Positions 1 to 64,000 of a stretch of DNA of 64,000 bases are shown one piece after another; the first letter of the stretch is position 1; each line of letters starts with the position of its first letter. The DNA lies in contig NC_079492.1 in the NCBI RefSeq assembly GCF_020520425.1, positions 113,123,157 through 113,187,156 of the forward strand. Reading direction: 5' to 3'. Source of the DNA: Spinacia oleracea (taxonomy: Eukaryota; Streptophyta; Magnoliopsida; Caryophyllales; Amaranthaceae). A program made the translations under genes and the position numbers. The notes beneath the pieces were generated by a model. It had not been told where the DNA came from, ran no database searches, and saw only the letters and a program-made list of their open reading frames with translations.

Positions 1-215
1 TTGTGACGAATCAAATTAAAAAAGGAGATTGACGAGGACGAAGGCGCCGGTGACGCCACTTGACCGCGGAGTTTCTCAGCAAACTCCACTTTTCTGTAAA
101 TTAAAGGAGGAAAGAAACCATACCCAGAGATCGAAGAATTTGGGATTAGGGTTTAGGACCCCGAGTCGAAGACGATTTTCTGGATGAATTTGCAATTACC
201 TTCAGTTTCGTGTTT
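1..215 (-). other. Possible 5' end of a minus-strand gene leaving the window
   Basis: Read on the minus strand, this stretch has an AAACCCTAA telobox-like motif near 150-160, followed toward position 1 by sequence richer in G and C than the surrounding spacer. This is typical of plant 5' leaders and first exons. One minus-strand frame stays open from about position 95 to the window edge, but no start codon or product can be fixed. The gene would lie downstream of, and in the same orientation as, the phototropin gene. This is an inference from composition and one motif. Confidence 0.3.
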
Positions 216-538
216 GCTAGATTCATCAATTGTTCGTCCGTTTCTTTGTTGAATTTTCTTCAACATTTTTCATCCACCAGGAGGAGAGAGAAGGAAAGCG
301 TGAAAAGGCGTTGAGAGAGAAAAGGGCAGTAGAGAGTGAGGGGGGTTTTCCTTTGAACCAGCGTTTCCGCACGTGCGTTTGTTGGGTGCACACTAATATT
401 AACGTATTTACGAGAAAAATAGGTAAAAATTATCTTAACGTAAGACTTTTGACTTAATCTCTACCATGTGTACCAAAAATATATTCGTATATAATGCAGT
501 ACGAAAATAATATATACGGCGTAGTTTCAAGGATAATA

Positions 539-862
539 CTCCTCCGTCCCGGAATACTTGACCTGTTTTCCTTATCGGGTCGTCCCTTAATACTTGACCT
601 GTTTCTAAAAATGGAAATATTCTAACAATATTATATTATTTCTCACTTCACCCCTATTAACCCACCTACCCCTTACTCCATACAAAAAATAATTAAAAAT
701 GCAACCCCTCTCCCCCAACTCCACCCCTTTACACATTTCTCACTAACTACATTAAAATAATACCCCACCATCAACTACTACCTATTAAATAAAATAAGTC
801 AATTCAAGTCCCTTAAACTCTGTGCCGGTCAAACCGGGTCGAGTATTCCGGGACGGAGGGAG
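539..862. mobile_element. Stowaway-type MITE
   Basis: A 324-bp element flanked by TA on both sides. Its left end reads CTCCTCCGTCCCGGAATAC and its right end is the inverted complement (GGGACGGAGGGAG). The ends and TA target site are those of Stowaway (Tc1/mariner) MITEs. A near-identical copy lies at 14882-15209. It sits about 440 bp past the stop codon of the phototropin gene. Confidence 0.85.
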
Positions 863-1298
863 TACTACTTACTGTATACGTATACTACGTATTGATAATG
901 CCGAACAACACGTGAATTTTAGCATTGCTGAATTTATTCCAAATTAGGAAATGCACTAAAGTATTGCAATGGTAAAGGTTGCATTCCTAAATTTATTCCT
1001 AATTAGAAACTGCGCTAAATCATTCTTAGCCATAAACGGATGAAGTGTATTAATCTCGAAACTTGTACCTGAAGGGTAAGTTTGTTGTACAACCATAAAA
1101 GATCGAACAAAAAATTAAATTATTAATCTGAACAAACCAACAATTAAACATACATTTTTCATACTAAAAGCAAAAAACAGATGAACAAATCTCATTTTCC
1201 CCTTTCTCCTAAAGTAACAAATTATGATATTATTATCTATTTTCTAGAAGTAAATAGTGTATAAAATAATAACAAAGCTCTTTAAATGAAGCATCCCT
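863..1298. other. Spacer and probable 3' UTR of the phototropin gene
   Basis: AT-rich sequence with no convincing open frame. The part next to 1298 should contain the 3' UTR of the minus-strand phototropin gene. I see no other feature. Confidence 0.4.
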
Positions 1299-9527
<8,229 letters not shown>

Positions 9528-10214
9528 ATCTGCTTGCTGTCAATAAATTGTACTCTCTTTTTATCAGTTTAAAAGTAATAAGGCAACATTTTTTGGATCA
9601 ATGGCACGGTGAAAAGACGGAAGCAAATGAAGATACAAATAGCTCAAGTCATAAGAAATACTCCAAACAAGTAGTGGGGAAAACAATTCAAGAGGGTCAT
9701 AATGGAAGAATAGATAGTGTAACAGTGTCAAAATAATGCACCCAGAAATTGATGTATATACAAGCCTTGATAAGAGTTATAGCCTGTGGGGTTGGCTAAA
9801 TAAACAAGAATGATAAGGACATGATGACTTGGAATGCCCATAACAGTAGTGTAAAAGGGGTCAAGTAGTGGTCACAATGTTTGTGATCACAAACGAAAAG
9901 GTAGTGTAGCTTTCAATTCCAAGGGAAATTATGTCATCTTATGAAGAAAATATCACACACAAACTGGTTCATGCAATCAAGGTGAATTTGCCAACAGCAC
10001 TAGCCTACAATTGGAGCCATTAATTAACCAAGAAGTTTCTCAACATACTAGACGAAATTTCAAGATTAATAACCACTATCTATATTACTCTGGACTCTTT
10101 ATTTTACCTTAAGTAACCATTACCATGTCAGTTCAACACTTGGACATGGAAATGGACAATTGAACTTCATTTTGGACCGAAAAATAGAAAAATTTCATGT
10201 ATTAGTTGAGTTTG
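9528..10214. other. Phototropin 5' leader intron/upstream region
   Basis: No coding gene is visible. On the minus strand a splice acceptor (TGACAG) lies 9 bp before the phototropin ATG, so much of this stretch is probably an intron within the 5' UTR. The leader exon was not located with certainty. A candidate donor (CCG/GTAAGAG) occurs on the minus strand near 11350. Confidence 0.35.
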
Positions 10215-10375
10215 ATACTCATCATTATCATTATCATTACCCATTGCCTCAAAGAGGCTCCCGCAAGAAGCGGGGTAAGGGGGGGTCGAACGTACGCAAC
10301 ATACCCCTGCAATTACAGAGAGGTTGTTTCCAATTGACCCAAAATCGATAACGGGACGACAACGGGACAACCATC
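10215..10375 (-). mobile_element. Au-like SINE fragment
   Basis: Read on the minus strand this contains the modules of the plant Au SINE 3' region in order: a CAACCTCTCTGTAATTGC block, then GCGTACGTTCGACCCCCC, then CCCCGCTTCTTGCGGGAGCC, followed by a GATAAT-rich tail. The 5' (A/B box) part is not clear, so this is probably a truncated or divergent copy. No target-site duplication was found. Confidence 0.6.
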
Positions 10376-12255
10376 TTCTACCTCATGGAAAGGAAGTGAG
10401 GAGGTATTAAGAGCCATTTTGATTTAGTCCAATACATCCCACAGCCAAAAGAAAAAATGAATCTTTGGCTCCATCGGAAATGGACCTTAAATAAATATAA
10501 ATACTAAACAAACATAAATATATAAATACTCGAGTCTGAGTAACGTTATTAAACTTAATGCAGAAATCATTTACTTGTATGTTTAAAAGAAATTCAGGCC
10601 AACTATGTCTTCACACTGCCCCACCTTATGGGCAATCCTTTAGGTGACATTTTCTCCATGTTGCCAAGTATTTTGGTCAGAAAACTTAAATCATGATAAA
10701 GACAGATCAGTAAAAAGAGTGATCTGGAAAGAAATGAGAAGCATAAGCTTTTCCATGAATTACATGACCAACAGTCAAAATCTTCACATGTTAGCAAAGA
10801 TTGCTAGCAAACATTAGACAATCAAAACTAGTGCATTATGAATATCTGGAGCAACTAAAGTCAGTTGCAACTTGAAATAGTAGTTTATAGAAATAGTACC
10901 TTAAGACTCAGGCAGTGACTTGAGTCGAGTTGATGAGAATACTACGGCTTCAGGTTAATCTACCTGATGATAAGTTGCTCAGCAGAATATATAATACTCC
11001 GTACTCGTCGTAGTAGCATTAAAAAGATCAGAAGAATAATTGTTTGAAACAACCAACGAGGATGGAGCTTCAGTTGATGATCAGAAAAGATCATAAAAGG
11101 GCCACTCCTACCCCCATGCTTTGCAGGCTGAATTTCACATGGCACTGCTTTCGAGTTTCTGGCCCATGTCAACATATTTGCACCAGGTTATAATGTTACA
11201 ATTATAATGCAGAGTAGACAGCTAGAATCCTACACTCTCTCTTCTAATTAATTGAAGTATGTTTTTCTAGCTCATTCAAAGGAAGGACAACTCACTAGTA
11301 CATGCATATAAGGACGGGAAATCGAGCACGTTGGATTTACAGGCTCTTACCGGCAGTTGGGTTGCATCAAAATGCTCCCCATCCTCCTGCCTTGGCTTAT
11401 TGCTTTACCCTAGTCTATCATCTCAGATACTAAACATCAAACTCTGTAGAACCCATGTTGATTCCACACCACATGTAACCTAGTTATTTTTGTTTTGTTA
11501 TGTAATAATCATTTTATTCTAGTACAATAACAAACTACTAATCAGAATAATCACCCCATGGTAAAAAGATCACATAGATACAAGTAGAAAGCATCATATA
11601 TAGTAAGTATTCATTCATTCTTCTAGGTAATACATTATACATCTACGTACATTTGTTCTATGCTGCGTATATATCTATAAAAGTTAATGAAGGTTCAATT
11701 TTAGATTTCGGGCATCATCCACTAAGGCTTTACAAACTAAAACAGTTAACATATGTAATTACTGTAATAATATATATACTATGTATTATGTATATCCTTT
11801 GGTCCTGAAACAATTGCCGTCATGATATACAATGTAAAATTGAACTAGTTATACGACAGATACAAATAAAATGTAAACAAGCTAGAGTGAAACAAGATTT
11901 CACTATCCTAAGTTACTCCGTATTACAAAAATGTTCTTCTTCTAAAAACATCTCAAATGTTTTATATATTAAACCAGGAGTAGTTGGCATACATAGGCAG
12001 ACATGGGCTCTTCCGGTCAGTTTTTTTGCAACTTATCTTAACTTATTTTTAGCAACAATATGCTCAGTAGATATGTTAATATAAGTTTAGATATGTTCAC
12101 TTAGATAAGTTTTTTCAGACAATTTACACACCCAAATAAGTTTCTTTTCAACAAAAAATAAGTCTAGATAAGTTCAGAATTCAATTTAGCCAAACAAAAC
12201 CTTAGTTATGTAAGTGACTGAATAATAGTGTGGAACAGATAAGACACCCATGATA
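10376..12255. other. Upstream region without a recognised gene
   Basis: AT-rich sequence with short spurious frames only. A possible 5'-UTR exon of the phototropin gene lies on the minus strand around 11350-11470. I see no conserved protein-coding signal and no repeat with clear ends. Confidence 0.35.
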
Positions 12256-12448
12256 CTCCCTCGATCCCTAAAAGATCATCTCATATTTCTTTTGTCGGTG
12301 TCTGTGTTTGTTTAACCCATATCTTATTTAGTAACTTTTCTCACTCCTCTTTCCTCAAGCATATCCAATGTCCGAACTCGAATGCAAATTTTACAAAATA
12401 TTAATAAAGTGAAGTTACTCTACAAGAGACAAATAGGGATTGAGAGAG
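12256..12448. mobile_element. Stowaway-type MITE, short copy
   Basis: A 193-bp element flanked by TA. The left end CTCCCTCGATCCCTA matches the inverted right end CTCTCTCAATCCCTA. The interior is AT-rich and noncoding. Confidence 0.7.
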
Positions 12449-12465
12449 TATATACTACTCCCTCC

Positions 12466-12735
12466 TTGGCTCATTCCCTACAAGATTGTCCATTTGACTA
12501 TTCACGGTCTCAAACACACGACTTAAAACGTAAATAACTCTAATTCTACACGCGTAAAAATTATAAAAGTTGATATATTAAAAATATATACTCCGTATTG
12601 AAATGAATCTAACAAGACCACGTGTAACTACACTACGGAGCATTTCTTATAGGCTAATAAGAATTTATGATCAAATTTTTAAAAATTTGACCCAAAAAAT
12701 TACAATGGACAATCTTTTCGAAACTGAGTGAGCAC
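12466..12735. mobile_element. Degenerate Stowaway-like MITE
   Basis: The left part begins CTCCCTCCTTGGCTCATTCC, and the arm AGATTGTCCATT recurs inverted near 12702-12713. The right terminus is diverged, so the end coordinate is approximate. Confidence 0.4.
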
Positions 12736-12925
12736 TGAGCAATAGAGAGCTCGATGCATAATTGTGGAATGTGTGGTATGATACATTTGATACTCCTGGT
12801 AAAAAGTGGAGTATCAAAAGTAGCCAAAAATATCCTACACAAAGGGGACCCGAACCACGTGCAATAATAAGTAAACTTAAAACCATGAACCTAAAAAACA
12901 AACCAAATAAAGAAAAGCAAGAAAA

Positions 12926-13150
12926 TTAGCATTGCCTCTTATCTGCTTCTGATTGTCCAGCGCCTTTCTGCATCCACATCAACATCACATCATTCATGTT
13001 GTTTGCTCTAAACATTCTCTCCATTTTTGGCTGCTTCGTCTGGAAACTGCTGGTAATGGTAAGCCCAATTGTTTTGGGCCTGGCAAAAGTTGGGTTTATG
13101 GTTTTACACTGAGAAGCCCATACAATTTGCAGGCCAGCTCTTTTAGCCAT
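12926..13150 (-). CDS. Small protein of unknown function, 74 residues
   Basis: Minus-strand frame opening at the ATG at 13150 and ending with TAA at 12926. I do not recognise a family. A splice acceptor (TTTTGCAG) lies three bases upstream of the ATG. Farther upstream on the minus strand (about 13270-13440) the sequence looks like a 5' leader with an AACCCTAA motif and a possible GTATAA donor. A leader exon plus one coding exon is therefore likely. The first 43 residues after Met carry several Lys/Arg and no Asp/Glu, as in a mitochondrial presequence; a Met-rich stretch (MNDVMLMWM) and a charged tail follow. It could be a real small gene or a chance frame. Confidence 0.45.
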   Translation of the reverse strand: MAKRAGLQIVWASQCKTINPTFARPKTIGLTITSSFQTKQPKMERMFRANNMNDVMLMWMQKGAGQSEADKRQC

Positions 13151-13559
13151 CACCTGCAAAAATTATCAAATTCAGAATTCCAAAATGAAAGAGCAAAAAA
13201 AAGTTGGGGAAAGAGTGGGAAGTTGTTTGACGAAACTCGATACTTGAAAAGCTCTGAATTATACTCAGAATTTGCAGAGCAATTGAGATGAAAAATCAGT
13301 TATTAGGGTTCTTAATTTGATGAATCGACGAATTTCGAATTTGATCATCCGACAAATTGCGATATGCTCTCCGGACTCAGGTCTCTTTTTCTCTCCCTTC
13401 ATCTTTTCTTGCTATTATTACACTGTTCAGTCGCTGAGCCTGAGCCTGAGCCTGATACTATTATGTTGTGTTGCAACTTCATTTCATCGGGACTTTAATT
13501 GATTAAAGTTGTGAGATCGTTACCTAAAATTGAACCAAGTGACTCTACTCTCTACTCAA

Positions 13560-13949
13560 GTCACCGAAAATAGGTTAAATAGGGTATTCTTTGCTTCTAA
13601 CTTCCCAAGGTTTTAATGGTTCAAACTTTTGATGAATTAAACGATGTTACAAGTAAATAAAGTTACGGAGTATAAAATAAGCAGTTAGTGGGCCGGTTTA
13701 ATCCAAGCCTTAGCATGCATGATTACTGACAAAGTGACAAGTTAGGGATGTCAATGGTCTGATAAGACGATATGCTCGTCAACAAGTGTTTGATAAATAA
13801 GACAAGCTCGAATAATTTGATGTTGAACTTATTTTGGTTCGCAAATAACTTAATTCATGTTCCTTTAAGAAATTCGTTTAAAGCTCGTTCAAGATAGAAT
13901 TTTAAAATTCAAAAAAATTATAACGTAATACGTTCAAGAATGAAGTATA
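13560..13949. other. Spacer without recognised features
   Basis: AT-rich. It contains the probable promoter of the small minus-strand gene but no element that I can define. Confidence 0.3.
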
Positions 13950-14185
13950 CTATCTCTGTTTCGAAATTTCACCCCTGTCGATGTAAATGTTTGGACATTA
14001 ATATCTCTGATTTTGTATTCCTAAAAATTATAAAAACTTGATATTCTGATAGTACACATCGAGACGAATCAAACAAGATCACACACGACTATATTTTTTC
14101 TTACCTATACAAATGATAAACAAATTAAAATTTGTGAATAGTGTCAAAAGTCAAAGTGTCTCTATTATTTCGAAAACAGAGGTAG
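13950..14185. mobile_element. Stowaway-type MITE, diverged
   Basis: A 236-bp element between TA dinucleotides. The left end CTATCTCTGTTTCGAAA matches the inverted right end (TTTCGAAAACAGAGGTAG). The interior resembles the MITE at 26556-26814. Confidence 0.7.
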
Positions 14186-14249
14186 TATGTAACCAGGATA
14201 AAGTACGTGGGGAAGAGGAATATAGTACATGGGAGAGGTTTTCAATGTA

Positions 14250-14690
14250 TTTTTTGGGAAAATTTGCCAAATACAACCTAATAAAGTTCTATATTTGCCA
14301 ATTACAACCTTAAACTTATACATCTATTTAAAATTACAACCCGAAATTATTTTCCAGCAAAAATCACCGGAAAATGATGTCATAATATTATTAAAAAAAA
14401 TAGTTACATGTTTTCTATAAAATAATAAATCGATATATAACAATTAAAACAAAAACAAAAAAAATAATTTATTTTTACAGATATTATGTACTTCATAATT
14501 TTTTTTAATAATGTTATGACATCATTTTCCGGTGATTTTTGCCGGAAAATGATTTGGGGTTGTAATTTAAAATAGATGTACAAATTTAAGGTTGTAATTG
14601 GAAAATTTAGGAATTGAGGTTGTAATTGACAAAAAGAGAACTTTATTAGGTTGTACTCCGTATTTGACAAATTTGCCATTTTTTTGTCCA
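14250..14690. mobile_element. Fold-back inverted-repeat element
   Basis: Two long arms (about 14257-14393 and 14515-14683) are inverted complements. Shared blocks include GCCAAATACAACCTAATAAA, a TTACAACC series and ATCACCGGAAAATGATGTCA. The centre is AT-rich and noncoding. The structure fits a Mutator-type foldback MITE. No clean target-site duplication was seen, so the class is uncertain. Confidence 0.6.
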
Positions 14691-14881
14691 AAAAGAGGGT
14701 AATATGGGAAGTGTTTTATATTTAAATAAAGAAACAAGACTATAATTATGGCACGCCTAAATTGAAATATAGGACTATAATTTTGGGACTGATGAACGGA
14801 TATAAAGTCTATTAACAAAGTGGTGTATTATGTTGAAACTAGTTTATAAACATGTGATTTTTCTATTAATTTTAAGAATTA

Positions 14882-15209
14882 CTCCCTCTGTCCCGGAATA
14901 CTTGACCTGTTTTGCTTATCGGGCCGTCCCTTAATACTTGACCTGTTTCTAAAAATGGAAATATTCTAACAATATTATATTATTTCTCACTCCACCCCTA
15001 TTAACCCACCTACCCCCTACTCCATACAAAAAATAATTAAAAATTCAACCCCTACTTTCCCCCAACCCCACCTCTTAACCCACCTCCCACTAACTACATT
15101 AAAATAATACCTCACTATCAACTACTACCTATTAAATTAAATAAGTCAATTCAAGTCCCTTAAACTCTGTGCCGGTCAAACCGGGTCGAGTATTACGGGA
15201 CGGAGGGAG
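14882..15209. mobile_element. Stowaway-type MITE, second copy of the 539-862 element
   Basis: A 328-bp element flanked by TA with ends CTCCCTCTGTCCCGG and GGGACGGAGGGAG. It is nearly identical along its length to the copy at 539-862, which suggests recent activity of this subfamily. Confidence 0.88.
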
Positions 15210-15322
15210 TAATTACATTGAAAAGAAGAGTGGAAATAAAAAATTTGAAACAATGGAAGATGATAAATCTGAAGTTTAATGAAAAAAACCATTTAAAAAT
15301 TGGGATGTGAAATAATACAAAA

Positions 15323-15770
15323 TTAGTTTTTAGGCCCGGGCGATGCCCCGGGTTACTGCATTAGTAACATTTATATTATTCTTATTTCATATTTTGAAAA
15401 TATTATTAATCAATTCATTTTTATTAATTTATTAGTTTTTTTTTTTTTTACAATGATGGCATGTAATGTGTTATAGCTCGATGGTAAACACTTCATTGGT
15501 TAAACGTGAGGTCGCGGGTTCGAATCTTATACATGCTCCGTTTCTAAATTTTTAAATATACGAAGTTTACGTGAAATGAAATATTCACAAACAGAGCGCC
15601 ATGTGACACATAAACTTCTTTAGAAACACGAGGAAAAGTAAGAAAAGAGTAATAATTTGTTACCAAGAATAAAAAAGGTTAGAAAAGAGTAAAGTTTGAT
15701 AGAAGAAATGACATATGGATGGGGTGACACATGTCATCATGGTATGCAATAATTAAGTAGTATACATAAT
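15323..15770 (-). mobile_element. Helitron-like element (3' end at left)
   Basis: On the minus strand the left edge reads as a Helitron 3' terminus: a GC-rich hairpin (CCCGGGGCATCGCCCGGG) about 8 bases before a terminal CTAA, followed by T. The right boundary is approximate because no 5' TC start was identified. Its right part shares GACACATGTCATC with the Helitron at 34412-34769. It contains a tRNA-like B box (GGTTCGAATC) near 15518. Confidence 0.45.
15465..15540 (+). repeat. tRNA-like sequence, possible SINE remnant
   Basis: TAGCTCGATGGT followed about 40 bases later by GGTTCGAATC resembles the A and B boxes of a polymerase III promoter. The acceptor stem does not pair as in a functional tRNA, so this is more likely a fragment of a tRNA-derived SINE. 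Confidence 0.3.
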
Positions 15771-16146
15771 TAATATAAAATAAAATAAAGGTGTTTTTCT
15801 ATATTATATTCTTGTATTTCTTTGATTTCTATGTTGTACCAATGTATTTAAAATCTTCTACATTGTACCCCTGTACTTGTAAAATATAGTCAACCGTATC
15901 CTTGTTGTTAATCCAACGTTTAAAAAACTCGTTACTTTTTAAATTTAACAAACTAAGGTTTTTCTATATTACAATCAACATTATGTTTGTTGTTAACCCA
16001 ACGTTAAAGTAGAAAAATCTTTATTTTAAAAATCTTTTAAAACTATAACGAAACTTGTTAACATTGGGTTGGCGTAGGGTAGTGGAGTACAAACATTTTA
16101 TAATATACCATCAAAATACAAAAAATGAATGATGTTTTAGTTTATA

Positions 16147-16501
16147 CTCCCTCCGTTCCTAAATAAGTGTCACTTTTGGGCCTCGGCACGGTGCTTAAGA
16201 AAATTGTAAAGTGTGTAAGAGTTAATTATTGGGAATGTTTTTTTTTTTTTGGAGGATAAAGTAGGTAATTGTTTAATTGAATAAAGTACAAATAAAAGTG
16301 TATGTGGAGATTGAAAAGTGGAAAAATGTAGAATGTGTAAGTAAAAGTAATTATGATTTGTAGAAAAGTGGGAAAAGTGTATGGAAAAGTGTGAAAAGTG
16401 TATGGAAAAGTGGGAAAAGTACATGTTCAAAAATAGAAATGCGACACTTATAAGAGAACGCCAAAAATGGAAAAGTGACACTTATTTAGGAACGGAGGGA
16501 G
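16147..16501. mobile_element. Stowaway-type MITE with internal GGAAAAGTG repeats
   Basis: A 355-bp element flanked by TA. The ends CTCCCTCCGTTCCTAAATAA and its inverted complement are nearly perfect. Near the right side, short tandem repeats of the type GTGTATGGAAAAGTG occur between about 16370 and 16425. Confidence 0.88.
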
Positions 16502-16524
16502 TACTACGTATTAAATATAAAATA

Positions 16525-16729
16525 CTTTCTCCGTCTCTTTTTGTTCTTTACGTTTGGTATTTTTCACGCATTTTAACGACTAATTAATGTGCATTAAGAT
16601 TTCTCTAATTTTTTTTAAATTTAAACAAGGCAAATTATGTTTATTTGTAATGTTTTCACTTTTATTAAAACTAGATTTTAGCCCGTGCGATTCACGGATT
16701 CTATTAAATTGTTATGTTTAAATAAAAAT

Positions 16730-16805
<76 letters not shown>

Positions 16806-17510
16806 CCAATTTATATATTATATTAGAATAGTTTTTTATTTTTCATTGAATTTCATTCTATATTTTATTTTTTAATTATGAGAGTGTTTGTTTTTAGATG
16901 AAATTGTATATACGTAATATGAATAATTAATTAATAAAAATTTCTACGTGACAATTAATTATTTATCTATGTGGCACTCGACATTTTTAATTCAAAATTA
17001 ATTTTGAATTCTTATTTTTCATTGGCAGAAACCATTATTTTTCCTACGTGGTGCTCTAATATTGGATTAATGTTTGATTTTAAACTGAATTTTATTTATT
17101 TTATTTTAGATTAGTGTTTGATTTTGGATGAATTTTATTTTAGATTTATTTTTTAATTTTTAGAGTGTTTGAATTTAGATGGAGTTGTATATATCTACGT
17201 GGCAATCAATTTTTTTAATTCAAAAATAAATTAGAAATCTTATTTTTCATTGGCCGAAACCATTAGTAATCCTAGGTGGCGCTCTAATATTTCAGCAAAT
17301 ATATATTGGGAAGATGAGAAAAAATTAAAATCCCAATGCAAAAGTGTGAGAGATTAAATAACCCAAATAATTTAATAGGTCAAAATAATCATTTGACACA
17401 ACTTTTGATAGAATATTAAAACATTTATATGATGATAGAAAATGAAATGTAAAGAACATTTTGGGACACCAAAAAAGGAAAATGTAAAGAACAAAATGAG
17501 ACTAAGGGAG
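16525..17510. mobile_element. Stowaway-type MITE split by a Helitron
   Basis: The left end CTTTCTCCGTCTC and the inverted right end CTCCCTTAGTCTC are followed by a shared TTTTGTTCTTTAC block and flanked by TA. The MITE proper is about 340 bp; the interior from 16671 to 17314 is a nested Helitron. Confidence 0.75.
16671..17314 (-). mobile_element. Non-autonomous Helitron nested in a MITE
   Basis: A 644-bp element in minus orientation. Its 3' end (left) is the hairpin AATCCGTGAATCGCACGGGC followed by TAAAAT and terminal CTAG. Its 5' end (right) begins TCTTCCC. It sits between a host A and T as Helitrons do. It is homologous to the copy at 21997-22624, sharing GCTGAAATATTAGAGCG and GTTTCGGCCAATGAAAAATA. 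An (AT)n tract lies at 16733-16804. It encodes no protein. Confidence 0.7.
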
Positions 17511-17830
17511 TACTAAATTAGGTTCCATGTACGCACGAATATTTTAAAATTATTATTTAATCTTTTTTTATGAAATAATTAACTGAAATATTTTTCACCC
17601 TAAAACTAATGCATACCCCAATTAATAAATTTTAAGGATACTCATTTAACCATGGATCTATTCCATAATATGCAAACTTGGTCCTACTACTATTATACAC
17701 GAAATATTTTATATGTTTGATATGCTAATTTGATCAAAATATTCGATATACGGAGTATTTGATATGCTAACTTGACCAATTTTTTCTGAGTAAATATAAA
17801 GTTGTACTACCAGATTGTTACCATGCAATC

Positions 17831-18090
17831 CGTGGACTATGGACCATAGTGCACGGTGAGCATGGTGCACCATGTGCACCAAAAGAACACATGTGTATAA
17901 ACAAAAGAACATGACACTACGATAAAAGAACATGCGATATAATGTTTTACTTTTTTGTTATAAAAAATCACAATTTATTAAAAATATAAAAAAATATATG
18001 TCCATGTTCTTTTTACGTAATCAGATGTTCTTTTAATTATATACTAATGTTCTTAAGGTGCACCATGCTCTATGTGCACCATGGTCCACC
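17831..18090. mobile_element. Inverted-repeat element with GTGCACCATG ends
   Basis: The terminal arms are inverted complements; both carry GAGCATGGTGCACC-type sequence and an AAGAACA block, around an AT-rich noncoding centre. No target-site duplication was resolved, so the superfamily is open. Confidence 0.55.
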
Positions 18091-18801
18091 TTCTAATATA
18101 AGGTCATTGGCGTGATCCTATCTAGGGGTTCAATCACGTAACAACTAGGGTATCGCCCATACTAATTAGTGGTTAGTAGTACTTACTTAAAAGTGTAAGA
18201 CTTTAACATAATCATAAGTCATATGGGTGGTTTATGTTCAACATTTTCCTTCATCTTTCTACATGTAAATTGTTTGACGTTCTAACCCCATATGAATGGT
18301 ATAGTTACAACTTACAAGACAGAATATCCCCAAATTTAGTAAAGTTGAAAGAAAAGCCAGCAATTTTAGTATTTGAATTTACTAATTAATTTGTCATGGT
18401 TTCCTTTTGTTTGATTGTCCTCTGTTTATTTTCTATGATTGTCATCCTCCTCCCTCTTTATTTCTCTCTCTTTTTCAATCCCCTAATCCGTTAGCTCCTC
18501 GTTCATTCACCGGAAAGAAGGAACATTTTGTGGGAGATATTGCAAAACCTCAATTTTTGCATAAATTCTTAGAGAGAGAGAGAGAATCGAGGGGTAGCTT
18601 AGTGGAGCTACCCTAATCTCCTAGGGTCCCACCCCGATTGGATGTTCGGGGTGGGAAAAAAAAAGGGAGGAGGATATTGTAGCCAGCCTGTTTGTGTCAT
18701 AAGAAACAGGGCTCGGAATGTACCTTCGCCGGTAATCTAGAGCCCAGGGTTTGAGTTTTATCAGCTGTTAAACAAATCTATAGTTGTTATTATTAAAAGA
18801 A
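18091..18801 (+). promoter_or_regulatory. Upstream region and 5' leader of the CHX gene
   Basis: This stretch carries no coding gene. A pyrimidine-rich tract (18420-18480) and a GA repeat (18571-18587) precede the start codon at 18802 and look like a plant promoter and 5' UTR. The transcription start could not be fixed. Confidence 0.4.
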
Positions 18802-21444
18802 ATGAATAAAACATCGAGGGAACCGACTTGTCTAAGAATACCACCATGGTACCACAGGCAACATTTGGTGGAATTCCCTTCAGTTATATTGCAACTTCAA
18901 ATGTTTGTTGTCTACTGTCTAACTCAACTCATTCATCACACTTCCTGCAAGCATTTTGGCCTCCCTCCTCTTGTTTCCCAATTAATAGTATGCATGCTCT
19001 CCTTTTCTTTCATTACAGCTTTTGTTGTTTTTCTTATTTTATGATACTACTACCTACATGTTTAGTTTAGTTTAGTTTAGTTAGTGCAGTATATGTTACT
19101 GTATAATAAATGTTTTGATGAATGATAATCATATATTATATTATAGGCGGGTGTGGTCCTGAGTCCAGAAATATGGAGTAGAAGTATCCAGCCACTCAAG
19201 GCAGGTCATGAAATAATATTTCCAGTGGCAAGTGAAGAAGTATGGAAGACTATAGCTATGTTGGGTTTCGCTCTTTCTATATTCATAATCTCTGTTAAAA
19301 CAGATTTCAGCATCATCCTGAAAACTGGGAGAAAACCTGTTGTAATCGGACTACTAGTTCCCTTTGTCACAGGCTTTGTAAGCTTAACAGTTGCAATTTG
19401 GTATCAAGTAGATGAGGAACTAAGACGAGTTCGTGAACTTTCAGCCAGCGCATCAGTAATATCATTGTCTACATTTCCTGTGATTGCTGTTCTTCTTAGT
19501 GACTTGAAACTTCTTAACTCAGAACTTGGTAGATTAGCATTGTCTTGTGGGATTGTTGGAGAGATGGCAGGGCTTTGTCACACATTAATATTGAAACGGA
19601 TATTTACTACAGTTTCACTTCTTCAAAAAAGGGAGACAGCAGGAGTTGTATTCTTTGTTACACGTCGTGTTATTGGACTTGCTGTGTTCTTCCTCTGTGT
19701 AATATACTTTCTCAGACCATGGATGAAAAGCATAATAAAACAGACACCAAAAGGGAAACCAGTCAAGGCTACTTACCTTATTCTTGTATTTTTGTTGATG
19801 TTGATAGGAGGCATCATATCAGATACCGGTGGTGAGTTTGTAATAGTTGGTTGTTGGGTGGTGGGAGCTGTAGTACCTGATGGACCACCTTTAGGATCAG
19901 CTATTGTCAGTAAATTCGACACCTTAGTCTCCGGGATTCTTGTTCCTTTTTTCATAACCATGTCGGCCATGAGGGCTAATGTGTTCAAAGCTAATTTTCA
20001 TGACAAGACCATCCATGGTGAACTCCTCATCACTCTGTCTGGTTTCTCTACAAAGATCCTTGTTTGCCTTGTGTGTGGAAAATACTATGATATGGGAATC
20101 TCAGATACTTTGGCTCTTGCTGCCATTATGTCATCCAAAGGCCTTGTTGATATTGGGATCTTAAACATGTTATTTGATTCTGAGGTAACTAACTTACCTA
20201 ATTGTCTGCTTGTTAATTAAGAGGACATTTTCTTATGTTTTTTATCTTGACATTTGTACTTTTGGCAGATGATTAGAGAGTCGACTTGTGCATATTTGAT
20301 GATTGTTACAATTGTTACTGCAATTGTAGTACCGATCACAGTAAAGTGCCTTTATCAACCTCTAAGGAAGTATGTAGGATATGAGAAGAGAGATATAGTG
20401 AGTTGCAACCCAGAAGCTCATCTGCGAGTACTTTGTTGCATATCTAGACCAGATGATGTACCTGCAGTGATCCATCTGCTAGCTCTTTCAAATCAATCAG
20501 CAAACCATATAATATTGGATGTTCTACACCTTATAAAGCTAGCAGGAAGAGCACAACCCATATTCGTATCTCATGATTTGCAGGAAGGAAATGCATCAGA
20601 AAACATGTCATTCTCAGAAGATATGATCTCCTCTTTTAAGTCATTGATTCAAAGAGCTAGCATGGACAATGACCTGTTTGTACACTTGTACACAACAGTG
20701 ACACCACATAAGGCAATGCATGATGATATATGCACTCTTGCCCTTAACAATTCAGCATCACTTATCATCTTACCTTTCCACAGAAAGTTAAGTAGTTTGG
20801 ATGGATCTGTTGATTTTGAAGATCATGGACAGAGAGTCCTAAACAACAGCATCCTCGAGCGAGCCCCGTGTTCTGTTGGAGTCTTTATCAACAAAGGAAC
20901 ATTAAAAATCCCCACAACTCATTCCTCAAACTTGACATCAATAGTAGTGCAATCCCCAACTGAGTCTCCTGGACAAAATGACTTCTCAGCAGCAGTTATT
21001 TTCATAGGAGGAGCAGATGATCAAGAAGCAGTAGCATATGCCAAACGGATTGCTTCAGGAACAAAGGTATGGGTGCTTGTTATCCGACTTATTGTTGCTC
21101 AAGATGAACGTGAACTTAGTGTGCTTGATTCCACAACACTATCAGATATCCAAGAATACAAAAACATAAAACCACAATTTAATTACTCAGAACAAATGGT
21201 CCATGATGGTTCACAAACAGCAAAAATGTTAAGGTCAATTGCACAAGACTTTGACCTTATGATTGTAGGAAGATCACACGATTTAAATAGTCCTCAACTT
21301 TCTGGTTTACAACAATGGAGTGAAGTAAGGGAACTTGGTATCCTTGGAGATATCTTAGCAGCACCAGATTTTCCTGGCAGGACATCAGTTTTGGTTATAC
21401 AACGCCAAAAACAATGGTCGTCAAAAGGCTACAAGTATAGTTGA
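18802..21444 (+). CDS. CHX-family cation/H+ antiporter (CPA2)
   Basis: Integral membrane antiporter of the plant CHX branch of the CPA2 superfamily. These exchange K+ or Na+ for H+ at endomembranes or the plasma membrane; many Arabidopsis members are pollen-expressed. Exons 18802-18987, 19147-20184 and 20269-21444 join in phase 0 and give 799 residues, the usual CHX length. The N-terminal 410 residues contain about a dozen hydrophobic segments. FGLPPLVSQLI/AGVVLSP spans the first junction, SELGRLALS precedes the exchange-site helix, and SSKGLVDIGILN matches the late conserved helix. The hydrophilic C-terminal half (about residues 430-799) is the regulatory, USP-like CHX tail. Where many CPA2 proteins have an Asn-Asp pair after SELGRLALS, this one reads GIVGEMAG, with Glu in the acidic place. 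The start is the ATG at 18802, in frame with upstream TTG codons only. The exact orthologue is not assigned. Confidence 0.93.
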
Positions 21445-21873
21445 TTGCTTCTAGATAGTCTTTTCGATACTTGTACATAAATCAATTTTTGTTGTACAAA
21501 TTCGACCTAACGATATCTTTTACTCCATGATATGATTTAGTACAGAATAGTTATTTGGTCTAAATATGAAAATTACATACAAGTTCAATACGAGCAAACT
21601 CTTCCCATGGGAGAGGTTTGTATTACTGTTTATACACATACATACGTACTGTAATAAAAATGAAATATGCACGAGTTCTATCAAGAATACTACGTATTTC
21701 CTTTATTCCACATACTTTGGACTTTGGATCGTGTTAATTCATACTCGTTCGTTCTTTAGATCGATGCAACTTTTAACTAACATCGATTTCACTAGAAGCA
21801 TTTTTGGAAGTCCAAATATATTTTAGGATGAAAATTTGTGACTATGACAATGGATGCAAGCCAATAGGTAATA

Positions 21874-22761
21874 CTCCCTCTGTCCATTAATACTCGACCT
21901 GTTTTGACCGGACATGCTTGCCGATGCACAACTTTAACCACAAATTTCTTTAACTACATATTATAAAAACTTATAAAAATATTAATATTTTGAAAATCTA
22001 ATATATATTATATATATATAAAGGAGGCATATTTGCTGAAATATTAGAGCGCCACCTAGGATTACTAATGGTTTCGGCCAATGAAAAATAAGATTTCTAA
22101 TTTATTTTTGAATTAAAAAAATCGATTGCCACGTAGATAGTTTAATTAATTAATTGTTAATATATACAACTCTATCGAAAATCAAACACTCTAAAAATTA
22201 AAAATTAAATCTAAAAGAAAATTCATCCAAAATAAAACACTAATCTAAAATAAAATAAATAAAATTCAATTTAAAATCAAACATTAATCCAATATTAGAG
22301 TGCCACGTAGGAAATATAATGGTTTACGCCAATGAAAAATAAGAATTCAAAATTAATTTTGAATTAAAAAATTCGAGTGCCACATAGATAAATAATTAAT
22401 TGTCATGTAGAAATTTTTATCAATTAATTATTCATATTACGTATATACAATTTCATCCAATAACAAACACTCTCATAATAAAAAAAAATCTAAAATGAAA
22501 TTCAATGCAAAATCAAAAACTAATCGAATCTAATACAAAGAATATAAAATTGATATATACATGGGTCTTTTATTTAAACATAACAAGTTAATAGAAATCG
22601 TGCATTGCACGGGCTAAAATCTAGTATATATTAAGATGAAGCCAACAACATATTATATACTAACATTTATTTTCATATACTAGAAATAAAATATGGTCAA
22701 AGTGAATTATGTAAATAGTGCAAAAAGTCAAAACAGGCCGAGTATTAAGGGACGAAGGGAG
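21874..22761. mobile_element. Stowaway-type MITE split by a Helitron
   Basis: Ends CTCCCTCTGTCCATTAATAC and the inverted GTATTAAGGGACGAAGGGAG are flanked by TA. The MITE itself is about 260 bp and related to the copy at 26556-26814. Positions 21997-22624 are a Helitron inserted in it. It starts about 430 bp after the CHX stop codon. Confidence 0.8.
21997..22624 (+). mobile_element. Non-autonomous Helitron nested in a MITE
   Basis: A 628-bp element beginning TCTAATATA and ending with a hairpin (CGTGCATTGCACGGGC), then TAAAAT and terminal CTAG, placed between host A and T. Joining the flanks restores the MITE interior (GAAAA then TATATATTAAGA), comparable to the uninterrupted MITE at 26556. 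This supports both ends. It is homologous to 16671-17314 in the opposite orientation and has no coding capacity. Confidence 0.78.
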
Positions 22762-25669
22762 TAGTTGTTCTAGCTGACTGTTTGTTAGTTGTTTGCATTA
22801 TTAACGGCTTTGACTAGCTAATTGTATATTCAGTGTTTGTCTACCGTGTTTGGTAAAAAGTGTTTGGGTTGAACTTTTTTAAATCAAAACTATCCTTTTC
22901 AAGACTCTTCCAACCAAACACGATTCCAGATAGGATCATTCTTAATGACAATTTAAAATGGTCCAATATCTAATTTCACTCTAAAGTTTTATTTTTTTTC
23001 CCCATCCGAAACTCTCCTAATCAACCAAACAGGTTCATGTTCGTTGTGCTACAAGTTTTGACTCAAGAAAAAATATATGATCTTGTAAAAGTTACGAAAG
23101 GGATAGATGAGTGGAAGGCTGTATAATGATTGCCTACTTATGTAATTATGTGGAGAAGAGAGAGAGTGAGTGAGAGGAACGAGCAAGCAGGAATAATCCA
23201 TGTGAAGAGGAAGACTCGATTCCAGATAGGATTTTGCCAGGTTGTTTGGCATTACATCATGGCGTAGAATTGTCGTTATTTAACTACTTTTTGTGTTTTT
23301 AAGATGATTTAAGACCCGCCAATTTTTAAAGTATTTATGTTTTCAAAGAGAAATATATATTCATCTACCCACCATATATAAGAAATAATACAGTCCCATA
23401 GAAATTACTAACCATGTATTGTTTCAAACTTCTTTATAGTCCAAGTCTATTTAAATAACTGATTAAAATATGTTTGGTAATTAGTCGATATAAACGTATT
23501 ATTATAACAGTTTTGGCATTGCATTTTAAGAGTTTTTTCCCGAAATTTTATTTGGTTCTCTAACAAATTATGAAATTTACCGAACATCTTTGTAAATACA
23601 CGCGTTACCTTCCAAGTTTCAAGTAATTAACTAGGCAACAAAGAACAAGGGTTTTGAATTTTGATTTTGAGTTGAGCTGGCTAAATTTCTTAGATCAATC
23701 TTCCACACGTTTACAAGTATAGAGGTAGATATGCATCATAATTCAAGTAATTTAATGAACATTCTTTGAATTATTCAACTTGATTAATTAAAATTAATTA
23801 TTTTAATAGTGGAAAATAATGTACTCCGTAGTAAGGACAAAACGCATGTAAGTATAAAGTTGGAACCAATGTTGAAGACAAACTCTTGAGTTATTTACAC
23901 ATCTACCACAGCAGTAACAAAAACATCATCATCTTCCTTCCGTTTGCTTTAAGTAATTTTCTCCCGTTTTTTTTTAATTGTCGATTTTGTATTATTCATG
24001 TAACTTCCCCTGAATTTGTCAAAATTGCAGCATACGTAGTACTTCGTATTAGCTTAATTCTTCGTTTAACACCAATCTTATATTTTTTTTTTCTTTTATT
24101 AGCTAGCATGCAATATATGCTTCCTCGATCTTATTAACAGGGAATTCAAATAAAAGATTTGAAAGTGCATTCTTTTTGATGAAATTAACATTAACTTTGG
24201 ATCATAATCTTGTGTTTTCAAAAATTAATCATATAAGAGTTTGTGCCAAAGCACAAGACTCTAATGCTTTGTGGAATGTGACACCTTGATCTTAACTATA
24301 ATGTATGCACATATCCATGCATTTCCCTAGCTAGCTCTTGCACTTTTTAATCCATATATACAAAGTCGAGTAGTAAAAGGATGAGAGCCTGAGATTTTAT
24401 CAACTAAATTAATTGACATTCCTTGCCCTCGCATGAATTAAGAGGCAAACTACTCATCAATCACTTTAATTAGTAATGCAAGTATATATATTATAGTAGA
24501 TGATCATTTATCTTATACTCCGTACTACATACCTCCATTTCAAAATGATCTTTACAATTTCTGTTTTTATTACGTTTTAGTATATATTACCAAATACACT
24601 TAAAGCTCAATGTACAAGCTCTACATTTAATTTTCATCGTAAGCTATTTGTTATTTATTTAGAATAGAATTAGGTACATACATGTAACCATTAGGTACAT
24701 GTAGGACTATTTGTACATGGAAACAGAATTGTACGTGTAATAAAAATGATTCAAAAGTTGGGTAAGACACAAAAGCCAGCTAAGGTTGGTGCAAAATATT
24801 ATTATGCATGGCTAATCAGTATGTTTGCATTGTTAAATTTTAAACATTAATGTTGCACTAATTAAAAAAATTAGAGAGTAATTAACAAAATAAAAAAAAA
24901 GCATTTAAAGTTTCATGATCAGTTGCAATGTATTATCACAACCGAATTCAAATATATATAGTAGAAAATTCATAAAATAGCTGTCTTTGCCTTATGTACA
25001 TTGAACATCCAATCATAGGTTTAATAAAGAAGACATATGTTTTTTAAAGGAAAAATAATATGGGATGGGGGGAACCTGAGATTCAAAGCATTGAAATTAA
25101 GATCCACCAAAAATTGTTGATGTTTCTTTATGCTTTGAATTGATTCAATTTCTTAAATTCTATTTTGTTTTATTTTTAGAGAATGGTCCGTCAGGGCAAT
25201 ACAAATACAAATGAAATAAAAATGCTGATTTATAACTAACCGTAGCAAGTGTCGCTTTATTTACTACCAATCTATATTATTTACTTTTTGTTTTTTTTTG
25301 AAGGAATCTATATTATTTACTTTAAACCAGTGAAATTAGCAAATATGGGATTTAGTGTAAATTAGTCGACAAACAGAAAAGGAAATTACCGGAAAAAACG
25401 ATAAATAAAATCTGAATTTCAACTTTGGCTGGTCTACTCCAAATATTAATTTTGAGCTCTGTTTAAGAATTACAATAAAACCCGAAATTGCTAATATTAC
25501 AAAGCACTCGGAGAAAAATTAAACTAAAATGTATCCACAATAAATTAACTCCTTTTAACGCCTTAAAAAATTGGACAAATGAAAAAAAGGCTTTGCAATT
25601 TGAATATAATTGCAAATATCCAAGATATAAAAGGAGAATAAAAATGTAAAAAAAAAAAGGGAAAAAAAA
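22762..25669. other. AT-rich spacer without recognised genes
   Basis: Only short, unconserved frames are present. A few ACTCCGTA remnants of degraded MITEs occur (for example near 23822 and 24520). I see no complete element, RNA gene or conserved coding segment. Confidence 0.4.
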
Positions 25670-26305
25670 TCAGAAATCTTCAGTAATAATCTCCAAATGA
25701 GGTTGCCAAATACCACTTTTACCCCTGCTGCTTCTTCTCCTTTGATGCTTCCCAGATTTAGATTTAGAGTTGAGTAATTTTGCTTCACAAACTAACACAT
25801 TATTATTGATATTACTATTTTCTTGATTATCTTCCAATTTTGATAAATCTAAACTTAAAACTTTAGCATCATGAATATCATGATTAACTTGAGTAGTAAT
25901 ACTCTTGGACTTACTAATAAGTTTATGATCATGAACAATACTCTTGGACTTACTAATAAGTTTATGATCATGAACAATAAGTTGATCATGATGAATTGAT
26001 TTTGGAGCGTTGATCTTATTCTTCTTAGACTTTTTGGAAGGCAATGAAGAATCAGGGATCAAGAAGTAGATACTACCACGCTTAAGCTCGGAATCAGGAG
26101 ATAAAATCATGATTTTCCTAACCATATTATTACCTTGAGAACAAGGTTTACTTAAAACATGGTTTGGATAAGCATCTAGAATTTCCCCGGCTGTTACCAC
26201 TCTTGTGATCTCTTCTACGTACCCGTTTAGATGAACTATACGGATCAAGTCTAGTGCACCACATGGTAGTACACATGCCAAACAACACCTTAAGCTATTT
26301 CCCAT
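25670..26305 (-). CDS. DUF4228 (PADRE) domain protein, 211 residues
   Basis: Plant-specific intronless protein with the DUF4228/PADRE domain, a family often induced by pathogen and abiotic stress. The N-terminus MGNSLRCC has a Gly2 myristoylation signal with nearby cysteines, so membrane attachment is likely. The N-terminal PADRE part includes IRIVHLNGYVEEITRVVTAGE and then YFLIPDSSLP (about residues 20-90). The middle is Lys/Ser/His-rich and contains a direct repeat of IVHDHKLISKSKS (about residues 110-135). The C-terminal stretch HQRRRSSRGKSGIWQPHLEI matches the conserved tail motif of the family. The start is the first ATG, followed by the family's MGNS opening. The domain assignment is confident; the exact role is not known. 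Confidence 0.88.
   Translation of the reverse strand: MGNSLRCCLACVLPCGALDLIRIVHLNGYVEEITRVVTAGEILDAYPNHVLSKPCSQGNNMVRKIMILSPDSELKRGSIYFLIPDSSLPSKKSKKNKINAPKSIHHDQLIVHDHKLISKSKSIVHDHKLISKSKSITTQVNHDIHDAKVLSLDLSKLEDNQENSNINNNVLVCEAKLLNSKSKSGKHQRRRSSRGKSGIWQPHLEIITEDF
25905..25982. repeat. Coding tandem duplication, 39-bp unit
   Basis: Two almost perfect copies of a 39-bp unit (starting ACTCTTGGACTTACTAATAA) occur side by side inside the DUF4228 gene. They keep the reading frame and double the IVHDHKLISKSKS segment. Confidence 0.85.
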
Positions 26306-26555
26306 TTTGGAAACTTTTAATCAGATTTAATTTGATGATGATGATGATGATGAAATTAAGCTTTTTATTTTTGGAGGGGAGTTTTGATAGATGTTGTGAA
26401 GGGAGGTGGAATGTGGTTATGACTTATGAATGGAGGTTCAAAGGTGGAGGCTTATTATATAAGAGGACCAACCTTATATTATAATACAATTTATTAATAA
26501 TAATATTGTATGATCTAACTGCTAGGCGTTAGCTATTTATAAATTATAATACATA

Positions 26556-26814
26556 CTTCCTCCGTCTTTTAATACTCGCAACGTTTGTTAATTTCACGCA
26601 TGCCAATGCACAACTTTGATCATTTATATCTTAAATTCTCTTTATGCAAAAATTATAAAAAGTTGATATTTTGAAAATACACATTGAGACGAATCTAACA
26701 AGATCCCACATGACTATGTTTTATCTTACATAAAAAACACTACGAATAGTCAAAGTAGATTATATGAATAGTGACAAAAGTCCAAACGTTGCGAGTATTA
26801 AAAGACGGAGGAAG
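26556..26814. mobile_element. Stowaway-type MITE
   Basis: A 259-bp element flanked by TA with near-perfect inverted ends (CTTCCTCCGTCTTTTAATAC). It lies upstream of the DUF4228 gene, about 250 bp from its start codon, so it may sit in the promoter. Confidence 0.88.
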
Positions 26815-27003
26815 TATATAGTTTAAATGTTCTAGTTAACTCTAAGTTAATTTATGCCTCGTATAATAATGATATTGTCCTTGTTATTGAAGCTTTTAAT
26901 TTTTAACTACCGGATTGGGTGATAGACCAGCTAGGTTATAGTTAGAGTGCTTACTTAACCTAGACATAAGTGTTTCATATATCATAGCGTCGTATATGTG
27001 ACT

Positions 27004-27193
27004 TTTTTTTTTTTTTTAATAGGTAAGAAGAAGGGACCCTAACTGAACCAGCACCTAGCACAGGTTAATCAGCCCAGCTCCGCAGGTCATCGCTTGAGCC
27101 ACTCTCAAGCATTTCGCAGTTGATGGGGCTCGAACTTGTGACCTCCAAGTCACAAGATGAGTTCCCCACCAACTCCACCAACTTATGTTGGTT
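27004..27193 (-). mobile_element. tRNA-derived SINE with 15-bp target-site duplication
   Basis: The minus-strand body starts AACCAACATAAGTTGGTGG, has a B-box-like AGTTCGAGCCCC and ends in TATT plus a poly-A tract. It is flanked by direct repeats of GTCGTATATGTGACT (26989-27003 and 27194-27208). This is the signature of target-primed retrotransposition. A second copy follows at 27253-27437. Confidence 0.88.
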
Positions 27194-27252
27194 GTCGTAT
27201 ATGTGACTAACATGTACAGTATGTCACATTTTTTTCAATTATACGCATGCAT

Positions 27253-27437
27253 TTTTTTTTAATAGGTAAGAAGAAGGGACCCTAAACTGAACCAGTACCT
27301 AGCACAGGTTAACCAGCCCAGCTCCGCAGGTCATCGCTTGAGCCACTCCCAAACATTTCGCAGCTGATGGGGCTCGAACTTGTGACCTCCAAGTCACAAG
27401 GTGAGTCCCCCACCAACTCCACCAACTTATGTTGGTT
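27253..27437 (-). mobile_element. tRNA-derived SINE, second copy, 16-bp target-site duplication
   Basis: About 95% like the neighbouring SINE in the same orientation. It has its own, different duplication AATTATACGCATGCAT at 27237-27252 and 27438-27453. The distinct duplication shows an independent insertion rather than a tandem duplication. Confidence 0.88.
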
Positions 27438-27453
27438 AATTATACGCATGCAT

Positions 27454-28546
27454 GTAACATTGGAAACATAGTCCTCCTTCGACCTAGCTAACAAGGTACA
27501 CAATTTAATACTTTGATTCAAACCTAAAACTAAGCTTAGGTTTGTGAGTTTATTTATGTGTTCAATCATGATATTTTAGATGAGCCGAATTTACAATAAA
27601 TTATGATCTATCACACATATCATTCAAAATAAAATAGAAAAGTTATGATGAATATCCCAAAATAGAAATTTGTGGCCGTCTTGCCAAAAATACAGCCACC
27701 CCCTTGATTGAATGGGGGTGAGTTCATGAATCAAATCTTAGTGAATTTCCTTAATCAAGGCTGCCTAATTAAGCAAGGTTAAATTAGTTTAGAGTAGCAG
27801 TTTATGACGTTGACCAAATAAGACAAACCTTGAAACTCGCAGTTGATCTTGCATTACAAGTTAATTAATAATTAATTGACATAGTTTTATGATAAACACA
27901 TGATGATATAATTAGTTTAGAACACAGACAAAGGGTCCTCTGTTTTTGGTAATTAAGTAACTTGATTAATTAACATGTTGGGTGGCCCACACAACATGAC
28001 CCATTACCATTAATCGCGAATATTGGCAGACTTGCGCCGATTCTAATCCATTTATTTATCACATTTTTGGCTACCTTAAGACTGCAATTTAATTAAAATT
28101 AAAGGGAAATTAATTAAAGAGATTAGGTACGGAATGATGAATTAGAGAGTACATCCAGCCTTGTCTATGATGTAAACAACAATTTAAGATAATGTGGAGC
28201 TAACATTTTCATCACCAACATTTTTGTAAACCAATTAACCATATTTCTTCATCCCATCTTAGACCAAGATGATTAAGAACAACAAATCATTATTAGATGG
28301 CGGGTATATCATCTATTATTAGTAAGTTCGTAAATAAATTAATAAACCGGCCAACAAATATTTATTCAATTGAAAATATTAGAAACAAATTTGTTTAATC
28401 GGCTTAATCATGTATAATCAAATTTGTTTAATGGGCCTAATTATACATAATCAAATTTGTTTAATCGGCTAAGTAAGACTAAACTAACAATATGAGCATT
28501 ACTAATTGTACTTTCAAACAAGACCATAAAAACCCAAATAAAAGTA
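27454..28546. other. AT-rich spacer
   Basis: No gene recognised. Three short imperfect repeats of the type AATCAAATTTGTTTAATCGGC occur at 28385-28480. Nothing else is supported. Confidence 0.4.
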
Positions 28547-31290
28547 CGGTTTTTTTTTCATGAAATGCCCCTGACATTTAACAAAATGCACCAAATACAC
28601 CCGCGTGTTTCAAATCACATAATACACCCCTATTTTTCCGTATTGTTCATTAAATGTACTTGGACTTGACGGACGTTAGTCCTCCGATAGCTGCGGTTTA
28701 CCATTTTTCCCTTAATGCATGTTTGGCGCGATTTACTTGTAATTCTTCGACAAAAATTCCAAAAAAAAATTCTCATCTTCTTCTCTTTCTCTCTCATCTC
28801 CCCTGTTCTTCCTCCTGCTCTTTGGTCGCCGGCGGCGGCCGATCTCCGCTCTCTGATCGCCGGCGAGCTTAACTCACGAGTTTGATGTATAACGGTTCGA
28901 TTATCGTCGAATTGCAAGGATTTCATCTGCTGTAGCTAAAGGTCGTCGGATCTGTAAGTGTAGTGTTTTTTACCTTTTCCCCTTTTGAGGTGGTCCGATT
29001 AATAGTTTCTGGTGTGTTAAATGATTTTTTATTCTTGAGTTTTTCCCCAAGTTATAGGGTTTCTTGAAGATTTTCGAGCAATTTCATATTTGCAAGAATT
29101 TGATAGTTTTTTTTCTGCGTTCTTTGGCGTTTTGATCGAAGTACTGGCCGGATTTTGATCGGAGGCTGGTCGGTGGTTTGGGTTGCGATTCTTGGGTTCG
29201 TTGTTTGAAGCAAGGCATCTCATTCCTCAGTCGGAAATTGACCTCTACAAACTCCAGAGTTCTCCACCGTCCTCCACCCTTGGTTGAGCGGAACTCGGAA
29301 CTATTTGACTGAGATTCTTGGGTTCGTTGTTTGGACCGTTCTTGCAATTTCTTCTGCTAGGTTTGATTTCTTGATCTTCTTGATTAGTTATTTTAATTAC
29401 ATATTGGCTAACTTTAGCACTATTTTAGTGATTTGCTGCTTGATGAATGTTGGTGAATTTATGGTCGTTTTTGCTTTTGTTGAACATGTTATGCTTCTCT
29501 GGTTTTTCATTTTTGTACTTGTCTAGGATCTGCTCAGGACTTTAGCAGCTTTCAACTTCACGAGTGATTCTGCCTTAGTGTATTCTTAAAATTCCTAATA
29601 TGGATGTTTATCCTCATGGGAGTAATTATGTTTTATGGGAGAAGTTTTTTCCCCATGAGTCCATTGTGCGAGAATCCAAAAGAGGTTGATTCAAGTACGC
29701 TTAAAAATACGCATTGCCCAGAGAGTTTCAGGTTTGATTTTGAGGGTTATTAATCTGAATTTAGCGGTTCTCCCTCGCATCTATTGAGCATGTTCTTGAT
29801 TTTGATTCTATTAAGGATTAAATAGAATAAATGCAAGGCCCTTATATGACTTTAGGACACTTAGAAGGTTCAAACTACCTTGAGTTGCTCTTCTAAAGCT
29901 TTGCATTTGCTTACATAGTTGAACTTTTGATATCTTTGCATTTGTTCAAATGACATGGTTCTGTCTTTTTATCACTTCTGGTATACTTACTTCTTTACTT
30001 TAACATCTCTGTATATATTGGTTCGTATTTGTATATTTGCATTTTCTCTTTACTGGTTTGTTTATTTTTGCTTGAGAGAGTCAAGTATAAAAACTGAAAC
30101 TGATGAGAGTGAAATAATTATGAGGAGGCAATGTGACTAGAATTAATGAGGCTAAGAATTATGTTTATCTTGATGTCTTTGAACTTCAAGTTATTCACCA
30201 GACTATGAATTTCATGCATTGATATGAATCTATGATTGATGTCTGACTTTATAGTCGTTTCGGACCTCTGTCCTGATGACCGTCTTTTAGTTTATTTTCT
30301 TTGTAAAACCTAGGAGTGTATGTGGCACAGATGTTCAGGAGTAAAAATTATCTAACAAAGAGGAACAACAATGTCAAATGTGGAAAGTGTAGAGAGTTTG
30401 GTCACAAATCAAGGATACGTATGAGTGGAGGACCAAATGCCACTGGACCAAGCACTTCAAAGAGGCTTGCAGCAGGAGCAAGTACATCACAAGGAGCTCC
30501 AAAGACTAGGAAGAGGTCAAAGACAGCTGCTTGACCATGCTAAGATCACTTTTTGTGAATTGTAGGTGTATAAAGTTAAACTAACTTAGTCAATTAAATT
30601 AACAGTTAGTCAGAATCAGTTTTTGAAAGCAAGGCAAGGCTTAGACAATATGTTTTTGTGTAGTTTCAGTGGCATTTGTCTACTTAGAAATAAGTTTTTG
30701 TAAAGCTAATTAATATGCTTGAACAAGTATTTATGGATCAAAGTCTCTCTTTATTGCTTAAATTTTGTTACCACTCTACTTCATTGCTATCCAAATTAGA
30801 AATGCAAACATTAATACACCAATTTTAATTGCTAAATTGATTTGTTGTTTCTGTTGCTTCATCTTCTTCTTCAATAGCTTGATCTCTTCATGCATTTTCC
30901 TGCTTTTTTTAATAAGAGCTCATGCTAATTAAGAAATAGAGGGGAAAATATGCAAGTGAAGTGAACACTAGTACTATTTATAAGCAGCAAGAACATAAAG
31001 ACTATATTTTGATCCCTAGGTTTAATAAAACTAGCCGTTAGATTCAATTCCTGCAATTTGGGTATTTGGTGCAAATAAGTTTACAAATAAATGTGTATTG
31101 TGCATTAAGTTTATAAATAGGGGCATTTGGTGAATTATAAACATGACTTAACGGAGGACTAATGGAAGGTCAAATCAGGGGTATTTGATGAATAGTACGG
31201 AAAAAATAGGGGTATATTATGTGATTTGAAACACGCGGGTGTATTTGGTGCATTTCGCTAAACCTCAGGGTCATTTAATGAAAAAAATCG
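28547..31290 (+). mobile_element. Mutator-like element (MULE), internally deleted, with 9-bp TSD
   Basis: A 2,744-bp element with terminal inverted repeats of about 145 bp. Shared blocks include ATGCACCAAATACACCCGCG and TGTTTCAAATCACATAATA. It is flanked by the 9-bp direct repeat ATAAAAGTA (28538-28546 and 31291-31299), the length typical of Mutator elements. The left interior has a CT-rich leader and a donor (GGATCT/GTAAGTG) near 28950. The right interior keeps the 3' end of a transposase-like frame (30316-30534). The catalytic core of a transposase is not found. Confidence 0.85.
30316..30534 (+). pseudogene. Truncated MuDR-type transposase C-terminus
   Basis: The frame ends at TGA 30534. 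It contains VKCGKCREFGHKSRIR, a CCHC zinc-knuckle like that closing plant MuDR-type transposases, with the last cysteine replaced by Arg. A Ser/Thr/Lys-rich basic tail follows (SKRLAAGASTSQGAPKTRKR). The upstream catalytic part is absent, so this is a remnant inside the MULE at 28547-31290. Its 5' boundary is unknown. Confidence 0.6.
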
Positions 31291-31404
31291 ATAAAAGTAA
31301 TTGTACATCGTGTTAACCCTGGAATGTTGGCACCATTTTGTAGATTGCAACACTTCGATCCTAGCGGTACATAAATTTTCCACTTTTCCTACCTATATAT
31401 GGTG

Positions 31405-32290
31405 TGTCTCGGGTTCGAATCTCGTTTAATCCGATCCGTTTCAACCCGTGATCCGTTTAATCCTATCCATTTTTAATTAGTGACCTGTTTAATCCGACCC
31501 GTTTCAACACGTGACTCGTTTAATCCGATCCGTTTTTATTCCTGAAAATATTCTGAAATTTTGATATTCTGAAAATATATATTGAGACCAATATAACAAG
31601 ATTTTACATGATAACATTTTGATGTATATAAATTATAATAGTGAGAATCTACGGTCAAAGTTTTCATACTTTGGACACATATTCTAAGACGTAAAGAACT
31701 TTCAGGAATGGAGGTAGTATTAAACCAAGTTATACAATATACTCAATAACTTATATTACTGATCTTAAATTCTTATTACTTTTAAAAGTTAGTTATCGTT
31801 TCGTCCCCTAATTAAGTCATCGATATTATAATAATATAATTTGGAGCCGAACTGACCCAAATTCCAAACCGCTACCAAATAACCCGATCCGATAATTACC
31901 CGAACCAATATAAAACTGCATCCAATGTAACCAGGCTAAATTTGTTTCAATCCGACCCGTTTTAGTCTGTTACAGATGAATCCGATCCGATATGAATCCG
32001 CCCGACATGAACCCAAACCCGTTATAGTCCAACTAAACCCGTTAACAAACCGTTATATTCCAATCCGATCTGACCCGACCCAAACCGACTACAATCCGAC
32101 CCGTTTACAACCCGATTCCATATGAATCAGTGAATAAAAAATCCGACCCGATCCGATCCGTTAACCTTTCAATCCGATCCGATCCGACCCGTTAGCCAAA
32201 TTAATCCGTTCCAATCCGATCCGTCTCAACCCGAATCCAATAAGTGCGACCCAAACCCGATTCGTTGATCCGATTTATGTACGTGATCTT
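31405..32290. repeat. Degenerate array of ATCCGACCCG-type motifs
   Basis: Short, irregular repeats built from AATCCGATCCG, CCGACCCG, CAACCCG and GTTTAATCC recur in two blocks (31405-31545 and 31840-32290). The unit is about 10-20 bp with heavy divergence. All frames are broken, so it is noncoding. Similar low-complexity CCGATCC sequence is common in plant spacers. Confidence 0.7.
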
Positions 32291-32956
32291 CACATGATAC
32301 CTACCCATCTTTAAAACTGCATTTTTCAAATTTTGTAGACTGCATTTTGTAGTCTTTTGACATGGTAATGAAATGATTAACTATAGTAATTTCTAAAAAA
32401 TATAAATTATTGGTATTTGGTAATAGTAGATTAGTACGTAGTCGTAGTATTCCTATTTTGTTAGTGATGCAAAATTGCATTATACGTTTAGAAGTTAATG
32501 GGTGACATTTTTATGTGTTGGAATCATAGAAATAGATTCCCTGCCTCCGCAATAGGCAAATACTAATAATAATGCCCTGCAAAATTTGGACCACTTCACT
32601 TCACGTCCTTCAACATTTGGACCACTTTACCGCGTATAACAAGTACAATCTTATAGTACGTACGATCCTTACTTATTCTTTCTCTTCCATATTTCATGCT
32701 ATTTTCTTCACTTAACTTCTATTGGATTACACGAGGAGTTATTAATTCTTAAGTACGGGCAATAATTACGTTCCGTAAGCCATTTGTAAATTATTAATAT
32801 ACATTTTAATGAATAAGAGACGCAAGTTGATCATATTGGTACTTAATTAACGCGATCATATTTCAGCCAAGGTTAATATAGAGTAGTTCACTGACATGAT
32901 ACGTACGGAGTATAAAACAATGTGTATGGATTCAACTATATGCATAATACGAATTA

Positions 32957-33240
32957 CTCCCTTCGTCCCAGATTAGTTGTTACACTTTCCTTTTTCATTC
33001 GTCACAGATTAGTTGTTACACTTCTAAATTAGGAATGACCTCACAATTATTATATTGTCTCGATATTCCCACTAACTTTTTTTTGTCCCCACACCCTCTC
33101 TCATTCAATTAAAAAAATGCCCAACTGACTCCTATAATATCTACTTTTTCAATAAAATAACAATTGATAACCAAACAACCACTTTTTACTTAAAACTTTG
33201 TGCAAAGGTAAATGTAACAACTAATTTGGGACGGAGGGAG
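32957..33240. mobile_element. Stowaway-type MITE
   Basis: A 284-bp element flanked by TA. The ends CTCCCTTCGTCCCAGATTAG and the inverted CTAATTTGGGACGGAGGGAG match. The block GATTAGTTGTTACACTT is present twice at the left side. Confidence 0.88.
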
Positions 33241-34083
33241 TAAACATTAATTCACATTGTTTATCAACATTTATATATGATTAATATCGTCTACATTGTT
33301 TTTCTGTTGAGTCACTCTCTAAACCAAAAGAAAAACATGAAATGTGACAATGAAGTAAACATGAAATTTGATTATGTTGCAGGTAAAGCGTCTACCGTAG
33401 TGTATAAAACCTAAAACTAAATTTAATTCTTTTGATAGAACTAAGTGCTTTAATGTGTGGATTTTCTATTGTTTTTGATGATGAATAAGACTCCGGCGAA
33501 TTTCTGACAAAAAGGTTTTAAGCACTAAATATGAGTACTAAACTTGCAATAAAATTAATACGATATTATTAATCATTAATTAATCATGAACTAATATAGT
33601 TAAGAGTAGCAGATGTTTTGTAATGATGATATCCTGGTAGATACGAAGCTTCGTACGTAGCATGTAGGTCTGAGGCACCGCCCTTTAATTAATTGGATTA
33701 AGAATTATTAATTAAGCTTAGATTAAGTCCTAAATTTGATTGAAAAATTGCAAGGGTATCTGCACGAGGAGTTTGAAGTTATAATCAAAGAATCTTTATT
33801 GGTAAGTTTGAACCCTTTGTGGTTAGAGGGACCGTAGAAACTATAATTCACTAACGTGAGTATGCCTGTCTTAACACCAAAGTCTAGGTGGAACCTTCAT
33901 TATATTATTATCCCACCCTTTAACCTTAATTATTATTCATTGCATTATTATCAATTAATCATCATCATCTATATCCTTAATTCCTAGCTTAATGAATCCA
34001 GACATAAACAACTAACGAAATTAAGAACTTTTTTGAAACATATACGATGATTACGACATGCACTCGAATTAATTAGGAAGATT
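33241..34083. other. AT-rich spacer
   Basis: No gene, RNA or defined element is seen. Confidence 0.4.
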
Positions 34084-34361
34084 CACTACAAGAAATTGTA
34101 CTATTGACGACGGGAAATTCCGTCGCAAAAGGCCAATAATCGTTGATAAACGACGGGATTTTATGTTGCGAACCCGTCATAAAAGGGGGCCGTCGTTAAT
34201 AGAAATCCCGTCGTAAATCCGTCGTAAACCCGTCGTAAAAGACATTTGCGACGGTTATTCCCGTCATTGTTTGGTTGCTAGCCCGTCGCAAAAGGCTTTT
34301 GCGACGAGATTTTTGACTCGTCGTAATTAGGTTGTCGTTAAAGATATAAATTCTTGTAGTG
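34084..34361. mobile_element. Small CACTA (En/Spm-like) element
   Basis: A 278-bp element bounded by CACTACAAGAAATT and inverted AATTCTTGTAGTG, the terminal signature of CACTA transposons. The interior is filled with direct and inverted copies of CGACGGG/CCCGTCGT, as expected for subterminal transposase-binding repeats. The flanking triplets are ATT and ATA, so the 3-bp duplication is imperfect. Non-autonomous. Confidence 0.83.
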
Positions 34362-34411
34362 ATAAATCTATTCATGTACATATATGATATGTGTTACGGT
34401 TGACATATTAA

Positions 34412-34769
34412 CTAGATTCTGAGCTCGTTCAATGAACGGGTAATTATATATAGTGATTGTTAAGCGGTCTTTTAAAGTGCTAATTTTGTCGAGGGGTTGT
34501 GATTTAAGTGGGTTGAAAGTTGAAAAAAATATACCAATTAGATGGTAGATTAATATCGAGTGTTAAAGAGGGAGATGGGATGGAAGAAGTTATATGAATT
34601 AAATGGTGAATTGATTTGAATGAGAAAGACGGTGTTAAAGCCATAAAATAATATGTGAAACAAACAACAAAAGAAAAATTGAAAAAAAAAATAAATTAAT
34701 GGAGGAAAGATTGGATGACACATGTCATCTAATAAACCATGGTCTTCCTTTTAAAATGCTATGTATTGA
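34412..34769 (-). mobile_element. Non-autonomous Helitron
   Basis: A 358-bp element in minus orientation. The 3' end at the left is a hairpin (CCCGTTCATTGAACGAGCTC) and then CTAG before T. The 5' end at the right begins TCAATACATAGC followed by TTTTAAAAGGAAGACC, typical of plant Helitron starts. It sits between A and T. Noncoding. Confidence 0.65.
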
Positions 34770-35178
34770 TGTATTGATGTATTGATTGATATGGTTAATT
34801 ACGGGCCATATCTAGTTGCAATTGCATAAGGAACGATTATTACCACTACTTAATTACGACGTAGACCCATAAATCCACAATTATGATCAAACTTTTCCAT
34901 TGTTGAATAATAATAATTAGGTATTTGTTCCCTTTAATTATGATCCCAGGCCACCAGGTACCCTTGAACGCTAAGCTAGCTTAACCATTAACATATATAG
35001 ATGCTGTATAGTATAGCTGGCTAGTGGCGACCCATTCCTGAATTGCGCCTAATACATTGTATCTTAGCTTGCTACTTTGTTTTTATTTATTTCCATAACC
35101 TAACAAAATCCAACTAAAATCTACACCAAAACTGCCTCATAAAACCAGAACTCAGGTTATTTCTTCTTTAGTGCATTA

Positions 35179-37860
35179 CTAGTATGATACCCGTGCGATG
35201 CACGATATAATCATCTAAATATAAATTTATATGAAATCTGGTAGACAATATCATCAAAATAGTACTTATGGATATTTCCAAATTAAAACTAAGGATTGAT
35301 AAATATGTTATTGCTCATTCAATTTCTTATTTATTAAAAAAATAAGGGTAGATATATAAAAAAATAAATTATTCCCACTTGTGTCAAGCATAAAGTTATC
35401 TCGTTCACCCTTTACTAATTGGATAGTAATACCTACTTAATACTCGCACGGTCACCCCATCAACCTCACTACCTGGTCACTTAGCACCTACATACACCAC
35501 TTACTTTATTCATTTAGAGATGACTTTGAGGCGGGGCTGGCTCTACAGACGCGTATCCACCAACAATTCTCTTCCCCATCTTCTCCATCAACGATAGGAA
35601 CGATACCCACCACTCCCAATCCGCGTCTCGGGAGGTACAAAATAAATTTCATCCCCTATCATCACCCCCCGGTATACCCACACCCGCCTCAAACCCATCC
35701 TTAGGTTCAACTCTTTTTTTGTAAGAGTTTTGAATTTTAAAAACTCTATTTTAGAGTCTTTGACAATTCGTTTGTCTGAATAGAGTAATTGAATAAATTA
35801 AAATAAATATTGTAATATGTACGTTAGTAGCAATTATATATGTATATATATTCATAATCAATTAGATGAAGATTAACGCCGCAGACAAGTCCAATCTAAA
35901 ATCCACCATATCCCCGACACCTATGACGAATTCATTTTTTAACCCCGTCACCCACCAAACTTTCTTCAACCTTGCCCACTTGGGACGGATGCACGGGGGG
36001 ATCTCCCAAAAAACCATCCCACTGACATCCGATATTCGATAAATAATTCACTTTTCCTTTCAACTAACTTTTAAATATATTGACATAAGTTTATTACGCA
36101 GTATTAAGTTGATTGTTTTAGCTATAATATTGATGAAAATATATAAAAGTGACATATATATAATTAGGAGGTGAGTGTTCTCAAATCCAATCGATTCAAA
36201 CTCGCCCCATTCGATGCACGGTTTATGATATGAATATTAAATTTGCATATCTAAACTATAACTATAGACAATTATCATCAAAGTAGAGCTTATAGATAAT
36301 TTTCTTATTAAACTAATGATTTCTCGGTATGTTACTGCCCATTCCATGTTTTATTTATTTAACAAAATCAAAATAATAAAATAAGGGCACAAAGATAAAT
36401 TTACGTTCTTCCTCTTTCATAACAAACCATGTCAAACATAACTTTATTCTCATCCGTTCTTTACTTCGATAGTTACCCGATCATTTAACACCTACCCCAC
36501 CATATATTTTATTCAGCTAGAGATATCTTCGAAGCGGGGTGATGTTGGTCCCTCAACACAACCTAAAATTCTCATTCACATGCCCGTCACAACGATAGGT
36601 GTCATACTCATCCCAGTCCTTATTTTCGCCTCGTAGGCAAAAAATAAAAGTAACCCCGCTTCATCCCCGTCCGTGTATCTACATCCGCCTCAAACCAAGC
36701 CCTAGACGGCTTGATCCGACATTATTTTTTGATAAGAGAGTTTTGAATTTTAACACTCTAAGAGTATTAGACAATTTGGTTGTCCGGTTACATTATACTT
36801 TGGACACATATAACTTATAGATATTTTCCTAATTAGTTAAAATTAATGATGGGTAAATTTGTTATTCCCTATTCGGTGTCTTATTTATTAAAAAAAAAAT
36901 GAAACAAATAAGGATACATAGACAAAATTATTTTCCTCCATATTCATCACACGTGTCAAACCTAGCCCTAGACGGCTGAACCCGACATTATTTTTCTGTA
37001 GGAGAGTTTATTTTAAAACTCTATTCTAGAGTATTTGACAATATGGTTGTTTGATTACATTAAAATTTGGACACATATAGCTTATGGACATTCTCCTGAT
37101 TAAAACTAATGATGGATAAATTTTTATTGCCCATTCGGTCTACTTATTAAAAAAAGAAAACAAATAAAGGTACATAGAACAAATTATTTTCATCCCCACT
37201 CATCACATGTGTCAAACCTAGCCCTAGACGGCTGAACTCAACATTACTTTTTGGTAAGAGAGTTTTAAATTTTAAAACTCAAATCTCAATTTTGTTGTCT
37301 GATTACACTTGGACACATATACCTTATAGATATTCTCCTAATTAAAATTAATTATGATTTTTTTTGCTATTTCCCCATTCGGTATCTTGTTTATTATAAA
37401 AATAGAGTCAAATAATGGTACATAAACAAATTCATTTTCATCTCTATTCGTCACATGTGTCAATGATAGTGTTATTCTCATCCATCATTTACTTTGATGG
37501 TCACATGTGTCAATTATAGTGTTATTCTCATCCATCCTTACTTTGATAGTCATATTTATATCATTATCCGATCACTTTACAACTACTCCACTATTTTATT
37601 TATTCAGCTAGTCATGACTTTGAAACTAATCGGAGTCTCCAAACTCGTACTCGTCTAAAATTCTTATCCCTATTTCCGTCACCCACGATGGGAAAAGTAC
37701 TCACCCCTCCCAATCTCCTTCTAACGGGTTAAAAGTAAAACTCATCCCCAATCTATCACCCACCCGTGTATCCACACTCGCCTCAAACCCACTCCATGAC
37801 TCAATTTTTTTTGTTAAGAGAGTTTTGAATTTTAAAATTCTACTACAGCGTCTTCTACAA
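35179..37860. repeat. Degenerate Helitron-associated repeat cluster
   Basis: It begins with a minus-oriented Helitron-type 3' terminus (hairpin CGTGCATCGCACGGG then TATCATACTAG). Related segments recur to the right: a roughly 1-kb pair near 35200 and 36220, and shorter units of about 245-265 bp near 36770, 37040 and 37285. They share GGACACATATA.CTTATAGATATT and CCTAGCCCTAGACGGCTGAA blocks. No coding frame is kept, and the right boundary is approximate. Confidence 0.55.
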
Positions 37861-40329
37861 TTCAAGTATTTTATTAGAATAATTGATTAAATAAACAAAA
37901 AATTATATTATGTACTCTCTCCGTCCGGATTTAATTGTTGTAATAGTCTATTCACGGAGTTTTATGCGATAAGTTATTGTAAGATTATATTATATAATCT
38001 AATAGAAAAATAGGTATGATGGGATATAGTGAGATTTTTTTATATAGAATAAAGTATAAGAGAGGGAATTAGAGAGAGAGATATAGCCCCACATCAATTT
38101 TCGTTATCCAAAATTGCGCGCAAAGATTTTTCATTAGATTACAATGTAAAATAAAGGCAAATATACTACCCATCAAATGATCAAAGACAAAGAAACTAAT
38201 AATATAAAATGAAACTATAAAATATTTAAATTACTTTCATTTAAAAGATTAAGGAACTATTAAATAAAAGGATAAGTAGAAATTATAAGTTCGAGAAAGA
38301 AAAGATACAAAGTTATTAAACAATTTCTTTTTACAATAAGAATGTTTTACAAAACCTTGATAAATATTACTTTGAATATTAAAGTAAAGATAAATATTCG
38401 TTATACATATCCTCGGTCAATATAAGACACATATTTTAAATACAAATTGACAATATATAATTACAATTAGTCATTTTATTAAATTTGTATTATGATATGG
38501 GTATTAAATTTGTATTATGTAAGTATTATGCATGTATTTAGACAAATCCAACAAAATGATACGAAGTACTTGACTATGTTCATCATCTATATTAATAGTC
38601 ACCAAATAACATTAAAATTACAGAGATGTGTGAATATAATAGTTAGTGTAAAAATAAAAGAGTTGCAAAATATAAAAAATTGAGGAGTTACATAGTAGAG
38701 TATTAGATAGATAAGGTTACGCAAGTTTTTCTCGTGTTTAAGGAAGTTACATACTCCGTACTTTATTTTTTAAAGTAATAAAATATTACTTATAATTATC
38801 AAATTTAGTTGTTAAAATATTATACAATATTATAGACCTTTTTTATACTATATTCATACTTAGTTGATTTTCTAATTTATTTGTATTCTAATTATGTCAG
38901 TACAAATCGGTAGATTACATTAATTATTTTTTGTAAATATCCTACTACGTAATCCGTATAATGGATTAATTTTTTTAATAAAAATATAATCATATATTAT
39001 TATATTTGTTACAAAAATATAAAAACAGATTTTATATAGTACTCCTCATGTATAGAATGACATCTTTTTTTTAGGAAAATAGAATCAAATACTTTATTGG
39101 GTAAAAAGGTAACAAAATAATTTACAATCAAGTATTTTATTTAGTGCATTATTAATAAGTTGGGTTATTTAATTATTTTTAGGGTGTTAATTAATTAATT
39201 AATCATATCAAAACACGCATGACGCATGCATTATATATCTAACTTATTCTTAAGGGATTAAGGAGTTTAATTATCAATTTTCTTAAGCTTGCTAAAAGGG
39301 TCCGCTGCTGATTTTTTTTTATTTTTTTTTAATATTTTAAAAAGGTGATTTATGATTAATGAATTTGCTGAATTGGATGAACATTTGTGAATGGTCAAAT
39401 ATCCGTACGTACCATAGTACCGTAAATAGAGCTTATAAGTTCAGGCGGTCAGCCTAATGTAATTATGTAGTGGGCAAGTTGAGGTTAAAATTTTAATAGG
39501 GGAAAAAATATCATACTTCTATGTACGGAATACTTCATAAGCAGAATAGTGATCACGTGCTAACTACTTAAATTAGTTGGTAAAATATTTTGGAGATTGT
39601 GCATAATATTATGAGACAAAATTCTTTACGCATGATCGTTAAAAAAATGTGATTGGTTGCCTGAGCTGAATTTTCAAAACGCCATCGATGTAATCGATAT
39701 ACAAATATGGGGTGTTTGCCCATGAGGGTTTGGGAGAAAAAATAGTTTTTTTGGGTGATTATATGGTTGACCATTTGAAAAAACTAATGAGAGCGTTTGG
39801 TTAGTAAAGGTTTGGAGAGAGTTTTGGGATGAAAAAACTAGTTTTTAGGATTGTATTTGGTTTATGGCTCTTTGAGTTGTTTTAGTTGTGATTGCTTACT
39901 CTTTGGTGATAGGGTCCAACCTAGTTGGTTCATGTCCCTTTGAATTAAGCTTAGGTTGTATTTTGGTTTGAGCATTAATATTATCTTTACTTGCCTAGCA
40001 AAAAAAAAAACTATTTTTGAAAAAGCTTAATATAAGAGATTTTTTAATTAGATAAAGGTTTGAAAAAGTAGGTGAATATGACAACTTATGCCCCTTTTAG
40101 TTTACCTTATTTCTCCTGATCTAATCTGAACTTATTTTTTTTATCCGATCTGATATGAACTGATCTGATTTGATTTGATTTGATTTTTCATAAGATTTAA
40201 ATAACAAAAACTACAATTATCAATATTAAATGATTTACATGGAAAATAAGTTTTATTCAGATTTATAATATTGTTATAATTACAAATTATTTACTTGACT
40301 TTAGTCATTATTTAACTATTTCATATATT
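37861..40329. other. AT-rich spacer with a MITE remnant
   Basis: A single Stowaway-like end (CTCTCTCCGTCCGGATTTAA) occurs at about 37915 without a recognisable partner. The rest is AT-rich with no conserved frame. Confidence 0.4.
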
Positions 40330-41395
40330 AGATAGACTTGGACATGGTCTGGATAGATCGGTTCAAAATTGGACAGGATCTGGACATACCGGTTTTGATA
40401 TGGTCATAATGGTTCTGACTTGATCATTATTTAGACACACCGGTTCTGATCTGGACATATGGGTTCTGATTTGGACAGATTATTTCAGATCTGGACATGA
40501 TCTATACATATCGGTTTTGATCTGGACATGATCGGTACAAATTGATTTTGACCTGGACATGAGCTGTACATATCGATTCTGATCCGGGCATGATCTGCAC
40601 ATACTAGTTCTTATCTGGATATAATGGTTCTGATCTAGACATGATCTGCACATACCGATCATACTAGTTCTGATCTGGACATATCAGTTCAAATCTGGAC
40701 ATAATCTGTATAGATCGGTTCTGATCTAGACATGAGCTGTACAAATTGGTTCTAATCTGGACATGATATGCACATAGTGGTTCTGATCTGGACATGATCT
40801 GCACATACCAGTTCTGATCAGGACATTATGGTTCTAATCTAGACATAAACTCATAAAGGTTTTTTGGTCTGGACATGATGGTTCTGATTTGAACATGATC
40901 TTCATATACCGATCATATCGGTTCTAATCATATATACCAGTTATGATATGGAAATATCAATTCAGATATGGACATGATTTGCATAGATTGGTTCTGATCT
41001 GGACATGAGATGTGATCTGTACGGATCTAGACATGATCTGTACAATTATAATCTGGATACATCGGTTCTAATCAATTCTGTTTTGCACATATCGGTTCTG
41101 ATCTGGACATGATCTGTACAAATTGGTTATGATCTAGACATGATCTGATCATACCAGTTCTGATTTGGACATATCGATACTTTGGACATTATCTATATAG
41201 ATCGGTTCTGATCTGGACATGATTTGTACAAATCAGTTATGATCTGGACATATTGGTTCTGATCTGCACATGATCTGTACAGATCGATTCTGATATGGAC
41301 ATGATATTTACATATTAGTTATGATTTGGACATGATATGATCATATCAGTTTTGATCTGGACATATCGGTTCAGATCTGGACAACAACATTTTTC
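40330..41395. repeat. Degenerate tandem array of GATCTGGACAT units
   Basis: About 1 kb of imperfect repeats built on GGTTCTGATCTGGACATGAT and CTGTACATAT, with a unit of roughly 30 bp and many truncated copies. It is bordered by (TAA)n microsatellites and by TCTGATCTGAT-rich edges. Minus-strand frames here only mirror the repeat and are not genes. Confidence 0.85.
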
Positions 41396-41433
41396 TTATA
41401 AAGAATAATAGTAATAATAACAATGATATAAAT

Positions 41434-41440
41434 ATATATC

Positions 41441-41519
<79 letters not shown>
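41434..41519. repeat. (TAA)n microsatellite
   Basis: About 28 uninterrupted TAA units. A second tract of about 15 units lies at 41713-41757. Confidence 0.95.
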
Positions 41520-41522
41520 TGA

Positions 41523-41684
41523 TTAGTTTCTCTATTGCTAAAGCAATGGGGGCCCAGATAGTATCTCGGCTTCCCACTAACTTTTTGTAGTGTTTCTAGT
41601 TTATTAGTTTCTCTATTGCTAAAGGAATGGGGGCCCAGATAGTATCTCGACTTCCCACTAACTTTTTGTAGCGTTTCTAGTTTA
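41523..41684. repeat. 81-bp direct tandem duplication
   Basis: Two copies starting TTAGTTTCTCTATTGCTAAA at 41523 and 41604 differ by only a few bases. They lie between the two (TAA)n tracts. Confidence 0.9.
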
Positions 41685-41712
41685 TTTAATATATATTGCC
41701 TCGGGTTGATTA

Positions 41713-41757
<45 letters not shown>

Positions 41758-41759
41758 CA

Positions 41760-42744
41760 TCATATGATCTCAACTGGACTGAACTTATTTTTTTTTTCTG
41801 ATCTGATCTGAATTTAATTATTCTAATCTGATATTATCTGATTTGATCTGATTAAATATGAAATAAGTAATAAAGTCCTGCAATAAGGTGAATTAAACAG
41901 ACCTTAGTGCTATTATTGAATACATGCAATTACAATCTTCACCTACCTACATCATTTTATGTCAATGTCATTCATGGTGATTTACACATTAAACAACTAA
42001 CAACGAATTTACTGAACACTTTATACAAACAACTAATCAAACAGTTAGTCAAACCAGATAATACAAATAATTACATTTAGCAACTAATCAAACCAGGTAA
42101 CCGCTAATTGTTAAACATGACCATATATACATGAGTAATATTTAAAAGTATTCTCTATTTTAAGTGACAACAGGCGGATAGATAGTCCGAAGTATAGGAA
42201 CAATGACTAGTAATGAGCGAATAAACTTAGCTCAACCAAGTCATGGCGTGCATGAACACTGCCCTAAAGTTGAACTTGTCTCCTTGCGTACACAAGGCCC
42301 TTGACAATCAATCTTCAAGGTTACACGACATATGTCTCGTTGTTATAGTACAAAAAGATAGATTGAAAACGAAATTGATCTTTGCCCAAAAACGAACCAG
42401 AGAAATAGTGTTTATAGAGAAAAAGGAGATTGATTATTTTCTGTGTGTATTCTGAGGAAGAAAGACTCACAGTATAAAAACAGGAAAAAGCTGACCAAAT
42501 AATTTTGGAAGAAAATTAAATCAGTAATCAATTAGTATCAATCAAAGACTAATTGCGGAATAAAATATGTAACCGTTATACACTAAATATCAAACTAGCC
42601 GTTACACATGACTGAGTCGTAGCAAAAAGGACTCACCCCCCACCCGCGCCACATGCCCGAGCCCGACCCTTGCGTGCATGCATGTGCGGTGGCTTAGAGC
42701 TTTCTCTCTTGTCTTCTAACAAACATACTTGCTGAAAGATAATA
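41760..42744. other. Spacer without recognised genes
   Basis: AT-rich, with TCTGATCTGAT remnants of the neighbouring array at its left edge. Nothing else can be supported. Confidence 0.35.
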
Positions 42745-42783
42745 CTTCCTCCGTTCCTAAATAGTTGCACCATTTTGACTTTT

Positions 42784-44179
42784 TGAAGGAAATAGTGCCC
42801 TTGGTCCAAGTATGCATATAATATTAAGTCTAATAAATGCGGTTCAGTATTAATTAACAAGTTAAAAATTCAGTGAGATCAAGTGAGCTGAATGCCTAGC
42901 TAGAGGCCGCTTCAGTTCAAGTGGAATTTAATGATATTAATCCACAACTTACTCTTGACTGAACCCGTAGGGTCACACAAATAGTACGTAAACGGATCAA
43001 GTATTTAATGGCATTAAATACTCCATCTATGGATATTCGGAATCGACGGATCTTGGTTTCAGTGGGAGCTGAGATCGTCACAGGCAAGAAATGAATACTC
43101 CGGAAACGATGATATTGCCGGAAACGGAAATATGGATCGTATCGGAAATATAAATATTATCCAAGTCGTAGATGTTTCCGGAAACGGAAACATGGTACGT
43201 ATCGGAAAATATTATCGGAAATGGAAATATTGCCGGAATCGGAAATATTGCCGGAAACGGAAATATTGTCAGAATCGGAAATATTATCGGAATCGGAAAA
43301 TAATTCCTGAAACGGAAATATTAAATATTTGTTCGAAACGGAAATTGATCCCGGAATCGGAAATATTAAATATTGTTCGTATCGGAAATGAATTCCGGAA
43401 CCGGGAATTTAATCGGAAGCGTATCGTACGAATAAACATCGGACGAGCTTGCTAGACGCAAGGCCTAGCACGAAGCTAGGCCCAACGCCTAGCACGAAGC
43501 TAGGCCCAACGCCTAGCAAAGCCCGCGCGCGACCAAAGCAAGCAAAGTCCAAACGTGAGAGCAAGGCCAGCAGGCGCGCGCCCCTCGTGGGCTGCGAGCA
43601 CTTGCTGGGCCTGGGCTCAGCGCGCGCGCATGGCGCCCCTCGTGGGCTGCTGCGGCTGCGTGTGTGTTTGTGCTTGCGTACGAAACCTTGATCGGTTAGG
43701 ATTCGTATAAGATTGATTTCCTAAGTCTACTAGATAAATTAAGTGATTGAATTTTAGATTAATTCAGATTCACTAAATCGTTTCCTAGTAGGATTCTAAT
43801 ATCCGATACCCATGCCCTATAAATAGGTGATCAATGCTCACAATTTACATCGAGTATTCAAGTATTCAAAGTGATTTTTGAGAGCAAAAATTCAGTCATA
43901 CAATTGCCTATATGTGCCGAAAATTCTAAGTACCTTAAGGGCGATCCTAGTTGGTCAAGCTTAAGGCGGATCCGGACGTGCTGTGGACTATCTACGGAGG
44001 GACGACACTTGGAGTCCTAAAGACTTGTTCTTGTTCGGTTCGGGCGCAACTAGGAAAGGCACGCAACAAAGTGTATGCATCTAAACTATGCTAAATGATT
44101 ATGTGTAAATAATATGCTTTCCTGGCTTTATGGTTTTTCCGCATGATTTATGAATTGTCATATGTATCATAACCTAACA
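42784..44179 (+). repeat. Left LTR
   Basis: TG...CA repeat of 1,396 bp. Positions 43090-43420 hold degenerate short repeats of CGGAAACGGAAATATT type. A GC-rich block follows (43440-43660) with a 24-bp unit (AGGCCTAGCACGAAGCTAGG-like) in one more copy than in the right LTR. A TATA-like CTATAAATAGG at about 43817 may mark the R start. Confidence 0.85.
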
Positions 44180-44929
44180 GTGGTATCACGAGCCTCTTAT
44201 TATTTTCATAATCTAAATTGCATGAACATGGTTAAATATTACAAATTTGCAAGAATTCAAAGGGGTGATTAATTTTCGTAATTGTTAATTAATTGCAAAT
44301 TGCGTTTATTTAATTATACGTACGCAGTTTTTCGGCAGTTTCTTCGTTACTCATCCAAATCGAGTGATTTTTATGTCAATTCCGCATGTAAAAGGCATTC
44401 TAAAATTTTGACAAAAAGAGTATTTTTCGGCCGAACCCAGAATTCTCAAATTCGAAGCCTAACTATGACTTTTCGGAGGTTTTAGTTTTTCGAATGCAAA
44501 ATTTCGTAAATTTAAGATGTTAAATTAAATATTTGCGATTCTTGTTGATAAATCTTGAATTTTTGATTGACCTATTGTATATGTTTAACAAGTTTGAATG
44601 CCTAGCCTTGTTAATTATGCAATCTAATTTGTAATTATGATTAACTTGTTGAAAATTGAAATAATTTAGAATTAATTTGATTTTCATAATTAGTTATAAT
44701 TTAATTAGATACCTATGATTAAAAACCACCATAAAAATTGTAAATTTATGTTAAGTTTTGAATTTTTATGACCTAGACTTGAATCCATGTTAATCGGAAA
44801 TCAATTGAATAATAAATTTTCGATTTTTCGCCCTAAAATTATGAAATTAATATTATTTATTAATTTGTCATTAATTTTGAATATAAATTTTAAATTTTTA
44901 TGCGATTTGCTCATATAACTTGCACGCAC

Positions 44930-45560
44930 AAAGCAATGGACGCTACGTGTTACCCTTAAGGGATGTTGTATAGTGCGGGCATGTGACGACGAGCAAGGGA
45001 GCTCGTCGCCCATGCGGTACGAATGCAATGAGCAAGGCCATGGTGCACGAGCACAAGGCAGCAGCCCTGCCTTGTGTCGTGGGCTGTGTGCGATGGGCGA
45101 ATGGGCGAGGGCGAGAGCAAGGCACGAGCAGTCGTGTGTGGGCAGCAAGCGAGCTGCGCCACAGCGCGCACTGCCTCGCGCAAGCGTGCGGAGCCTCGCG
45201 CGCAGCGAGCGCAAGCTCGCGTGCCACGAGTGCTACGCCCCAGCATCGATCGCTCGCGCGCAGCGAGCGCTATTGTGCGTGCGACAAGCGCTGCGCCCAG
45301 TGATGGCGTGCAGCGTGCTTGTTGAGACGAGCGCTGCGCCCAGCGATGGCAAGCAGCTTGCTTGTTGCGACGTGCGACGAGCGCTGCGCCCAGCGATGGG
45401 CTGCGGCAGCATGCTCGTGCGTCGAGCGCTGGCGCGCGCAGCGAGCACCAGCTCGCGTGAGGCCTTGCGATGGGGAGCAACAGCAATGCGACGCAGCGCA
45501 TGGGCTGTGCGCACATGGCCTGCGATGGCTGCGTTGCGTGGGGTTGTTGCGTTACGATTA
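44930..45560. repeat. GC-rich block with GCGCTGCGCCCAGCGATG repeats
   Basis: About 630 bp of GC-rich sequence inside the otherwise AT-rich internal region of the LTR element. The motif GAGCGCTGCGCCCAGCGATG and related GCGCAGCGAGC pieces recur several times. Long overlapping frames on both strands result from the composition and show no family signal. Confidence 0.75.
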
Positions 45561-48143
45561 GATCGTTTTAAAATTTTAATTTGAAATTTTCAGTTTTCGT
45601 AATTTTAATTAATTTTAAAATTAATAATTTAAATTATTTTCTTGGATTTTAATTTTGAATATTGTAATTATAATAAATTTTATTTATTCTAATTATTTTA
45701 CTAAAATTAAAATCATGAATTAATTTAAATACGACTGAAATTAAATTAAATTTTGGATTCAATTATAAATTTATATGAGCTTTAAATTTTAATTAAATTT
45801 GTATGTTTCTGGTTAGACTAGAAATACATTTTTATGTTTAAAATTAGTAAAGCATATGAATTTATTGGTTTAAGTGGGAGCTCTTTTTAGTCATATACTC
45901 TTGATTAGGTCTACAAATCCTTAAGGTTAAAACAACTTGATTAGAATTAATAAGGACTGAATAATTTGTAGATTATTGGTGCCCTTGATTAATTTCTGCA
46001 AATGTTTATGTGATGCATAATGTGTTTTACTAACCAGCTATGTGGGCCATTCATGTTAATGAATGGGTGAATGGTATATATTGTATATGTACTGTTTTGC
46101 AGGTTATGAAGTGACTAGTATGGCCTAAATAGGATAGAAAATATGGTCTGCGTACCATTAATTTGAATGTAATTGGTCTAAAGTACCAAAGTTGTTTTTC
46201 AATTCAAATATGGTATGCGTACCATCAAATAGTTGTAATTAGTTTTAATTATAGCTTATCCTATTTGAAGAAAATGGTGCCTCCCACGGAGATTTTCAAG
46301 ACGGACTTTGAAGTTAAAGCTTCAAGATGAAGTCGGGCCATACTAGATCACATTTATCTTATGCATGTTTTAAGTTATTTATTGCTTTTAAATATGTCTT
46401 AAAATGCATGAGATCAAAAGCTTGATTATGTTGCAAGATTAAGGATTTTAGTTCACTTAAAATCTAACCAACATAGTAAGAGCCTTAAGTTCCAAACTTA
46501 AAAATTGAGTTAAAAGGTGCCATGCCAAAATATACACTTGCTTGGATATCCTTTACATCAATCTAGTAATAGTTTTCGCTCAGCGAGGTGTTACTTATTG
46601 GTCCTAAAGGGGCAAGGCACACAAATAATTGTGAGTACATGTTAGTTTTGGTGAAACTCAACGATATAAGTAAGGAGTCCTTTTATGTCGTGGAAAAATC
46701 GATAGGTTTACCTAATAAGTTCTTAGACGTACCTATCAACCAAGAATAGTTTCTAGACTATTAGCAAAAGGCTTTTGCTTACCTAAGATGTTTTAAGATT
46801 AAGTCGACAAACTGTGCTTAATTCTTCAATGATTTTGGGGTCTTGGAATCATTTTATTCACACCTGCCGAAACAATAAATTCGAATAAAATGCTAATAAC
46901 TTGTTTGAATTGCATGATTGCTTTAATTTTCAAGTTATTATTCATGATAAATGTTTAGACTTTGCATGCTTCAATGAATGTTTTAATTATTATTTATAAT
47001 TAAATATCTTGCACTGCAATAAATCCTTTTAGAAAGGTAACAGTAAATTTCCTCGATTGGTAATGAATCCAAGAACGATTCACGGAAATGAGAGAAAATG
47101 AGCAATTTAAATGTACGTTTCTTTTAATGACTTTTATGGTTGTTTTCGAGTATCAAAATCGAATGGCAAACCGATTGGTGCTTGTGAATTCAAAATACAA
47201 GGTAGTTTTGAGATCATAAAGCATTGAGTTTAAACACTCAGCTTTACCAATGGTTAACAACCTAATATCTTTGTCCATTTAATTCTCGAATGAGTCTAGT
47301 CCCTAGACATTCGAATAGATCGATGCTTAGAGAACTTTAGAAGCTTCTGGTAAGATCATCTAGTTGAAACAGAATATTCAACATAAATTAAATGGTAAGA
47401 ACCCTGTTGGAGTGACATTGGACATGTCTAACAAAGTATAAAAGTCAACACTAAAGAATTCAATTCTTAAGACTATAAGAAAGGGTACAAGAAATAGGAA
47501 AACGAGGAACAAATGAAAGGAATTTACGATTCCGTTTCTACCTATAAGTTTATGTTTAAAGAGAAGTGACCTAGCAATCAAACTTCTTTGGTATCATATA
47601 CCGCTTGAGGTTCTTACTTCGGTAATAACTCAAAAAATGGAAGCTAGGCTACACTAATGACCTACAAGTGGGAAATGAAACATGGCAATGCTACATTAGT
47701 TGTAGGGTCATCTAGTTTGTTTTAAGTCCTTTCAAGGCTGGAACTTAATGGCTATTTTGTTCCATAATCAGCATACCTAAATTTCTGCTTCAAACACAGA
47801 AAGACTCACATTCAGAAGAACAAAAATAATGCTTGTTTGTTTGTTTATTTGAATAAAATGGTCATTTACGGGTTGAGTCAATATGCTTGATTAAAACAAA
47901 CAACTCTTTAAAGAACTTTACTAGGTTCAAATCAACCCCTTGATTTGAGTTCCACTAATCTTTGGCATTGTTGCTTAGACCATATCAATAAGTTAACATT
48001 CAAAAGCTCTATTTTGATGGACTTTTGAAAGTTCATTGATTTCTAAATCAATTTAAGAGCTTTCTCTCTTGTCTTCTAACAAACATACTTGCTGAAAGAT
48101 AATACTTCCTCCGTTCCTAAATAGTTGCACCATTTTGACTTTT

Positions 48144-49519
48144 TGAAGGAAATAGTGCCCTTGGTCCAAGTATGCATATAATATTAAGTCTAATAAATGC
48201 GGTTCAGTATTAATTAACAAGTTAATAATTCAGTGAGATCAAGTGAGCTGAATGCCTAGCTAGAGGCCGCTTCAGTTCAAGTGGAATTTAATGATATTAA
48301 TCCACAGCTTACTCTTGACTGAACCCGTAGGGTCACACAAATAGTACGTAAACGGATCAAGTATTTAATGGCATTAAATACTCCATCTATGGATATTCGG
48401 AATCGACGGATCTTGGTTTCAGTGGGAGCTGAGATCGTCACAGGCAAGAAATGAATACTCCGGAAACGATGATATTGCCGGAAACGGAAATATGGATCGT
48501 ATCGGAAATATAAATATTATCCAAGTCGTAGATGTTGCCGGAAACGGAAACATGGTACGTATCGGAAAATATTATCGGAAATGGAAATATTGCCGGAATC
48601 GGAAATATTGCCGGAAACGGAAATATTGTCAGAATCGGAAATATTATCGGAATCGGAAAATAATTCCGGAAACGGAAATATTAAATATTTGTTCGAAACG
48701 GAAATTGATTCCGGAATCGGAAATATTAAATATTGTTCGTATCGGAAATGAATTCCGGAACCGGGAATTTAATCGGAAGCGTATCGTACGAATAAACATC
48801 GGACGAGCTTGCTAGACGCAAGGCCTAGCACGAAGCTAGGCCCAACGCCTAGCAAAGCCCGCGCGCGACCAAAGCGAGCAAAGCCCAAACGCGAGAGCAA
48901 GGCCAGCAGGCGCGCGCCCCTCGTGGGCTGCGAGCACTTGCTGGGCCTGGGCTCAGCGCGCGCGCGCGCATGGCGCCCCTCGTGGGCTGCTGCGCCTGCG
49001 TGTGTGTTTGTGCTTGCGTACGAAACCTTGATCGGTTAGGATTCGTATAAGATTGATTTCCTAAGTCTACTAGATAAATTAAGTGATTGAATTTTAGATT
49101 AATTCAGAGTCACTAAATCGTTTCCTAGTAGGATTCTAATATCCGATACCCATGCCCTATAAATAGGTGATCAATGCTCACAATTTACATCGAGTATTCA
49201 AGTATTCAAAGTGATTTTTGAGAGCAAAAATTCAGTCATACAATTGCCTATATGTGCCGAAAATTCTAAGTACCTTAAGGGCGATCCTAGTTGGTCAAGC
49301 TTAAGGCGGATCCGGACGTGCTGTGGACTATCTACGGAGGGACGACACTTGGAGTCCTAAAGACTTGTTCTTATTCGTTTCGGGCGCAGCTAGGGAAGGC
49401 ACGCAACAAAGTGTATGCATCTAAACTATGCTAAATGATTATGTGTAAATAATATGCTTTCCTGGCTTTATGGTTTTTCCGCATGATTTATGAATTGTCA
49501 TATGTATCATAACTTAACA
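48144..49519 (+). repeat. Right LTR
   Basis: TG...CA repeat of 1,376 bp, about 98% like the left LTR. The 20-bp length difference comes from one missing 24-bp GC-rich unit and a 4-bp longer GC dinucleotide run. Confidence 0.85.
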
Positions 49520-49743
49520 CTTTTAACACTATTCACTTGTCTTGCTTTGACCTCAATTTTCTACTAATAAATAAAATTAAAAATTATTATACAAAATATT
49601 ATTAGGTTTGTCTTAATATATATTTTAAATATATCAACTTTTTATAATTTTTACTAATACATAATTATAAGTATTGATGGTCAAACTTATGCGTTGGCAA
49701 ACGTAAAAGTCAAAACGGTGCAACTATTTAGGAACGGAGGAAG

Positions 49744-50451
49744 TATATAAATTAGGTGAAACACTTGTATTTTATCAATGCGGGACAAAAGGTCTTTCAT
49801 TCTTTTGAAGTAAAACCAACAAATGGCGGAAACTCCAATACGAAGTAGCGTGCTTTGAATTAATTAGCATACATCAAACTACATATTTATTTTTTAAAGT
49901 AAGTACATGACAATTTAAAGTTGTGATGTAATATACTACTACTACTACTACTATTTATCATTTATTACTATTATTTAGTAACTATTTATCATTTATTACT
50001 ATTATTTAGTAATTACTTACACATTATTAATTATTTATTATGTACGAAGTAGTTATTAATAAGTAATAATTAAGTATTAGTTATTAATTATTAATTATCA
50101 ATTACTCCGTATTTATTATTTCTTATTTATTTCAATTCATTAATATTTAGTTCAATTAAGTTAAGTTCATTTCAGGAGCATTCAGTTCAATTCAGTCAAG
50201 GAGCATTTAGTTTAGTTTAGTTTAGTTCGGTTCAATTAAGTTAATTTTTGTTCGGTTTTTTATTATTATTATTATTATTATTAATTTTTTTTAAAAGAAT
50301 AGAGGGATCAGGTATGGGAGTATGTAGCTAGCGTAGCATTTGTCCCTTGCCGCGCGAGTTTCATTTCCGGCGTTAATTCACAACAAGCATCTCATAGACA
50401 AGGGCGCAAGGTGATGCATGGGATAAGTATGTAGATCGATCAAGGAATTGA

Positions 50452-50491
<40 letters not shown>

Positions 50492-50515
50492 GTAATAACA
50501 CTAATAATAATTACA
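49744..50515. repeat. Low-complexity spacer with microsatellites
   Basis: It contains TAC (49935-49951), TTA (50263-50283) and TAA (50457-50490) runs, plus TTCAGTTCAATT/TTTAGTTTAG-type degenerate repeats at 50130-50260. No gene is seen. Confidence 0.7.
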
Positions 50516-50733
50516 AACTTTTATATAAGACGGTTTTACACAAAAGACCATCTTGGTATAATATAAGTTAAGCAATGAAATCAATTAGTTAAACACTTAA
50601 ACTAATTAGTTAAGCACTGAAAACAATTAGTTAAGCAATAGTTAAGCAATGGAATCAACTAGTTAAGTAAAATGACCAATTAGTTAAGCAATCAAAGTGG
50701 TCTTTTTCGATAAAGCGGTCTTACACAAAAGTT
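50516..50733. mobile_element. Small inverted-repeat MITE with internal tandem repeats
   Basis: The left end ACTTTTATATAAGACGG and the inverted right end ACTTTTGTGTAAGACCG are similar over about 38 bp. Between them are about six degenerate 20-22-bp units of CAATTAGTTAAGCAATG type. The superfamily is not certain. Confidence 0.55.
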
Positions 50734-52661
50734 GCTCAATAATAATATATACTCAGCAAAAGGATAGAAGATGTACGTATACGTACAAATAGTCAAATAC
50801 AAGCATTAATTGTACGTTTTCGTTTAGAGAAAGGGTTGGGTCACTTAGACTTGCAAAATTAAGAGCATAATTAGCATACCGTACGTTTGGGACCACAAAT
50901 TTGTCATGTTTTCAACTTACATGCAAACTTATTTCTTCATATATGTTCCAGTTTGTGATGTATTCCGTACATTATTTCTCTGATTTCTGCATTTCATTTT
51001 ATGATATTGTCAGTCATTAACATTTATCATTACTAATTTTAGCTGTCATTAAATTTTAAGATCGATATAAAAACTACAAGGCGAGTAATAGATGATCAGT
51101 AAGGTCAATTATCTTCGCTAGCTTTAGCTCCATGCAATTTTCTCACAAAATATAATAATCATATTTAATTTGCATACAAGATTACAAGTTGTTTTTTTTA
51201 TATAACAGTGAACTAATAATTCAAGGAAATTAGAATGACATGTATAACAACAAATTAAGAGTACGCCATCTGACATCTAAGAAACACACAAAAATTAATT
51301 AAGAGCATTTACCATTGTTATACGTGTCATATAGTGAATTAGTTACACTTGCTCATGATCCACCAAGGTAATAAGGCGATAAGTGAATACATTTTCTTTC
51401 CGCATAATAAAAATCAAAACCTGCTGAATATTAGCAAATCGAGGAGACTAGCTTTAGATCAACTGTTGTCATACTAATAATATTGTTATTTGAAATAGTT
51501 GAAATTCAATAATATGTACAGTTGGTTAACATGAAAATGAGCATGAGTTGGACATTCATAAAAGGGAAAATTATGAAAAAAAACATAAAAACACAAACAA
51601 TGCAACTTCCTGGAAATTTCTTTTAAAAATCTCACTCTCACAAAACATATAGGAATGAGCCTAGTTAGCAGTGTCGGGTGCCCGCCCACCCACCCACCCA
51701 CGTTATGTCTTATGTGGACCGTACCTTGATGTGAGAAGATCGATTTACTTCTTGTAACGTGGACAACCAAATACGGAGTATTGTTTTACGCTTTTTGAAA
51801 TTGTCATTTCAATTTCATAATGGTTGAAGGCCTCTTTTTCACCCCTGTGATAAACGTTCGATTCTCACCCCTTATGGGGAGTCCATACACATAAAATAAT
51901 TTTAAGCTGACTGGACATAAAATGCAATCAGTTAACGACATGTCAGCATGTACATTTTGGTTTTAGGTGGGAAATGGTATATTTTAGGAGGGAAAGGTTT
52001 TCATTTTTTCCGCCAGTTTGCTCTTCCAAGCGGGTATTTCAGCGCCCCAAAATCCTGCGAAAATTTCCCCGCCTAAATTTCCCCAAAAAAAAAAAAAAAA
52101 AAAAAACAAACCAAAGTGAAGGTGAACATTAACTATCCACAGAAGGATATCACTTACCAGGCTTGTTGTAAGAGGTGAATATTCATGAACTCCATTTTTA
52201 CTTCTCATTTAATACAAAGCAATAATTAAGTAATGTTTTAACTTTGTTATCTACAATTTTGTTCTCGTTTTATGTATTTTCATAGTAAATTTTATTCTCG
52301 AATATAATCCTTATTAATGTATTGTTATTTTATCATTGTCGTAAAATCTATGAACCATTCATTAATCAAGCGGAGTAACCAATGTTGTTGGTTGAAGTTG
52401 ACGGAGAAACCTATGTACCTTGTGTGTTTAATCATTTATTTTCGGGGATAACTTATGTATGTTAACCTTTTTAATTTAATTTACGGTATATGTATAATTA
52501 AAAACATAATGCTAATATATTATTTGAATTAATTATTTGTTTATTTGAATTAATTTTAAAAAATGGCCATACCTATTTATTTGTATAAAAGCATTGTATG
52601 ATTTATTTTAATTTGTATTAAAAAATTACTTGGTTGATTTCATTTTTTATTTCAGAGTACA
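50734..52661 (+). promoter_or_regulatory. Spacer and upstream region of the FAR1/MULE gene
   Basis: No coding gene is seen in 50734-52000. A tRNA-like B box (GTTCGATTCTC) near 51870 may be a SINE fragment. A homopolymer A tract lies at 52086-52106. A TTTCAG acceptor sits 6 bp before the ATG at 52662, so the 5' UTR is probably spliced. The leader exon was not identified. Confidence 0.35.
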
Positions 52662-55560
52662 ATGGTTAGTATAGACCTTAATGTTGAACCTTTCATCGGA
52701 GAAGGAACTATTGTGAATTCAACTACTCCAACCACCCCTTGTCCAGGAATGTGTTTTGAGTCCGGTCGTGAGTTTTTTGAATTTTGCAATCGTTATGCGT
52801 ACATGACTGGTTTTGAGTTGTTTGTAATATGTAGTAAGATTAAGAAGGAGTACAAGGATAAGGGTGTTAGTAAAGTTGGTATTGGTGAGCTTGAGGCTAG
52901 GCCCCATACGATGGAGATGATCAGATTAAAGTGTAAGAAAGGTGGCGTGAAATCTAGTGTCGGGTCTAATGTTACTGGTTGCAACGTTTTTTTTTATGGT
53001 AAAGAGAAAAACGGAGAGTTTGTAGTTATTAGTTGTGATTTGGCGCATAATCATCCCCTATTGCCCGAAAATAGTAGGATGATGGTTAACTATAGAAGCA
53101 TCGATAGTGCTACCTTTGATAGGGTAATGATAAATGAACGTGCCGGTGTTAGCGTTAGTAGAAACTTTGGCACGCAATTGATAGAAAAGGGTGGTTTTGA
53201 TAATATGACGTTCAACAAAAAAGATTTGAGGAACGCCATAGCTGTTGAACGTCGTAAAACCATGTTTGAGAAAGGGGATGCTGTTGCACTTGAAGAGTAT
53301 TTTAAAGCACAACGAGATCTGAATGTCGATTTCTATAGTTCTATAGAACGAGATGAAGAGGGTATTTTAAAGAACGCATTCTGGTCCGACGCGCGTAGTA
53401 GAGGAAGTTGCAAATATTTCGGGGATGTGATCAGTTTCGACACCACCTTTTCTAGCAACAGGTATGTTATTTTACTATTTAGTTCTTTCAATTACATTAC
53501 TGTGGTTGTTAGTTATTTGGGTTATTTGGGAAAGTGTTATTGAAATTGAAGTAATTGTGCATGTGGTAATTGATATTATTGTGATGTTATTTTTTATGAC
53601 ACTCCTAATAATAGTGTAAATGCATAGGTTTTTTTCTATGGTACGTTTACCGTGTGTATGCTTGTCATAAATGCGATATAATTGATAATTAGTTTTTATT
53701 CCCATTTCATAATGATTTTTAATTAAGTTAATATATGTGCATGCATGCGAAAATAATTTACTTGATATGGTTATTCCATCGTACTTTACACAATACTAAT
53801 TACTGAATTTACCAGGTATCGTATGCCATTTGCCCCGTTTGTTGGCGTCAACCACCATGGGAGGTCAATTGTTTTTGCTGGCGCTTTAATATCACACGAA
53901 GACACTCCGAGTTTTGTTTGGGTCTTTGAGGAATGGCTTAAGTGCATGGGAAAGCCTCCTGAGGGAATTATAACCGATCAGGACAAGGCAATAGGTAGAG
54001 CGATAAGCATACTTTTCCCCGGGGTTCCTCACAGGCTTTGTTTGTGGCACATGCTACAAAATGCCTCTCGCAATCTCGGCAAGCTCGATGAATGGAAAAG
54101 CATCGACACGCTGATTAGAACCGCCGTTCATGACATGCTCGATCCCGATGAGTTTGATGAGGCTTGGTGTCTTGTGATGGACAAATATAATCAACGTAAG
54201 GGTTGGATGCTGGATGCGTATGATAAACGTCAGCAATGGGCACCAGCTTACAATAGAGGTAAATTTTGGGCTGGAATGTCCTCTACGCAACGAAGTGAAG
54301 GTATGAATCGCACATTCAAAATTCATGTAAACTTAGATTGTGGATTAACGCAGTTTATTAAAAACTACGAGTTTTGTATGAAGATAAAGGCAGAGGAAGA
54401 GTCGAAGGATAATCTTGATAGTATAGATAAGCCTCCTAGACTTGATGTGGACAAGAGTGTGTTAGCTGAGTATGTGTTGCATAAGGTATACACCAATGAG
54501 ATGTTTGATGTGGTTGTGAATGAGCGGAAAGGTTTAACCCACACGAACGTAACCAAAACCAATGCACTAGGGTCACTTGTATTTTATAGAGCTGATGAGA
54601 AACTGACCTCCCCTCATTGGAGGAAAAGGTTCAAAAGTTACGTTGTTAAAGTAGATAAGGTAAAGGGGGAACTGAGTTGCTCATGTCAGTTGTTTGAATT
54701 TAGGGGTATTTTATGTAGGCACATACTCAAAGCAATGGATGTGGAGGATTTCCAATTTATACCGGAGAAATATATACTAGATAGATGGACGAAGAAAGTT
54801 AGGTCGTATGAGAGTGTTAGGGTTTCATACTATGATCCTGAAGAAACCGCAATGTTAGCCAAAGCTAAAGAGCTTTCCCAAAGGCATAACTATTTGAAAG
54901 AATTAGCCATGCGCAATGAAGCTGCGTACAAGTTATATACAGAAGGCACTGATAGTCTTAGGCTGAAAATGGAGGATGCAGTCGGTATTAGAAAGACTGG
55001 TGAAGGAGGTGATCAGTCTATTTGTTGGTGGGATCCCGAAGCACGTAACGTATTTGGTCATCGTAGGCTACGACCGAGGGAGTGTAATGAACGTGCCCTA
55101 AAGAGGGCATCTCAACCTGCTGAGGATGGTGCCATTAAAACCCCCATTGATAAGAGGCATGTTGGGCGGTCTAAGAAAGGACCGTATTCAATCTACGACA
55201 AATCAAAGAAGAACCAAGCATGTAATCACGCTGAGATTGCAGCGAACGAGGTAATGTTACATTTGTTGATTTTTGTTATTTGAAAGTCATATTTTGTTTA
55301 TTATGAATTATTATTTAATCAAGGTACGGTAATTGTAGGAACTCATAAGGTCTACTTATGGCCATATTCCTAGCTACCGGGCTAGGCAAGAGCATGCGAA
55401 GAACGTTCATGATGCACGTTTACATTCCTCATTTAATGGACCTGTTTTAGAAGACATTCCCGAATCTTTTCAAATAAATTTGTCCGAAGATATATCCCAA
55501 ACTTTTGATTATGATACCTTTGAATGGCACAGAAGTCTCGGAGGTCGAGGGACCTTGTAG
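52662..55560 (+). CDS. FAR1-related / MULE-type transposase, 818 residues
   Basis: Member of the FAR1/FHY3/FRS group, which is either a Mutator-like transposase or a domesticated transcription factor. Exons 52662-53461, 53816-55250 and 55339-55560 join in frame (AG/G, then phase 0) to 818 residues with no stop. Order: FAR1 DNA-binding region (about 30-130, with the C...C...H.H pattern ending DLAHNHPL), MULE transposase core and SWIM zinc finger (about 550-570, CSC...CRH). Catalytic candidates are Asp260 in FDTTF, Asp321 in TDQDK and Glu428 in TQRSEGMN; the C..H motif LCLWH is present. FAPFVGVNHHG is the usual FAR1 signature. The intron position and intact frame suggest a functional protein. 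An Ulp1-like gene faces it from the right, as in Kaonashi-type MULEs, which favours the transposon reading over a domesticated regulator. Confidence 0.88.
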
Positions 55561-55641
55561 TTGTTTGTATATATTTTATAATTAATTGGGTTCTGTATTA
55601 TCTGTATATAAAGTTTTGTTAGATTATTGTATGAAAAATAA

Positions 55642-56400
55642 TTAGTCATATTAAATTCTATTCTATATTTTTAACATTTCATAAACTTAAAACGTTGAAC
55701 TGAATTGGTCCTCATAAGAATGTGGAAAAATCACCCAAAAAAAAAAGTGTGGGTTAGGGGGTTGGTTGGTAGGGAAATATGCATATTCCCGCTGCTAGCA
55801 GGGCTCGAACCTCAGACCAAAGGGGAAGCAAAGCTCTATGTTAAGGCAGTAACCATTGTGACGTGAGGCCGAAGCCATTGCCTCATTTGCGTCAAAAATA
55901 TAGTAATACTGCTCTATGTGCTGAATAAAATAATTATAATGCCCTCGTTAATTTCATTTCGTGGACACTCATACAATGCTTAATTGGTAATATATTTACA
56001 TATTCATTCATTAAAATAAATTAGTCCTATTACATTCTATTCTTTATTTTTAACTTTTTATAAACTTAAAACGTTGAACTGAACTGGTCTTCATAAGAAC
56101 GTGGAAAAATTTCCCAAAAAAAAAAGTGGGGGTTAGGGGGGTTGTTGGTAGGGAAATATGCATAATCCCGCTGCTAGCAGGGCTCGAACCTCAGACCAAA
56201 GGAGAAGCAAAGCTCTATGTTAAGGCAGTAACCATTGTGACGTGAGGCCGAAGCCATTGCCTCATTTGCGTCAAAAATATAGTAATAATGCTCTATGTGC
56301 TGAATAAAATAATTATAATACCCTCGTTAATTTCATTTCGTGGAAACTCATACAATGCTTAATTGGTAATATATTTACATATTCATTCATTAAAATAAAT
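55642..56400. repeat. 379-bp direct tandem duplication containing a SINE-like piece
   Basis: Two copies with period 379 bp (55642 and 56021) are almost identical. Each contains, on the minus strand, a B-box-like GGTTCGAGCCCTGCTAGC and a T/A-rich tail, suggesting that a tRNA-derived SINE was copied along with its flanks. It lies between the transposase gene and the RecA-like gene. Confidence 0.85.
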
Positions 56401-56658
56401 TAAATTAAATTTTAAAAATTGGAATATTTTTACATTTATTTTGTTCATACTGTTGTTGAAAATAATGGTGTCTTTTTTTGCGGTATATTGTTAGAAAATT
56501 GCAAATAGTTGAAATAATAGTTATAGTTTCTGTGTACGTTCTATGGGTGTGAGTGAAATAATTAATCTTCTTGTTGACATCCAAGTTTAGTAACGCACAA
56601 CCCAACCTGTATATATAGTAATGGTTGTGTAGTCTAAAATTAACTTAAATAAATAAAA

Positions 56659-57201
56659 GGAAATTTTGTTATTTACTACCTTAAAAATACACCACTTTTG
56701 TATTTACTACCTTATGAAATTTTTATTTTAAATTACTACCTTAAACTTTCAATTTTTTATTATTTACTACCACTTTACAATTTTCTCATTTTAAAATTAA
56801 GATATCTCTTTGGTTTCTTAATCCTTTAATGTGATTCAAAGTTCATTATCCTCCTTGCTCTATAGGGATTTCATTGAGAACGACATTTCAAAAAAATTCG
56901 TTTGATAATTCATATATATTTTAAACTTTTATGTATAATATTTAATTCGTTTTACCTTTTGTAAAATTTTAAAAGCAAGATCTCAATGGAATCCTTACAC
57001 ATAAATGAGAAGAATGGGATTTGAATCACTTAAAATGATTAAGAAACGAAAGAGATATCTCAATTTTAAAATGAGAAAACTGTAAAGTGGTAATAAATAA
57101 AAATAAATTGGAACTTTAAGGTAGTAATTTAAAATAAAATTTTCATAAGGTAGTAAATACAAAAGTGGTGTATTTTCAAGGTAGTAAATACCAAAAAATC
57201 C
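56659..57201. mobile_element. Mutator-type foldback MITE with 9-bp TSD
   Basis: A 543-bp element with long inverted arms carrying TATTTACTACCTTA/ATACACCACTTTTGTATTTA blocks. It is flanked by direct repeats of TAAATAAAA (56650-56658 and 57202-57210). The 9-bp length fits Mutator elements. The last base of the right duplication is the A of the ATG of the RecA-like gene, so the element lies right at its start. Confidence 0.82.
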
Positions 57202-57209
57202 TAAATAAA

Positions 57210-58007
57210 ATGTCAGCAAATTCACAAAAAATTACAACCAGGTGCCATGCTATTGATACTATTTTGCAAGGTGGAATAAGTGTTGGTGAAGTGACTGAAT
57301 TATGCGGGGATAATACGACAGGTAAAACACAACTTTGCCTTCAAACTAGTATTGCATGTCAGTTACTCCCTTCATTGGGTGGAATGTTCGGGGCAACCAT
57401 TTATATACACTCAATTGGACCATTTCCAATTCGTAGGTTGACATCTTTAATACCCTTCATTTTAGAAACCTCTCTTGATGTCAATGACAAACCCTGTGAT
57501 CATATAACAACCAAACAGGTTGAATCACCATATGAGTTACCTGACGTACTTGATTGGGTTGTAAAGTTGGTTAAACAGTCGCACAACACGTGCAGGCATG
57601 TGAGGTTAGTTGTTATCGATTCAATTGCAAGTATTTGTACTAGCCATTTCGAGAACACGGCGGTAGGGTTAGAGTCACGGACACAGTTGCTACGTGCTAT
57701 TGGATATGGTTTGAAGTCCATTGCATCCAAATACAACCTTGCCGTCCTAGTGGTCAATAATGTTGTTGATGTTTTTCCAAGTGATTCCGATTCTTCTACG
57801 CATTTCATGATGTCATCTGGAAGGAAGGTTCGCCCAGCTTTGGGTAATGTATGGACTCGGGATATAGGAACGAGGTTATTCTTATCCAAATCAATTAATC
57901 CCTCAGACCAAACTTGTGGCAGATTGTTAAGTGTCCTATTATCATCTACGCTTGAGTTAGATGTTTGTAGATTTAAAATTACCGAGAAGGGCGTTGTTGA
58001 TGCATGA
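57210..58007 (+). CDS. XRCC3/RAD51-paralogue-like RecA-fold ATPase, intronless
   Basis: RAD51 paralogues such as XRCC3 bind ATP and help RAD51 in homologous recombination in the nucleus. This 265-residue single-exon frame follows XRCC3 order. TGCEILD-like opening: TRCHAIDTILQGGISVGEVTEL. Walker A: GDNTTGKT (33-40, Lys39), followed by QLCLQ. Then IYIHSIGPFPIRRL, CDH, and Walker B RLVVIDSIAS (Asp137 after a hydrophobic strand). SSGRKVRPALGNVW and a C-terminal FKITEKGVVDA match the XRCC3 tail. Length is slightly below plant XRCC3 (about 300 residues), with a short N-terminus. Cellular plant XRCC3 genes have introns, so an intronless copy points to a retrocopy or transposon capture. The start is the first ATG of the conserved frame. 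It converges with the Ulp1-like gene, 285 bp between stops. Confidence 0.82.
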   Translation: MSANSQKITTRCHAIDTILQGGISVGEVTELCGDNTTGKTQLCLQTSIACQLLPSLGGMFGATIYIHSIGPFPIRRLTSLIPFILETSLDVNDKPCDHITTKQVESPYELPDVLDWVVKLVKQSHNTCRHVRLVVIDSIASICTSHFENTAVGLESRTQLLRAIGYGLKSIASKYNLAVLVVNNVVDVFPSDSDSSTHFMMSSGRKVRPALGNVWTRDIGTRLFLSKSINPSDQTCGRLLSVLLSSTLELDVCRFKITEKGVVDA

Positions 58008-58292
58008 ATTATATTACTTCACAGATGTTCAAAATCGGAAAATCCATATGGAGTGTTGTCTGTTTAAAATAGCTAAATCCCGAATGATCAACATGGGATT
58101 AGTACCACTTGCCATCGTGATAATATTCTAAATAAGGTCACATTTTCCTGTTTGAACAATAAATGTAGGACTTCATTCTCATAAATCCATAAACGAGTGG
58201 TTTTTTAAGCCATACGAATACTAATTACAATCCTTACATCATACGCCTCCACACACAATTCCCGGCAGATTAGATGTTTTGTTAATAGTGAT

Positions 58293-61200
58293 TCAACACG
58301 TTTTGCTTGAGAGTAATTTCAGGACGTCATTGGATTTCATGTCGTTATGATGGCTTCCCACTAAACGGCCAAGAAGGAAGTTCCTGATACCATTGTTGTT
58401 GTCCCTATAAGTCTGCAATTCAAACGAACTTGCTGTGACATTGTGTTGTGTTTGGAAATTGAGAAAGGAAAACCAATTAAGTAATTACCTCCATAATTTC
58501 TGTTACATTCTCCCGAACAGACAACAAATGCAGCATGCACAACAAACCACGATCGGGAACATTTCCAGCTATCGGATTGTTCATAATGTGCACTTTGTAA
58601 TCCGAATAATCAAAAAATGACCAAACGTCGTTCAGCGTGCGTTGATCTGGAACTTGACCAATAATGTTGGCCTGTTTTAAAGCACAACATATTTCAAGAC
58701 GGAGTGTCTACAAATCGGTGGGTTATATGAACAACCTAAAAAACAAAAACACGTACAGTCTTTGGGGCTAGTAACTCGCTGAAGGTAAGTGATGTATGTG
58801 GCTTTCTCCGAGGATCGAAAACCTTTATCACTTCTTCTCCACCAGATAAAGTAATGACCATCCGATCGCCATTGTCACATAAGGGAATATACAACTGCGT
58901 TACAAAGTCCATAATTGTATTAGTTTCGGTGAAGGATTAAAGGACGTAGTTTACACAGAAATTTAAGATTGTACCTTGTTGACATCCTTTAGAACAAAGT
59001 CCCTGTCAAAGTCTTGTTTAATCTCCGTAACCTTCTTCTCCACCAACTCCGTATACTCGTTTGAATTCATATCTGTAAGAAATATATCATCCTACACACA
59101 ATTGTTTACAGTTATTCTTATTATATCCGTTTGTGCCTAATGTTTGTGCGAAAGTGTCCTACATTTAACTTACCAATAGTGTTGGGTGGATAACGTATGC
59201 AGTTATTGCAGGGTTCTCTGTGATGTCCTTGTTCAAACAAGCACACCAAGCATCCATAATCTACAAGTGTATACTGCGATTATTAAGATTGAGAAAACTA
59301 AATTTGGTGTTCCATACACGTCTTATAAGGTGAAAACTTGTCACGCATACCTTATGATTTATTTCTCCTGATTTTTTAAATGACGCGTACAGCAAACCAC
59401 GAGATAGTGTGTGTTTACCGAACTTGAATAGAACTTGGTCGGAGTTCTTGTTTTGTGCCAGTATGATGTCCGCAATCTTTGTATGCTTAGAATGAACAAT
59501 GGCATTTGGTTTTTCCAACTCCCTGTTGTGGATGTCATCATCGGATTCAGTTTCATCATCCTCCTCATTGGTATTTGTCTTGTGTACAGACTTCTCCTTC
59601 GCATTCTTGGTTGCACCCTTTTTCTTTTTACGCGGCCTTCTACTTTTCACTGCATCCTATAATTGAATGGTACTTTGAAAATGTTATCCATGTCGTTATT
59701 GAATGATGACAAACGATATAGAAGTGTTTGTAACAATAATAGGCATAGACGAACCTCTTTGGTACTTGCTTCTTTTTGGGGAATTCTGTGCGGCCGTAGG
59801 TTAACCTTCTGCACATCCGGAAAAATGATGGGTTCACCAACAATACCTTTTCCTCGAAGATCACTCCATGGTGGTTTCGAAGCTGTTTTGGCAATCGGGT
59901 ACTCTTTACCATACACAATATCACGAACGACCTGCTCGAGAGTGTGAAGACATTGCACTATTAGCACATTGTCCATTGTATCCATATTACAATTTGGAAG
60001 AATTGAGAGATGTGGTAGTTTTTAGTAAAGTACCTCAGCTTTGCCGAATTCGCCGTTGGATCCCTTGTCAAGCGCAATGACCAAGTCCATGTCCTCGGTG
60101 GTCCAAGCACTTATGCGGGGCTTTTCTTTGCACCATAGCTTTCCTGTTTTTTGGGACTTAATTCGATCGAGATATGCAATCTATACAACGAAAAATGAAT
60201 TAATAACATAAAACATTTGTAAACAACATAAAAACCCACTGTTCACTCACCAATAACACAAAGGCAGATGGTTTTCCCGGCTCCTTACCACGACCTGTCA
60301 TCCATTCATAAACAAACCCACACCCATTCGGACGGGTTGGACACGTAGTCTTTCTTCAATAATGGTAGTAGCTTCGGTGTAATGAAGTTGTATTTGTTCA
60401 TACAAAATAGACTACCCATAGTCAATAGTATGAAATGCCTTAAAAACCAAAACCTGTCGGTCTCAATACTACATTTGTTGTAAACATGAGTGTAATCAAT
60501 TCCACTGCGAGTGTTGTACGCAGTTTCTAATTCTTCAACTTCATCGTTTCCTAACGTCATTGACTCGAAGTCTTGGTCAACAAAGGGTATGCTAGTAATC
60601 CAAGATATCATTTCCTCATCAATTGCGATTTCGTAGTCATCCCTTACTACTAGTACTTGTCTCTTCCAGTCCCACCTCTTCTCTAACCAAGTCATAAAGT
60701 GTCTATCCACTTTGTTTACCTTAAGTTCTAGAATCAAACTAAAACCCGCACTCTCAACCCAGTCTCTTCGTACTGGACACATTGCGTTCACTGCGTCTAT
60801 TACTAATTGAGAGTAAACCCTTAATGAAGTATGCTGTACCGGTAAAAGATTAAGGAGAGAAATTAAATTACAGACAAGCAAGGAATTATGGAAATTTTTA
60901 AAAACTAGTACCAATTTTATATACCGGTTTAGCCGCTTTGCTTTCACCCTTGCCGAGGGGCGGACGTCCTGGCCCTCCGGGAACCCATTTTCCAAGAGGC
61001 TTCGGACGCGTCAGTCGTTGGAACTCTGTAATAGGTGGCCTCCCTCTCTTACGCCTAGGTGGAGTACTGTCTTTGGCACTTTGTTCGGTCTCTTGTTGTG
61101 GCGTGGGTTGTGTTGTGGTGTTCATATTATTTATGAGTGTGTACAACGTCGTTCTACATTAAACAAATGGGCGTACAAACTATTATTATAAAGCAAAGTT

Positions 61201-62090
61201 ATGATAGGAAACCTATTTAGTAAGAACTTAGTACCAAATTTTATACTAACACATTTTGCTAGTCGTACCTCATAATCTGAAAAATTGAGAACGGGGCTTT
61301 GTTCACCTTTGCTAATGTTTTCCCAAATATTATCCTATTTTAACACGCACCATTGTAACCATTTCTTAGTTAATTAATTTCACATAAATCCTGGCTGTAT
61401 TAAACAAGATAAAACTATGGAAACATAAGTACTTTAGCTACATATTCATTGATCGTGGTTAACTTATTTCACCACTGTAAATTGAGTAGTACATTACCTG
61501 AGACACTCGTCTTGAATGATGGGTATATCCTCCGTCTCACTCTGTACATTTCCCTGCTGATGTACGGCCTACAAACAAATTGTTGATGGCAACAATTAAT
61601 AAGTAAATAACTGAATGAACTGAAAACCGGATTTGGGATCTTAACAAATAGGAAGTACAATAAAGCGGGTTATAAGAGAGATTTACTTTGGGGGAAACAG
61701 ACGAACCGGCTACAACCTCGTCGACAGGGCCGCCGTCGCCGTCGACGGGCGGTGTGCTTCCGGTATGTATTGGGTTGTTGGATCGGGCCATTTCTCGCAC
61801 GTCCTCGTTTTCCTCGGAAACATCGCCGACGTGTTGAGTTGTTGTCGGAGCTGTTTCAACCGTGGTAGGCTGATTAATATCTGCCCCAAGTGCGTACTCG
61901 GCAGCAATGGCGGCTACTTCCCCAAAATCATCTGCAGCAGGGTCGTCCCTAAATTGGGGGGAAGAAAAAATTGAAGCTCTTAACACATACAATTGACATG
62001 CAAATCAGAATTATTTCCGAAATAAACTCATTTAATTACTCTATAGAACATCAATCGTGAATAGACAAACAACATATTAGTCACTTACAT
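58293..62090 (-). CDS. Ulp1-like (C48 fold) transposon-type protein with AT-hook; frameshifted
   Basis: Plant Ulp1-like protein of the type carried by Kaonashi MULEs; true Ulp1 proteases cut SUMO. Exons (high to low): ...62090-62089, 61948-61687, 61568-61498, 61153-60925, 60833-60251, 60180-60034, 59931-59755, 59656-59351, 59260-59174, 59091-58975, 58894-58757, 58671-58489, 58412-58293. The phases match throughout, giving about 806 residues, except that exon 60833-60251 is 583 nt. An extra G in the run at 60323-60325 breaks the frame between NPSEW and CGFVYEWM. Features: acidic N-terminus, AT-hook RKRGRPP, a RVYSQLVIDAVNAMCPV...DWVE domain common in these proteins, a Lys-rich KKKKG stretch, and a C-terminal Ulp1-like part. 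In the last part the expected His lies in CDNGDRMVITL (no His) and the expected DCG reads PDRGLL (Arg for Cys), while FDPR keeps the Asp. It is probably inactive as a protease. The start codon appears split by the first intron. Confidence 0.72.
60323..60325 (-). other. Likely single-base frameshift in the Ulp1-like gene
   Basis: The exon has phase-0 borders on both sides but is 583 nt long. Family-like sequence before this point (KDYVSNPSEW) and after it (CGFVYEWMTGRGKEPGKPSA) is in different frames, one G too many apart. It is either a true mutation or an assembly error. Confidence 0.6.
61038..61064 (-). other. AT-hook coding segment
   Basis: The encoded PPRRKRGRPPI contains the GRP core with flanking Arg/Lys, a minor-groove AT-hook. 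It is in the N-terminal third of the Ulp1-like protein and suggests DNA contact. Confidence 0.65.
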
Positions 62091-62491
62091 GATCTTCCCA
62101 AACCGATGGTGTCGTCGGCTTCTGGTGAGTGTTTGGGTGTTTAACTGAAACCCGCGAATTGTGTTGAGTAAGAAATGATATTAATTCAAATAAAGGTAAT
62201 TTGTTTGTGAAAATGAAAACAAACCAAATAAAACAAAATGGTCAAACAATGCAATGATGTCGTCCGACATGTAGGTGAGTAGGTGTAAGCTTTTTCATTT
62301 TTCATAGTAACTTATGCTGGAAAAAAAAGGAAATTGTCTACACCCCTTTTAAATTAATAATAAATAATTTGTTACTTATGTAACAACTAAATCAAATAAA
62401 GAGACATTAATAACGTATGTTGGTTATCACGTTTAAAATATTTAAACGACATTCCGTTTAATTTGTAATTATTTTTTCAGTTATGACTCGT
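62091..62491 (-). promoter_or_regulatory. 5' leader and upstream region of the Ulp1-like gene
   Basis: On the minus strand the leader exon ends at 62089 with ATCAT/GTAAGTG. The same frame has no ATG before a stop at about 62187. The rest is AT-rich without other features. Confidence 0.4.
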
Positions 62492-63486
62492 GTTTAGACT
62501 TTCCCCCTTAGGTTGATTGACGAACATCGATTCTTCAAGACGGGGTGAAAGTGAATTAAGGAATTGGACGTTAAATGTGATATGAAGGCATATTGACTAG
62601 ACTTGCCCCCTAGGTTGATTGACGAACATCGATTCTTCAAGACGGGGTGAAAGTGAATTAAGGAATTGGACGTTAAATGTGATATGAAGGCATATTGTTT
62701 AGACTTGCCCCCTTAGGTTGATTGACGAACATCGATTCTTCAAGACGGGGTGAAAGTGAATTAAGGAATTGGACGTTAAATGTGATATGAAGGCATATTG
62801 ACTAGACTTGCCCCCCTAGGGCGATTGACGAACATCGATTCTTCAAGACGGGGTGAAAGTGAATTAAGGAATTGGACGTTAAATGTGATATGAAGGCATA
62901 TTGACTAGACTTGCCCCCTAGGGCGATACACGAACAACGATTCCTTAAGACGGGGTGAAAGTGAATTAAGTAATTGCACGTTTAATGGGATATGAAGGCA
63001 TATTGACTAGAGTTGCCCCCCTAGGGCGATTCACAAACAACGATTCCTTAAGACGGGGTGAAAGTGAATTAAGGAATGGGACGTTAAATGTGATATGAAG
63101 GCATATTGACTAGACTTGCCCCTAGGGGGATTCACGAACAACGATTCCTTAAGACGGGGTGAAAGTGAATTAAGTAATTGGACGTTTAATGTGATATGAA
63201 GGCATATTGACTAGACTTGCCCCCCTAGGGCGATTGACGAACATCGATTCTTCAAGACGGGGTGAAAGTGAATTAAGGAATTGGACGTTAAATGTGATAT
63301 GAAGGCATATTGACTAGACTTGCCCCCTAGGGCGATTCACGAACAACGATTCCTTAAGACGGGGTGAAAGTGAATTAAGTAATTGGACGTTTAATGTGAC
63401 ATGAAGGAATATTGACTAGACTTGCCCCCCTAGGGCGATTGACGAACATCGATTCTTCAAGACGGGGTGAAAGTGAATTAAGGATA
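62492..63486. repeat. Minisatellite, about ten copies of a 101-103-bp unit
   Basis: Tandem units carry TAGACTTGCCCCC, GACGAACATCGATTC, AAGACGGGGTGAAAGTGAAT, GGACGTTAAATGTGATATGA and AGGCATATTGAC in fixed order. Two unit variants occur (GACGAACATCGATTCTTC and CACGAACAACGATTCCTT), in the order A A A A B B B A B A. The array starts about 400 bp upstream of the Ulp1-like gene. Tandem repeats near element ends are known in some Mutator-like elements. Confidence 0.93.
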
Positions 63487-64000
63487 TGGAGATTTCACGG
63501 AATACGAAGGACGACTTGATTGCATAATTACTAAAATAATTACATATGAATACGTAACGAGAAGTATTAATTTTCATACACGCTAAATTAAATAAAAGTA
63601 TACTTTAATTAAAGACACATACAAACTATTATATTAAATTATATATCTGGTGCAAAGTGGACCCGGTCAATCATTACAAGCACATGTATTGGGTTGTTTG
63701 CTTATTGGCTGCAACATCAACTATCTGTATTGGCGGGAAAACACATTTCGTCTATAATAAATATGCATACCATATAAAAATGCGAATTTTCCCCCTATTG
63801 ACTTACGTAATGTGATATGTTTTATTTCGTACAAACAGTTATTTAATTGTTTATACCAAAAAATTAAAGAATCACATTGTAAATAAACAGTGGCTGTTCC
63901 CGCCATTTTAAGCATCATCCACTCTTCTATACCTCACGGCTGTGTAAGATTAGTGGTATATAAAGAACAAGGTTGTAGTAGTAGCCATATTCAAACAAGC
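63487..64000. other. Right-edge spacer
   Basis: AT-rich, no coding frame of note. A TATA-box-like TATATAAAG at 63957 on the plus strand may belong to a gene or element starting beyond the window. No terminal inverted repeat matching the left side (51.8-52.6 kb) could be found. Confidence 0.3.

Follow-up and report, generated by a model that had tools for sequence, protein, structure and literature searches.

DNA transposons are thought to depend on their hosts to mend the breaks that they make, and it has long been asked how Mutator elements increase in copy number when no excision is visible. Among the Mutator-like elements (MULEs) closest to the one described here, those of the Kaonashi (KI) type have a MuDR-like transposase of the VANDAL/KI group, and the genes of VANDAL21 stand in the order A-B-C. 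In the excerpts of the literature available to us, a target-site duplication of 8-11 bp is a criterion for MULEs (PMC6446971), and an opposing Ulp1-like gene, one of three, is described for the Kaonashi (KI/KIU) MULEs and the ULP1-carrying VANDALs of Arabidopsis (PMC13317346, PMC2528002). The excerpts on VANDAL elements place tandem repeats in their noncoding parts (PMC5735166), give VANA, VANB and VANC as the genes encoded by VANDAL21 and identify tandem repeats as the targets of VANC (PMC5735166, PMC10398659); the VANB gene of VANDAL21 is At2g23490 (PMC10398659). In grapevine and melon, ULP1-carrying MULEs of Jittery-like and MuDR-like type have the ULP-like gene downstream in either orientation, and the excerpt that describes them mentions no RAD51 paralogue (PMC2528002); Pack-MULEs, in a similarly partial source, contain gene fragments but no longer a transposase (PMC6446971). 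Arabidopsis XRCC3 forms a complex with RAD51C and RAD51, going by the title of PMC5470734.

The element found in the window (the whole 64,000-nucleotide stretch of Spinacia oleracea DNA that was analysed; Table 1) resembles the Kaonashi and VANDAL elements in having a transposase with an opposing Ulp1-like gene and in its noncoding tandem repeats. Unlike them, it has a transposase that looks FAR1/Jittery-like (by weak profile matches) and no C48 match, it adds an XRCC3-like gene and another gene of VANC-like type, joined in some copies by a NAC gene, and its inverted ends are short and imperfect. An assignment to Kaonashi, with which the preliminary description compared the unit, is not supported, because the Ulp1 label is without a profile match, the Ulp-like gene of the window is frame-broken and the transposase looks, if weakly, FAR1/Jittery-like. 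A transposase of Jittery-like appearance combined with an ULP-like gene is shared with the grapevine and melon MULEs, beside which the spinach element has more genes. Host-gene sequence within a MULE recalls the Pack-MULEs; unlike these, the spinach element has a complete ATPase gene that is under selection, with a transposase upstream. A RAD51 paralogue as MULE cargo beside the transposase is unusual: no such MULE was found in searches of open-access literature, in agreement with the preliminary description, which knew of none. A paper on Brassica MS5 in which XRCC3 and a MULE occur together concerns, in the part available, a MULE insertion allele and is unrelated.

Table 1. Features of the spinach element in the window (positions are those of the window)
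Feature	Position	Strand	Details
Left 9-bp target-site duplication CCCCTTATG	51868..51876	.	exact; right copy 24.9 kb away, past the window
Left terminus GGGAGTCC...	51877..51924	+	terminus common to 7 copies
Mobile element, portion inside the window	51877..64000	.	whole element is window-equivalent 51877-76783 (G000:C6:113175033-113199939, 24907 bp)
MULE transposase	exons 52662-53461, 53816-55250, 55339-55560	+	818 codons spliced, no stop
379-bp tandem duplication	55635..56402	+	as a tandem only in the window copy among 11 scanned
MITE-like foldback	56658..57202	.	236-nt arms, 86% complementary; AAATAAA flanks; immediately 5' of the ATPase ATG
XRCC3-like RAD51 paralogue, intronless	57210..58007	+	265 aa; matches Rad51 in Pfam at 9e-28
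Ulp1/VANC-like gene	58293..61125	-	10 phase-0 exons, 61125 to 58293, hand-modelled from splice sites
Two upstream exon pieces of the Ulp1/VANC-like gene	61687..62270	-	conserved in the close copy group
Tandem array (minisatellite)	62495..63489	+	unit ~103 bp, 9.7 copies; a divergent gene on either side

A family of large elements with a constant gene order

The three genes of the window make up the left-hand portion of a single mobile element. It belongs, as one copy, to a family of Mutator-like DNA transposons, 18-25 kb long, that has transposed whole. The RAD51-paralogue ATPase is a regular gene of this family, together with the transposase and a divergent Ulp1/VANC-like pair around a tandem array. 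XRCC3-like sequence matches 57 loci in the 894-Mb Spinacia oleracea genome, a count that takes in fragments as well as the likely host gene, and by coordinates a transposase lies upstream at 46 of them; for the near-full-length ATPase rows this holds without exception (35 of 35), with the MULE transposase 0.8-2.0 kb upstream on the same strand. All 11 copies read, which were selected through the ATPase and come from one genome, have the transposase (+), the ATPase (+), the Ulp1/VANC-like gene (-), the tandem array and a fourth gene (+) in this order, with ATPases that are 56-100% identical. The claim that a Mutator-type unit made up of a transposase and an opposing gene carries the ATPase as cargo is borne out, as is the expectation of further loci with the same gene order. 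The three-gene unit first described was too small: the window's element continues for 12.8 kb past the window, with further genes there, to a total of 24.9 kb, the fourth gene is present in 11/11 copies, and some copies have NAC and F-box genes. No relative was found among viral contigs.

Common outer borders with target-site duplications, which had been proposed as a check, were found as exact 9-bp duplications at four copies (the window, c4_69.06, c1_92.14 and C2:108.95), within the 8-11-bp range of MULEs. These duplications flank the complete unit and show that the family has transposed as a whole. Two of the four sit at right borders that had been set independently by alignment, and CCCCTTATG occurs only twice within the 29.3 kb examined, once at each end of the element. 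Long terminal inverted repeats are a criterion for MULEs, apart from the non-TIR MULEs, which have none; the inverted ends here are imperfect and only about 40-50 bp long, with local scores of 48, 36 and 28 against maxima of 33, 28 and 26 (300 shuffles each), the third being marginal; the highest of these scores belongs to the window copy, where positions 51887-51924 match the right end. No right end could be used in c2_32.65, which is interrupted, or in c5_53.24, covered to x=15400, although both have a long right flank.

Several candidate borders were rejected. Ends sought inside the window (left 50500-52660, right 62150-63950) gave no distinct pair. Exact 9-bp pairs numbered 59, where 50 letter shuffles averaged 32.7, but the best inverted-end score was 10 of 20 (shuffled mean 9.9, maximum 13), and the real right end is beyond the window. 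In c4_69.06, a 13-bp repeat at x=12926 was dropped as a duplication since three other copies run on past it, and a 10-bp match in c2_32.65 was dropped since the local sequence is unlike that of c4_69.06.

The preliminary description had named transposase/Ulp1 pairs that never contain the ATPase as evidence that would count against it. In a sister transposase family (50-53% identity) the ATPase is present at none of 17 loci, but the single locus read there has no Ulp-like match either. Among 67 transposase loci of at least 67% identity, 21 have no ATPase match within 8 kb; ten of the 21 are partial and seven are longer with stops, leaving four that are full length and stop-free (C1:64628913, C1:90617340, C6:110128740 and C5:32168034). 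The ATPase may therefore not be essential to the element.

The RAD51-paralogue ATPase

The gene proved to be an intact, intronless XRCC3-like ATPase, as first described. Its best solved relatives are XRCC3 (6.7e-30, 4e-21), with human RAD51B near behind (2.6e-20); the bit scores are 78.6 for human XRCC3 and 76.1 for human RAD51B, and in a tree of nine rows, one of them RAD51B, the ATPase joins the likely host gene with support of only 74/69. It is best regarded as a RAD51 paralogue nearest XRCC3, the tree favouring XRCC3 over RAD51B weakly. A single-sequence structure model was set aside (mean pLDDT 36.7).

Like plant XRCC3, the element protein has a RecA-type core. Walker A (GxxxxGKT) and Walker B ((V/L)VIDS) are kept in 11/11 element rows. 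The catalytic Glu of the TE motif and the switch Gln have their roles in the general RecA/RAD51 mechanism, and both are retained in the likely host gene and in human and Alvinella XRCC3. Unlike plant XRCC3, the element ATPase is multicopy and mobile, and in each of the 11 rows the Glu is replaced by Ile or Leu and the Gln by Asn (NQV to NNV).

The substitution pattern indicates that the ATPase is held by purifying selection while the element diversified: dN/dS is 0.10-0.24 in all pairs whose dS is 0.3 or higher, and these low long-branch values are silent on which function is selected. Young pairs range from 0.15 to 0.90 on few changes, and 31 of the 35 near-full-length rows are stop-free.

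A separate XRCC3-like sequence on C4, likely to be the host gene, has an intact Glu and Gln, and the 8 kb upstream of it contain no match to the transposase; the element ATPases are 33-36% identical to it. The likely host XRCC3 (L052) is without introns over the 851 nt examined, so that retrotransposition is not required for an intronless ATPase, and a retrocopy of an intron-bearing gene need not be invoked.

Transposase, Ulp1/VANC-like genes and tandem array

The transposase gene is intact, as had been claimed, with Pfam matches to MULE (2.5e-28) and SWIM (9e-8); the FAR1 part of its earlier label is only weakly matched (0.036, under the cut-off). The acidic residues of the DDE triad and the SWIM finger are present in the window copy, and the D, D and E motifs occur in 11/11 copies, c6_123.29 having a stop inside the third. 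Across the subfamilies, the FAR1 DNA-binding domain gives a weak, near-full-length match in all four representatives (E 0.003-0.044, under the curated cut-off), DUF5575_N matches equally well or better in three of the four, and the profile search found no MuDR-type DNA-binding domain in them. These matches weakly suggest a FAR1/Jittery-like transposase.

The opposite-strand gene was first described as a 13-exon Ulp1-like gene. The gene and its strand stand, the reverse orientation being common to 11/11 copies; the Ulp1 name found no support. Neither single sequences nor a profile matched C48/Ulp1 in Pfam or PDB, a His before the Trp occurs in none of the 11 copies, and a Cys stands at the DCG place in four. 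A similarity to SENP1 was also discarded: its local score was reached by 49 of 1000 shuffles, with the aligned stretch outside the catalytic core, and its end-to-end score by 169 of 500. We take the gene to comprise an AT-hook-like exon, a PMD/DUF1985-like exon and a degenerate Ulp-like C-terminus, domain names for which Pfam gave no match in this gene; its VANC likeness is likewise presumed from domain patterns, with no profile match. The window copy has a frame break near 60322, where 10/10 other copies read through. The upstream pieces at 61947-61687 and 62270-62235 are found in six and five, respectively, of the ten other copies, and their conservation in the close group makes a start near 62280, as first modelled, plausible.

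The minisatellite reported beyond the gene trio is present, with a slightly longer unit than the 101 bp first given. An array stands at the same position in 11/11 copies; its units, compared by eye as consensus units, are similar within close copy groups and unlike between groups. Known here from sequence alone, the array is comparable in anatomy to the tandem-repeat targets of VANC. The fourth gene diverges from the first Ulp1/VANC-like gene across it. A NAC gene was found in three of the five copies that reach far enough, and F-box genes in some.

Possible roles of the ATPase

The explanation that we favour, with somewhat better than even confidence, joins a conserved ATPase acting as a repair adaptor or cap to anti-silencing by the Ulp/VANC-like proteins. 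An XRCC3 relative carried beside a transposase suggests that the element may help to mend its own excision breaks. The transposase would cut and join; the ATPase would bind ATP and hardly hydrolyse it, since its catalytic Glu and switch Gln are replaced. At the excision gap it would work with host RAD51/RAD51C as an adaptor or cap and so bias repair towards the sister copy, and the large element would be copied back and not lost. By analogy with VANC in VANDAL elements, the Ulp/VANC-like proteins would bind to the fast-evolving tandem array and relieve silencing by the host. A more far-reaching version is tentative: an ATP-locked XRCC3 derivative, long kept as a standing component of a eukaryotic cut-and-paste lineage, might steer excision-gap repair to sister-chromatid copying so that a 25-kb element multiplies and is not lost, and VANB, the middle gene of VANDAL-type elements, may belong to this class as a diverged member.

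The loss of Glu and Gln in 11/11 copies, with the Walker motifs kept as for an ATP-locked protein, would also suit an antagonist. As a dominant-negative RAD51 paralogue, the ATPase would block homologous repair in the host in favour of another joining or integration route, or would disturb a RAD51-dependent host defence. We consider this unlikely though worth weighing; an XRCC3-like ancestry suits an assistant equally well as an inhibitor, and an element that blocked its own gap repair would pay in copies.

It is improbable, if conceivable by analogy, that the ATPase acts with the Ulp/VANC-like proteins on the array, in anti-silencing or target recognition, as the positional counterpart of VANB. 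It lies midway between the transposase and the VANC-like gene, VANDAL21 encodes VANA, VANB and VANC, and the function of VANB is given as not established in the part of the source available (PMC6446971); against this, VANC alone is reported, in another partial source, to be enough for hypomethylation (PMC5735166), and the transposase type seems different.

That the ATPase is a passenger, a captured host gene without function for the element as in Pack-MULEs, appears very improbable. MULEs often capture host sequence, according to the excerpts seen (PMC13317346, PMC2528002), the NAC and F-box genes are carried but not in every copy, and the 21 close transposase loci without an ATPase match point the same way; the presence of the ATPase in all 11 copies read is no evidence to the contrary, because those copies were chosen by it. 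However, the purifying selection across subfamilies largely refutes this reading, and the ATPase is present in subfamilies only 56% identical, in contrast to the patchy NAC gene. That an ordinary XRCC3 retrocopy, a MULE and an Ulp-like gene merely happen to lie together here has next to no probability left and is refuted: such a coincidence would accord with an intronless ATPase and with the want of convincing inverted ends within the window, but the transposase is 0.8-2.0 kb from the ATPase at 46/57 loci, the target-site duplication encloses the whole unit, and dozens of copies with the same gene order exclude chance co-location.

If the favoured explanation of repair and anti-silencing is true, a transposon with its own conserved RAD51 paralogue makes the question of Mutator copy gain directly testable. 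The element ATPase would also offer a naturally evolved, apparently hydrolysis-dead RAD51 paralogue for study, and annotation may need correcting where such element genes could pass for a multicopy XRCC3 of the host.

The foldback in front of the ATPase is probably an insertion into the window copy: the distance from transposase exon 2 to the ATPase is at most 1.2 kb in 34 of the 35 near-full rows and 1.96 kb in the window copy alone. The idea that it removed an N-terminal domain of the ATPase was abandoned, as the start is in the same position, or almost so, in copies without the foldback, and stops stand a short way upstream of it.

Gene order and borders of the element family

The window is plant DNA (G000:C6:113123157-113187156), and searches of its own assembly (894 Mb in 242 contigs, C1-C6 being 115-189 Mb) showed a family of mobile elements that conserves an XRCC3-like gene. 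The transposase of the window's copy is spliced from three exons into 818 aa (Pfam MULE 2.5e-28, SWIM 9e-8), and the ATPase is a single exon of 265 aa (Pfam Rad51 9e-28) whose best solved relatives are XRCC3 proteins. The Ulp/VANC-like gene on the opposite strand, modeled by hand, has ten phase-0 exons and two upstream pieces that are kept within a close group of copies. The window and ten further copies (16.9 kb each), selected via their ATPase and named here by contig and position, all have the order transposase (+), ATPase (+), Ulp/VANC-like gene (-), which bears out the three-gene unit proposed in the preliminary description, and in all 11 a tandem array follows. Beyond the array a fourth gene lies on the + strand; an upstream exon of it is present in 11 of 11 copies (63-75% identical to its counterpart in c4_69.06, or 100% in the closely related c2_32.65). 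The fourth gene has an exon with a remote likeness (22-30%) to exon 2 of the Ulp/VANC-like gene, and from this likeness the two genes appear to be relatives placed divergently around the array.

All five copies covered beyond x=10.6 kb (x, position within a copy) possess a CGFF-type exon encoding a coiled coil and hydrophobic tail; of two scanned, one gave a weak GRF zinc-finger match (E 0.15). NAC genes are found in three of these five (NAM matches of 6e-33 in c4_69.06 and 2e-28 in the window's element, whose right half, L042, contains a pair of NAC matches), and two of the five carry an F-box exon. NAC was not found in the complete element c1_92.14 or in c2_32.65, whose likeness to c4_69.06 breaks off at x=10718, where an insertion is likely.

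Outer borders with target-site duplications, as expected of a mobile unit, were seen at four copies. The right-flank alignments of c1_92.14 and C2:108.95 stop at x=14157 and 13820, and the left flank recurs exactly at these ends (TACTGAAAA and CTTTTCAAC, respectively), while c4_69.06 is an 18.3-kb element flanked by ATAGCAATG. Across 29.3 kb that include the window's copy, CCCCTTATG has just two occurrences, at 51868 and x=19575 (window-equivalent 76784), and the right end ...GTGTGGGTTTGGCG, resembling the TTTGCG and TTTCCG of others, adjoins the second occurrence; the element measures 24,907 bp, half of it beyond the window. The left end GGGAGTCC is common to seven copies, GGGAG(A/C)TG is found in three, and c2_32.65 differs in its first bases. 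The inverted ends are short and imperfect, scoring 48 in the window's copy (shuffled maximum 33), 36 in c4_69.06 (28) and 28 in c1_92.14 (26).

Genomic distribution of the ATPase and transposase

The view of the ATPase as cargo traveling with the transposase is upheld by its distribution. At E 1e-3 or better, the ATPase search of the genome gave 68 rows, merged into 57 loci, with identities clustering near 86-89, 80-81, 74-78, 66 and 56%; 35 rows span 240 or more of the 265 residues, 31 of them free of internal stops. By coordinates, a transposase match lies 0.8-2.0 kb upstream on the same strand at no fewer than 46 of the 57 loci, including all 35 near-full-length ones. Among the matches listed, 11 ATPase loci are without an upstream transposase: nine fragments or much diverged sequences, a broken copy at C3:91971570 (78%, two stops), and C4:148009937, the L052 sequence treated below.

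Searching with transposase exon 2 yielded 91 rows, merged into at least 89 loci (89 scored out of 1745 first-look candidates). An ATPase lies within 8 kb at 46 of the 67 listed loci with at least 67% identity, at none of the five listed at 54-66% and at none of the 17 listed at 50-53%, near which the genome search could have missed a far-diverged ATPase. The 21 listed close loci without an ATPase comprise 10 partial, seven longer with stops, and four full-length without stops. The 5.9 kb downstream of exon 2 at L051, which belongs to the 50-53% family, gave no significant match to the ATPase or to the Ulp-like gene. It therefore seems that one lineage gained the ATPase. The 17 loci of this sister family, C2:11142236-11143588 for example, include several of equal score, and the gene after the L051 transposase is presumably germin-like.

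Between the window's copy and the six copies at 86-89% ATPase identity, transposase exon 2 is 95-97% identical; Ulp-like exon 2 agrees at 81-82% in five of the six and at 96% in c1_108.06. Parts seem to have been swapped between elements with their order retained. Sequence like the window's 379-bp tandem duplication occurs in c1_108.06 between the ATPase and the Ulp-like gene (x=974-1585, 95.6% over 614 bp). Ten copies of the 56% subfamily, among them C1:92142377 and C2:108948242, share one ATPase score, suggesting a recent burst; in two of these ten the left ends agree at just 70% over 796 bp and the right parts at 98%.

Constraint, origin and possible role of the ATPase

Among 55 pairs from 11 copies, Nei-Gojobori dN/dS is 0.10-0.24 in every ATPase pair with dS of at least 0.3, the largest dS values being near saturation; younger pairs, with few changes, range from 0.15 to 0.90. 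A separate XRCC3-like sequence, L052 (C4:148009850-148010700), has one frame open over the 851 nt examined, and XRCC3 is its best solved relative. The first Met precedes the aligned core by about 17 residues; the open frame extends beyond it in the upstream direction, which leaves the start uncertain. No transposase was found within 8 kb upstream among the matches listed, and we take L052 as a likely host gene; the element ATPases share 33-36% identity with it. In a nine-row tree, five element ATPases form one clade (100/99), whose long stem (2.05) points to an old capture; the clade stands beside L052 with weak support (74/69), and the likely host XRCC3 lineage is a candidate source.

Walker A (GxxxxGKT) and Walker B ((V/L)VIDS) are kept in all 11 element ATPases. 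In these same 11 the TE(D/F) motif has Ile or Leu in place of its Glu, and NQV has become NNV; Glu and Gln are retained in L052 and in human and Alvinella XRCC3. We take these to be the catalytic Glu and the gamma-phosphate switch Gln of the RecA/RAD51 mechanism, and their loss predicts, from sequence, ATP binding with little hydrolysis. We infer that the ATPase would assist templated repair of the excision gap, a role favored over an interference with host repair or an anti-silencing role. Among the open-access papers listed, judged by title and abstract, no MULE with a RAD51, XRCC3 or RecA-like gene was found, prior notice being possible, and the text of one review does not mention RAD51 (PMC13317346).

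The opposing gene, class assignment and other features

The earlier reading of an opposing Ulp1-like gene holds for its strand in 11 of 11 copies; the Ulp1 name finds no support, since neither Pfam nor PDB gave a relevant match, singly or as a six-row profile, and SENP1 gave none over its core. The label comes from what we take to be an AT-hook-like start, a PMD/DUF1985-like exon and a Trp/Asp/DCG-like C-terminus. His before the Trp is present in none of 11 copies, and Cys at the DCG place in four (three DCG, one GCG), the rest having DSG, DRG, DQG or DGG; the product, if it has a Ulp fold, is probably not a protease. The window's frame breaks near 60322, and 10 of 10 other copies stay open.

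Kaonashi (KI) elements are described with a Ulp1-like gene opposite the transposase (PMC2528002); the membership claim made here stops at MULE and does not extend to this type. Spinach and Amaranthus palmeri belong to one plant family. The glyphosate-resistance EPSPS cassette of A. palmeri is described with NAC, Ulp1 and plant-mobile-domain genes (PMC5240378), and here NAC lies inside a MULE (L042, c4_69.06); the cassette's genes might derive from an element of this kind. Jittery-like MULEs of grapevine and melon also contain ULP genes (PMC2528002), some VANDALs have Ulp1-bearing VANC genes with an anti-silencing function (PMC13317346), and VANC binds tandem repeats with quick turnover (PMC5735166, PMC10398659).

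A MITE-like foldback ends 7 bp before the ATPase start codon and could alter expression of the window's copy.

Features of the window and of its element
Feature	Position	Observation
PAS-type fragment	8823-9527	Minus strand; E 0.0015, below cut-off; reminiscent of a phototropin
Plant cation/H+ exchanger (CHX-type) gene	19147-21444	Na_H_Exchanger 1.4e-21 and CHX17 domains
PADRE-domain gene	25670-26320	Minus strand; E 1.8e-34; internal repeat of 39 bp
Long direct-repeat pair	~42700-49300	5.34-5.36 kb apart, 96-99% identical where compared; looks like LTRs of a young LTR retrotransposon
Tandem duplication	55635-56402	379 bp
MITE-like foldback	56658-57202	545 bp; AAATAAA each side
ATPase	57210-58007	
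Ulp/VANC-like gene	61125 to 58293
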